Assembly: GCA_963971285.1 (NCBI GenBank) | Contig: OZ020254.1 | Location: 2,976,001-3,040,000 of the forward strand | DNA: 64,000 nt | From: Astropecten irregularis | Taxonomy: Eukaryota; Echinodermata; Asteroidea; Paxillosida; Astropectinidae | Direction of reading: 5' to 3' | In this document: in pieces, positions 1 to 64,000 of the stretch | Numbering within the stretch: position 1 is the stretch's first letter | Layout of the letters: every line of letters begins with the position of its first letter | Program-made: the position numbers and the translations under genes | Notes under the pieces: generated by a model | Told to the model about the DNA's origin: nothing | Database searches by the model: none | The model's input: only the letters and a program-made list of their open reading frames with translations

Positions 1-409
1 TACCCGATCCGGAAATAAATATTTCGGCTGCAGAGAGACATACAGGTCTAATTGAGGACTAACCAGCTCGTTCTAATTCGGGTCGTCGCGAGTTGATTTG
101 ATCCCTTCAACTTCAGGCATGATCGTGAATAACTTTCCGGGCACTTGCACAAACAGTAAGAACTTCCTAGACTTATGTTATCTAGAAACAGTACTTGCCG
201 CGGCCCAGTTGTCTTGTAACGCTTTAACTCTGATGTATATATATGTATAGACTTATGTACACTTATTATGTGGTTTTCTAAATAACGCCTTGGTGCAACT
301 TTCTTATATGAAGCAAATCTTGTAACTTAAGGCAATCTTGACGTACCACTTATGCGATATTATCCCAGGCTGTTTGGCCCAAATGATCTCTCTCGAAAGT
401 TATCGCGGA

Positions 410-560
410 TTCTTTGAGGAGGCAAGGTATACTCCTTGGTGGAGGAAAAAACAATCATAGTCTAGTCTTTGCCCAGACTCGAACCCACAACCTGCGGATC
501 TCATCGCGGAGATCATGGGTTGAGATCGCGCCAACCAGACCACTCGACATGGCACTTCAC
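410..560 (-). mobile_element. tRNA-derived SINE (type U), minus strand
   Basis: The minus strand reads GAGTGGTCTGGTTGG (A-box-like) and, about 50 bases later, GGTTGTGGGTTCGAGTC (B-box GGTTCGAGTC), followed by an unrelated tail. Spacing and boxes fit a Pol III tRNA-like head. No intact acceptor stem, so not a functional tRNA. Confidence 0.6.
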
Positions 561-2378
561 GTGAGGAAATAAAAATGTGCACTAATAATTGGTACTTGTG
601 AAAGCAAAATTCATTTTGCTAGAGATACAAGTATTAACACTTCTCGTAGTAGGAATAGCCTCTAGCAGAATTCGTTGTGCGCAGACGAGAATTCGCAGCG
701 TCAGACGCTTACCAAGTAATAAGTCTAGACTCTAATTGGCTCTGTTAAGAACCCTACAGCTGGAGAAAGCATGATGCTGCCACATTGTATACGGTGTGAG
801 ATTTAGTTTGAGAGTTATTCCTCATTTTGTTCAGTTTGTAGTCAAGTATTGCCAAGTACTGGTCAATGCAAGGATGTGAGGCAATCTTAAGTCTACACTT
901 ACGAAGCACTGACCCCAGCCTCCTCTCTGGTTGTGGTCGTTGCTCCGGCTGGGGCTACGGCTACTAATAGCGTAAAATCCGCGTTGTGATTTTCGTTTAG
1001 TTGAAACTCCCTTTGTTGTACATAACAGTATATCTACATGCAATCCGTAGCCATAAGCTTGTATTTGGCTTTACCTTTCACTTTCCAATGATCTATGGAA
1101 TGGAGCCGCAGCCGGAGGCCTAGCCGAAGTTTAGAAGAAGGCCACTGAGCAAGGACAAGTGTTGTGCTCCCTGACAACACCGAGAAGGTTAATCTAGCGT
1201 GAGAGAACTTCAGCGGTGTATTTATGGCCTCGAAGTTGTTACGAATCATAGCGATGGCTCAAACTATTCACATGACACCACCTGCGAGTTTAAGTATCTA
1301 CCCACTCGTCTGTTCACAACACAACATAACCATCATCTCGGAAAAAGACAGCCACCTTTATCAAGATTACATTTAGCTTCCATGCACCTGAGTTCCCGCG
1401 TTGGTTAGGGTGTACATTTCGGCGGCTTGATGTATTTCGCACCAAAAGTAAAAGAAGGAGAAAAGAAAAAATACCGCGGGCTTTTTAGGGTCTTCACTGC
1501 AGAACGGCTAAACATTTCCGCGAGACGAAAAGCTTTTTAGACCGTTCCCGGATTGTGACCGGCGAATCGAGCCGTTTGTCCGTTGGAGCATGTTACACAC
1601 ATAGGCGTTATAGTGATAAACCGAATCCCTGATAAGTATAGAATCTGAGACTGTTGCAGTAGCGGTACCCGACTATTGGGACCCTTCTCGTGATCAATCC
1701 ACCGTTATAATCCACGTAGAGTGCTCTGCAGCCTGCTAAAAGCCTTTCACATTCTACAAAACCCTCATGTTTCCTGTAGGTGTGCGGCAAAACACCAATC
1801 TTACAAAGTGCACGGCCGGTAGTCATAGTAGCCAGTGATGAATGAATTACAATGTTACATCTATAGTATACGGGATTTTCTTTCTTCTTCCGTTTTTTTT
1901 GGCCACCATATTATAACGGGGTTACTTTATCTGATTGAATTTGTTATTATTATTTTTCGGTATTATAAGCTACTACGTGTCAGTCCACTTTGAAAGATGT
2001 CCAGGCTCATATTACACATGCATGGTCAGATGTGTTTTTGTAACGGCTTGGATTACCAGACCAAAATGATAAGGAAAGAAAATCATTAGAGTGTTTGGCA
2101 AGTACGTACAGTTCAGGTAATGTTAACGTGGAAAACGTGGAAATTATAATATTTTCCTGCAAAGGACGCATCAAGCTGTCTGTGCAAACGGCTCAACGAT
2201 CGGACACAGCACAGTTTTAGAAGGTAGAATTTTTCACCCAATCATCGACGGTGTAGCCAGTGGTATTCAGTGTACAGCAAAGACCTATATTTAGATGCAA
2301 TTTAAAGAGTCATTTCAGTTAAAATCAATCGTTACCATTAACGTATGTGGTACATACTAAGTTAAAGATCTAAAATAA

Positions 2379-2680
2379 CTAACTAACTAACTGGAAATCT
2401 CCCCACATTTTCTGCACTTGCTGCCTGGCCTGAGCTGCCATTTCTGCATCTTCAACTGACCACCCAGTGTCTAGGAGTGAGAGATCTCTCTGAATGACAT
2501 CTCTCCATGTAGTTTTATGCCGACCACGTCTGCGCTTCCCATGAGTTGGTTTCCATAGGTATAGCAGTTTGGGTGTTTTCTCATTGCCCATGCGTTACAC
2601 GTGTCCAAACCACTTTAGCCTACGTTTTCTTAACTTGATGTTAAAGATCTGACACATTATTTTATTTAGATACCTAGTTG
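2379..2680 (-). pseudogene. 3' remnant of a non-LTR retrotransposon (reverse transcriptase C-terminus)
   Basis: The minus strand reads KRRLKWFGHV, a stop, then RMGNEKTPKLLYLWKPTHGK and RRRGRHKTTWRDVIQRDLSL. This matches the 'LxWxGHV.RM...GKRxRGRPKTTWR' pattern that ends many LINE and related reverse-transcriptase proteins. The reading frame carries an in-frame TAA, and the upstream catalytic domains are absent. Just after the end of the frame is a (GTTA)n microsatellite (ctaactaactaactgg on the plus strand at about 2378-2395), typical of a LINE 3' tail. The copy is 5'-truncated and dead. Confidence 0.75.
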
Positions 2681-3537
2681 ACGAAGTGGAACTTAAGGTT
2701 GATTTTCGTATTTAGTATGATGACCATTTTTAAAACTAAATGATTGAAATAAATGTTATCTTCAAAATAATGATGGAAATAATAGCCGAGGATGGGTACT
2801 TATGGAGACATTCCCCAATAGTCGTGCACACAACGTTACTTACCTATTTCTATACATCCTCCGGCAAACCAATGAACTTGAAATTGACGTATGTTCATAT
2901 TGAGAGCATTCTCTGTCTTCTATTAAAAATATGGACAGCAAAAATATGTCTCTAAAAGGTAGCTGATACCATAGGTAAACATCAAAATGTCTCCCTAATG
3001 TTCATTTCGCACACTATTAAACCAGTCTCCCCAATGCCCTATTCGTAATAGAATAACCAGTGGAGTAATTAACCTTCGACACGGTCATTTTCATCAGACC
3101 TTTTAAAAAAGTACTTTTTTGTGTCCCCAATTTTCCTTTTAAGCAGCGGTATCGGCGCCGTTCTCCAAATGTCGTGAGTGCAGATGTATATTTACCCAAC
3201 AAATTGAGAATAAATTATTAACTGCGAGCAGCAAACGGCAGTCTTGACCCGACCGTGGGTAGAATGCATGAATGAAACAAGAACTCACGCCTTGGGTTGC
3301 GGAGCGTTGTAAAATAGTGCTGTGCAATTGGCAACAATTATTTCATTATTTCATTAACCGAGTAGGCCAGTATATAGGGCATATATACCCCAACGTGTAC
3401 AATCATATAGTTCATAGTCATAACGGTTATTATTATGTGTAGTTGACTGACGTTCTATTTAAAGGCATATATCCAAGATGTGGTGCTTGAAGTCTATCTA
3501 AGAGGCCATCTTGCTTCAACATCAACCCTCACTCTAA

Positions 3538-3779
3538 GAGCTTTTACGAAACAGAGGCCCAGGCTCCGTCTCAAGCTCCGGCTCCATTTCGTGAATCCAT
3601 TCTGAAATAACGGGTATCAAAAAAGAGGCTTTTGGCTGCGGTTCTGAAGTAGATTCTCTGGTTTAAAAAGGAAAACAGAGCTTCAGCTTCAATTAAAAAC
3701 CAAAACCTATATTTTCAGCATAGGCGTTTAGATGTCAGAGCCTGAGCCTGAGCCTGAACCTCCGTTTCGTTAACGCCCG
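3538..3779. mobile_element. Family 3 MITE with GC-rich terminal inverted repeats
   Basis: The left terminus tttacgaaacagaggcccag and the right terminus, which reads in reverse cgttaacgaaacggaggttc, are inverted copies extended by runs of GGCTC/GAGCC. Interior includes gaggcttttggctgcggttc and gaaaacagagcttcagcttc. Confidence 0.75.
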
Positions 3780-4340
3780 TAAACACACGCTCCAAAAAGT
3801 GGAGCGAAGTGATAGCCGTTTGGCTCTTTCTGGAGTTACATGACACCTCGCTAAGGCCCCTCTTGCCCTGTCTCTCACCAGAAACAGACCATTTCTTTTG
3901 GGGGGCTATATACCCGGGAGGGGGACAAACTGTGTGGGGCTTGTCAAAATAGACCGGGGAAGGTGTGACGAAGCGCCGGGAGGCGACATGCACTGCAATG
4001 GTGCCGTCACCCTGTCCCTTTGGGGGAGGGAAAACATCAACACCATCACATACAAATGTTAGTGTGAAATGAGAGCCCATACAGAAAGGCGATCGTCAAC
4101 AGCATGTATTTTACTCCCTGGTGTTCTAATAATGAGAGGGAAAAAATGTCATATTCACTGTAAATGTAACGCAAAAACATATATTCTATATTCATGGTGT
4201 ATTAAAAACGCCAAATCAATAGTCACATCATGAGATACATGAAGTGACTGACACGACAGGTTTACATTGGTTAAAAACGATATTTTCATGTATAACATTA
4301 TATGATATAAACTACATAAAATTAAAACAGACAAAAGTAT

Positions 4341-4706
4341 TTAAAGGTAGTATCATACTTTGGTAAGACGCCAAAAGAGAAATGTTCACAGATTTACGTA
4401 GTAACATACAGGGTATGAAGATGGTGGTGGTAGAAACATACCGCAAAAAATGTTCCGCCTGAAATGGTGTATTTATCCAGAAATTAGTAAAACAATGACC
4501 ACAAATCTGTTTGATCTTTTAAAAGATCAAAAATAAAAGAGAAAAGACTTAAGAAATACTGTGGCTGTTTTCCACTGTTTTCTTAAAAAGTGGGCACCGT
4601 ATGGGACTAAAATTTTCACAGATGACTATTACTGTATCTTTCTTGATATTTCTACCCAAGAATCTGTATTTCTTTGACAAAAACCGATGTATGATACTAC
4701 CATTAA
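4341..4706 (+). mobile_element. Family 1 MITE (TTAA-bounded), complete
   Basis: The left end TTAAAGGTAGTATCATACTT and right end CGATGTATGATACTACCATTAA are inverted copies. Interior landmarks are atgttcacagatttac, gaagatggtggtggtagaaac, tttatccagaaattagtaaa and tgggcaccgtatgggact. About 366 bp, no coding capacity. Confidence 0.85.
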
Positions 4707-5601
4707 AGACTAACAAAAAATAATGAATGTACGCCGATAAGACAGTTAATACAGTTAATATCCAGAAAGATTTGACGAACTCAATAGATCAGTCTGAAAA
4801 TGCCGCAGAAAGCGAAGCATTACTGTCCTATATTATATGCTGATTGGAAGTTAGGTATAAACAGTAATGATTGATTAAATACTGCAGAACGAGCACGTAT
4901 ACTAGACACATACATCAAACATGAAATAGGTCATGAATCGAAGATCTTTGCCTCAGACCGAGACTTAATTTTGTGTATTAAGCACCACCGTAACATTGCA
5001 TAGGGCCCCATATCAATCAATTTAGCTCATGAAAACAATTCTAAGCAATGGCTTGAAAGGTATACAGTGACGGTATTATAATAATATATCTCTTTAAACT
5101 GTCAATATCTAACACTGATTTTTCAATACATTTCATTTAAGCATATGCATGCAGAGGATTTTTCATTTCGATCAGAAGATAATAAAGGGAAGGAAAATTT
5201 GACTGAAATCGAAGAAGCTTGCCAATTGTTTCTGACAGCTAGAGGGCAAAATTGTTGCAAAAGGAAAAGATTTGAACCGTGTAAACAGAAAGTACGTCCA
5301 CTAATCTGACCTGGTTAAACCCGGTTAAACGCTTAAGTTACCTGAATACTCCTTAACCAATGGATAAAAATAGATCCTGAGAAACGCGTGATTATAAATA
5401 AACCACAATGTCATCACAATCATATAACATTCGAGGGGTATCGGCTGTTTTAATTTTTACACCTGCTCTGTACAAGAGTATGTGAACTTTAACATTTCAG
5501 CTTTTTGCTTGGTGTTTTCAGATTTTGTGTGTGTGTGTGGCCACTCATATCCCTGTACTGTATCTTCACTAAGGAAAATCTAGTAAATTTGTCTATTCGT
5601 T

Positions 5602-5959
5602 GAAGGTACATTGGTTTTTGTCAAAGAAATGCAGATAATTGGGCACAAATATCAAGGAATATATACAATAACTGTCATCTGTGAACATTTCAATCCCATA
5701 CGGTTTGCACTTTTTGAGAAAACAGTGAAAAACGCCCATAGAATTTCCAAAGTCTTTTCACCGTTTTTTTCGTATCTTTAAAAGATCAAAATTGTTTTTG
5801 GTCATTGGTTTTACTCTTTTCTGGATAAATATAGCATTTCAGGCAGAACAATTTTAACATTATGTTTCTATCATCACCATCTTTATACACTATGAGTTAT
5901 ATGTAAATCTGTGGAGATTTCTGTTTCGGTACGCTACCAAAGTATGATAGTACCTTTAA
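5602..5959 (-). mobile_element. Family 1 MITE, minus strand
   Basis: Reverse-orientation copy ending ACCAAAGTATGATAGTACCTTTAA. The left end is eroded (TTGAAGGTACATTGGTTTTT). The interior includes cagtgaaaaacgccc and ctcttttctggataaat. Confidence 0.8.
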
Positions 5960-6229
5960 CGTCCACGGTAGGTAACCCCTTTAACGTCGGGAATGCACTG
6001 GGCTCTATACCTGGGATTATAGAGTGACTAGACAATTTGCCAGAGACATTGAGTCTTGGGAAGCAGACGCCCAGGGGCACAGACATTTCCTCCGGTTGCT
6101 CCCATCAAATCATGATCCAAAATCTTCGAAATTTGGTCTGGCATCGCGACCCATTATCTCCCATTAATGCGTAATTTGCAGTGGCGTTCCTCTGATTCCC
6201 TCGACGGGGGGCTGACTATAATAAACTGA

Positions 6230-6470
6230 GGCCAATTTCACGACACTGCTTAGCAGAACAAAATTGCTAACCATAAAATTTCTGTCTTAATAGAAATAGG
6301 ATGAACAACCAAATTTCCATGTGTTGTATTTCACTTGTGATTGTTCTTTGGCTGTTGGTCGCTGACCACGAATATAAAATCGAATTATTAATGCTGGTTT
6401 GTATTGAGCAAGTCATTTTGTGCTAAGCAAATTTTGAGCGCTTAACAGCTACATGAAATTGGCTCCTGTG
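6230..6470. mobile_element. MITE with GAGCCAATTTCA-type ends
   Basis: gaggccaatttcacgacact at the left and ctacatgaaattggctcctg at the right are inverted repeats. Internal words gcttagcaga and gtgctaagca are also inverted. Single copy seen. Confidence 0.6.
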
Positions 6471-6735
6471 CTTTTCACTCGTGCCGAATCCTTTAGCGAA
6501 AAATAAAACATGGCCTTGAAAATGATGAGACTAAATCACTCTGACCCGTCCCCTCTTCCTGGATGCTGGTCATCTTAAAGTCCTCCGTTTAACCTCAAAT
6601 CATTCATTCATTCCTCGTCGAGAATGATACGTCCTCGCTGCTAACATTGTTCGGCGTCGTACTTGTTTGGTCATGTATGTGTCTACTCCGTTATGTACAC
6701 AACTCGAGAAGAACAGTAAATGACATCTGTGAATC

Positions 6736-7102
6736 TTAAAGGTGCAGTACAGGATTGGTAACATACTCAAACAGAAATGTTCACAGATTTACGTATAACT
6801 TTCAGGATATGAAGATGGTGATGGTAGAAATATACCGTTTACATATAATTTCCGCTTGAAATGCTGTTTTTATCCAGAAATTTTGTAAAACAAAGACCAA
6901 AAACAGTTTTGATCTCGGGGTATGATCAAAACCATTCTGTATGTTTTAAGAAAAACGTTAGTCCCTTTTTTGCTATTTTCTCGTGAATCAGATGTTCGAT
7001 TGAGCTCAAATCTTCAAAGGCTGATTATTGTATATGCATGCTGCGTCAGACAAAGTTTGAGTGCTGGTCTGTGACCTTTACCAACCATGTATTATACCTT
7101 AA
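6736..7102 (+). mobile_element. Family 2 MITE (TTAA-bounded), complete
   Basis: The left end TTAAAGGTGCAGTACAGGAT and right end ACCATGTATTATACCTTAA. The left half shares aaatgttcacagatttacgt and gaagatggtgatggtagaaa with family 1; the right half (gattgagctcaaatctt) is specific to family 2. Confidence 0.85.
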
Positions 7103-8820
7103 ACTAATCAGTATGGGAATGCTGCTAGATACGGGACACAAATCAAACGAAATTCGGAACGGCAAAGGGGGGGGGGTGGACGGTACAGGAAAAGGAAGAG
7201 GAGTGAGGGTGGAATAAGGGGGTTAACGCCATTAAAATTCAACAGATTCGGATCGTAGGATATACAGAGAATTGGAAGGGCCACGCTCTTTGTAGTATAG
7301 CAATCGGTATAGGGACAATGAATAATTCATACAGGGTGTTGTTGCACGGGCTGTACCCTACATTTCTCTGCTATAAATTAATTATGATTTTTTCTCTCTT
7401 TGACGGTGCACCATTTCGCATATCTCGGGCGACAAACGGGGCACGATGGAACAAGTGTGAAGCGAAAAAACTGGGCGGGCGCTGGTTGCGCCAATCTTAG
7501 CCCGCTTCGTGGATTTTGACGAATTTGGTGGCAAAAAAAGAGGTCAGTCGGAGATGCTTGGTTGATCAAGACATAAAAGGATTGATGGGGGGTAGAGGAT
7601 CTGATTTGGGTTAATAAGAGGTCACATGGAGGGTGTTGAAAGAGCTGTAAAGTTCAGTCCTCATGCATCCAATCATACAGGGCCTACTCCTCCCCACGCA
7701 ATTCGTATTCTCTGTTAGATACCAACTCGTCATTCGTTATAACCTCGACTTCTTATTCACATAGCAGCAAATTCGCGAACTAAGCAGAGGGAAAAAATGA
7801 AATGAAATCTTCTCTTCTGGGAGTTCGGGGAGGTTGCTGTACTTTTCAAACGCCAGGTATGTCGCTGGTGTGCTCTCGAGGACACCGTATATTATTGTAT
7901 GTCATATAAAATTCCATTTGCAGCGATGTTAACCTGATCATTTTCCCGAAATGACTCGAACTTGCACTATGCGATTTGGCAGTTCAGACATGATCAAAAC
8001 GCTGCTTGCACATTTTTTTTTCGTCGTCTCTCCGGCGTGCCATAGGGGAATACCAGACACGATTCATTACTCAGATTAAGGATGAAGTCAACTCCTCAAG
8101 GATGCGACTTCACGGATCGCCACAAGATAAACTTTTTTTCTGAGCGATGACAGAAAAATGAGGAGCTGAGACGGTAAATGACGAGGGAAATCGAAGCGAC
8201 GTTTGTTGAAGTGTGTGGACAAAGAAAAAGGGCCTGGCGTGTTCATTCCCTCATGTCAACCGGATAGGGACATGACGTGTCGTCCTGGTTTGAAGCCGGG
8301 GCTCGAGCTAGGTGGCGTACCTAGGGTCCAATTTCTGGGAGGCTTCAAGCGAGGTGTAGTCGTTTTTTCAAAGTGGGCACTTGAGACAAAGAAGCGAACT
8401 TGAGTAAGGCATTACTTTCAAATTTGTTACGCCACTTGGGTCTACCAAGCTGAGCAGTAGAGCTAGAGTAGCTGAATATGTTGATAAATAGGCAAAACGA
8501 AGTCGTCAGTGTACGGAGTACGGAGCTAAAATTGAACATGTGAAGACTAAATAGAATTGGCACAAATAAAAAATGCAAGTGGTGATATAACGGACACGCT
8601 GACGCTCAAAGATTGTTATCCAATAATACACCACGGCCATCTACGGCGTTGCATCAAGTTTAATAAGGATGACTCGTTCATTCAGTTACACGTCACACAG
8701 GGGAAAGCTCTAGGCAAGAAGGGATATATGAGTTTAGAAGAATAACAAATCTGTGTTTATGTTACGGTGTGCAGACGTCTTGCACAGGGAAAGGTTGACC
8801 CCATGTCTATGTGCAGAGTC

Positions 8821-9895
8821 GTTAATCAATGGATTGGGAAATGGAGGCTCATGCATAACGCCTTAATCAGTGGATTTTGAATTGGTTCAGTCATGAAATT
8901 AGTTGATTATGAATTGGTTCGCGTTATAGCTAATGAGTGGAATGGTGATTGCTTCTTAAACTTAAGCGTAGTTAATCAGTGGATTGTGCATCAGTGGTTC
9001 ATGTTAGCACCAGTGATCAGAGGATTTAATCAGTGGATTGTGGATTGATTCACGGTAATAATAGGCTTAGTTAACCAGTGGATTGTGGATTGTTGATTGG
9101 TTCACAATCGTAGCATAGTAATAATGTGTGGATTGTGGATTGTTTCACAGTAATAATGAATGGGTTTACAATAATAGCAGGTCAACGGAATATGATTGAT
9201 TCTTGAAATGAGCGTAGTTAATCAGTGGATTGTGGATGTGTTTACAATAATAGCAGAATTATTAATCAGTGGATTGCGGATTGGTTCACGGTACTGGCAT
9301 ATAGTTAGTCATAGCATTGTTTATCAGTGGATTGTGGATAGGTTGACGGTAATAGTGGATGAGTTTACAATGATAGCAGAATTCAACTCTAACCCTAATC
9401 AGTGGGATGCGATTGATTCTTAAAATTAGCGCAGTTAATGGATTTTGGATTGGTTCGCATCGTTTATCAGTGGTTTGTGAAATATTTTACGCAAAGAATG
9501 TGGATACATTTGTGGATAATAGAGTTGATGAATGATGAATGATTAACTCCTAAAATATGATTTATCAGTTGATTGTGAACGGTTTCACACATATTACTTG
9601 ATCGCCGCATAGTTGATCGGTCTTTCGCACATGGTAATAGTTAATCATTGGACTGTGGATGGGTTGATTAAGGATTTATTCACCCCTATATGGTACCATT
9701 AATCAGAAGATTATGTATTGGTTCTCTTAGACTAAAATATGACCGACATTATTGTAAAATGTTATCAGTAGATTGTGGATATAGGCCTACATACGCACAT
9801 GATTATATAATCATAGTGGATTAGATTCTACCTCGTAGGTTTAATCAGTGGAAATGGAGTGAATTGTTTATCAGTGGATTGGGGAGTGGATATGC
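8821..9895. repeat. Degenerate minisatellite, unit core AATCAGTGGATTGTGGATTG
   Basis: About 15-20 imperfect copies of a 35-60 bp unit with core ttaatcagtggattgtggat followed by variants of tggttcacagtaatagcag. Best conserved at 9040-9360. Spacing is irregular and there are no constant-length spacers, so it is not CRISPR-like. Confidence 0.85.
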
Positions 9896-12800
9896 ACTAC
9901 CACTCATGTTTTGATGATTAATCTCGACTTTGAATTGACTTACCAATATCGACACACAGTTCGTCACGGGTCAATTTCTCCTCATAATTGGTTCACACTT
10001 TCGTTTTGACTTAATTAATGGGAACCATTAGTCTCTACTGCACCATCAGTGTATACATCTACATGTACTTGTGTAATACTAAATAATGCACGACCAGTAC
10101 CTATACATAATAATAGTACATCAAAGAGTGGAGAATTTAAATGAATGAATCTGCTTGCTTATTGTATGGGACAAGCCAACTACACAGTTTGTGCAATAAC
10201 TTGAGGTGCACAAAACCTTTCGGCAAATTCCTTGCCATTATTTAGGATATACACCATTAGTCAAGGTGATTGCAACATTGCCTTACCGAGTGGAGATAAT
10301 TTCCCGCCAATTCATGCAAAGGTTCTATTCCAGATAGAAAGAGAGAGAGAGAGAGGAAAAAATGGTCTGTCCGGAAGCTTTCCTCAATCAAACTTCAACC
10401 CCCTGTCTGCAGTGGGCCATTTTCTGGTTAAATAGATGCGTGCTTGTAGGTTTCACACTTAATTAAATTGCAATCAATGCAATTTTGCCCGGGAAGATAG
10501 CTAAACCAGTGGAGATACACGGGCCCAACCACCCATCTCTTCCCTCACGCTATGCCGTTTCGTATCTTCGCTCTAAACTTTTTTTTTGGTTTGGTGTGTG
10601 TGGTTGATCAAGGACTCATCGAAGGGTTGTAGAGTCTCGAGGGCCCCATTGATTTGATAACCCCGATCATGTGATGGTATTTTCTTTTCACTCTCATCCT
10701 CCCTCCATCTCCCTCTCTACCCTCTTCTTCTTCTAGCCTGTACGGGGAGGGCACAGCGTGTGCCCGAATCAAGGCCCCCGTCCATTTCCCGTCGTATGCC
10801 ATCTTGAAGATTTGGCCCGTGAATAATCACATCCTTCGCACCCAGCTTGCTTATAGATCATTTTCATTACTATTATGGTTATTCCTATAGCCAAACACTT
10901 CGTCTTTTTTTCTTTATAATGAACGGCCCTTCGTGGAAGTTGGCATTATATCAAAAGGCTATACGAGTTTATCCAAATAATGAATAATATGTATTATTTA
11001 CTTCCTGGGATTCTGCTGTGTCGAATTTCATATTGAAGAAGTTTGATTTTATTTTTCTCTCAGTCTGGTTCCTGCCGAGGTAATCTGTCGAACAGCGCGC
11101 AGTGATTGAGAGACAAATTGGCGTCGTTGTGGATTGGTATTCCATTCCGGCCCAGTCATTTTCTCGCCGGCTCCCTAATCCCCCCTCCCATCTCCCAAAT
11201 CGCCCCCGGGGGGCAAGCATGGCTTGGCTAATCCCATCCCCGGCGATATTTAAGAAAGTTACGGCAAAGCCTGTGATGGGTTTATTGCCCTGATATCTTG
11301 AGTTTCCCATTCAGTGGATTGATTTTTGCCAGAGGAATCAGAGGGGGGATGGGTTTTATTATTATTATTATTTTCACAGTGTCGAGTTGGTTGAATTTGC
11401 CATCATGTCATTGTGGGAGGTCATCATTTAGACTGCCAATCCTATTATTCTGCCTCCTGTGATATTTTCCAGATTAAGCTAATATGATATTAATTTCATT
11501 TCCTTTTGAGATCGAGAGCAATGGTGTATACTCGAAATATATCAATCTGCACCTTTGGTCCGTTCAGGTACACTGGGGATTAAATAAATTACATTTAGTA
11601 TTTTCCTTTTGTCCATTAAAGACAGTTGAGGTAAATAATGTGCAAGGCTTGGTATAAGATCGATAGGGACTACAATTGATTATAAAGGCCTTACCCTGAA
11701 TCCCAAAGTGCCTTCGTAAGTTGGCCCCAAACCCATTTATGCCACAATGAATAAGAACACCCAACCACTTTCAGTGATTATTATTGATTACAACCCAGGC
11801 ACTAGAGGAAGTAAATTCAAACCGTAGTGCAACTTACAGACGAAGCCCAGAAAGAGGTCGATGGTTTTTTTTCTTCTTAGCCCTTCACTTCCAAAGTTTG
11901 TTCTCTAGTCCTGATTGTATCGGACAGAGGTCTGGTTTAATTCTCTACAGATTGGTATGGGATGGGAACCTTACGTAGACCAGCACTCTACCATGATTAA
12001 ATCAATCAAACCAATTCATTGATTTAGAGTCCGACCCACAACACGGGGAGCAAAAAATCTGTATGATTTTGCTCTTATTATTCCCGCGCGTTTTTTTGCC
12101 CTTATTCTAACCTATTAAAGCCTAAACCAAATTGAGAAGAAAATTAAAAGTGCAGGTGGCAGGGCCACGGATGTCAATTTAAAAACCCATTTTCTTCAGT
12201 GAGGTTGAATTAAGAGCATGATCAAACCCGTTGGAGTCTAGTCCATGGACGGGCACGGCCGGCCCTGGCAAACGGAAGGCGCAAGGTGTGCCGTCAGAAT
12301 TACCTCCCCACCCCCACATCACGAAATCGTTTCACGGTATATAAAAAGCTCCTCGCCAAATATGTGCACCTTATCAGAGGGAAGTGCAGGGCCGTGTCCC
12401 CACGGGGGCACTTTGGCGCCGGATATTACTGGTTCGGATGTCCACCGAGAGTGGATCCCATACACACATTCGTGATGATACAACCCAAATCTCTCCTGTT
12501 GTGCGCCCTTCCTATAACTCCTACCTTTAAACCTAAAGAGTGAAAGAAATAAAACACGGCCCAAATTCGTACCGTGGTCGTGTATAGCCCTAGCCGTATC
12601 GTTTTTAACATGAGTAGGGTATGCAGTATGGAGTGAGGCTTCCTTACTCTATGCTCCAAGTGGCTTACGGTAGGCTCTTTACCAAAACTCAGGCTTATGA
12701 TGTTCCGGCTCAGTTAATGTCAAACAAACAACTGTTCGAGTAGGCCTGCCTACTTAGAAATTGTATTCGAAATGCTCTTTTTGATGTCTGGATAGTCCTG

Positions 12801-13521
12801 CTATGAATCCAGACGCCAGAGCCGGAACGGAACCCGGAACTGGAACAGGCCAAGCCAAGGCTTCAAAAAGGTCCCATATCACTTCAGAATGATAATCAGC
12901 CTGCATAATTAGTATGCATGTATGCCTATCGTTTGGCGGTCAAAACTATAATGCAGCATGCCCATCATTTCAATATAATAAGCCCAAGGCCAGCTCCATG
13001 GTCTATTCTACTACTGAAGCTATTGAAGACCTTCCAAACCGCCACCTTAAGATGTTAACCTCGATCCCGGCACCTTCGGGTGAAAGGTCTGTGCCCTGGC
13101 CGACATAAGTATTCGACACATCATTCTCCAGGATACCCGTATACCGCAGATCAAGAGACACGCTTATTAAAGACACCCAGTATAATCTACTCGTTCATTG
13201 GTATCCCACAGCATTTCTCTCATTACCATCAACGCCCAAGTGTCCTAATACATTTTACGCAGGCCGCGAATGTTTGTACAGGTAGCATGCTCTGGGCCAT
13301 CCGCTGCACCTCGTATAGGAAGTGCCTATACACACAACATCCCGTTGACATGAGGATTGACGAGAACAAACAACATTCATTTGACATTAATGGTTTTTTT
13401 TTTTAATCCATCTGCATTGCATGAACTGGCCCCATTATTCATGAACTTAAAGACATGACTGTACGGTCCTTTTTTATAGAAATTTTAGTTTCTTCACACC
13501 GTTCGAGCTCATGATTCGTTC

Positions 13522-13852
13522 TTAAAGGTGTAAGAACATGCAGCTCTCACACTTTGTCTGGTCAACATGTACAGATATAATAAACCTGTGGAAATTTGAG
13601 CTCAATCGGACATTATGAGTCACTAGAAAATAGCGAAAACCCGACTAAATTTGTTCTTTTAAAACATAAAGAATGGTTTTGATCTTACCCCGAGATCAAA
13701 ACTGTTTCCGGTCTTTGTTTTACTAATTCCTGGATAAATACAGCATTTCAGGTGGAATAATTTTAACGGTATGTTGCTACCAGCACCATCTTCATACCCT
13801 GAAAGTTATAGGTAAATCTGTGAACATTTTGGGGGTATGTTACCAAACCTGT
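13522..13852 (-). mobile_element. Family 2 MITE, minus strand
   Basis: It starts TTAAAGGTGTAAGAACATG and includes aatttgagctcaatcggac and gttttgatcttaccccgag. The right end is decayed (accaaacctgtaac), and a SINE fragment follows directly. Confidence 0.8.
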
Positions 13853-13952
13853 AACAGAGATGAACAGAGGAAATTGATTTGAGCGGGACTCGAACCAGCA
13901 AACCTCCGAAATATCGTAAATTTTCCTGGTTTGACCACCTTTGCATGACTTC
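13853..13952 (-). mobile_element. tRNA-derived SINE fragment (type T-like), minus strand
   Basis: gagcgggactcgaaccagc is the reverse of a GGTTCGAGTCCCGCTC B-box region, preceded by a gaacagaggaaattgattt tail. It directly abuts the decayed right end of a family 2 MITE. The head is missing. Confidence 0.55.
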
Positions 13953-13970
13953 ATTTAATTGACTTCATTA

Positions 13971-14074
13971 GGATACGAAGTTACGAAGGATAACCCACCG
14001 TATCCTACATAGGGCTGCAATGCATACTATTGATAGTAATACTATGTTATGATGAGTTTGGTGAAATCGACCAC
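13971..14074. mobile_element. Family 4 MITE, left-truncated
   Basis: gaagttacgaaggataaccc, gtagggctgcaatgcat-type centre and ggtgaaatcgacc end match 40941-41092. The left terminus is missing. Confidence 0.65.
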
Positions 14075-14220
14075 TGATTCGTTTCCCTTGTGTTTTATTT
14101 GATAACGTTATGATATTAAAGGCCCTTGGTTTGGCTTTTGAAGTTGATAATTGAGTTTTGATCTACAAATTTAACTATTATTTTGCACCAGGCCTACACG
14201 AAGGCTGAGCCAGAGGCATT

Positions 14221-14361
14221 GGGTCGATTTCACGAAGCCCTTGCGATCGATCTTAACTCGAGTTCCGAAGGATAACCAATTGTAGGGTTCTAATGCCACG
14301 TGGTGCATAAAAATACCTACGATTGATAGTAAGTTCGGCAGAGTTTGTTGAAAACGACCAC
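14221..14361. mobile_element. Family 4 MITE (GGTCGATTTCAC ends)
   Basis: gggtcgatttcacgaagccc at the left, the central palindrome-like taactcgagttccgaaggat, and aaaacgaccac at the right. It ends 73 bases before the gene 1 N-terminal exon. Confidence 0.7.
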
Positions 14362-14434
14362 AGGTCTCCAAAACAGAATACTTCTCCGTTTTGTTAATCA
14401 GTGTTCCTTTTCGTGTTCTTATCGCTCCCCTTAG

Positions 14435-14574
14435 TTGCTGCCGCCGATCAGAATGTATCCCGGCTGATTCACGACATGTTCTCACAGTACAGTCCTCTGG
14501 TGCGCCCGGTCAAGAACTCCTCAGCTCCGCTCATTGTGGACTTCTACTTCTACTTTGCGCACGTCTTGGACATG
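14435..14574 (+). CDS. Gene 1, exon encoding the mature N-terminus (140 bp)
   Basis: The exon encodes ADQNVSRLIHDMFSQYSPLV followed by RPVKNSSAP, the typical nAChR amino-terminal helix and 'LVRPV' motif, then a beta strand ending in VLDM. Two N-glycosylation sequons (NVS, NSS) are visible. The donor is ATG|gtaagt and ends in phase 0, as needed for the next 45-bp exon. The acceptor chosen is cgctccccttag before 14435 (phase 1), preceded by a good pyrimidine tract and giving the 140-bp size I associate with exon 2 of alpha7-like genes. An alternative acceptor at 14400-14401 would start the exon at 14402 and add FLFVFLSLPLVAA, which looks like a signal peptide core. An in-frame TAA at 14395 forbids any longer exon. 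The first codons of the signal peptide lie in an unidentified upstream exon. Confidence 0.92.
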
Positions 14575-17500
14575 GTAAGTGACCAGTCACCCTCGTTATC
14601 AATAATATAAACTCGGTTATCATAGTAATCGTCTTCTGATTGGAAAACGGGTCGTTGTGTGAATTTTTAAAAAGGGTTTCTTGTCATGGTGGAGTTTTGT
14701 TAATACCAAATGAATGAATAAGTCAGTGAAGCTAAAGCATCTTCCATGTCGCTGCAAGTGTTCTATGGTCTTACTGGTCAGCGTTTTTTTGGTTCTACCT
14801 ATACACTAATATGTGAAGTGGGCTCTTGAAAACAAGGTGCTCTCTGATGTACCAGAACAGTTGAAAGTCTTTCGGTGCCAGGCCTGTCCTGCTGATAAGA
14901 AGGAACATCTTGCTGGCTTTTTTTGTCTGCATGCGATTTAAAATCTTGATTCCAATTGAGATCTGGACATGGGCAGAGGTATTTAACAGACGAGAAAGTT
15001 ACGTGCAACAGAAATATTGTCTATTTCGACCTATAATACTGGAGAGATATGCGGTAACTTCGATGAGTGACCCAAACGGCATGGTATTTCACCACATGTA
15101 TGAGTACCATAATGCGCCAACTTGTGCATAGGCCTATAGTGCGTATTTTTTCACATTGGTCACAACTTTTGGGCACATGCAACGTCAACGAATTAACGTC
15201 AACTTTAATAGTTGCGTAGTGTGTCTGCAGACAAATCTGCATTGCCCTTAACAACATCCTATGACAATTAATTATTTCTACTCCACTGAAAGGCAGGGGG
15301 CGAAAGCGCCCTCTAGCGTCTGCCACCGTCGGGAAACTCTTGTCTCATTTAGTAACACTGATGTCAGTCTTTATTTCGTTGATTGTGTGGACTAAGATTC
15401 CACTTATTCAGTGTCAACACAGACCACCAGGGTCGGGATTCAGCACCCCGTGGGTGGGGAACATCGATAGGCACAAGACGTCGACATTTCCTCCTCGTCA
15501 TTTCTGTCATATCATCAGTTCCCCCTGACCGCTCGGCTTAACACACTGATGGGGCAACCGAGATGAAAACGGAAATCAACCCTTTAAACAGAACCGGCCT
15601 CACTCCATCCAGCTCATAAACCTCAACCTTCGACAAAATGTGCCGCCGTCAAATCATACTCTTCTCTCCCCCTACGATCTCCTTCTCTTTACCCTCCCTT
15701 TACTGATACTCCTCTTCCCGAGTGATTACCACACACATCAATACTCCCTGGAGTATAGTTATCTTTGGTCGCTCAACGGAACGTTTAAAGTGGAAGCACA
15801 AAAATCGATGTGAGCGAAATTACGGAGGGTGGAAAAAAAGCTATAATCGATCACAAAAATGCAGGACGGTTTTGGAGGCAAATCATCTTGAAGGAGATGA
15901 TGAGGCCGTTTTGGGATTTTGCCTCGAAAATTGAGCTTCTCCTTGATTCGAGGGAGATTAGTCGGTACTACATTTCGTAAGTTTTGAGATGAGGTCAGGG
16001 CTGTTTTTGTTTGCTGTCAAGTTCAAATAAAGGACCGTAGACCTTTTCAGATTATTTACAGATCAGAAACAATGTGTGCAATCGCATGTGTGAGTCTGTG
16101 TGTGATTGGTACCCTGACGACTATAAGGCAATTCCCAGTCATATCCCAACCTTTGAAAGTGTCCCCTTGAGGTAAGACTGACATGTCACACGCAAATCAT
16201 TGCCCCTTTCTGTCTGTATGGTCTGTATGGTGCCACTATAATGGGGAGGGAGAAAAAAACACAGTGAAATTCATGAAATTGCTTCAAGACGATCATGCCT
16301 TTTTATTGTATTTTGACGAAGCAATCTCGTTGGCACGGAAGTAGCTTAATACGGAGCCTCCTCCTTTTTGATTGGGAGAGCACGCGTGCCCCCAATCAAC
16401 GACTCAGTCTCACAACGGTATAAACATCAAATCTCCCCCGGTGTAAAGGGATGGACAGGAGGGGAAAAAATACGGATCCGTTCGGGCCACAATTAGCGCC
16501 AATTTCAACCCCGCCGTGACGGCAGCCCTGGTCAGGCGAATCAACAGCGATTCACGCATCAGCGCGGACCCTTGTTATCAGAGAAAACACAATTTGGAGA
16601 GTGGCTGTCCTGGTCGACAAACACACGGCCGGAATTGTGGAGAGGGGAAGATAAGAGATGTCTTAATGGCAGAGGGGGACAGTTCAAGTGGGAGATTTTA
16701 AATCATATTATTAATGAGAGGACCCTACAACACCACCACCAATACCCTAAGGGTAAATGAAATAATGTCTTTATCACTGCCACCGACTATGAAAGAATTA
16801 TAGCGGCGTTTGTGAACATGTGTCGATAATGGAAGGAAATTTAATGATACGGTAAAGTGGCAAGGAGCGAAGTGCACGCCACGGAAGGCCCAGGAATTAG
16901 CTCGGCTAGGAAGCTTAATCAAAAAGGTTCTGTTAGAATTTTGTTTTTTTTTACTCTTAAAGAATTTGTCAGCTCAATTTCTATCTCCTAGCTGCTGGGA
17001 AGTTCTGGACAATAATAGTAACAAGAATTGAATAAAGCTGTACCTTCTTTTGAAAACAAATTTCTTACGAAGTGGTCATTTCATAATAAAGCCTGTTTCT
17101 TTTTTCAATCAGGCTTATCGCGAAAAACACCCCGAAGAGTCCTTAGGCCCTCAAGTTTGGTTCAAGATGTTTAAGTGTCTTATTTTTACCGTCAGTTGGG
17201 ATATAGCTGGGCTTTTTCTAACCTTTCCAGTAAATAGACATAAGATTAGTAGCATAACAGAGAATTTTCATTTTTATTTGACAGTGAAGAAGTTGTATTT
17301 CTTCTTGGCGTTCACACGAGCACGAATTTCTAATGTTGAACCCGAATCAAAAGAGAAAAGACAGATGAAATTTAATAACGGAATTCTAGGATCCAAGCAA
17401 AGAAATTGTCCAGTGGGAGCTTGTTCCAAACCCAAAGCTTGCAAGAGCCAAACCATCTTAATTGTCACTCGGCTTGCTCGTACTTCATTAAAGATTCTGT

Positions 17501-17699
17501 CCATAGAAGAAGAATTATAGTCTGGCATCCAACAAGGGATCGGGTTTTTAATTATTTAAGACGGGTCTGTTCTTAGACCTTGCAAGGCGTGTGACTCGAG
17601 AGTCTGAGCTCAGCAATGTCTTTATACGTATAGGGGAGGGTTGGTTAGATTCGTAAAGAGTAGAGAAAGGCTAGAAACTTGGAAAGTTACGAGACATTA

Positions 17700-18067
17700 T
17701 TAAAGGTAGTATCATACTTTGGTAAGAAACCCAAACAGAAATGTTCACAGATTTACCTATAACTGTCATGGTATGAAGATGGTGATGGTAGAAACCGATA
17801 CCGTTAAACTCTTTCCCCCTGAAATGGTGTTTTTATCAAGAAATTAGTCAAACAACGACCGAAAATCTTTTTGATCTTTTAAAATATCAAAAATAAAAGA
17901 GAAAAGACTTAATAAATACTGTGGCTGTTTTACATCGTTTTATCAAAAAGTGGGCACCGTATGTGACTGAAATTTTCACAGATGACTGTTACTGTACCTG
18001 TCTTGATATTTTTGCCCATGAATCTGTATTTCTTTGATAAAAACCAAAGTATGATTTTACCTTTTAA
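17700..18067 (+). mobile_element. Family 1 MITE, complete
   Basis: TTAAAGGTAGTATCATACTT at the left end and CCAAAGTATGATTTTACCTT plus TTAA at the right, with the standard interior. It lies in the first long intron of gene 1. Confidence 0.85.
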
Positions 18068-18725
18068 AAAAGAAGTTACCACACGATTGTTTTACCCCAA
18101 GGAGACGCACAAACAGTATCATATGATATGGAAGCATAAAGTGCAACTGTTGTTCATGATGATATGGTACGGAAGACGGAGAGTTATTTTACAAATGGAT
18201 CACATTTCAGCTGACATGAAAGACTAGACTCCAAAGTTCCGATGCTCGTATATCAGGAAAGGTTCGCGTTGCCTTCAGCTTGAGTCTTTATATACCGCAC
18301 CAACAATGCAAGACCTAAGAAAAGGCCAAGAGGGCAAGGAAAAACATTCATCTTTGCTTTAACGGAAATATATGACGGTGATTATTCAGGAGGCAAAGCT
18401 AGCTTCTTGTAGTTTGACATTTATGAATTTAATAGTCTTCGGCTGCCCCGGTACTTGAATACTAATTTGAGTTTCCTGTTACACAGTATATCAGGTTTTT
18501 CCTTTCCACTTCGCTGGGTATTTAGTTGCAGAGCTACTTGATATCATTTTTATTATGACCATCGTACATTTATCTAGTATTCATTGCTCAAAAGGCAATG
18601 GCGTATTACGTTACCATCGGAAACATTAGTCTCTGTTTTTCAGCAGTCAGGGTATGTTACTCCTTAATCCAACAAAATTGATTAAGCTTCGTGCTCTGAA
18701 AAATTTAAAAACAAATACTGGTGAC

Positions 18726-18995
18726 CGTCAAATAACCTCAAGGGAAACTGACTGGTTAATTTTAAGTCATTGAAGAGTGAATAAAGGAAAATTGACTGAA
18801 GCAGGATTCGAACCAGCGACCACTGGAATACCGTACTGGCGCTCTTACCAACCGAGATATCTAGCCGTAATGGTTTCGGTAATGGTCAATTATCTTTGCT
18901 CATTTGGCAGTCAGAAGCCATGAAACCACACACACACTGCCATATCCCAAGGATCATTGAAGATACGCGCAACATTCACAATGCTGCAACCTGAA
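18726..18995 (-). mobile_element. tRNA-derived SINE (type T), minus strand
   Basis: The minus-strand copy spans from GGTTGCAGCATTGTG through GTTTCATGGCTTCTGACTGC, a tRNA-like part (GGTTCGAATCC B box) and the full tail to CAGTCAGTTTCCCTTGAGG. It shows that the flanks of the 37705 foldback are SINE tail sequence. Confidence 0.75.
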
Positions 18996-20858
18996 AAAAC
19001 TGTACATGGGGTCAAAAGTTTTGAATGAATGATTACGTTTTGCGCTGGCAAAGTTCACAATTCAAATTGCACCTTTAATTTGGGGCCTTCGATCTTTTCA
19101 CTTCAGTATCTTTGAACTTATTGGAGGTAAAGTGGGCACTCATTGTTGTTTGATCCGAGGACCATAGCGAGAGAGAGAGATAGAATGGGAGGGAGAAATA
19201 AAAAATAAAGTAAAATAAAATTATCGCCTCTTGAGTTTCCACTTTGCCCGCTGGCTACTCTCGACGGCAATTCAATTAAAGGATTTTTTTTACTTTGGCC
19301 GCGAGGCACGCGGGGGAAGGATCAGAAAAAAAAAGCTTTGCTTGGAATTTTATGATAACCCCGTCATCACCTCCTGCCCAATACGCTCCAGCACACTGAG
19401 AGAACTTCTTCTTCTTCTTATCAATAGGGAGGCACGGCTCTAGACTACATGCAATATAATATCTGGTCGGAATCACGCGGCGAGGACTTTCGGCTTGTCA
19501 TAGTGCACTTGGCATTTTTTTTCAATCTTTTTATTTTCTTTTTCAATCGAGACAAAGAAAAGATCGAAGCGTAGCAGGGAGAGAAGTTAACGCCGTGTCT
19601 GCCCCCGTCTAATCACAGGGACAGTCCCGCTGGCATATTTATACCCTAGCACGTCCTTGTCCTGCATGTGAAACTGCTGATTTGCTTTGCTCATGTTGAT
19701 GGAATTTTCAATTTCTTTTTCCCCTTAACTATCTCTTTCCACCCTTCACTGTCGCTGTTTTTTCTAGTCGCCGGCGTGCGAATTCGGTACACCACTTTCT
19801 TTGTGAGGTGAATACCCGAACGGCCGTGCATGCCAGGGGGTATTTTGTAGACTGAATGTGATGGGTAGTGTTGTCTGTTCAATTCGGCGGGCCAGCCACG
19901 GCACTGTTTGATGTCCTATCGCAGTGCGTTTGCCTCTTGATGTATCTTTGAACTGCCACGATATATATAACCGATCTCTCGTGGTGCTATATATCGCCTT
20001 GAGATTGTTTATACACATTATCTATACTGTGTCAGTCCCTACATCATGGATGCGTTTCCATGGTGATATTGCTGTTTTGTCATGTCGATTGTGTCAAGTG
20101 TCCTAGCTGATTGGTTAATTGGTTCTTGGAACTCTCTCTACAGTGTGAATACTTCCACAGACATTGTTTATTTGAACCCAGCCATTGCAAATGTAGTTCT
20201 CTGCATTCGTCGTTCGGGCACTTTACTTACTAATTGCTTCACAGTGAAGAGTGGGCCCCATACTAAAGGGGAAATGGTGTCCTGCCACGACCTGCCTAGA
20301 TTCTAGTGTTTGTCTTTCTTTTCCTCTACACTAAATGGTGTGTAATAATTAATCAGAAAGTTGACTGGTGCCCGCGTTTATCAATCAATTTCAGGGGTTG
20401 TGTTTTAGATAGTGTGTCTTCTAGCCGTCTTGTGGTATACCTGCGATGTTTGAGATATCTGATTGGTTGTTTACTGTAGACGTTGCCTCTGCTATTGACC
20501 AATCGGTGCGCGCGTTAGTTCGTTTGTAAATAATCATTGAAATTGTGTACGGGGCTCCAAAACGGACCAGTGTGACATCCTTTCTCAATTGATTAGCATA
20601 TCACAATGTTACCTGACAGGATACTATGACGGGTAGTGTGAAAATTATCATAATAAAAACAAACAAAATGCATCTTAAAGGTATATAATGGTGCTAAATG
20701 ACCGAAGAGAATTGTTTCGTTCCTGCGTGAAAGCATACTGATTTATCCAAAGTTGATATCAACACATTTCTTCACGAGAATTATTTCTCTCTGTTTCAAA
20801 TGGTCATGTCATCATAGAGAAAACAGCAGTCTGATAACCCTTAAACTGCGTCAGCTTA

Positions 20859-21229
20859 TTAAAATACATGATTTGTAATGGTCACAGAGTAGCACTCCAA
20901 CTTTGTCTTTAATAATAAAACAGCATGTACATGAAATAATAAAACTGTGAAAATTCGAACTCAATCGGTCATCTGACTCACGAGAAAAGGGCGAAAACAA
21001 GACTCATTTGTTCTTATCAAACATAACGAATAATTTTGACCCTACTCCGAGATCAAAACCGTGTTTTTGGTCATTTTTTGTTTACTAATTTCTTAACAAA
21101 TACACCACTTCAGACGGAAATAGTTTAACGGTATGTTCCTTTCAGCACCATCGTCATATCTTGAAAGTTATACGTAATTCTGTGAACATTTCTGTTTGGG
21201 TATGTTACGAATCCTGTACTGTACCTTTA
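20859..21229 (-). mobile_element. Family 2 MITE, minus strand
   Basis: TTAAAATACATGATTTGTAA at one end and gaatcctgtactgtaccttt at the other; interior gaactcaatcggtcatctga. The last TTAA is mutated to TTTA. Confidence 0.8.
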
Positions 21230-21417
21230 TTGATTCGAATAAAATGATGACGTTCTCTTCCGAAAACTGTGGTTGAGTTGCCTTCGTAACTTCGTAACAT
21301 AGTCAGGTCATCAAGTGACGTACATGTAATTAACTTAATTGTATCCACGCTCTTCGTCACGTGTCGTCCTTTTTTTAACCTTTTTATCATTTTCCTTTTC
21401 TTTTTCTTATCTTTCAG

Positions 21418-21462
21418 AATGAACGTGAACAGACACTGAGCAGTTCAATATGGCTGACACTG
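21418..21462 (+). CDS. Gene 1, 45-bp microexon (loop D)
   Basis: The exon reads NEREQTLSSSIWLTL in phase 0 at both ends. It is flanked by a strong acceptor (long pyrimidine run ending atctttcag) and the donor gtaagg. It aligns with the family pattern D-E-K-N-Q-x-L-x-T-N-x-W-L, whose tryptophan lines the complementary (loop D) side of the agonist pocket. A separate 45-bp exon for this segment is a hallmark of nAChR genes. It is too short to stand out as an open reading frame but is fixed by position, length, phase and splice sites. Confidence 0.93.
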
Positions 21463-22799
21463 GTAAGGACGTTTACAACAAACTTGGTTGTAAATTTGCT
21501 TTATATTTGTCGATCTTCTTTATCTGGATGGGACCTAAAACAACTGAGTGTTTTACACAGTGCAAATACAGTACACGTCAAAGGAGGGCAAATATTTACC
21601 TAAATATTGCAAGCCAAGTCAATTTTCCTTTGGCGGCTTTCCTACTTTATCTTTGTGTGTGTTTTTTTTTTCTCGTGGAGTTCCGCCTTCATTCTTCACG
21701 AGATCCGTTCCACCATAGACAGTCACTAAAATATTTACACCCACTGCATACAGGCTGCGGACAGGCTGGTTCAAGTTGCCCTTGACCATATTTTGACACG
21801 GTCCCAGCGGTAAACATATTTTTTTCTCCCAAATGCCAGCCAACGATTTTCTGCCATGAAAAATATACAAACATTATAAAAAAGACAGCAGCTTGCGAAG
21901 GCACGTCAGCGGAAGCCGAAGACTAAATCTAGTTTCAAGGTTTCTCGATTTTTCTCTCTCTCTTTTAAATCCAGCGCCTGGATTTGAGTATAAGCATCAC
22001 TTTGGTTGAATTTTGTGGTGATTATTATAGCGTGCAATAAATGGACTGCTGTGAAAGATGAGTGTGTGTTTGTACTGGAGGCCCACGTGCATGTACGTGT
22101 ATAAGCTCAGAAGATTACGGTGGATTCAGAAGCACCACGCTGGTTGCCTAATTATCAGATCAGACAACCTATCACACCTATTAGGCCTAATCTGCATCCA
22201 GGGTCCCTGCTAATGCTCAAAAACAATTCAAGTCCGAGGCATTTTAGCCCTTGCACTCCGTCGCTCGCACCGCCAATCACCTCAAGGGGATCATATCCAC
22301 AGCGTATATAAGCCATTACCATGAGACGTACACTACCTGGGGTTTATTGGCGAAGTGGATCCCTTGGTGCATCCGTCTTCACTCGTGTCATCCGTGGGGG
22401 AGGAGAGGGGAGAGTGAAGGGGGATGTTAGGATGCAGAATATCTAGAGATGTCTTCCCGGAGTTGTATAGGACATTTATAAATTGCGCAGCTACTATATG
22501 AATATACTCTACTGCGCATTACAAATAAATAAGTTTTCCCGGTCATTTATTTGGCAAATTGGCGGCCAATTTCATTTTTATGCATTTGTGTTGACGTGAT
22601 TTTTGGATCCTCGGTGGAAACCGTCACTCGATTTCACTTTGATGCATCCGTATTTATATAGCATTGCATTCAATTAAACTTCAACAGTCGTTCAGTTAAG
22701 CCATGCAAAATCGGCATTAAAATTTAAATTGTCCGCTCATTTGCCGAAAATGACAGGGAAAACCATCCCTGGTCATCGGGCCATAATTTTCATTCCTGA

Positions 22800-23000
22800 A
22801 ACAATCTCAACTCCCTGGGGAGTATACAGGCCCGGGTACCGTATCCAGTGCTACCCATTTGGGTGAAGAGGAGCAATATGACAAAGCGTCTTGCCCCACA
22901 AGGACGCAGGCACCATAACCCATGGCTGGATTCGAACCCAGAATCTGTAGATTGACCACAAGATTTTGGGTTCAACACGCCAGATCACTAAGCCTGTACT
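22800..23000 (-). mobile_element. tRNA-derived SINE (type U), minus strand
   Basis: The minus strand has TTAGTGATCTGGCG and GGGTTCGAATCCAGCC as A and B boxes. The tail GGGGCAAGACGCTTTGTC then ATTGCTCCTCTTCACCC resembles tails of SINEs widespread in marine invertebrates. Confidence 0.65.
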
Positions 23001-23560
23001 CCATGCTTATAAGTTGAATTTATTCGCAGTGAATTGCCAATCTCCATCACTTAAATCATCCCCAGGATGACCGCTAGGCTACAGACTGGGGGTCTCTCCT
23101 ATTCCATACAAGTCTCACTCGTTTCTGCTCTAAAATGCCTTCCTCAACTCCGTCGAAATTCTTTCCTGCATTATACATTGCAGTCATTGCAGTCACTGCC
23201 TAACTGCCATGTAGCCTACACATTCTTCTCAGTTCAATCCATGCCACGGTTCAACTCTTCTGGGTCATTGTTGAACATGTCAATCAGTTGTACTATTTAA
23301 ATTATTATCGTCTGAAATGAAACCAGATGTTGGTAGCATTTCTACGAGACTTGATACACTTTTTGAAAGTTCAGAGATTCGAGAATTGCCTCTCTTGAAT
23401 TTATTTTCCTGTCCACAATACTTGGCAAAGATGCGTAACACATATCAAACTCTATACATTCCCCTTGCCGTGTAGAATTCGCCAATCCATTCGCACTTGC
23501 ACAGGTGGAGCTTACTTCTCAATGGTTAATTATTTTGGTCTAATGGGGGACCCCTATAAC

Positions 23561-23575
23561 GACGCCCTCTGTTGG
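23561..23575 (-). promoter_or_regulatory. CTCF-like motif
   Basis: The minus strand reads CCAACAGAGGGCGTC. In a gene 1 intron. Confidence 0.3.
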
Positions 23576-24037
23576 CGCACACATGTCATTATAACATATG
23601 CAATGTCACAATATCGCAAGGATTTATCGGATTCCTTTCAGTTTAACACTTGAATTGATTGGAATTTTGTATGCTTATCAATTTACTTCGTTCACCGTGA
23701 ATTCACAGAGTATGTTTTTGCCTTGAAGAAAAATGGTTGCCTTAAAGAAATGGCGTCTCTTTGGCCTACAGCGCCCTCTCGAGGCTACAATAGTAGTGTC
23801 ACTACCATGGGTGCATTCGTTTATCTAACACGGTTCAGCCCTTACTGGGAATGGTCGTGTTTTACTGCACAAAAAAAGGAAGAGAATGGGGGACGAGGTT
23901 GACTGGTGTCGACCAGGGGTATCTAAACGAATGCACCCAATACGTACATTTTACAACTTCCTTTACCTTCAAAATTTACACCATGTTTACTTCTCACTGC
24001 AATCGACTTTCATTATTTTTTTTTTATCCTATTACAG

Positions 24038-24147
24038 TATTGGAAAGACGATTACCTGATGTGGGACCCTGACGACTACGGCGGGGTTTACATGTTCAAA
24101 GTACCGTCGGGGGAGATCTGGCTACCTGACATCTACTTCTATGAAAA
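24038..24147 (+). CDS. Gene 1, 110-bp exon (loop A, WxPD motif)
   Basis: The exon encodes [20 protein letters not shown] and then a segment ending [10 protein letters not shown]. It carries the W-D-P-x-D-Y-G-G pattern and the WxPD motif conserved across Cys-loop receptors. The acceptor is a 30-base pyrimidine-rich tract ending attacag and the donor is gtgagg. The exon runs from phase 0 to phase 2, and its last two bases (AA) join the T of the next exon to make Asn, giving the family's 'Y-x-N' end of loop A. The 110-bp length is the same as the corresponding exon in vertebrate nAChR genes (family knowledge). Confidence 0.95.
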
Positions 24148-24461
24148 GTGAGGACTTCCCAGTTGATTTCATGCATGATTACCAGTGTTCTTGAATAACG
24201 CCTAGATCGTAAATTTGACCAAGAATGGTCATTAATAATTATTAGAACCATGAATAATATAAAAAGAAATGGTCATCAACATTTCGGCATCGTGAATAAT
24301 TACGTAGTATCATCTTGGATAGTAAATAGGCTTGTGAATAGAGATTCGTCATTCTCCCTCCATTTTTATTATAAAAAAAACCCGCTATTAACATCTTAGG
24401 TCAGTTTTTCTTTTGTATATAATTATTTTGTTCCAGAGTTTGTGTGTATTTTCCTAGTGTG

Positions 24462-24526
24462 TTAAAGGTACTATCATTTTTTGGTGTCATACCGAAACCG
24501 ACTAATCTTCACAAATTTACCTATAG
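24462..24526 (+). mobile_element. Family 1 MITE, left-end fragment
   Basis: TTAAAGGTACTATCATTTTT then cataccgaaaccgac and tcacaaatttacctatag; the match stops where the 97-bp structured element begins. Confidence 0.65.
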
Positions 24527-24530
24527 ACCT

Positions 24531-24627
24531 ATTGCCGTTCCCCCCGCTCACCCTCCCCCGAGGAACCGGGCAGGTTCTTGAGGTGGAGATTTCCGCACGT
24601 TCCACCGATAAAATAAAGGTGGATACT
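24531..24627 (-). repeat. 97-bp structured dispersed element, copy A
   Basis: Reverse complement of 55521-55619 at about 90% by eye. Read on the minus strand it holds three consecutive stem-loop candidates: TCCACC/GGTGGA, GCGGA/TCCAC (one pair lost) and GAACC/GGTTC. Confidence 0.75.
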
Positions 24628-24633
24628 AGGAGA

Positions 24634-24988
24634 TTAAAGGTATATCATACTTTGGTAGCATACTGAAACAGAAAGCTCCAAAGATTTAATTTCAACTTAC
24701 AGGGTATAAAGATGGTGATTGTAGAAACATACCGTTAACATACCGTTCTGCCTGAAATACTGTATTTATCCAGAAAAGAGTAAAACCAATGACCAAAAAA
24801 CAATGTTGATCTTTTTTAAGATCCAAAATAACAATGAACAGATTTTTTTTTAAATACTGTGGCTGTTTTCCACTGTTTTCTCAAAAATTTGGTATCTTCT
24901 GTATCTATAAACTGTATCTTCCTTGATATTTTTGCCCCAGAATCTGCATTCTTTGACAAAAATCAAATGATACGCCTATTACCTTTAA
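24634..24988 (+). mobile_element. Family 1 MITE, complete
   Basis: TTAAAGGTATATCATACTTT at the left, eroded right end caaatgatacgcctattacc plus TTTAA; standard interior. It starts 6 bases after the 97-bp structured element. Confidence 0.8.
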
Positions 24989-26917
24989 CTAGAAGTCAGC
25001 TTGCCTCAGAAGTGTCCACCTCGAGAAAATATTAAAGTCTAGACATTTCCTCGAAGAATATATTTAGACTGAATCCAATAAGACATAGGGGGAGAGAGAG
25101 AGAGAGTGAGAGAAGGGGTGTGCTTGGTAGCTACGTCAGCAAACAGTCAATGATTGCCAGGGTCTGTCAAAACAGCTTAATAGAATGCCGCTATACGATC
25201 GAAGACCAAGCCACCTCCTCTTCTCCCGGGAAAGGAGGAAAATCATTAAGACACTCCCCCACCTTGGAATTCATACATTGGACGAACCAGCTGAACAATT
25301 TTGTCTTTGGTTGAATAATCACAGCCAATTTCAGATATCTGGGCCACGTCAGCACAGCTAGAATTGTAGAAAAGAAAACTCCTTCATTTTTTTGGATGCT
25401 GAATTGGTTTTGGGTGCCGGTAACGAGGATTAATGTTTGTGAAGGCTTTTCGTGTTTCGGAAAACATACCAGACTTATCAATATGGGTGATTTTTCCTTG
25501 GTAGTACGCTGGGAAGTTTTTTTTCATGGTCAATTGAAATATCATACGTAAGCCTCATCACCGTATACTATGATAGAAGCAATCAAACTGAGATCAGGCC
25601 GGGTGTGTATAAGATCTTCTCCAAGGAGAAACGTTGTGTGTTGTACATTTCGATCTTTATTTTCCCGCCCAGCATTTGCCAAATCATTGACGGTACGTTG
25701 AAAACCAACCATTGATTTTTGGCATCTGAGGCTCACTGAAACGCTTGGTATAGCAACATTCCAGTTGGTTTTATAAGCTCCGAGAAGCAATTGTTTTATG
25801 CAAATAGTAAATTCCCAGAATGTTTCATGGAAATGTTTTGCAGTATCAAGTTTCGGAACATGATTTTGTTTTGCAAGTTGCAATTGCTATTATAAGTTGG
25901 ACATCAACTAGACATTACAGTATTAGACATCCTGTCAATGATTTTGTGTTATAGATTCCATACGTTATAAAGCCTTACATGTTAGTGCCCCAGATGTTGA
26001 ATCGAATCTGTCCATAGTGTTTCCTTCCCTTTACATATTTGTTTAATTGTTAACTGGGAAAAAACAGCTTGTGTTGGAGACTACTACTCTCCTGTGATTG
26101 GGTATCGGTAGATTTCTATTTATGATCAATTAAGTTGACACGGATTCGCAATTTGGGTCGGTAATTACCGTCCCCCGGTTAAAATCTGCGCCAATTTAGC
26201 TGGCCTCGGCAATTTGTTCCGACAGATTCCCCCCCCCCCTTTTTTCCCCAGCCTCGTCACACGTTAAACGCACAGACGAACTGGACGTGTGACCAATGAT
26301 AATGTTGGCGCGCAAAATGCCCGCGGTTAAGTACCGTGTGGTTTATAAATACGCCACACAACAAGACATTGATGTCTAGACCATAAACATTGCGCGCAAA
26401 TAAGTCCCGCGCAAAATTGTTGTGACAGCCGACAGTACAGGACGGAAGGGTGAACTGGTTTGCCCCTGTCCTTTCCGTCAACGCCTTGCTGAACGTCCAC
26501 TAAAGTGGAAACAGTATTTTTGTTTCATTCTACATCTCAAATTGTTATTGTTATTATTATTTTCTGTCGTACTAGGGACTTAATTGCCTTAACGCTTCAT
26601 TTGGTGCAGTGGCGGCTCACGCACCTCGCCGTTTATCAACAAAATCTTCAAGTGTTTCCTTTTTACCTTTTTTTTTTCCAAATGCCTTTTTTACAACAAC
26701 AACTGCTGGAAGCGTTGTGAAACATTTCAAGTGTGTTTAGGAGCAAGACATAGTTTTATTTAAACAAAAATGGAGCCCTTAGGCAGACGATTATGGTGCG
26801 GGTAAAAAAAAAAGTATAACTCGGTCGTACGATTATGAAATGAAACCAGATCACCTTTGCCTTAATGGAGCATGGTGTAGGAGTGGTCATTTGAATGGTT
26901 TGCTCTTGGTTACATTA

Positions 26918-27090
26918 CATGATTGGTAACATACCCAAACATAAATAGTTCACAGATTTACTTACTTTCTGGATATGAAGATGGTGCTGGTAGAAATATA
27001 CCGTTAAAATATTTCTGACTGAAATAGGTTTTATTATTTTATGTACATGCTGGATAAGTGTGAGTACTGTTATGTGACCTTTACCAATCA
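26918..27090 (+). mobile_element. Family 2 MITE with large internal deletion
   Basis: gattggtaacatacccaaac and gaagatggtgctggtagaaa at the left; tatgtacatgctggataag and gacctttaccaatcatta at the right. The middle about 200 bases are gone. Confidence 0.7.
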
Positions 27091-29899
27091 TTACACACAC
27101 ACACTTTATTTTCCAACTGTTGACACCACAGAACTTAAATAAACTAGATAGCACACGCGTTCACGCGCGCCATTCAATGTGCACAAACTTTTCATTGACA
27201 CACTAAGAAGTGCGGCGCGCCCTCTGTTGTCTGTTAAACGCCAGTTTGTGAAGCAACGAATCGTCACGAATATCGTTCCCAGAATGAATCCTAGTTTAAG
27301 TGCAAACTGACCCAACAAATGCCGGCCTACCCGCTAGATGGTCCACAAAACCTGGAATAGCGTCAATTGGTAATAATGCTGGCATCCGAGGGCGCTCAAT
27401 ATCGAGCCAAAATAGTAGGAATTTACGACTCGAGTCAAGACTGTGAACAGTCTGGAGTCTGGTGTTATACATCTGATTTATTGAAGACAGTACATCCTCC
27501 CAACTTCGTCCCCACGTTCACAGGTGATATGATCTTTAAGATCCCCGGGGTAGTTTGAGCCAGAGAGGGCTACAAATGCAGTTTTTAATTCATTAGTGGG
27601 GAAGACACTGAATGTGCCCTAAGATTCCACTTGCTCAATTATGGTCAACCATTAGCTCCAACTCAATGGTACGGTGGTTAAAAACACTGGAAACGTGTCT
27701 GGGACTCGGTATAATGACGAATACGAGGCGTCACCCTTGACTTGCCGTTGCAAACAGAGAAGGAATAAGTTAGTCATCAACACTTGCTCATCACGTTTTC
27801 CTAATGTCTCCCACAACCCCTACCACCTCCCCTCCCCGCTCTCCCCACACCCTCGGGGTAAAGGCGCTCTGATTTTTATCTAAGCTCGTGAGTTAAAGTT
27901 AAGATGTCAGTTTCTCCTTAGCGACCCAATTTTTTTGGCGCCCGCCGGCGAAAACAGTGAAAATCGTTTCTATAATGACCAACCCCCCCTCATCTCGAAA
28001 CACTCCTACATAACAACAAAACATCGATGCATTACTTAACCCATTTTAACAGAAGGCCGTAAAGACATTTCCGAAGGTGTGATTTTTTTTTTCAAAAAGA
28101 TTATCTTCTTATTTTGTTTTCATTTTTTTTGCATACCTTGGGATACTGAAGCTAGATTGATTACTTTGTTTCTTTATTTCATTAAGGAAGACATGTTTGA
28201 ATAATTTTCTGGCAGACTATAACCCGAAGCCATTTAGGGAGAGAAAGCTGCCCCAGATATACTACAATACAATCAAGGGCAAACATCTCACGATGTTTAT
28301 TATTATTTTTTTTTTCACTGTCAACTTTCTCATTGCTGTTTGAAAAGAGTGTCCAAAAAACACATCGGTTTTGCTCGTTAAAACATATGCCAAGAAAATT
28401 GAAATGATTTTGTTTTTGTGAGCGGAAATATTTATCTGTAGAAAAATTTACCCGAAAATACTGTTTTAAGCACCAAAACTCTTGGTAAATAAAATCAGTT
28501 TGCCAGACAAATGTTATTTTCATAGCAACAATTGCCAAATACAAGTCAAAGGCAGCAAACATCACATGAATATTTGGTTGGTAATTCTGATTGATGAAGG
28601 AAGACTTTCCATGCTTAAACAAATTGTGTGCTTGCAGCTCTGAGAAATTGGCCCCTGTTTATCAACACTTTCACTTTCACCTCACCATTCTATTAACTGT
28701 ATTTTTTAGAAGCATTCATTAATGATTTCCGAGTCTAGAATGCAAATTCTCTTTGACATCAGAGAGTGACTTTTTAAGCTTTATTGAGACGCCATCCCCC
28801 AAACAAATCTGCAAGCCTCGATCTAAGAGTCTCCGTTTAATATGTTGTGATCGGTCATTGCCCAAACAGTCCTCTGAGAGGTATTACCCAAAGAAAAATG
28901 GAGCGCCGAAATCGCGATGAGATAAACGGTACCGATAACAGTTGACAAGACAACAAATCCAATATTTAGCAGTCGCCGGTTGCCTGGACAGTCAATGCCC
29001 CTCCACTCCTAGCTGTCAGCCATATCCGTGCCTCTAACAAGAACTCAAGTGTTTGTGTTCCGAGACCCGATAAGTCCTTTGCGTTGTGCTCCACTAACCT
29101 TTTCTTTTCATGCAGTCTGACCCAAAATGTGATTTGTTTTATTCGTATACAAACCGGCCTGTTATAGAGAAAAAAAGGAAAGAAATTGATAATCACGGTT
29201 TATCTGCCTCTAAGCTTGGGTCTTAAATGGTTTACTCTGGCGAATTCCGCCCGCAGTTGTGAAAACATGAAATGCACGGAAAGTACGTGATGTCTCCCTC
29301 CGTTCGTACCCCGTGTTTCCCCCCCTCGACATCAGGCATCCGTACCGCCTGACAAAAAGCGAAATTACACTTTGGAGAGATGTCATCAGTTGGGGTGCCC
29401 GGGTGAGGGGATGTATGGTTGTTGATGTCTTATAGAACAACCAACAGTCATGGAGAAGGGATCATCACACTCTTATGATGCATAGTCAGAGTTATTATCA
29501 TTGTGTACGCTGCCCATTAACCTTTTGGCGCCCAAAATGTAACCTTGTCAAAGTAACAGTAACCTGTGAGCGTTTGTCTTAATGCTCAGCAGGAAAGAGC
29601 AGGGTGGTTTTAGGAGTGAGCGCTCTTCGACTTGGAGTGCGTTTTCTTTGGCTTGGGAGTTGATGACGGTGTTGATCGTCAAGATGTTTTGGTTGGCCAA
29701 GGCTCACTCAGTTGGGGATCCGTGATGGGACTCGCTGTGGGGAAACCAACGACAACAATCTCTGCTCTTTTGACCTTTTCATGGGAGCTTTTTTCATCTC
29801 CTGTCCAAACATGAAAAGGGATTTCTCAATCAGGGAAGTTCACCTCGTATAGGTCTACTGTCTCTTTAGCCTTCACGTTTGTACTTACAACATTATAGG

Positions 29900-30189
29900 T
29901 TTCCATTATCAAGGAAGATACAGTAACAGTCATCTGTGAAATTCCCAGTGTAAACGTCCACGGTATTTAAAAAAAAAAATTCACCGTTATTTGTTATCTT
30001 CCTAAGATCAAAATGTTATTTTTTTTGTCAATGGTTTTACTCTTCTCTGGATTAATACACTGAGCATTTTAGGCAGAAACATGTTAACGGTATGTTTCTA
30101 CCATCACCATTTTCAAAACAAGTACGTTATAGGTAAATCTGTTGAGATTTCTGTGTCGGTATGCTACCAAAGTATGATAGTACTTTTAA
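29900..30189 (-). mobile_element. Family 1 MITE, truncated at its left
   Basis: Reverse copy ending CCAAAGTATGATAGTACTTT plus TAA. Interior from atcaaggaagatacagtaac onwards is present; the other terminus is missing. Confidence 0.75.
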
Positions 30190-31666
30190 CAGTGCGTACA
30201 CATTGAATTAAGCTATTGACGCGACGGAGCAAATTTCACAATTTCCACGCAGGTGAAAAAAATGATAAAAACATTCACGCTGAAACAACATTTTCCTCTT
30301 CTACAGGGCTTGTAGGCCTTATCAGAAGCAACTCCCTCCCATGATATTTGATCCGACTTTAATCAATAATATTAAAGAGCGTGTCTATAAGTCGAACAGA
30401 CATCGCGGTTGAGATGGTTTGAGGATATAGCGAAATTAAGTTTTTACCAAACGTTGCATGTTTGCAAAAAAATCGAAACCAGCAATGTTGTTGAAAAAAA
30501 TTTAATTTGGGAGGTCGGATGTCTAATTTTACAGTGGACTGATTGAGCAGTTTCTGATTGTTGAGTTATCGTCGTGAAATATGCATACTTTCGGTCTAAA
30601 TACAATTAAGCAGAGGGATATGGTAACATTTCTCTACACGGTGTTCAATGGGGTTCATTGCATTCAGAAATCAGAATTAAGGTCTTTGTCCGTGGACACT
30701 GGGAATAACTTTGCTCAAATCCTAGTTGCCCCCTTGACATTTGGGTGAAGCGTATAGCCTGTCTCTCTTCATTCCGTGACACATTGTTTGCAGTGACAGA
30801 GGTGCTCGCCTCCGCCCGTACTTCTCAACAGCCCAAGGAGCATCAACATCCATTTTGCATTGAAGTGCATTCTCTGGTTGGATCAGGCCGGTTTTGTTTC
30901 TGTTTTCGGCCGAGGTTTTTCTATTCTCCTGGTTGTACTCTGGCGTGGAGTTTTTTTTTTAAGTTGTGCTCCGTGATGTCGCCGTTTTATCATCCTGCCT
31001 GCAGATGTCCACGAAGTCGACAGCCTGGCAACTGATGATTTTTTTCTTCTCTTTTTACCATCTCCCTACTTCTTCTTCTTCTTCCCCCGTGCCCCCGGGC
31101 GTCGTTTACCATGAAGGACCGCTCACGGTAGGAACTCGGGGTTGGGTTCAGGGCATCTTTATAGGTGCCGGTCTTCTTTGTCGGCGGCTCAGGCTTTTGG
31201 CCGTGTGACGTTGATGAAACGGAGGGGAAGGAGAGACAAGCGAAATCGATGGTCGGATTGGGGGGTTTAGGAGAATGTGGAGTGATTTCCCCCGACTCTT
31301 CCTTCCAAGTGCCGTTGAACTTTTGCAGAATGAATTTCTTTTCTTCCTCTTTGAGGTTGCTCTAAAACTCGTGGTGGATATTTATTTGCTACTCTTGCAC
31401 CGTTGGAGTTATTCGCATCAGTTTATGAGTTTATACCTCAAACGAGCGCTCAGGTCCAAGCTGATAAATCTGTTATCTGATTTAAATTTAGATCTTTTTT
31501 AAGACTGCAGACATCAAATGTCCCTCAATGGCCAAGTATTATTACCACAGGAATCCTGGAGGGACAACGGATTTGATAAGGATACCAATTGCTTTAAAGA
31601 TTGATATACGTCTCCCATTTACCTCTTTAAAGTCTAGACAATGAGTCGTTTTTTCCATAATTATCA

Positions 31667-31925
31667 TCTTTGAGCGATCCCCCCATGTTCTGTTTCTCAA
31701 GTTGCAGCATTGCTGCCTGTATCGATAAAATGATCCTTGGGATGTAGCGGTAACTATGTGTGTAGTTTCATGGCTTCTGACTGCCAAACGAACAAAGATT
31801 ATTGACTATTATCGACACCGCCAACATAGGGCTAGATAGTTCAGTTGGTGTACGGTATTCCAGGGATCTCTGGTTTGAATCAACTTTTCTTTGTTCAAAT
31901 TCACTATTCAGTTGACCTTAACTGT
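31667..31925 (+). mobile_element. tRNA-derived SINE (type T), degenerate
   Basis: A copy of the same element as 37887-38128. It shares the head TTTGAGCGATCCCCCCATGT, the middle GTTTCATGGCTTCTGACTGC, an eroded tRNA-like part and the tail caacttttctttgttc. It sits just before the gene 1 Cys-loop exon. Confidence 0.7.
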
Positions 31926-32022
31926 GTTGCTTCTGTTTGTTTTTAATCTTTTGGGTATAAAGGAAATACACTACATCATATTTAACGATACGTCTTCATT
32001 TGATTTGCCTCCCAATCTGCAG

Positions 32023-32225
32023 TGCCGAACTACAGACGCGGAACTTCCTCCTTGGTCCCGTGGTCAAGATCTTCAACGACGGTAAGATCATGTGGGGAGC
32101 TCCGGTCAACTTCAAGGGCTACTGCCTGCTGGACGTCCGCTACTTTCCCTTCGACCACCAGGTCTGCGAGATGAAATTCGGTCCCTGGCAGCACAACGGC
32201 AAAGAGATCATTATGCAGGGACAAG
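32023..32225 (+). CDS. Gene 1, Cys-loop exon (203 bp)
   Basis: The exon contains the diagnostic Cys-loop: GYCLLDVRYFPFDHQVCEMK, with two cysteines 13 residues apart and the invariant FPFD core that contacts the membrane end during gating. Downstream is GPWQHNGKEI: the loop B tryptophan is present, but the following tyrosine seen in many alpha subunits is His, preceded by Gln. The acceptor is cccaatctgcag (phase 2) and the donor is CAAG|gtatta (phase 1). Codon use is markedly GC-richer than the flanking intron. The length is one codon more than the matching exon of gene 2. Confidence 0.95.
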
Positions 32226-32434
32226 GTATTATGAAGCTTAGTGTCCTTCAGTTTAAAGATGGCGTTACATTTTGTATTTTGTACTTTCCTATGGTTGCGC
32301 CAGAGGTCTCCCAAATGGGCTCCATTGGAAATCATAGAACAATCAAACTGTGACGTCATTGACACAGACCTATTTAAACACAGGACGTTCTTAAAGAGTT
32401 TGTGTCTTCTGTCGCTTCTCATTATATTCACTTC

Positions 32435-32681
32435 TAAGCCCTTTCCAAGCATTGGCCCCGACTCAGGCTCCGGCTTCGGCGCTGTTTCAAATTATCATTG
32501 AAAACATTGGTTGTGGCTTTTCATTGAAGTTGCATATCTATTTTCATGATCCAGATAGAGTATGTACTTCCAAACCGTAGCCAAACGCCTCTATTTTGGC
32601 ACGCGTTATTTTAGAATGGATCCACGAAATGGAGCCGAATCTGGAGCCTGAGCCGGAGCCAAGGTTTGGAAAAGGGCCCTA
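32435..32681. mobile_element. Family 3 MITE
   Basis: Ends taagccctttccaag...actcaggctccgg and ctggagcctgagccgg...tttggaaaagggccct are inverted repeats. Interior is in the opposite orientation to 3538-3779 (agcctaaacgcc-type, ctattttggcacgcg). Confidence 0.7.
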
Positions 32682-32700
32682 GAGTCGAAACAATGGTGCG

Positions 32701-32716
32701 CAGCGCCACCAAGCGG
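32701..32716 (-). promoter_or_regulatory. CTCF-like motif
   Basis: The minus strand reads CCGCTTGGTGGCGCTG, close to the CCGCNNGGNGGCAG form of the CTCF core. It lies just outside a family 3 MITE in gene 1. Confidence 0.35.
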
Positions 32717-33408
32717 CAAGTTGAAGTAGTGGACAGTCTCTACTAGAGAGACCCACTTAAGTTCGCAATTTGTGTTTCTTAAAAGGCAAAAAAGGGGGAA
32801 ATAGTGCACATGGATCGAAATTTTATAAGAATGAAGTTGGTGGAAGTTAATAAAGAAATCAATAGAGGGGGAGGGGGTTCTACTCCGCCCTAGCCTCGAG
32901 CAGCACGTTAACAATACTTGTTTATTTTGGAGAATCAAATTGATAGAAACAATTTCAGGGAATGCGACATACCTCATTAGTTCGGATCGGCAGCTGGGTT
33001 TGTGTTCCCGCGCAATCAGACCGTGTCGATTTTAAAGGTGTACATGGGTTATTTTGTTTGTTTCTCAGTGTCAGCAGATTAATCAATAAAGTGAATTGTG
33101 TGAGCTTCGGTGATCAAATAGCACAATGTATTGATTTGCTTGCTTACGTATGTCACGTCTGTAAGCCCGGTTAGTGGGGTTGATATACCCCGCGGGAGCG
33201 ATCGAGCGCGGCCGGCCGGGGCCTTGGGGACAAAACAACGGGGTGAGATCTAGGAGCACCCTGCCGCGACAACACTTATTAGGGTGCTTTAGATTTGTGT
33301 GAACGTGGACCTCGTTCACGTCGACCACAACATCGTGCTGAACGTCAAAACTATACTTTGTGCGTCCTCGACTCACTGGGACAATTAAATTCAAAAAGGG
33401 TGCTAAGG

Positions 33409-33542
33409 TTAAATCTTCCCTCCTCTAAACGTGTCCGCTTGGACACATTTACACGTGGCCATGTACAGTTGTCCGGGGACACATTTACCTGGAATGGGTT
33501 ATTCTGTCACCCGGACACATTTAGAGGCAGGACAGATTTAAC
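33409..33542. mobile_element. Short MITE/foldback with GTTAAATCT ends
   Basis: ttaaatcttccctcctctaa and, reversed, ttaaatctgtcctgcctcta are inverted termini, extended by gtgtccg/cggacac. 134 bp in gene 1 intron. Confidence 0.75.
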
Positions 33543-34064
33543 ATTTACATGGGCTGTACATAACAAGGGTTACATCTAAGCACAGATTTGACGCTACACC
33601 GATCAACTTTACAATATAAAGTACATATTTTGCAAATAATATTGTTTGATCATTATGGACTCTCCGATTTAAGCAAATTATTTGCCCCGAGGGGGCGCTA
33701 CGAGGGCCCCGAAACATTAGTCGATATATTCGGGGTGCAGATCTGAGAGAAAATACATATACTTTTTTATACTTTTTTTGTACATATACTTTTTTATGAA
33801 CAAGTTAATTTCCAAAAGAATCAATGAAAAGGTTATTTGGGTATAACTTAATGCCCTGGTGTACCTCCCAAAGATGGTGTCGACACAGCGCCCCCATTTG
33901 ACCAACGATATGACATGCTTCAATACCGTCAACGTTTGGAAAGTGCAACCATAACACCCCAATGACAAGTTTATGAGATTTTTCGCTATGTGTATTAACG
34001 GTATTTCGGTTTCAAAATAAAATTTTCTCCATTCCCTCCTCTCTTTCTCCTTGACAAACTAAAG

Positions 34065-34391
34065 GTGACCAGTCTGTGTTCAATAGCAACGGCGAGTGGG
34101 ACATGACCGGCATCGAGACCACCAACAACGTGGAGTACTACCCTGACGATCCAGGCGTCCCCTTCACCGACTGCAGCTTCACCATCAAGTTCTCGCGTCG
34201 CTCCGAGTTCTACGTCTTCAACTTGATGATGCCCTCCTGTCTGATCTGCCTCCTGGCTGCCCTGGCCTTCCTGTTACCGCCCACGTCCCAGGGCAAAGTC
34301 AACCTAGGCGTGACCTTCCTGCTGTCCATGACGGTGTTTCTCATGATTGTGGCCGAGTCCATACCTCCCACCAACCAGGTGCCGGTGATTG
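34065..34391 (+). CDS. Gene 1, exon for loop C, M1 and M2 (327 bp)
   Basis: After the split Gly codon the exon reads DQSVFNSNGEWDM, then loop C NNVEYYPDDPGVPFTDCSF with a single cysteine and no adjacent pair. A basic SRR leads into M1 (FYVFNLMMPSCLICLLAALA) with the conserved P-x-C. The pore helix M2 starts after PPTSQGK and runs NLGVTFLLSMTVFLMIVAE. Numbering Lys as 0', there is Asn at 2', Thr at 6', Leu at 9', Val at 13' and Glu at 20', but Gly at -1' and Gln at -2' where cation channels have Glu and Gly. Phase is 1 at both ends; acceptor acaaactaaag, donor ATTG|gtaagc. Gene 2 has an intron inside the equivalent stretch, between loop C and M1. Confidence 0.95.
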
Positions 34392-34775
34392 GTAAGCCTG
34401 TACAAACATTAATCCTTCGCTGCCGATGTTATTATTAACAAGTTCCTTAATAACTGTCAGTTCTCATAGTCTGAGGCACACGCGAACATTTTAACTTTTA
34501 AAGTCAAGATGTTATTTTGACATCACACTCCAAATTGAAATTAAAGTAAAGGTAGGGGCCACCATGCAATCTCTTCTGTGAGCATGTGTGGTTGTGATCG
34601 TTGTCAGGACGAACCTCACACTCACACAGAAGAGATTTACATGGTGTCACCGCAAACATACCTTACTTTAGTACTTCCATCATGCATAGCTTATTTCTCC
34701 AGATTGATGTTGCTAGAAGACGTCTTCCAGTTGTTTTCATTTGAATCATAAATGTATCTCTATATTTTTACTCAG
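34392..34775 (+). other. Gene 1 last intron (384 bp)
   Basis: The shortest intron of the window, separating M2 and M3 exons. One third of it is a MITE with long terminal inverted repeats (34541-34672). Confidence 0.9.
34541..34672. mobile_element. MITE with about 55-bp inverted ends in gene 1 last intron
   Basis: taaagtaaaggtaggggcca then atgcaatctcttctgtgag, and the reverse of ctcacacagaagagatttac then ccttactttagta, pair over about 55 bases with few mismatches. Confidence 0.75.
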
Positions 34776-35359
34776 GTCAATATTTTGCCGCCTGTATGAT
34801 GCTGGTATCCCTCTCGCTGGTGCTCAACGTCTCCGTAGTAGCCATCTTCAGCCATGCGTCCATGGGCGAGCCGGTGCCCGAGTGGATCCGCACCGTGGTC
34901 CTGGGCGTGCTGGCGGCCGTCGTCCGCCTCAACTCCGAGGAGATCCGCGACATCCGACGGAACAAGTTCCACCGCAAGAGCCACGCTCACAAGGTCCTGA
35001 CCAAGTCCGGCGGCGGCTCCAAGTTTACCTCGGTACCCATGAAGGAGACTACCAAGACCCACGGCGTGAACTACTACATGGACTACGTGCCCAACTCGCA
35101 CAACGGCCACGATGGCGACAAGCAGAAGCGGCACGGCGAACAGTTCGAGGCCCTCACGCGAGAACTCAAGAGAATGAACGAGACTCTGAACAGCATGAAG
35201 CTGGGCGAGAAACAGTTCAGCGCGGACCAGCGACGCAACTACCGGGAGTGGGTGCTGGTTTCGCGGGTGCTCGACCGAACCTTTCTCGTACTGTACCTCA
35301 TCGGCAATGTGTTGTCGGTGGTTTTGCTCGTCTTGCCGGTCGTTGTTCTAGAGCACTAA
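34776..35359 (+). CDS. Gene 1, last coding exon: M3, cytoplasmic loop, M4, stop (584 bp)
   Basis: The exon begins with the split Gly then QYFAACMMLVSLSLVLNVSV (M3), preceded by the acceptor tatttttactcag. The M3-M4 loop is short, about 135 residues, with a His/Lys-rich part (HRKSHAHK), Gly/Ser runs and a Tyr-rich patch (VNYYMDYV). It ends in a charged, probably amphipathic helix (EQFEALTRELKRMNETL), where nAChRs form the cytoplasmic MA helix. M4 is VLDRTFLVLYLIGNVL plus a Val/Leu-rich tail ending in LEH and TAA (35357-35359). The conserved 'VLDR' before M4 is present. An overlapping 239-codon frame in this exon is only a GC-rich shadow. Confidence 0.95.
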
Positions 35360-35599
35360 CCACAAGCGGTGACCACTTCAGCAATTTTGATACTTTCATG
35401 AACTCCAAATCATCGTCAAAATCTGTGATTATGCTACGCGAACGGGCACTGGTGTCATAATTCCCAACATGCTGTATACATAATGATTATTTCCAAAACA
35501 GTTCTTCCTACGATATCGTGAATTGTGATTATTTATCAACAGTAATACTTACCAAAAAAATGTAGGCTGGCCAGACGAATAGCTCTGTAGTGTAGTGAC

Positions 35600-35605
35600 A
35601 ATAAA
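35600..35605 (+). terminator. Candidate poly(A) signal of gene 1
   Basis: The first canonical AATAAA after the stop codon, about 240 bases downstream (gtgacaATAAAttgg context). It is consistent with a short 3' UTR. No transcript evidence is available from sequence alone. Confidence 0.45.
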
Positions 35606-36690
35606 TTGGCAACTACTAAAATTAGACAATCATTATTACACTCCCTCTTCGGCCACAAAAAGACAATTTTCATAAAACGCCCTCAACGGCCACTAATTCC
35701 TTTCCATTGAGAACGTAGAATAATGGCGCTGCATTGTGGCTTTTGCTACTCAAGCAATCAGAGGTTGAGGATTACTGAAAGCAGTTCTCGGTGTTTGACC
35801 GAACTAAGTTGGAGAACAGAAGCAAGAATGCTTGTAATTGTCCTTTTCCAATCGCAGCATTCTTAATACAGGTTCCACACAAGGCACTGACCTATGTTGT
35901 TGTGTTCATATACAATGTACATTACACTGTCTATTTACATGTATATACACACTACATGCAGCCTCGTGTGAAACCGGTGAACTAAGATATGAACTGTCCA
36001 AGAGGACCTATATAGCTTGTATAGTCGGACAATGATCACGGGCAAATGTAAACTGTTAACGCAGTATCATGGCATACTTCGGTCCTGGACGTTTTCCATT
36101 GAATGAGTCGGCTATTCTCTTTCAACGATCTTGGAAGTCACAATCATGTAAGCCAAAACATTTCAGGTCATTTCTTAAGACTACTGCCGTGGATTTCAGT
36201 AATATTGCTACCTTTTTTTGAAAAAAACATTTTATGGTTGAGTGCATGTTTTTTTCTAAATTATTGAACTGCTGTGCATATGAGTCCAGGGGCGTGGCAG
36301 CCAAGCGAGAATTGGGAGGGGTTCTTAGTTGCTTCCGAGATTTCTCATAATATATTAAGTAGATTCGCGCAGTGGATTACTTCTAAGTTCATTTTAAAAT
36401 TATATTGAATTTGTAAATGCCGTTCCTTTTTTTATACACTGACAATGACGTGTTCAATGTGGACTCTATACAGCTCCTTTACAATGTATAGAAAGAGAAG
36501 CTACACAACTTCAGCCTTAGGAAACAAAATGGCGGGTCATTGGGCGTACCACGTGACCGTTCATTGTTTAATAGTGTCGGCCGGTTCTTTGTGTTAAATT
36601 GGTGCAAAGTCGGACATTTTGTATCCAAATCTGGGACCCCTGTGTGGCTACTCTTGACCAAAAAAGGACTCTGGGTGACTTGGAGATGGG

Positions 36691-36746
36691 GACATTGACC
36701 TATGACCATTGACGTCGACATATGACCTTTGACATGTGACATCGAC
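36691..36746. repeat. Short TGACCTNTGAC repeats
   Basis: ttgacctatgaccattgacg then tatgacctttgacatgtgac: five TGAC words at 6-11 base spacing. Half-sites resemble nuclear receptor AGGTCA elements on the minus strand, but simple repeat origin is as likely. Confidence 0.5.
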
Positions 36747-36980
36747 GCGTGCATGAAACAATGTACTGTACATAAAGGAAGTGGTGAAAGTTTGGGAGAA
36801 ACTTTCAATGACATTTTAAGTATCGCATATTCCATGCTGTAGACTCCTCCCGTGCGTTTTACATGCCATTTTCCGTGTGTCGATTTAAACTTTATTTGTC
36901 GTCATTGCCAAAATAGAGGGTCTTTGACCTGGTATGTTTGTGGTTCGGAGGGGAAGACCGTCATCATTATTAAAGGGTGA

Positions 36981-37029
36981 CCAGGGCTACCGACCTTTTT
37001 GTCCGGAGTTGACTGAAGGTCGGCCCTGG
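36981..37029. repeat. Inverted repeat, CCAGGGC..CCGACCTT
   Basis: ccagggctaccgacctt and aaggtcggccctgg pair with a two-base bulge, loop about 19 bases. Downstream of gene 1. Confidence 0.65.
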
Positions 37030-37333
37030 TAAACTTTGGGATTCAGCCAGCGGTAAGGTGCGCGTTATAACACGGCCCACCTCGTCCGGACCATTACGGC
37101 GGTGTGAGCCTAGATAGCACCGCTCTAAAAACAGAAAATAATCGGCGCAATCCAATAGACTCAATCCTGTTATCACGGCTTGAATTATCTGATTGGATTC
37201 CACCGAGTTAAACGAATTTTGTTTTTTTCAGCGGGTAAACAGAATTACCCATCCATTGTATGATAGTCAACAAACTGTAGCCGAAGAAGGAAAGTCATTT
37301 TGCGCGTGCGCGGCATTATTTTCATTCATTGTT

Positions 37334-37677
37334 TTAAAGGTATAATACATGATTAGTAAAGGTTACCGAACATCACCCACACTTGAAATAATAAACCAGT
37401 GCAAATTTGAGCTCGATCGGACATCTGAGTCACAAGAAAATGGTGAAAACCCGCCTCAGTTGCTCTTAAACGTAAAGAATGGTTTTGATTTTATCTCGAG
37501 ATTTAAACTGTTTCCGGTCTTTGTTTTACTAATTTCTGAATAAATACACCACTTCAGGCAGCAATATTTTAACAATGTGTTTCTACCAGCACCATTTTCA
37601 TACCAGGAAAGTTATACATAAATATGTGGACATTTCTGGTTTGGGTATGTTTACCAATCCTGTACGGTACCTTTAAT
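37334..37677 (-). mobile_element. Family 2 MITE, complete
   Basis: TTAAAGGTATAATACATGAT and CCAATCCTGTACGGTACCTT plus TAA ends; interior atttgagctcgatcggacat. The SINE foldback begins 28 bases further on. Confidence 0.85.
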
Positions 37678-37704
37678 TGCGGTACTTTCTATTTTCTTTA
37701 CATT

Positions 37705-37864
37705 TTCGTGAAATAACCACAAGGGAAACTGACTGAGTTATTTTAAGTCATTGAAAAGTGAACAAAGAAAAATTGACTGGAGCGGGATTCGAACCGGTTT
37801 TCTTTGTTCACTTTTCAATGACTTAAAATAACTCAGTCAGTTTCCCTTGTGGTTATTTCACGAA
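37705..37864. repeat. Perfect 67-bp inverted repeat (SINE foldback)
   Basis: Arms 37705-37771 and 37798-37864 are exact reverse complements over 67 bases, separated by a 26-base spacer (attgactggagcgggattcg...). Arm plus spacer equals the 3' end of the type T SINE on the minus strand up to its B box. The second arm is the same 3' tail in plus orientation. A full SINE follows 22 bases later. Confidence 0.95.
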
Positions 37865-37886
37865 TATATTAATTAAAAAGCCGTAT

Positions 37887-38128
37887 CCTCTTTGAGTGAT
37901 CCCCCATGTGCCGTTCCCAGGTTGCAGCATTGTTGCGTGTATCATTGAAACGATCCCTGGGGTGTGGCGGTGTGTGCGTGGTTTCATGGCTTCTGACTGC
38001 CAAACGAACAAAGATAGTTGACTATTGGGGTCACCACCAACATAGGGCTGGATGGCTCAGTTGGTAGAGCGCCTGTACGGTATTCAGGAGGTCGCCGGTT
38101 CGAATCCCGCTCCAGTCAATTTTTCTTT
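37887..38128 (+). mobile_element. tRNA-derived SINE (type T), best preserved copy
   Basis: The 5' unique head (TTTGAGTGATCCCCCATGTG), the block GTTTCATGGCTTCTGACTGC, then a tRNA-like unit at 38046-38118 with A box TGGCTCAGTTGGTAGAGC and B box GGTTCGAATCC, and matching ends GGCTGGA/TCCAGTC. The tail is caatttttcttt. The anticodon arm is distorted (9-base loop), so it is SINE-borne rather than a working tRNA gene. Unusually the tRNA-like unit is near the 3' end, not at the 5' end. Confidence 0.8.
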
Positions 38129-40313
38129 ACATTTTAATACATCTCACACATAAGGACAAAACTTGCGACTGAATAAAGTCTAGTTTCTTCAGACGAAAAA
38201 AGGTTGTTGTTTTTAATTCAATAAATATGTTTCATTTAATCAACATCTGTAACAAATGGTTTTAATATTACAATTAATCGCTCATTTTCTGTTAATTAAA
38301 TTTAATATCGGGAACATAAAAATAATGAAATCAATAAATGTTTTGATCATTCTGAAAAAAAAATGATAACAATTATTTACCAATTATAAAACTGTACAAA
38401 ATAATGAGTGTTGCTATATATATTTTTTACGCCCTCTATTATTTAAGGTGGACATGAACAATATTATATGTAAAGAAAGCAGGTGGGATTTTGGTTTGAA
38501 ATTTTTGTTTTTCTGTCAAATTTCAAGCCAGGTAAATCAATTTATGGATAAATAATATCCTTGACCCAAAAATGTTGGAGTCTGGTAATCGTACGGTGAA
38601 TCAATACAGTGAATTGGAGCAGAAACATACGTGAGTTCGTGCTGCCGAGAATCTGCAGTCTAATCAGCAGTGTATGTATCAATGCACGTTGCAGCGTGCT
38701 TATGGGGAAGGTTTTGCTTTTACACAGTGCGGATGTGGATGTTTGTATCAAGCTTAAGGCAGAGCCCTGAGACATTGTCTACAAAAAACGTGTCTGCCTG
38801 CCTGTTTTCCATGGCAACGCCTTCAAGGCTGTCAACGTGACTAACATCGTCTGTCTTATGCCAACATGCGAATTCCCCTGGACATTGTTGCTATAATGGC
38901 ACATAGTTCAGGGCGAAAGATGTTGCATTGGAAAGTTACATTTTATTAAGAGAAGGTCAGCACTAAGACGAAGTTGACAATGGGTTAGAGTGGCATAAAG
39001 GCACCAGACCATTCCACAGCTTGAGATTACTGCGCACGAGCTTGCCCATTGTCACGTGATACGCCATGATCAGAAGCGTATGCAGCCAGGCGATTTTGAA
39101 ATTTGAAAAGTGCTCGTGCTTTGAAAGAAGATTGGTGTGGTAGGCACCATTAAGATAGCTGGTGTCAGATCGCTGGGTTGATGAAAATAATACATTTAAG
39201 CTGATCGGAGCTCCATTTCACGGAAGGCAAAGACATATTATCGTAACATGCGTATCAAATTATCAATCTTAATTTCTAAGCAAAGTGTGACGTCACAATG
39301 CTGCCTAATATGGAAACAGGTACAACTCATCTAAAAGATGAATCTTAAATCTTTGTGAAATCGACCATGGGACAGTTTGTGCGAACACCAATCATAAAGG
39401 CGCAAATTATGTTCGCAATATTCAGAAAATGTATTACACCACTTATGTTTTCCTTGTATTAAAACAAAATGTCTAACCTTTAACCTTCATTATTATGCAT
39501 AATAATGATAATAATAAATTATAGATATACATATATAACTGGATTTGACTTTACTAAACTGTTACAGCTGGTGTTATATAATGTATAAATAAATATTATA
39601 TAAATAGAGAGGGGAGGGAGAGATTTTGGGATTTGATAACTAAACATTTGCGTCACTTGAATCTACATGGACTGTTTTTGGTTTTGTAGAAGAAAATAAA
39701 AAATATATATTTAATCGTATTACGTAATGATTCCATACCAGGCTTGTGGAGCAATTTGCCCTCTGTCTTTGAGAGGAAATGTACAAATAATTGGATTGTG
39801 TACAAAAGAAATGATTATGATATTTAACAGTCAAAATAAAGGAAATCTTAAAACGGTCATACCTTCTTGAAATGATGATTTTGTGTGTGTCTTGTCAAGA
39901 TTAGTAGTCAAGGACAGTTAGCAGTCTAGCGTTAGATTCATTTCCCATTAACTTTGCCCAATCTCTTTTTTCATTTTTTTTTTCAAATAAGAGATTTGTA
40001 TCATGTCAACTCCGAATTTGTAATTTGTGATTTTCGACAATTTTGTAGAAGTTTCTTGACCATGCGTCAACAACTCAGCTTTTTCTAAACCATTGAAACA
40101 CTTAAGCATTTCCATCAAATCCTAAATTGGACATTGTATTACTTTCAACATCATCCATTCGTTAATCCTTTACTCACGACGGCCACACCCAAAGTCACGC
40201 CCTTCACGACACCTTCATCCAGCACCACGCCCACCCACAAACACCACTACCAAACACAGACAGCGCTTTATAACGATAAGGAAACATGAATACCCCTTTT
40301 AAAATGTGAATAA

Positions 40314-40651
40314 TTAAATGTATAATACATGATTGGTAACGGTTTCACGGAACAGCACTCACACTTTGTCTGATCCGACATTCGCATGAAATGATAAACC
40401 GGTGACAATTTGAGCTCAATCGGACATCAGCTGTGTCACGAGAAAATAGCCAAAACCCGACTCGTTTTCATATAAAAACTTAAAGAATGGTTTTGATCTT
40501 ACCCAGAGATCAACACTGTTTCCGGTCTTTGTTTGACTAATTTCTAGACAAATACACAATTTCAGGCGGAAATATATTAACTTTGTGTTTTTACCAGCAC
40601 CATCTTCATACCCTGTTTGTGTATGTTACCAACCTTGCACTGTACCTTTAA
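40314..40651 (-). mobile_element. Family 2 MITE, complete
   Basis: TTAAATGTATAATACATGAT and ACCTTGCACTGTACCTTTAA ends; interior tgagctcaatcggacatcag. Confidence 0.85.
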
Positions 40652-40940
40652 GTTAATTATAATGCCACACGTTCATTGTGACTTTTGTCTGACGATTATT
40701 GGTCCAATTGTTTCTGCCTGACCTGACAAACAGTCTTCTAGTTTCCTTCGTTGTTTTACATTATTCCACATCGTTGACTTTCATAAGTCGGTCACACGTG
40801 TGTCTAATTATGCCCAGTGTTAATTAGTTTGGCATATATTCAACAAGAAGCGGTGAACAAGTCGCAACTGCAGCCATCAACACAAACCCCAACAGTCTGG
40901 TTCCCAACCAAGAACACTACAAAGACGCTACATAAACATA

Positions 40941-41092
40941 GGGTGGATTTCAAGAAGCCCTGCGATCGATCGTAACTCGAGTTACGAAGGATAACCCGTC
41001 GTAGGGAGTCTATCGTATGTAGGGCTGCAATGCATCATAAGTCCTACGACTGAGTGATAGTAAGTTACGACGAGTTTTGTGAAATCGACCCC
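40941..41092. mobile_element. Family 4 MITE, complete
   Basis: gggtggatttcaagaagccc at the left and ttttgtgaaatcgacccc at the right are inverted; inside, taactcgagttacgaagg and tgatagtaagttacgacgag form further inverted segments. Confidence 0.75.
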
Positions 41093-41294
41093 AGAAGGTA
41101 TATACCACCACTATCCTCACTTCCGTCTTCACCACCACAAAGACACCATCATTCCGATCACCATTATAGCACCACCATCACCACAACTGTTACACCACTC
41201 ACCATTTCCCCAAACACCAAACACCACTTGTATACTGCAACCCAAAAATTCGGTCGGTCTCCCTCGATTAGTGTTTGCCCAACTTCCCCTCAGA

Positions 41295-41670
41295 TTAAAG
41301 GTATAACGCATGATTGGTATTAGGGTCGGAGAATAGCACTCACACATTGTCTGATTCAGCATGTACATGAAATAATAAACCTGTGAAAATTTAAGCTCAA
41401 TCGGACATCTGTATCACGAGAAAATACCGGAAGAACCGACTCAATTTTTCTTTATAATTATAAAACATAAAGAATGGTTTTGATCTTACCCCGAGATCAA
41501 CCAGCCTTTTGGGTCTTTGTTTTACTATCTGGATAAATACACCACTTGAGACGGAAATATTTTAAGGGTGTGTTTCTACTAGCATCATTGTCATACCCTG
41601 AAAGTTATACGTAAATCTGTGAGCATTTCTAATTCTGTTTGGGTATGTTACCAATCCTGTATACGGTACA
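41295..41670 (-). mobile_element. Family 2 MITE, right end eroded
   Basis: TTAAAGGTATAACGCATGAT at one end, standard interior (taagctcaatcggacatctg), and ccaatcctgtatacggtaca at the other end without the final TTAA. Confidence 0.8.
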
Positions 41671-42819
41671 AGCTTGTTTGGAATTCACTCAGCATTTTGA
41701 TCCATCCCTACTGGACTTTGGCCTTGCAGCTGGCTTTTTATGCTTGACAGTTTTGATCATACATTCCCGATTGCCCCTTTATTAGAACAAATTTGTGTCA
41801 CCTTTTTACACTTCAGATACTTCTCACTCAACAATTTGATTAATCCTTCCTTCAATTTACGTCAAAATAAAAAAATGGCTTCAGATTTTTTCCCCTGGTC
41901 TAAAGGCCCTAGGGATTTGTTTTTGGGATATCCGTATTAATTTCTAAGGAAAGACAAACTACAGCTCAAAATAAACACTAAAATAGGTCAAAGCAAAGGT
42001 AAGCCTGTTGTATTAAAAAGAAATTTCCCAAAGCGCAAATAATTGATGTTTATAAGACTGGATGGTTATTGCCGAATATACGCTCTGAAAAATTCATGTT
42101 CATATCAGACAAATTTGAGCAAGCAGACGAGAGAGAGATGTTTGTTTCCCGCGCTTTCGTCCGACTGACTCCCAAAATGCATTATACACAGAAAAGTGTG
42201 TTGAACTTCACAAAGTACACGTGCGTTCGTATCGAACATCGCCCACCGACCGCCAAAGCAACGACTGGGCGATTGACATCGCGTTCCTCACACACACATC
42301 CGTGCCTCGCTAGGCACTCCGATTATCAGTGATGTTTTTAAGTTTGAGTTGCAAAATTGGATCTTCCCTTTCAAATGATTCAACATTCAAGGGAAATATA
42401 ATCTCCCAGGGTGTATAAACGGTAAGGAAGGGAAAGGAAATCCTCTCATCAGACTGTATTGGGTATCGATTCTACAAGCAAATACTCTAATCGAATTAAG
42501 GAACAAATTAGGAAGGACTCGGGTTCACTTGCTTATCAGAATCGTCTGAACTGGGGGACATACGGGGGATGGGTTCTCCAGGGATCGAAATGTCATGACC
42601 TCTTGTCTACTTTAGGGACTCGGACTGAAGATTGAGCAGTTCCCAATAGTGCATTGCTTTCGATCGTTAGACATCTTTATAATTGGCTTGAACTTCAAGA
42701 GCGGAAGATGCTAACATAACTTAAACGATTTCTTGAGTTTTGTTCGTTTTGGGATGTTTCTTTGTTGTTATACTTAAAATGTAATACTTCATTTGTAAGC
42801 TCATTTCATAGGCTACTTT

Positions 42820-42980
42820 AGTGGTTTCATGGCTTCTGACTGTCAACCGAACAATGATAATCAACTTTAGGAACACCACAAACATAGCTCAGTTGGTAAA
42901 AGCGCCAGTATGGTATACCGAAAATTACTAGTTCTAATCACGCTCCAGTCAATTTTTCTTTGTTAACTTTTGAATGTCTT
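42820..42980 (+). mobile_element. tRNA-derived SINE (type T), partial
   Basis: It contains GTTTCATGGCTTCTGACTG, the A-box remnant ATAGCTCAGTTGGTAAAAGC, a damaged B box (agttctaatcacgc) and the tail gctccagtcaatttttcttt. The 5' head is missing. Confidence 0.75.
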
Positions 42981-43035
42981 GCTTGGAGTAAGGTTAGTTT
43001 ATTACTTGTATTTTCAATGTCTTAGTAATTTCAGT

Positions 43036-43373
43036 TTAAAGGTAATATGATACTTTGGCTTTTGTCAAAGAAATGCAGATTCTTTGGCAGAATATCAAGG
43101 ATGATACAGTATAAACAGACATCTGTGAAAATTTCTGTCCCATACCGTGCCCACCTTTTGAGAAAACAGTGAAAAACGGTCATAGTATTTCTTCAGCCTT
43201 TTCTCTTTTATTATCAAAAATAATGTTGGTCATTGGTTTTACTCTTTTCTGGATAAATACACCATTTCAGGCAGAAATATGTTAACGGAATGTTTCTACC
43301 ATCACCCTCTTTTTACGCAAATCTGTGAAGATTTCTGTTTCGGTATGCTACCAATGTATGATTCTACCTTTAA
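43036..43373 (-). mobile_element. Family 1 MITE, complete
   Basis: TTAAAGGTAATATGATACTT at one end and CCAATGTATGATTCTACCTT plus TAA at the other. Interior includes atgcagattctttggcag and cagtgaaaaacggtc. Confidence 0.85.
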
Positions 43374-44389
43374 CTCATGCTGTGATGGTTATCAAGGATG
43401 TGAATGAATCGAAAAGCAACATAGCGCCCTCCAGCGGCAAATCCGTGATATAATTATTGGCGTGACGTAAAATATTTCGCGACATTTCCGTCAGCAAAGG
43501 ACAAAATGGAAAGAATGTTACAAATCCATAGCTTTAGGATTTTGCTCTATGACCGATAAGCCGACAAAAACGTATCCTTTTCAACCGGTATTTTCAAAAG
43601 AGTACCACGGCCGCTGTGAATAATAAACATTGGTTTATCTGTGTGTCACCATGGAAACAGCTGGTGCACATCATTATTTCGCAGCAACGCCCCACTAGCC
43701 TGAACATTTATTTTGTATAAAAAGAAAAAGAAAGTAAAATGCTCAACCACCGACCAAAGCGGGCGCACACCATCAAGTAAAATACCAAACGTAAGAGGGC
43801 GTCCTTCCATTCATATGGTGAAGTGAGTCCAGCTAAGTTACCGGAATGCGAAATTTCTGCCCAACTAAATCTCAGAACGAGAAATCAAATCACAGTAACT
43901 ACACTTTCACTTAACACAGAGGCCTTACTAATTTTTGTTAGTATTTTTTTCATTTAGTATTTTATTGCAATGGTAAAATGTTTATAGATAAATCACTGAC
44001 AAGCAATGAAATTTGACATTTTTGTCATAAATGGTTAATTTCACACTGTATTAATAGCAATAATTTACAAACCATATTATAGGGTTAATATTTTCAAACA
44101 AAATATTAGTTATCTATACATTAGTCAATATTCATCCTCTCTCTCTATGTTGATTTGTATAATAACTAAAATAATTAACCCACTGATGAGATAATAATTC
44201 GAAATAAACCCGCAAAAAGTATTCCCTTTTTAGAGGTGGTTCAAGGGACTGTTATGGTAACAATTCGGATGTCCTAGACTCTAAAAACACGTGACAATAA
44301 CAGCACTGTATATCGGTGAATGGTAGACAGTTTTGTTTAGTTTTCCCGGGTTTAAACACACTAAACAACAGCCTACCCTTTAAGCACGC

Positions 44390-44441
44390 AATTGTGAGCA
44401 TGCGCGCGCACGCGCAAAACAACGCGCGCATGCTCACAATT
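44390..44441. repeat. Perfect 19-bp-stem GC-rich hairpin
   Basis: Arms aattgtgagcatgcgcgcg (44390-44408) and its exact reverse complement (44423-44441) with a 14-base loop. The right arm plus two bases recurs at 49201-49221. Confidence 0.9.
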
Positions 44442-45465
44442 CTGTGCGCGTGCGCTGTTGACTTGAAGACCGGTTCTCAAAAGTCTCCCATTCCGGTAAC
44501 ATTTTTGGTAGCATCTTGCCCAGTTGATAGGACAACACACCTGGGCAACACGACTTTGGGCCCTGTGTACACTAGCAATATTTGGCCAACACTGGTTACC
44601 GAGATGTTCGGCGCGACAATAATACCGAACTCGTTTTGCTCTGTGTACACTGACAAAACTTTCGCAACAATGTATACCTGGGCAACATGTTGCCTAGATT
44701 GTTACAGAAAATGTTGACAGTGTACACTTTGAAATGCTTTTAGCTGTCCGCGTGCAAACTGTTTTTAGACACTAATTAGGACTTAAACGGTGATGAGTAA
44801 AACACACGACATGAATTCGGCCCTCAGTGTTTAGAGAGTCAGTCGTGTGCTACATTGAATTACACTTTCGTTGATAGTAGACGGTTAAAGTAGATCTAGT
44901 AATAAAGTAATAAAGTATTAATTTGCGTCCCCCATTCATTTATCAAAGCAGTATAAAAGCACCAATAGTTGCAAACGAATGCAAGAAAGCCTTAAATTAA
45001 CTTGCGCAAGCGCAGAACAGGAAACGGCACCACGTGTGCAAACACAATGCTGAAATAATAATGTTAATGAAAGCATACAAAGGCATCATATCTTTTTCAA
45101 AGCTCGATCACTATTCATTATAAACTCTCCCATGTGAATTATTATTAATTTAGGGCCTGCCTAAAACGATAAGCGAGTGAAATCAAACTCGTGGACTTGA
45201 GGTCAAGTGTAATATTTATGATTTTTCCAAGTTCAAGGAAGTTCACTGACCGGATCGCACCTGAACACGTAAGCTGCCAAATACTGAACTAGTGAGGGCG
45301 CTATAACGCAAAGGCGGATCGTGTGCCACACAAAAATAGCACATACACGGGCAGAAATCAGACTTAAAACCTCAAAATCTAGAGGAAAAAAGTGAAGTAA
45401 TAATTATGCGAAGACTCAGCTGAACGCAGTTGGCTGTAGTGTATTTTCCCACTCGTTATGCTTAA

Positions 45466-45480
45466 CCACAAGAGGGCGCT
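45466..45480 (+). promoter_or_regulatory. CTCF-like motif
   Basis: CCACAAGAGGGCGCT fits the bilaterian CTCF core CCASYAGRKGGCRS apart from A at the Y (C/T) position. Intergenic, about 1.5 kb beyond the gene 2 stop. Confidence 0.4.
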
Positions 45481-46602
45481 GTTTTAAAAAATGCCGGTTA
45501 AAAAAATTATTGTTCTCGCGGCAGCTGGACAGAAATACTTTCCATCTTGAGACACCTAACACGATACGTTACCTGTGGCTGCGATTGGGCTTAAACAGGA
45601 AGTTAAATATGTTTTTCTTTTCAAAATATTATCAATTATAGAAATCTTAAATAATTACATGTTATTTACAAAGTTATATTTTCAAGACTTGGAATTTTAA
45701 GCAGCTGGTGGACCAGTAATATTCAAGTCGTTCAAAATGTTCAAATTGGCTCAAGTCAGTTCATCAATTATTTAGTTTATTTATTGTAAGGTTGACCACA
45801 TTGAAATCCAATTACATTTTACTGGGGCTGACTGCCAAAGGTCTGTACATTATAACACGCACGGTATACTAGCAGTTATCTTCTTAGCTTTTAACCAACT
45901 TTCGTAACATAATTATTATGCACCGAAGTTATTTGTGTCTACTTTACTTATTAATGGTGGGTTGTCTTAATAAATGGATCGATGTCACGAACATGAACTG
46001 ATAGATGTTTATATAAATTCATAATTTATAAACATACTGGTTGTTCAGTCCAATAATGAGGGCGGAAAGTTCCTGTCATAGGCTTATAACCTTGAAGGTC
46101 TTTCTTCAAGATTAAGCTTGGCACAAATGCCACTTTCCAATAAAATATATCGTCTTTTGATGTGCATCACAGCACTGCTAGATATTCCCTGCCTGGGGTC
46201 TTAATACCATACTTATAGCCCCTATTCTGCAATTAATTCGCAAGAAGAATTATTGCTCATTCTGTCGAATCTTTGGTTGTCTGTGAGACTTCACCTCGTC
46301 GTCTCCTTTCCCATCTCGAGAGGGCGCTATAACAACGTTGCATTCGTCGTGGCGTTCACAGTAATATTATCTCCACTGCATAGTGCATAATACGGTTGTC
46401 GCCATTGGCGTCCACCATTCTTTTTCATCCCATGTGCACATCAGCTGTCTTGTGCTATCAGTTCCAGTCGCCGCGGTGGGCAATCTCAGTGAAAAATACA
46501 GGAATTCTTCATTCGTTGATTTCCACCGCATACCACGTATACCAGCTTTTCCACACGAGCAACGAATATGCCTGACCTGACGTTCACTACGGAAGGTCAA
46601 TA

Positions 46603-46653
46603 AATTGCGCCCTCTTAACTTTTAGCTCCTCTAAAACTTATGAGGGCGCAATT
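46603..46653. repeat. 23-bp-stem hairpin next to gene 2 poly(A) signal
   Basis: Arms AATTGCGCCCTCTTAACTTT plus TAG and CTAAAACTTATGAGGGCGCA plus ATT pair with two mismatches around a 5-base loop. Confidence 0.85.
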
Positions 46654-46686
46654 CAAAGACATTCCGTCATTGGATCGAGTTTGTCT

Positions 46687-46692
46687 TTTATT
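46687..46692 (-). terminator. Candidate poly(A) signal of gene 2
   Basis: TTTATT on the plus strand reads AATAAA on the minus strand, about 280 bases after the gene 2 stop. A second AATAAA lies at 46722-46727. A strong hairpin (46603-46653) follows immediately downstream, near where cleavage would fall. Predicted only. Confidence 0.4.
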
Positions 46693-46970
46693 AACGAAGT
46701 CCATTTTTTTTTCTTCTTGGTGTTTTATTTTTTAGGAAACACGTATCTCGAAGCCGGGAAGTGTGTTTTGCAGAAACAACTGGAATACTGGATTTCTTCG
46801 CCACACACGACAACTTGTTATAATGGAAATAACTTTGTTTGGAAGGCTTGCACCATTTTGATTACCGTATACGTACGGTGACGTGAAACATGGCGTCGTG
46901 GGGATAGAATGTTTATGAAGCAAGCTACCTCTGCTTTGGAGTATTCACGGGTCCTCCAACAACAGAAATG

Positions 46971-47557
46971 TCAGACTTGCACGAAAAAGACAATGAATGT
47001 TGCAGCCGACCCAGCGACGCACAGCAAAAAGAAGAGCCGATCTAAGACAATGGCTACTCGTTTCCACTCCGTCTGCACCCGTCTGGAATTCATCTCCACC
47101 TCGATGCTGAAGGTAACCTTCTGCATCTCTCGTAGGAGTGCCAGGTACAGAGCCCGGTTCCTGTGCATTGAGTCCCTGTTGTTCATGCCCTCGCCGCCTC
47201 CCGGGGCGGACGGCTTGCTCTGCGGTTCGGCGTCGTCGGCACCGCCGCTGCCCCCGCAGCCGTTGGAGACGACGCGGGAGCGCGAGGAGGTGTTGTTGCC
47301 CGTGCAGACCTCGGCCACAAGGCTCTTGGTCTCCCAGGATCGCAGCTCGTGGGCCAGCTTCTCCCCGATGGTTGGGCGACGCTTGGAGCGACTGCTCTCG
47401 GACGGGAGCAGTACGCGACCGATGCCGTGTAGGATGTACTTCTTGATCCAGGGCGGGACGGGCTTGCAGTCCGGTCCACGGTGGTGCATGTTCAGGACAG
47501 TCACGGACATACCAATGCAGATTGATATTAGGACCATGGTGCACGCAAAGTACTGAC
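46971..47557 (-). CDS. Gene 2, last coding exon: M3, cytoplasmic loop, M4, stop (587 bp)
   Basis: The split Gly is followed by QYFACTMVLISICIGMSVTV (M3) and the family motif LNMHHRGP, then VPPWIKKYILHGIGRVLL. The cytoplasmic loop is Ser/Gly/Pro-rich (NNTSSRSRVVSNGCGGSGG, then AEPQSKPSAPGGGEG) and ends in a charged helix (RALYLALLREMQKVTF). It then has EWKRVAIVLDRLFFLLCVAG as M4 and a short end in FFVQV before TGA (46973-46971). The acceptor is tgtctatacag. The exon is nearly the same length as the last exon of gene 1 (584 bp) although the loop sequences differ. It is the most GC-rich coding stretch of the window, so other frames also stay open over it. Confidence 0.95.
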
Positions 47558-47796
47558 CTGTATAGACAGCGTGTGAATCAGACAGAAACATGGATGAACG
47601 GAACCAAGTTGATTGGACAATTTATTAAGTGTGAAATTGAAAGGTAAGGGCGTTGCGTAATAGTTTAATACAGACAACGCCCAAGTTCCGCATTTTCTTT
47701 TCTTAGAGTTTACTGTATGCAATCTATATACAGTCTACGGTGCACCCAAGTGACCATCTTATCACCACACTAAACCTAAAGTGACCTTATTAACTG

Positions 47797-48017
47797 TTAA
47801 TATCATATTTTTGTTAAAGAAATGCAGATTCTGTATCAAGGAAGATACACTTAGAGTCATCTGTGAAATTTCCAGTCCCATACGGTGCCCACGTTTTGAG
47901 GCAGAACAGTTTTAATGGCATGTTCTACCATAACCAGCTTTATACCCTGTTAGTTTATAGGTAAATCTGTGAAAATGTCTGTTTCGGTATGCTACCAAAG
48001 TATGATAGTACCTTTAA
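47797..48017 (-). mobile_element. Family 1 MITE with internal deletion
   Basis: It starts TTAATATCATATTTTTGTT and ends CCAAAGTATGATAGTACCTT plus TAA. About 130 bases are missing between cgtttttgag-type and gcagaacagtttt sequence. Confidence 0.8.
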
Positions 48018-48270
48018 CTTCATGCATTCATTCCACACGTTTATTTTTACACAGGTCTCACGCTCTTGAAACAATGTGCTATGACAGACACCATGATACC
48101 ATCCAAAGCTTCTGCAGCAGTTCAATGCAGGGACTTCGATTGACATAGCTGTGTCATACAAGGTATGTGCTTCTTTTATTTTTCGAATGGTGCCTCTTTT
48201 TATTATTCCATTCAAAACATCTTTTGTTTTCTTTTCTCATCCTGTTCTATTTACATGTAATGACCAAATA

Positions 48271-48374
48271 GGCCGTATGCATAAAAAACTAGCAAAAGCA
48301 TACTTGCAAGCTTATTTATACGGAATCAAGCAAAAGGCTAACACAAGTAATTGCTACTTTTCATGCATACGGCC
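48271..48374. mobile_element. 104-bp MITE with GGCCGTATGCAT ends
   Basis: ggccgtatgcataaaaaact at the left and tgctacttttcatgcatacg plus gcc at the right are inverted repeats. Confidence 0.75.
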
Positions 48375-48744
48375 CAATATCTAACCATATTTGCACGTGT
48401 AATTGAAGGTAGTAGTTAAGTCTGCTTGACAATTGGTCTGTTTCCTGTCTAAATTGCGGACAATTTAAGTGAACCTGCTTTGATATCTACGAAATGGTGT
48501 ATATTAAACAAATATAATTCAAATCGGTAATCCAGTATGGCCCTAACATCCTTAAAAGCAGTCGTGATCGTCACAATTAAATTAGGCGCGAAATGCGATA
48601 CAAAAATGCAGTAGTGACCGAAAGTGGGCAACATGTAAAAGTACAGGACTATTGTAAACAATGTCTACAGCGGTTTATGTAGCATCTAGAATTACATGAT
48701 TGGAAACAAAAAACGAGTGGAGCACAAGACTATCAATGACTTAC

Positions 48745-48952
48745 CAATGACTGGAACTGTGCTGGTCGGTGGCATAGTCTCCGCAACCAGCAGCAGAAAC
48801 ACGGTCAGGGACAGCAACACCGTCACGCCCAGGCTAACCTTCTCGCCAGACTCCGGTGGCAGGAAGAACGTCAACAGCGCCACCAGCGACAGGAACATGC
48901 ACGGGATGAGCAAGTTGAAGAGATAGTACAGTGGCCGTCTTCGAAATAAGAC
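48745..48952 (-). CDS. Gene 2, M1-M2 exon (208 bp)
   Basis: The exon begins [20 protein letters not shown], the typical R-R-R-x-L-Y-Y entry into M1 with the conserved P-C. M2 follows: [20 protein letters not shown], then [13 protein letters not shown]. Glu at -1', Lys at 0', Ser at 2', Thr at 6', Leu at 9' and Glu at 20' are all canonical for a cation-selective nAChR pore. The acceptor is ccctgcag (phase 0), the donor ATTG|gtaagt (phase 1). Confidence 0.95.
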
Positions 48953-50098
48953 CTGCAGGGATCAGAGCAGTTAAAAAAAAAAAAAGAATACAGAAATCGG
49001 TGGATCTGTTTTTGTCTATTACTCGGAGAAGGCCTGTCATCGTCGATTTCACTGATGAAATCATCGTTTTTATATGCACGTCCTTATAGCAACATGAATG
49101 ATGTATTCATTTTGTTTTTTATCGTGTAATCACTTCAAAACAATGGGAGACTTTGGAGCTAGATGGGTCTTCAACTTGATAGATCACGTGCACAAAAATT
49201 AACGCGCGCATGCTCACAATTGCGCTAGCACACAAAGAGACTTCAGTCTGCTGCCGCCAACGTCTCAAAAGTCTCATATTACCACTCAGCCCGTGTGACG
49301 TCCGTGCTCAGCCCTCGATACAAGATAGAAGTATTCACCGCATGCAGTACTGTGATCTATTTTTCCCCAGTCACTATTGCAGTACCATTTTGCGCCAAGT
49401 ATAAAGTGGTAATCCAACCTCAATACATCAATATAGACGCACAGGCAAATATTTGAAACACGGTGTCACTCTCACATGCGGTAGCTGCTGGCCTTTATGA
49501 GACAAATATTTGACCCGTGTATATTGATGAATGCACGTACAGCACGTGAAAAATGCGTCGCACCGGCACAAATCCCGCGGGACTATGCGAGTTTTTGTGA
49601 GAAAAATCGAAATGGAACCGTGACCGCGCATACGGAATGGGCAGACGATTATTAAGTATAAAAGTATCCTGTGGACTTCCTGGGTTTATAGGCTGGCCAC
49701 GAATGCCAGTTCACGTGCACATAAAAGATGGGTTACATTATACCGTCAAATATGTCCTCAGGCTTGGATAGAAACAAACACCTTTCCATGAAATTAATTT
49801 CCAAGCCAGGAGTAAATGGCGACGAAAACTTCACCATACACTAAATTCAAGACCACCCTGCCACTGTTCATTATGAATTGATGAGACGATTTGCCTCCCC
49901 CTCCCTACGTTTTGAAGGAAAGGGGTGAAAGGACGTGACATGATTCCAAGAACGTCCATTGCAAAAACCCCAACAGATATGTTTTGTAACCACATTAACA
50001 GGAACAATTATAATTGAGTTTTTGAAAGTAACATGTCTAACATTTCTTGTTCCAAAGAAAAAATAATGTTAAACTCCTGTGCGCATTTATCACAGAGG

Positions 50099-50112
50099 GC
50101 GCCCTCTGCTGG
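50099..50112 (-). promoter_or_regulatory. CTCF-like motif within a 16-base palindrome
   Basis: The minus strand reads CCAGCAGAGGGCGC; overlapping cagagggcgccctctg (50093-50108) is a perfect palindrome. Located in a gene 2 intron. Confidence 0.4.
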
Positions 50113-50798
50113 TTTTCTGTCTTCAAAGCAATTCTTGAACTCTTGACAAAAATAGGGCATGAAGCAATAATATTTAGGATGGAGCAGGTTGCATACTGTA
50201 CACGGCAGCATGCACCTTGTGTCCCCCAGTAATGCTGAAATTGAATTCTGGAATTATTTGTTCTGTCACCGCATCAAAATCAAAATCGAAATTGCAAGAG
50301 TCGGTTTCGGGTATATATATAACGACGATGAAAAGTGAAAACTGATGAAAGATGGGTGTGGATATTTTATGAGTTTGTTCTGGCGAAGATTGTCGGTTTT
50401 AAGGGGGAATTGTGAGCATCTAAGGTCTGTATAGGTAGTGTTGTCGTTTTGTTGTAGTTTAAAAACCGCTCCTTCAAATCATCTACTTTTCAAAATGCAA
50501 GTCAAAAAGCTAATAAAGCTTGTAAAGCAAGTTATCAAAAACGGAGTCAAAAATTTAGAGAAAATGGCGAATAAAGAAATATAAAATAAATAGGAGAATG
50601 TCTGTTTGTATGTCACACTTTGTATTCTCCTATTTTGTGAGTGATTTTTCAGAATGCAGTTTGTTTTTGTGTATATGGCAGCAATTCCGAGGGGACACTC
50701 TTTTCACAGAAATTACAAACTTCGCCCGAAATTTAGCTGGACCTTAATACCAGTCTTGTATCAATAGCGCCCTCATACGTGCGAACTGTCATTTTAGA

Positions 50799-51006
50799 GG
50801 GCTTACGAAATGAGCGCTCAGGCTCCGGCTCCATGTCGTGAATTTATTCTAAAATAATGGGTATGAAAAAGGAGGCTTTTGGCTGCGGTCTGGAAATAGA
50901 TTCGCTGGTTTCAAAAAAGAACATAAAAAAATCAAAACCTATTATTTTCTGTATATGGATGATATAGCTGGAGCCTGAGCCTGAGTCTCTGTTTCGTAAA
51001 CCCCTT
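50799..51006. mobile_element. Family 3 MITE
   Basis: ggcttacgaaatgagcgctc and gtctctgtttcgtaaacccc are inverted termini; interior gaggcttttggctgcggtct. It lies 69 bases from the gene 2 loop C exon. Confidence 0.75.
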
Positions 51007-51075
51007 AAATTTATCGAATAATGAAAGTAATTAATTTAGACAGATGCCCAACCTTGCTCCAGCGTATATACCCAC

Positions 51076-51197
51076 CTTGTACTGAACATCCGTGTATGTT
51101 TTACCGGGGTCGTCAGGGTACTCGACACTGTTATTATGTACATCCATGCGAATCATATCCCACTGTCCGTCACTATTGAAAACAGTTTCGTCACCTC
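51076..51197 (-). CDS. Gene 2, loop C exon (122 bp)
   Basis: The exon reads GGDETVFNSDGQWDMIRMDV then HNNSVEYPDDPGKTYTDVQYK, and ends in phase 0 at donor AAG|gtgggt. The acceptor cccctcag just before 51197 was chosen over an AG three bases further in, because it gives the same residue count as gene 1 across the junction. Loop C has no cysteines at all and one N-glycosylation sequon (NNS). The exon equals the first part of gene 1's 327-bp exon. Confidence 0.93.
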
Positions 51198-52432
51198 CTG
51201 AGGGGAAAAACAAAAAAAATGAAAAACGAAAAGTAGGGAAGAGGGAGGAAGGACAATTTAAATTCGGAGAGGCAAAAGAAATAATCGATAACCTATAGGC
51301 TATAATATTCAATCAATTGATCAATAATTTGGGGAAGAGTTGGATCGTTTCGGCGATTTTTGTTTATAGCAGTTTTGATAATGCTTGTTTATAATCAGCA
51401 TGCATTGGGGCATTACGTGCAACACATGCAAAATACTCAGGAGCGCCGGCTGGTAAAGACACCTTTGTTTTTTGCTTTTTAAGTGTAAGGAGTGCGATAA
51501 ATGTTAGGGTCGGCAAGAAAAAAATGCAAGCATAGCAATTTGAATCCAAAATATCCAGCTCATTAGGCCGAAAAAAAAATTGTTGTGTTGCCCTCAGCGA
51601 CCGACCTTAAAATGACAAAAATTTGGGGTCGGGATTTTTTTTTTCTCCGAGTCCTAAAGTATAAAAACTCACCATTTTTGACAGAAAATGAAAGATTTAG
51701 CAGTAAAAAAGCGTGTCTCCTCAAAACGACCCAAGACCGTTGATTTATAAGCCCTGGTGACCATACATCCTGTATTTATTCTTAAATGTTTGAATGTCGG
51801 CCCAAAAAAACCACAACAATTTCTTTTTGGCCTTATAAGAATTGCGGCTTGTGGAATATTGTATATAGATACATATATAATGAGCCCTAGATACACTTAT
51901 ATCACCAAAGTGCAGGGCTGAGTTCGATATTTACGTCAGATTGAAAAAAAGGGTTAATGCGTGCACTTTGAAGCGGCAATAATGACCCGTCATGCAACCT
52001 AGTTTTTCCCCCGTTTTTTTCACATGATTAGCTGACTAATTGCTTTGATTTCTGGTGGTGCATATTAACTGCCATCTACTTCAAGGAGTACATCAGGCAC
52101 CATTTCATGACACACAGCCTGCGGGCTTTTTAACAAAATAAGAAGCAAATACTCAAAAGCAAGATAACCACTGCAGGCGTACCGTAACATATTCCAGGTA
52201 TTGGTTTTCATGTAATTATTAGAAATGATCATGGTTAGTGTGGTAAAGCTTTTTTAGGAGGCTCGAGTGTGACCACAGCTAAAGCACTACATCTTGCGAC
52301 AATTTGTTTTATATTGTAACGCGCGCACATCACATTGGCAAAGAAAAATGCTTCCCGCGCTTGGGTATTAAAGGTCCGGAAAGGGCCACCGTATGTCTTA
52401 ATGCTTTGTGCCAAATGAATTCACGATGTCAT

Positions 52433-52657
52433 GGACCTTTCCCTAACTTCGGCTCCTGCTCCGGCTCCGGCTCTGCATGGATCCATTTTGTGAATCCATT
52501 CTATAATGGGTGTCAAAATAGAGGCTTTTGGCTGTGGCTCTGAAGTAGATTTTCTGGTTTGAAAAAGGAAACAGAGCTTCAGCTTCAATGAAAAAACAAC
52601 AACAACATAGCCGGAGCCCGAGTCGGAGCCGGAGCCGAGGTTTGAAAAAGCCCCCAG
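52433..52657. mobile_element. Family 3 MITE
   Basis: ggacctttccctaacttcgg with GGCTCCTGCTCCGGCTCC, and ggagccggagccgaggtttg with aaaaagccccc, are inverted termini; interior gaggcttttggctgtggctc and gaaacagagcttcagcttca. Confidence 0.75.
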
Positions 52658-54096
52658 GACACCATTTCCTTCCCATTGCACCGAAGGTTTCCATCCAAAA
52701 CTCAATTCGATCAAGATGAAAGGTTCGCATTGTGTAGCAAGCCTTTTGGATATCAGGCACCCCCTCCCCCCCCCCCCCTCCGCTATACTTCAATTGTACC
52801 TCACTATATGCATACACAGTTGGCCTATGAATGTTATCTAAAAAGAAGAAGAAAATTACATCGTGCATCAAATTACGGCCTTCATACCGATTAAGATAAA
52901 ATAATGATATCGTTTCACATGAGCATTGTTGGCAAATTCCATCAGTCAAAATTGCAATTACTCCCCAATGGTTAAATTCAATATGCATCATCGAGCCACG
53001 GAAACACATTATGCGGAAGACATCAATCTTTTGTGCGTATATATATATGGTTTATATACATCGTTTCTATAGCGACAGAAAGAGAAAAAAACCGGATATC
53101 GAGTTTGGTGATTTGGGAAAGTAGGTAAACACTGAAGCACATACCCCATGGGACGCCAGTAGGGACATTCATACATTATATTTCCCCTACCGTTTAATGA
53201 TTCCCGTCATTAAATTAATAGTCCCCCGGCCCCTCAGGTTATGAAATATTCCAGTTCGACTTCACCGATGATGGCATATTCATAACGCTAAACGGAGCAC
53301 GGTGCATCCGTCTGACACTTTCGTCTCAGTATTAAAATTCAGGCTGGTGGTAAATAACAAAATAGGTGAGAATCTGTCCTTAAAGTGACCAAGACGTTGA
53401 TTTTAACAATTGAGTGGTTTCTGTTGCCAAGCTCGCATGTGTATTTCAGACAAACCTCTATGAAGGCGCGGGGAATTTTGAGCACCCGTTATGCAAATGG
53501 TATCTAAATCTTCAGCCTTGTGCTTGTGGTCCGACAACTCTGCTCACTTCAGAAATGCCGGATCGAACGATCTGAAGTGTGATGGAGCGGCCGGAGCCCG
53601 GACCGCTAAGCCCGGACAGGAAAGAAATCCACTTCTGGATTCAATAAATTTGTTTTAGAGTGTTTCATTCAACACTTGCAACATGCCTCACTCTTGTCAT
53701 CAAAGGCCAAAAACCCACATAATTATTGGCATGGGCCAGGCACTGATGGGTTTAATACTTCTTGAGATTTCATTAATTAAACGTAAGAGACGAGCCATCT
53801 ATTGAAATGAAGCTCATTTGAACTGTTTTAGGCAAACAAGCTGAATGTTGAAAATCAAACAATTTTGTCAATTTGTCAATGAATATTTTTTTCATCAAGC
53901 AATAATGGTGCACTTGTTTTTGTCATATCTACTATATCAAATGAAAAGAAAGATGTCAGTTGTTGGTTTTTCATTTACTAATACAGGTTAAACACCTGTT
54001 TAATATTTCAAACTTTTACCTCAAATTCTGTTTGCAGAGGAAGTTATTTGGATAAAATATATCTGACAACATTTCGAATGCTTAATGTTTTCTCCT

Positions 54097-54233
54097 TTAA
54101 AGGTAAAGTACAGGACATACTCAAACAGAAATATTCACAGATTTACATATAACTTTCAGGATGGTTCCGCTGGAAACATACTGTTTAAATATTTCCACCT
54201 GAAATGGTGTATTTATTCAGAAATTATTGGTCA
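54097..54233 (+). mobile_element. Family 2 MITE, truncated
   Basis: TTAAAGGTAAAGTACAGGAC then atattcacagatttacat and tgaaatggtgtatttattc; the right half is missing. Confidence 0.7.
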
Positions 54234-55088
54234 TCTGTCGAAAGTTCAATTCTCAGTTGCGATATTAAAACGTCATAAGAAAAAGATGGGTTTTGCGAGC
54301 AAAGCAAGATATTAGCAAATTGTTTCACAGATGTAGACTTTGGTACGCGACAGAAATCGCATTAATATTCAAGTCCGCACAGTAATAATCATATCATAAT
54401 TATGCAAATAATATACACAAATATATATTCTGTGCATTTTATATTGACACCTTATATATACATGTATCATTATTATTTATAAGACAGCTAAAGGTACGGT
54501 TTATAAATAAAATTCATTATCAGAAATACTTGAATTAGTATTCCAACCACACACACCCACAGTCACCGTGCGCTGCCTGAGACCTTTACCCGTACCAGTC
54601 TGATATGTCCAGGTATGGTATAGTATATAAGGGGAAATGGGGTAACATTGATGCATGCTAACGGCAAGAAACCATACGCAGCTGGCTCCCAAGGGGACCA
54701 TTATAGAATCGTTATATATATTTATATATAGATAGATAGCGAAGCAAGATTTTTTGGAGAGGGAAGCACACGGGCAGGTAGTGGAGAGAAAAGTGGGTCA
54801 ATTATGAAGATGGAAACTTCACGGTTCACCCGTAATGGGTATAACATGAGAACTAGTATGTGTCCCCATGGCCCCATCAACCCCTTCTCCCATATAGGCC
54901 TACCTGTATACCAGCGGCCATTCCTGACCCGATTCAGTCCCGTGACAGCGGGCAGACCGTGGAAAATCGATGCAAATACACCATCGATTGTCTCAACAGA
55001 TACCGGATCGTGTGTAAACTTTGGGCCGTCACTGCCCAACAGGTCACTGTATTTCTTCAGAACGACCATATGTTGTTCTTGTCGTCCA

Positions 55089-55462
55089 TTAAAGGTAATA
55101 TCATACTTTTTTGTCAACGAAATGCAGATTCATAGGCAAACATATCAATAAAGATAAACAGTAACAGTCATCTGTGAAATTTTCTAAACCATACGGTGCC
55201 CGCTTTTGGAGAAGACAGTGAAAAACGCCCACAGTATTTTAAAAATCTTTTCACCGTTATTAAAATTTTAATGTTCAATTTTTTTTCTGGTCATTGGTTT
55301 GACTCTTTTCTAGATAGTAAATAGAGCATTTCAGGCAAAAACATTTAAGCCGTATGTTTCTACCATCACTATATCACTACATCTTTATACCCTGTAAGTT
55401 ATAGGTAAAATTTGTACAGATTTCTGTTTTGGTCTGCAACCAAAGTATGATACTACCTTTAA
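55089..55462 (-). mobile_element. Family 1 MITE, complete
   Basis: TTAAAGGTAATATCATACTT and CCAAAGTATGATACTACCTT plus TAA ends, about 374 bp. A tatcactaca insertion relative to the others lies near the right end. The 97-bp structured element lies 58 bases downstream. Confidence 0.85.
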
Positions 55463-55520
55463 CCAAATACAACCTCCAGACAACAAAGACAACAAGCTAT
55501 ACATTATTTCAAGTTCTCCG

Positions 55521-55619
55521 AGTATCCACCTTTATTTTATCGGTGGAACGTGCGGAAATCTCCGCCTCGAGAACCTGCCCAGTTCCTCGGAGGAGGGTGT
55601 GCGGGGGGGAACGGGCAAT
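55521..55619 (+). repeat. 99-bp structured dispersed element, copy B
   Basis: It begins agtatccacctttatttta and contains TCCACC..GGTGGA, GCGGAAATCTCCGC and GAACCTGCCCAGTTC stem-loops in a row. Both copies lie beside a family 1 MITE. Confidence 0.75.
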
Positions 55620-56800
55620 TTGCCGGCCCATTAATAATGATGAGTTATGGGTTCAGCTTTCAGATGATGCCGGCTCCTAAGCAAGCAGACACCGGTGACG
55701 ACAGTCGCTGGAGTCGCTTGTAGGAGCAGCTACAGTCCGCTTTAAAGGCAGCACCTCTTGGCATGGCTTCTGTTAGTTTTCACTTTACATGTATAGAAAT
55801 CGTAAATGTGATTTTGTCTTTATTTGGGTTGACAAAGCTTTGTGGGAGATCATCTCAGACATTTTGTTTTCAGAGGACCTGATTTGTTGAAAGTAACAGA
55901 CAAAGCATCTTGCAAGTACATCATCTGATTCCATCCCGTCACGGATCCAAGTCTTCCTTGATCAAACAGGATTGCCAACCAAATGTTCATGTGATGCTTA
56001 CTGCTTTTGATTGTATTCTGCCATTTCTGTGATATCATTTACCAAGTTTGTTGGTGCTTAAGCAAATGTTGGTGGTGAATCAGCAGCTCTATGAAATTGG
56101 CACCAGATTTACTCATCTGCCCGGCTGGCAAGGACGCCCTCTAGCCCTCTATAGAGACAAAGCTCTTCATTGGACAATGATCCCTAGAAATGTTCTCATG
56201 AGCTCTGAGCCCCCGCCCCCGTACTATTCTAAACAACCCCCGCCCCCCCCCCCCTCCCAGAGTTAGGTACCATTCATTTGGTATTATAATCTCCGCCTGC
56301 AGTATAGATATTAACATACGTATATTGTTTAGCTACATGAAAACACGGCCCTTGCGGGCATTTATACAGTCAGCTTAATGGGATCGAAAAGTCATAATTA
56401 TAATATATAAACCTGTATAGACGCCAACATGATCTCTATAGTCGTTTGACACGTTTTATACGTAACGGTCCACATTGGTAATGTATAATTTATGTCGAGA
56501 TAATGCATTGCCTTTGCAAGTGCCACCAGCAAATAATGGTTAATGGGTAAGAGCTATTCGTAATTCTTTAACAGCTGTGTATTGGATCCGAACTTAAAGG
56601 TAAATGTACAGTTGGTGATGACCAAAACGTTTTGATTTTTTGTGTGACATCATACTGTATAAGGCCGAAACGTACACCAATTTTCCGGTGAAAAACGTCA
56701 TTTTGAAATGCTGACATCTTTGATAGAACTGAATATGAATATGCTTAACAGTATAACCAAATCTAAAACAAACATCATTCTTGGCTCCCAATTTCATGTA

Positions 56801-56992
56801 CAGTGAAACGCCTCTATATAACAAACACCGCTATACCGATCATTTGCCTATACCGAACATCATCCTTGGCTCCCAATTTGTTTGTACAATGTATTGGCGT
56901 GCTCAACAGTGTTCACTATACCTTAATACTAATACTTCAATAATGACAAATTTCTGAGCATCCCGGCATGTTTGATATAGTGGCGTTCTCTA
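56801..56992. mobile_element. pogo-like MITE remnant
   Basis: TA followed by cagtgaaacgcctctatata at the left and gatatagtggcgttctc followed by TA at the right. CAGTG..CCTCTATATAAC is the usual terminus of pogo/Tigger-type elements, with TA duplication. The internal copy of ttggctcccaattt also occurs just outside (56780). Confidence 0.5.
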
Positions 56993-58038
56993 AAAGAAAC
57001 TCGTTGGAATTGCTGTACAAATTGAGCAACCTACACAATCCCATTGTGGTTCAGACGTCTCACTTTGTTCAGAGCAGCTTGGAGGAAATATCACAAGCAT
57101 TTTGCAATTTAATTAATCGATTTAATGATATGAAAAAAAAGAAGCAATACATGTATAGGCGTCGAATAATCTCAAATAACAGCATTTTTGTTATTTTTCC
57201 AATGACATCGCACCTTCCTTTTACATATCGCTACCCCAAGCGCTCACCAGATCAAATACCGTGTATTGTATGATTCCTATAGTCCATGTATAAAGACGGC
57301 TTGAATTTGGTATAGATTTATGTATCATACCTTGAATGGCCGGCGCCAGGCGACATGAATATGTATGTAAACACGATATTGTCCCAATCTTGAAAAAAAT
57401 ATTCTATGGTATTAAATGACAATCATTGTGGGTTGAGCATTCTCAGCGCTCATTGTATATATATAAAGGACTCTGAGTGAACAATGTACTATAAAAAAAA
57501 CGTGCTTTTCAGACTTGGTTTATTGGCACTTATTTTTTCACAAAAATGATAATTTGGCTCCAGAAGTCGCGGTGGAAACAGCCTTATATATCAAGTTGCA
57601 TCGCTTTCGTTGATCCGGCGGGATTCAAATTTTGTGTGACGCACGCACCGGTTTCATATTTGTCTCCATGCTTTGCATTGTTGGCATAATCCCATATGGA
57701 AGGTGCGCAGACTGTAGTACGGACCTGTCTTTCGCAATGGTCACAAGCATACCAAGATGACGGATACATTATGTATGGGGAACCAACAGTACAAAGCAAA
57801 TAGTACAAACAGATAATCGCAGTTTACAACAAAATGTTTCCACACAAATCCTAAAAAAACATAGTGCTGCATTTATCGCAAATGAAGTAAAATCACAATT
57901 CGATGTATGTTGTACAACGAAAAAGTCTACGAAAATTTCGTTTTGTCGAGAAGATTCGAGGTTTTGCAACATTCGGTCGTCCATACCAATCAGCTGCATA
58001 CTAGTTTGTTTATCAACAAAATAAGAATATATTTGTGG

Positions 58039-58054
58039 CCTAGTGAGGGCGCTC
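58039..58054 (+). promoter_or_regulatory. CTCF-like motif
   Basis: CCTAGTGAGGGCGCTC; nearly the same word (CTAGTGAGGGCGCTAT) occurs at 45289-45304. Confidence 0.3.
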
Positions 58055-58203
58055 TGCATCATTTGAAATACAATTACTGTTAGCAAAACATACCTGAATG
58101 TACCATGGATAGAGTCAAAAAGGTTAAATATTAATCAGCGAGCTAATAAGCTATGACACCGTGCATTTATTATGATGCATTATTAATACGAGCGATTTCA
58201 GAC

Positions 58204-58244
58204 AGTGCGCCACCAAGAGTTTGCAGCGCTCTTGGTGGCGCACT
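58204..58244. repeat. Perfect 16-bp-stem hairpin
   Basis: agtgcgccaccaagag (58204-58219) and ctcttggtggcgcact (58229-58244) with a 9-base loop. Each arm contains a GGTGGCGC word. Confidence 0.9.
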
Positions 58245-58588
58245 ATTATGAATCACTCGCTATTAATTAATATTATCGAGCAAAAATGGTATGCTGCAGC
58301 TCCCCCTTTGCAAACAAATTTTGAGTCACATTATTCGAGCGAGATCCGTAGAGTGAGTCCGATCCGAGTCCGACTCCGACTGCAACTACGACTCCGACTA
58401 CGTCTCCGACTTGGGCTCTGCTCCGCTCCAAATTCGGAACGTTTGACCGCGTACGCAAAAAGTAACGTAAAGGCCCAGACAGTCCCTCAGGTCATCTAGA
58501 TCTCTACAGTCTATTGTGCCCTTTTTCTTGCCAAACCCTGGCTTTGATAGCTCGATAGCTTTCATTCCGATCCAATACGCAATCTTTA

Positions 58589-58801
58589 CGAAACCAGGCT
58601 TGAGGCTAGACTTGGGACATATTTCACTACCGCCATTTGAGGCCAACAGAAAAAAAAAACAACGAAATGAAGGGATTGGGAAACATAACGAAGCAGAAGG
58701 AAGGCCCCAGCTTCGTCATGATTGTATCTCAAGCCCTTCATTTCAGGGCACAAAATGGCGGTTGCAAAATAAATCCCAGGTCTAGTCTCAAGCCTCGTTT
58801 C
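58589..58801. mobile_element. MITE with long (about 50 bp) terminal inverted repeats
   Basis: gaaaccaggcttgaggctag then cgccatttgaggcc, and reversed gaaacgaggcttgagactag then cgccattttgtgcc, are inverted ends. Immediately inside, gaaatgaagggatt and cccttcatttc are also inverted. Confidence 0.8.
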
Positions 58802-61800
58802 TTTAAGGCCCTGGGACATTTCATTAGGCTAAGAGACAATCCGTGACCGGGGGGTCGGTGTTAAAAGCCAGTCAGATTGTGTCATCCATGCATACCAAGA
58901 ACCCAGTTCACATTGAAAGGTGCAATGATTGACATCATTCTACTTCACAGACAATCCACCTCAAGATTGGTTTTAAGTTTGACTGATGTAACGTTGAAAC
59001 CAACACAAAATGTAATGGAGTCCTATATAAACCGAGGCCAGCTACGCAATGGCTCATAGCTGGCAAGTATATGAACTTGCTCAATGCGAAAGCATTGTGC
59101 TTTACCTTTACACAGTTACCAACCAAACTTCTACGTGACGAATGCTGCTTACAACTGGTTCGCTGTTATACTGCTGCTGAACTGATCTTTTGGAGCATTA
59201 TTGAGCCCTGGTGGGATGGTATAACGTTGTTACACTTTGCTACTGGCGTAATCACTGTATACATTAGCCAGCGGGACTATATGCCTGGTTTAAACGATCC
59301 GGCTACGGCTTACAAACACGCACTAGTTTATGGGCATCAGGCAACAGCCACCACCATAGTCGCGTGTATAAATGCAGGCCGTGGTAACCCCCCCCCCCCC
59401 TGCTCCCCCTGCCCTAGGAAGCTCTTTAATTGGAATCTATTTTTATACAAATACGTCATCGCGATCGCTGCCCGAGCGGGTACTCGTCGAACGTGCATGC
59501 GGCTGTGCCTAAACCAGTGGGCTGCGGTTCCCCGAGTTCACCACTTAGGGAAATAATATCCCCTCTTAGTGTAGGGTAAAAATATTATCATTCTTTCATT
59601 CTGCGAAATTGCTGGCCAGATATCGGATTGACAGGAACACGTTGAAAGATGTACTTAATGCTATACATTAAGGTATTACTGGCATTCGCTGGGATATTAC
59701 ATTAGAAACGAGCTGTTATTGCGAATAATATTTTTCCGTGATAGGTAAAACGATATTGTAGAGCGTTCACCAACCATTAGCTTTGCTCATAATGTCAAAA
59801 AGACCGAGTATTAGTTTCAGGTTTTAACACAGCAATATCGACGTTGATTTTATTTTACAGAAAATGTCATTTTAGATTACATTTCCTGCATCTTTAAAGT
59901 CAATTTTCTGGGTCAAATCGCGCCTAATCGGACCATGATAATTTTGCTTTAGACCACCCACTTGATTTTTTTTTTGTATAATTATTGTATTCATTACTAT
60001 CACAAAAGGCTCACTCAAATTGTTCCCTGATAAAAAGGACAATAATTTGTGCATTTAAGAACAAAACACCAAAACAAAACAAAACAACATGGCAAGCTTA
60101 CTGACACATCTTTTGCAAACCGGCAGATCCTACACTTTTTGCAGGAAAGACAAAAAAAGGGCGGGAAAAAATTTCAAAGCAGACGTTTCAGTTCAGGTTC
60201 GTGTGTATCCGCGTTGTTGGCGGGTATAGGCTTATAGCAAGTGGATGAAAATAACGCTATGAAGCGATGTGACAAAACAAAGAAGTGGAATGATGTGAGC
60301 AGGTGTTAGTTGAATGCGGATGGACAGACTTACGATGAGGGGTGATGATGCGGGATTGAATTAAACAAATCAAATAAATAAATAATAGTAATAAAACTAA
60401 AAATAGAAAAAGCTTAGGCATGGGTAAATCGGATCTGTTATAGGGGCTTACCGCTATCCGTAGTCGTGACCGCACCTTTATCTGAATGAGCGAACCGATA
60501 TAATAATAATAACACACATCAGGAGAACAAAAAAATCAATTTCTCTTTTCATGAACTTACTGTATTACATACACATAATATTGGTCAATGTTTACTGAAT
60601 GCATCTTTTGAGGAGATTTCGTCTGCCTTAAAGGGGTTTATTTGTGGGATGAGCAAGAAAGAAAGCTTCCGTGTTTTGTGGGGGCATTTCTAACTAGCTG
60701 CACGGCAATTGAAATGCACCTACAGCTTTAATCTACGGGCTATTTGGTTTTTAATCAAGTTAGAACAAAAATGGGAAGTTTGGCTTGTTTACGTTTGAGC
60801 TTCCTACGTTGAACAATGGGGGTGAATGGGGGAAATGTGATAATGTGAGAAGGGGGGGTTAAAGGAAAAAACAAGAATAAGGAATCACGAGTAATTCAAC
60901 TCAAATGTTATTGTATGACGGAACGACACCGAATGAACGACCTCGCAAGCAGACAAGCGAGTGCTAATGTTAATTATTGTGAACAACGTGCAAAATAACA
61001 GAGTCCCACAACAAAACTGCAGCACTATTATATCAAGCAGCGAAGGTTTGTCTCGCTACCAACGGAAAAACTCAAACAAGAACCCAGTCAGTGCTATGGC
61101 CCTATACCAGGGCTCGTATGTACGTGCAGCGTGCAGACACAGTTGAAATAATGAATACAGCGCAAGAAAATGCATGTGTGTTTGAGAGGTATGATTTGGA
61201 AAGGGTTAGTTTTCCACACCTTTTGATCAGAATGCCCCTGAATCGCCCGCCATTTTTGTTTTTGTTCCTATAACTGTTAATGGTGCCTGCGATAGCATTT
61301 CTTTCGATTTCGCTCAGACATAGCCCGAAAAATCTATAGAGCCCAAACCTGCATGATTCTATCTCATTTTGTCATTTCGATTTTATTTCATGATTCCTTT
61401 GACCACGCCGTCCCATAGCCATCGGCATTATCACTCCGAATTCAGTCTGTCGGGTGTTTTGCTTAAGATAAGGTCACTTGACTTTAAAGGGAATCTAATT
61501 GGGCGAGCCGATCTTTCAAATAGCGAGTCATTTTCTAAATTCTACTCGTGGTGTTAGAACGATTCCCTTGGTGCAAATAACAATATAAGCCAGAAATGAT
61601 CTAAGATTGATGGTTCCGAGTCAGTGAGGTGTTTCACATTAGTGAGATTCACAGTCGATATCCTCAGAAAAAAACCTAGTTTTTGGTTCGTACTTCGTAG
61701 TGACCAACAACAAAATAATGAACAGAATGTGATGATGATAGTTCCATGCTGGCAATGATATTATCGCTATCAACTAACGACGTGCGATGAGATATTATTA

Positions 61801-61907
61801 CACGTATAAAAAAGACGGTTTTTCCCTGCCAAAGGAAGAAAGAAAGAAAAAAACGGGCAAGAGATTCCTAGTATTAGGTCCTAAGCTCTTGGAGTGATTC
61901 TACCCAC

Positions 61908-62107
61908 CTGCCCCGACTATGATGACCTCCGTGGCATCGTGCTGCCACAGACCGAACTTGAGTATGCACGTCTGTTCGTCAAACGGGAAAGTGGTGATGT
62001 CAATCTCGCAGTACGTGGTGAAAATCTGGGGACAACTCCACAAGACGTAGCCCTTGTTGTTCACCACGGCTATCTGTCCTTTCATAAAATTGGTGTACCT
62101 ATCCGCA
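61908..62107 (-). CDS. Gene 2, Cys-loop exon (200 bp)
   Basis: The exon reads ADRYTNFMKGQIAVVNNKGY, then CPQIF, then the Cys-loop TTYCEIDITTFPFDEQTCIL with 13 residues between cysteines and the FPFD core. FGLWQHDATEV follows, with the same W-Q-H loop B variant as gene 1. The acceptor is ttttcctatacag (phase 2) and the donor is GCAG|gtgggt (phase 1). It corresponds one-to-one with the 203-bp exon of gene 1 and is one codon shorter. The preceding codon starts in an upstream exon not found here. Confidence 0.95.
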
Positions 62108-64000
62108 CTGTATAGGAAAATAGAAGAAAACCAAAAAGGTCGGCTGGTTATCATGATTATAAAACAATCACCAAGGGAGTTCATTGCAATTTTGAGCGAT
62201 CTTCTTATACAATGAGAAATCGATTACATTGAAGATGTAAACGAATACCGTGAGTACGAAAGCGATTACCGTAAATGGGACGGCGATTTAAATCTCCATA
62301 TGGCTATTATTGGGTTTAAATGGAAGATCAAGAGGTGCATTCGACTACCGAGATCTTACGAGCGCTTGCCTTGAAGTTATACCGATTACCTAACTGAGGA
62401 TGTTCACTACTAGCCTACCTCATTTAGGCCCTATATTGGATGATCTTTTAACCGATTACATAGCTTGAAGTTAAACCGATTACCTAACTGAGGATATTCA
62501 CGACGACCTACTTTATATGAGATGATGTTTTAACCGGTTACCTTATCCTTGGGCGATTATCATGAAGATGATATAAATTTCCGGTTAAATACGTATAACA
62601 TAAGCGAAAACCGTACAAACCTGTTTAAAACTAAATTCGATATGGCATTTCTGAGGAAACACTGTCAGTCAAAAATCGCGAATTGCCGCTGGCTTCAACA
62701 ATGTTGTCAACATGCGCTCTTAACACTGCGTTTTGCCCACCCCCAAACTGAGGTGTAATTCTGTTTGAGGAATTTCTGCCTGCTTTCCATGATTAAATTG
62801 TGTTTCACCTCCCGTTTTCGTTCATTTCGTTGGCAGTTTGTGTAGCCGCAGGGTTTGAAAAAATAGCGACCCGTATCGGTTACAAAACGTGACTGCCAAA
62901 CGCATTTAAGGAAATGTGGCTTTAGTTACCACAATTCTAATTTAATTTAGAATTCGCAACGCCATGGAAGACTCGCGCAGTGGGATTTCTCCGTGGATTT
63001 GCGATGGTCGGGTGTTGCCCGCACTGTGATGGGCTCTTGGATAAATTCTCCTGGATATCAGCTGGGTGGATAAGTGTGGTTATTTGACCATTATTTGCCC
63101 GGGGTATTTCGGTCGTATTAGCTTAGTGCACGTAGGTTTTGTTTATCTTAACCTGATATAAAGTATACCGTATACAGACCAGATTCTGCTATGGTAGGTT
63201 ATACATGTAAAATGAATACATATTTTTCTTTGAAAAGACGTCACCAGAATTGCATTACATTTACCGGATACTTCATGGCTAGATCTCCTATCATGTATTT
63301 GAAAAAAAAAATCCAGTATTTTGAAAAATTTGTTTTTCGACGAACGATTCTTGTTTCGCGTATCGCTTACAATTGCTGGTAAAGCCCGCCCAGGTTTGAT
63401 CCACACCACTTGGCCATATTCCCTGGCAATTATCATAGCCTCAAGTGGCAATTGAGTATTAGAGTTTCACCTGCGAGTCTGCAATGAAATCTCTCTCCCC
63501 AGGTGCAAGTTGGACAGCGATAGCCATCGAGAAATCACTGCTGGCCTGGCCCTGGGTACTCCCACGACCGTGGACATTTCTGTTGGTTGGGACGCATGGT
63601 ATATAATCTCGGTAGGATGTGGGTGAGATTATTCGGGCTTGGGATGACCAATCCCGCCTTCCTCACAAAATTCACGATTGCAATATGTTTGGTTGCTGAT
63701 TTGGCTATGAGTCGAATAGACAGGAAATTTGGTTTTGGCTGGGACCAATGAGGTCTGGGGGAGACTTGAGGAGTTCCAGCCATGTTCGGTCACGTTCCCT
63801 GACGCCACAGTAAATCACCACGGAATGAAAGTCAAGTATGTACGCGGATCTCGAGCGAAGCTCCAATCACTCCAGCATGATTTGGTTACCGTCTTGCGTC
63901 ACAGCAGGAGCTGGCTGGCTCGACCAGCTGAGTTCTGTCACTGTTGTCCTCAAATATAGGACGCGTTCTTAATACAGCTATAGTACTGGTGGTGTAGATC
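62108..64000 (-). other. Gene 2 intron, truncated by the window edge
   Basis: The sequence upstream of the Cys-loop exon contains a 94-bp tandem duplication (62370-62543). No 110-bp WxPD exon was found on the minus strand here, so the intron continues past 64000. Confidence 0.75.
62370..62543. repeat. 94-bp tandem duplication in gene 2 intron
   Basis: cttgaagttataccgattac at 62370 recurs as cttgaagttaaaccgattac at 62464; both continue ctaactgaggat.ttcac and end ttttaaccg.ttac. Confidence 0.85.

Follow-up and report, generated by a model that had tools for sequence, protein, structure and literature searches.

A nicotinic receptor subunit gene of Astropecten irregularis with Gln-Gly-Lys in place of Gly-Glu-Lys before M2

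The ring of residues at position -1' is one of the main determinants of charge in the pore of nicotinic acetylcholine receptors (nAChRs), and according to data from zebrafish muscle it is neutral residues at this position that set Ca2+ entry (PMC12646802). As reported in the part of that paper available here, exchanging Glu for Gln at the -1' ring of the delta subunit in slow-muscle receptors, which consist of alpha, beta and delta, abolished both the Ca2+-dependent shift in reversal potential and rectification; both properties were also lost upon a Glu-to-Gln exchange in Ciona receptors, for which the passage does not name the subunit. Natural gamma and epsilon subunits carry Gln at that ring position, with fast-muscle receptors having one such Gln each (PMC12646802), and for human and mouse the gamma and epsilon motif is given as GGQK (PMC5447003, Table 1). 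Departures from the GEK motif are also on record for Bombyx, where alpha9 and beta3 have STR and beta2 has TIR, with a selectivity that the authors call undetermined in the section available (PMC2045683), for Tribolium alpha9, which is described as being without GEK and its Glu (PMC2064938), and for one schistosome subunit listed with VKK (PMC9874803), whereas whitefly variants (REK and one other) are reported as altered in the motif but with the Glu kept (PMC4647701).

Loss of the -1' Glu from nAChR subunits is already known, and the gene described here, gene 1, is a further form of it. A preliminary description of this DNA had placed the loss outside the known nAChR patterns, an idea that has to be given up, since gamma/epsilon GGQK and insect STR/TIR also lack this Glu. 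Within the literature searched, whose coverage leaves most subscription journals outside, we found no description of gene 1 or of any QGK subunit, and combining nicotinic with QGK gave unrelated material only. The echinoderm and sea urchin nAChR literature found there, including the accessible part of PMC12467107, shows expression work and no pore survey.

Gene 1 and its pore segment

The window, i.e. the whole 64-kb stretch of DNA that was analysed, contains gene 1 and, on the opposite strand, gene 2, which serves here for comparison:

14458–14577, plus strand: putative N-terminal piece of the gene 1 ligand-binding domain (LBD) (weak Pfam LBD match, E 0.31; translation)
24038–24147, plus strand: gene 1 exon from the loop D Trp to the loop A Tyr (Pfam LBD piece, 8.6e-8; spliced frame)
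32023–32225, plus strand: gene 1 exon with the Cys-loop (C-x13-C, FPFD) and the loop B Trp (Pfam Neur_chan_LBD, 5.8e-17; splice sites, frame)
34065–34391, plus strand: gene 1 exon with loop C, M1, the M1–M2 loop and M2 (splice sites, spliced frame, Pfam and PDB hits for the frame around it)
34283–34285, plus strand: ACG codon, Thr at -4', the cytoplasmic ring position, which is Asp or Glu in most paralogues (codons, M2 alignment)
34289–34294, plus strand: CAG GGC codons, Gln at -2' and Gly at -1', replacing Gly-Glu (window DNA, M2 alignment)
34295–34357, plus strand: M2 from Lys 0' to Glu 20', with Asn 2', Leu 9' and Val 13' (M2 alignment)
34776–35359, plus strand: last exon of gene 1, with M3, the intracellular domain, M4 and the stop (Pfam Neur_chan_memb, 2.8e-12; spliced frame)
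46971–47621, minus strand: gene 2 frame with M3–M4 (Pfam, 1.3e-14)
48695–48961, minus strand: gene 2 frame with M1–M2, PPESGEK (translation)
51034–51312, minus strand: gene 2 frame with loop C (YPDDPG, no Cys pair; translation)
61903–62223, minus strand: gene 2 frame with the Cys-loop (translation, Pfam)

The Trp and Tyr at 24038–24147 and the Trp at 32023–32225 mark what we take to be loops D, A and B, respectively. A tRNA-Thr (GGT) gene lies between genes 1 and 2 (38046–38118, plus strand).

The four gene 1 exons from 24038 to 35359 have AG/GT borders and, when spliced, give an uninterrupted reading frame of 407 codons followed by the stop. A simple motif search of 14590–24037 did not find the short exon that is expected after the putative N-terminal piece at 14458–14577, and the model is therefore incomplete at its 5' end. 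The LBD contains the Cys-loop CLLDVRYFPFDHQVC with its C-x13-C spacing, the four-helix membrane domain is made up of the frames of the last two exons, and the frame with the pore matches Pfam Neur_chan_memb at E 3.9e-12; the closest proteins of solved structure are nAChR alpha7 chains in the PDB (E 5.5e-22). Judged by these domains, gene 1 is a nAChR subunit, i.e. a member of the Cys-loop receptors. Its last exon is divergent: ten places in the genome match it, itself included, and the best other one (on contig C17) is 28% identical.

The pore segment of gene 1, PPTSQGKVNLGVTFLLSMTVFLMIVAES, aligns without gaps to that of nAChR alpha7. Read from position 34277, it gives the protein PPTSQGKVNLG (CCG CCC ACG TCC for PPTS, CAG GGC AAA for QGK and GTC AAC CTA GGC for VNLG), with the codon of K0' at 34295–34297, so that QGK occupies -2' to 0', where GEK is typical of nAChRs, though not universal. 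The window DNA thereby bears out the preliminary description, which had reported QGK for GEK in gene 1 and had correctly set it against gene 2, where Gly-Glu stands in place of Gln-Gly. Its statement that K0', L9' and E20' are retained agrees with the M2 alignment, in which V13' is retained too. Its account of the loss itself was right about the -1' Glu but incomplete, as the -4' acid is gone as well, being Thr in gene 1; position 2', which had also gone unremarked, is Asn.

In principle, these codons might come from a faulty assembly or an unusual allele, or mark a pseudogene, given that QGK rests on one assembly and that the gene model lacks its 5' end, but we regard this as highly improbable. 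By codon count, converting the GGY GAG of the relatives into CAG GGC takes five or more base changes across two adjoining codons or else two compensating codon indels, and since the frame is still open, an assembly slip is unlikely. Moreover, GC3 in gene 1 is 0.816, compared with a GC content of 0.409 in 10,098 bases of intron, which suggests that the gene has been retained as coding sequence; together with the splice sites and a frame that stays open through all four exons to the stop, this argues against a pseudogene or a misassembly. Restoration of GEK by A-to-I editing is impossible, because GGC cannot become a Glu codon, and no second M2 exon with GEK was found for gene 1 in the 64-kb window (frames of at least 25 amino acids, E up to 0.01).

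Pore variants and relatives in the same genome

Searches of the genome (475.7 Mb, 168 contigs) found at least 39 cation-type and at least nine anion-type (Ala-Arg) M2 segments, counts which are to be read as lower bounds. When all 39 cation-type segments found are aligned, -1' is Glu in 34; the five exceptions are gene 1 with QGK, L028 and L029 with GVVK, L021 with GRDAK and L033 with GRNSK, and among these gene 1 alone has no inserted residue. In just two of the 39, namely gene 1 and L029, the five or six positions before 0' are free of acidic residues. Asn at 2' is found in L022 and L029 as well, and Val at 13' is present in 24 of the 39 segments, including gene 1. As L028/L029 and L021/L033 form separate pairs in the tree (support 100 each), the -1' Glu has been lost in about three lineages. 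L028 (contig C29) and L029 (contig C12) are alpha-type subunits with the Cys pair, and their GVVK, which puts Val at -1' and contains an inserted residue, is like the GGQK layout of vertebrate gamma/epsilon; L021 and L033 (C10:7.63-7.65 Mb), likewise paired, are Cys-loop subunits in which M2 is preceded by GRDAK and GRNSK, respectively, and loop C lacks the Cys pair.

In L013 and L044, an intron lies at or beside the GEK motif (exon ends being inferred), and genes 1, 2 and 3 have none there. A connection between QGK and loss of this intron was considered and dropped, because genes 2 and 3 are also intronless at this place, yet have GEK.

The tree comprises 43 rows, i.e. the 39 cation-type and four of the nine anion rows, all from this genome alone and with no vertebrate rows; it was built from Cys-loop, M1–M2 and M3 pieces where available, under LG+G4 with ultrafast bootstrap, and the placement of L041, L042 and L049 in it is not trustworthy owing to missing data and a very long branch. 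A split with support 82 separates gene 1, L013 (contig C17), gene 2 and gene 3 (L011, about 61 kb past the end of the window), together with the anion rows, from the rest. The branching order near gene 1 is weakly supported (48 and 59), and if the tree is rooted on the anion rows, the first of the cation rows to branch off is gene 1. Over 99 residues, gene 1 shares 54% identity with L013 and 53% with gene 2. GEK is found in L013, gene 2 and gene 3, and throughout the family Glu is the usual residue, so that QGK is by parsimony most simply taken to be derived in gene 1; with nodes this weak and gene 1 coming first under the anion root, it is how widely GEK is spread, and not tree support, that argues for this direction of change.

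Loop C reads YPDDP in gene 1, gene 2 and L011 and YPDAP in L013, i.e. Asp-Asp or Asp-Ala replaces the Cys-Cys of alpha subunits (34065–34391, plus strand, in gene 1; 51034–51312, minus strand, in gene 2). The vicinal Cys pair (YxCC) that defines the alpha type is absent from all four, and they are therefore non-alpha subunits.

Oxidase genes in the same assembly include L059 (G000:C131), a heme-copper oxidase gene in a stretch read without TGA codons, which is probably bacterial (a contaminant or symbiont), and L061 (G000:C25:9951047), a partial copy of mitochondrial COX1 with seven TGA on contig C25 that probably represents an insertion of mitochondrial DNA into the nuclear genome. Reading AAA as Asn is a feature of the echinoderm and flatworm mitochondrial code, common to acorn worms. 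In the mitochondrial COX1 itself (L060), codons aligned with the best-matching PDB chain of COX1, 8ugh_4A, have AAA at Asn in four of four cases and AAG at Lys in three of three. The close resemblance of L060 to this chain makes a flatworm unlikely, so that the code points to an echinoderm or an acorn worm.

Possible consequences for the pore

On balance, gene 1 seems to encode a functional non-alpha subunit of heteropentamers with GEK-type alpha subunits, and we would expect such receptors to be cation-selective, to be less permeable to Ca2+, to show weaker inward rectification and probably to differ in conductance. Being non-alpha, the subunit should, as its family suggests, need alpha partners. 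Each copy that joins them would then take one negative charge off the intermediate ring (-1') and another off the cytoplasmic ring (-4'), and this dilution of the inner charge rings may in turn lower Ca2+ permeability and reduce rectification, with the pore presumably remaining cationic, given that V13' is retained and no Pro is inserted. Altered permeability, or a role as a minority subunit with GEK partners, had already been proposed in the preliminary description; it is a prediction, and one that fits the non-alpha loop C as well as the effect of the Glu-to-Gln exchange in zebrafish delta.

A quantitative estimate was obtained by re-coding the charge model of PMC5447003, as set out in the part of that paper available, and three published values (alpha7, alpha1 and alpha7 E237A) were reproduced. 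The modelled fractional Ca2+ current is 57, 21, 5.0, 1.0, 0.2 and 0.04% for zero to five copies of gene 1 among gene 2-like partners, figures that should be taken for their direction only, because they extrapolate from the 16 vertebrate receptors to which the model was fitted, several terms are non-significant (p = 0.08 for the -1' term and p = 0.82 for the constant) and the -4' charge acts in the model opposite to the -1' charge.

It is very unlikely that gene 1 instead moves the pore towards mixed or anion permeability, which would be a route to an inhibitory acetylcholine receptor. Both inner acidic rings are gone in gene 1, and the passages available of PMC8011927 report that alpha7 E-1'A was inverted in its selectivity in simulation and that the same ring change made 5-HT3A slightly anion-selective in experiment. 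Experimentally, however, alpha7 E-1'A alone remained cationic, with selectivity unaffected; for anion selectivity, V13'T and the insertion of a Pro were required in addition (PMC8011927). Gene 1 retains V13' and E20' and has SQGK up to 0', without the Pro-Ala given as the mark of nAChR chloride channels in Lymnaea and schistosomes (PMC4055736, as far as available). An anion channel was thus rejected as the main reading, on account of the missing Pro-Ala and the retained V13'. In view of the 5-HT3A and simulation results, cation selectivity is nevertheless not assured for pores with many gene 1 copies.

Another question is whether constraint on the pore has simply been lost, i.e. whether gene 1 contributes little to permeation as an assembly, structural or low-copy subunit, with QGK being near-neutral drift and the current not notably changed. 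An uncharged -1' arose in two further lineages of the genome and the M3–M4 exon of gene 1 is divergent, as such a history might leave them, but we consider it unlikely: the remainder of M2 (9', 13', 20') and the frame are retained with a high GC3, the terminal branch of gene 1 (0.50) is similar in length to the branches of gene 2 (0.46) and gene 3 (0.48), and single-channel current is stated to be affected more by the -1' ring than by the other charged rings (PMC8011927). The branch length was dropped as a sign of drift for this similarity, and the Pro-Ser of gene 1 in M1 likewise, because Pro-Ser is present in other paralogues too.

More tentatively, the heteromeric subunit that we favour may be a case of two inner acidic rings neutralised at once, in which an invertebrate deuterostome has converged on the gamma/epsilon mode of tuning Ca2+ entry by subunit swap, possibly with poor charge selection at high copy number. 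A natural case that loses the -1' and -4' acids with 9', 13' and 20' retained would help to find out which of the two rings counts, and an independent one would show whether animals have repeatedly come to tune Ca2+ through non-alpha subunits.

Comparison with other subunits lacking the -1' Glu

Within the same genome, L028/L029 and L021/L033 share an uncharged -1' with gene 1, but differ from it by a one-residue insertion each and, for L028/L029, by being alpha-type. The nicotinic chloride channels of Lymnaea and Schistosoma also lack the -1' Glu, but have the Pro-Ala that gene 1 does not (PMC4055736, in the part available). Gene 1 is like the divergent insect subunits in being a nAChR subunit that has lost both the GEK motif and its Glu, whereas the residues found there are others, Arg replaces Lys 0' in Bombyx and the phylum is a different one. 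With the gamma and epsilon subunits of vertebrate muscle, it has in common that it is non-alpha and uncharged at -1'. These have Gln at -1', one inserted residue and Lys or Gln at 20', while gene 1 has Gly at -1', Gln at -2', no insertion, i.e. not the GGQK layout, and a retained E20'. Since gene 1 is closest to GEK paralogues of its own genome, in a tree made of this genome's rows only, its loss of the -1' Glu is probably independent of that in gamma and epsilon.
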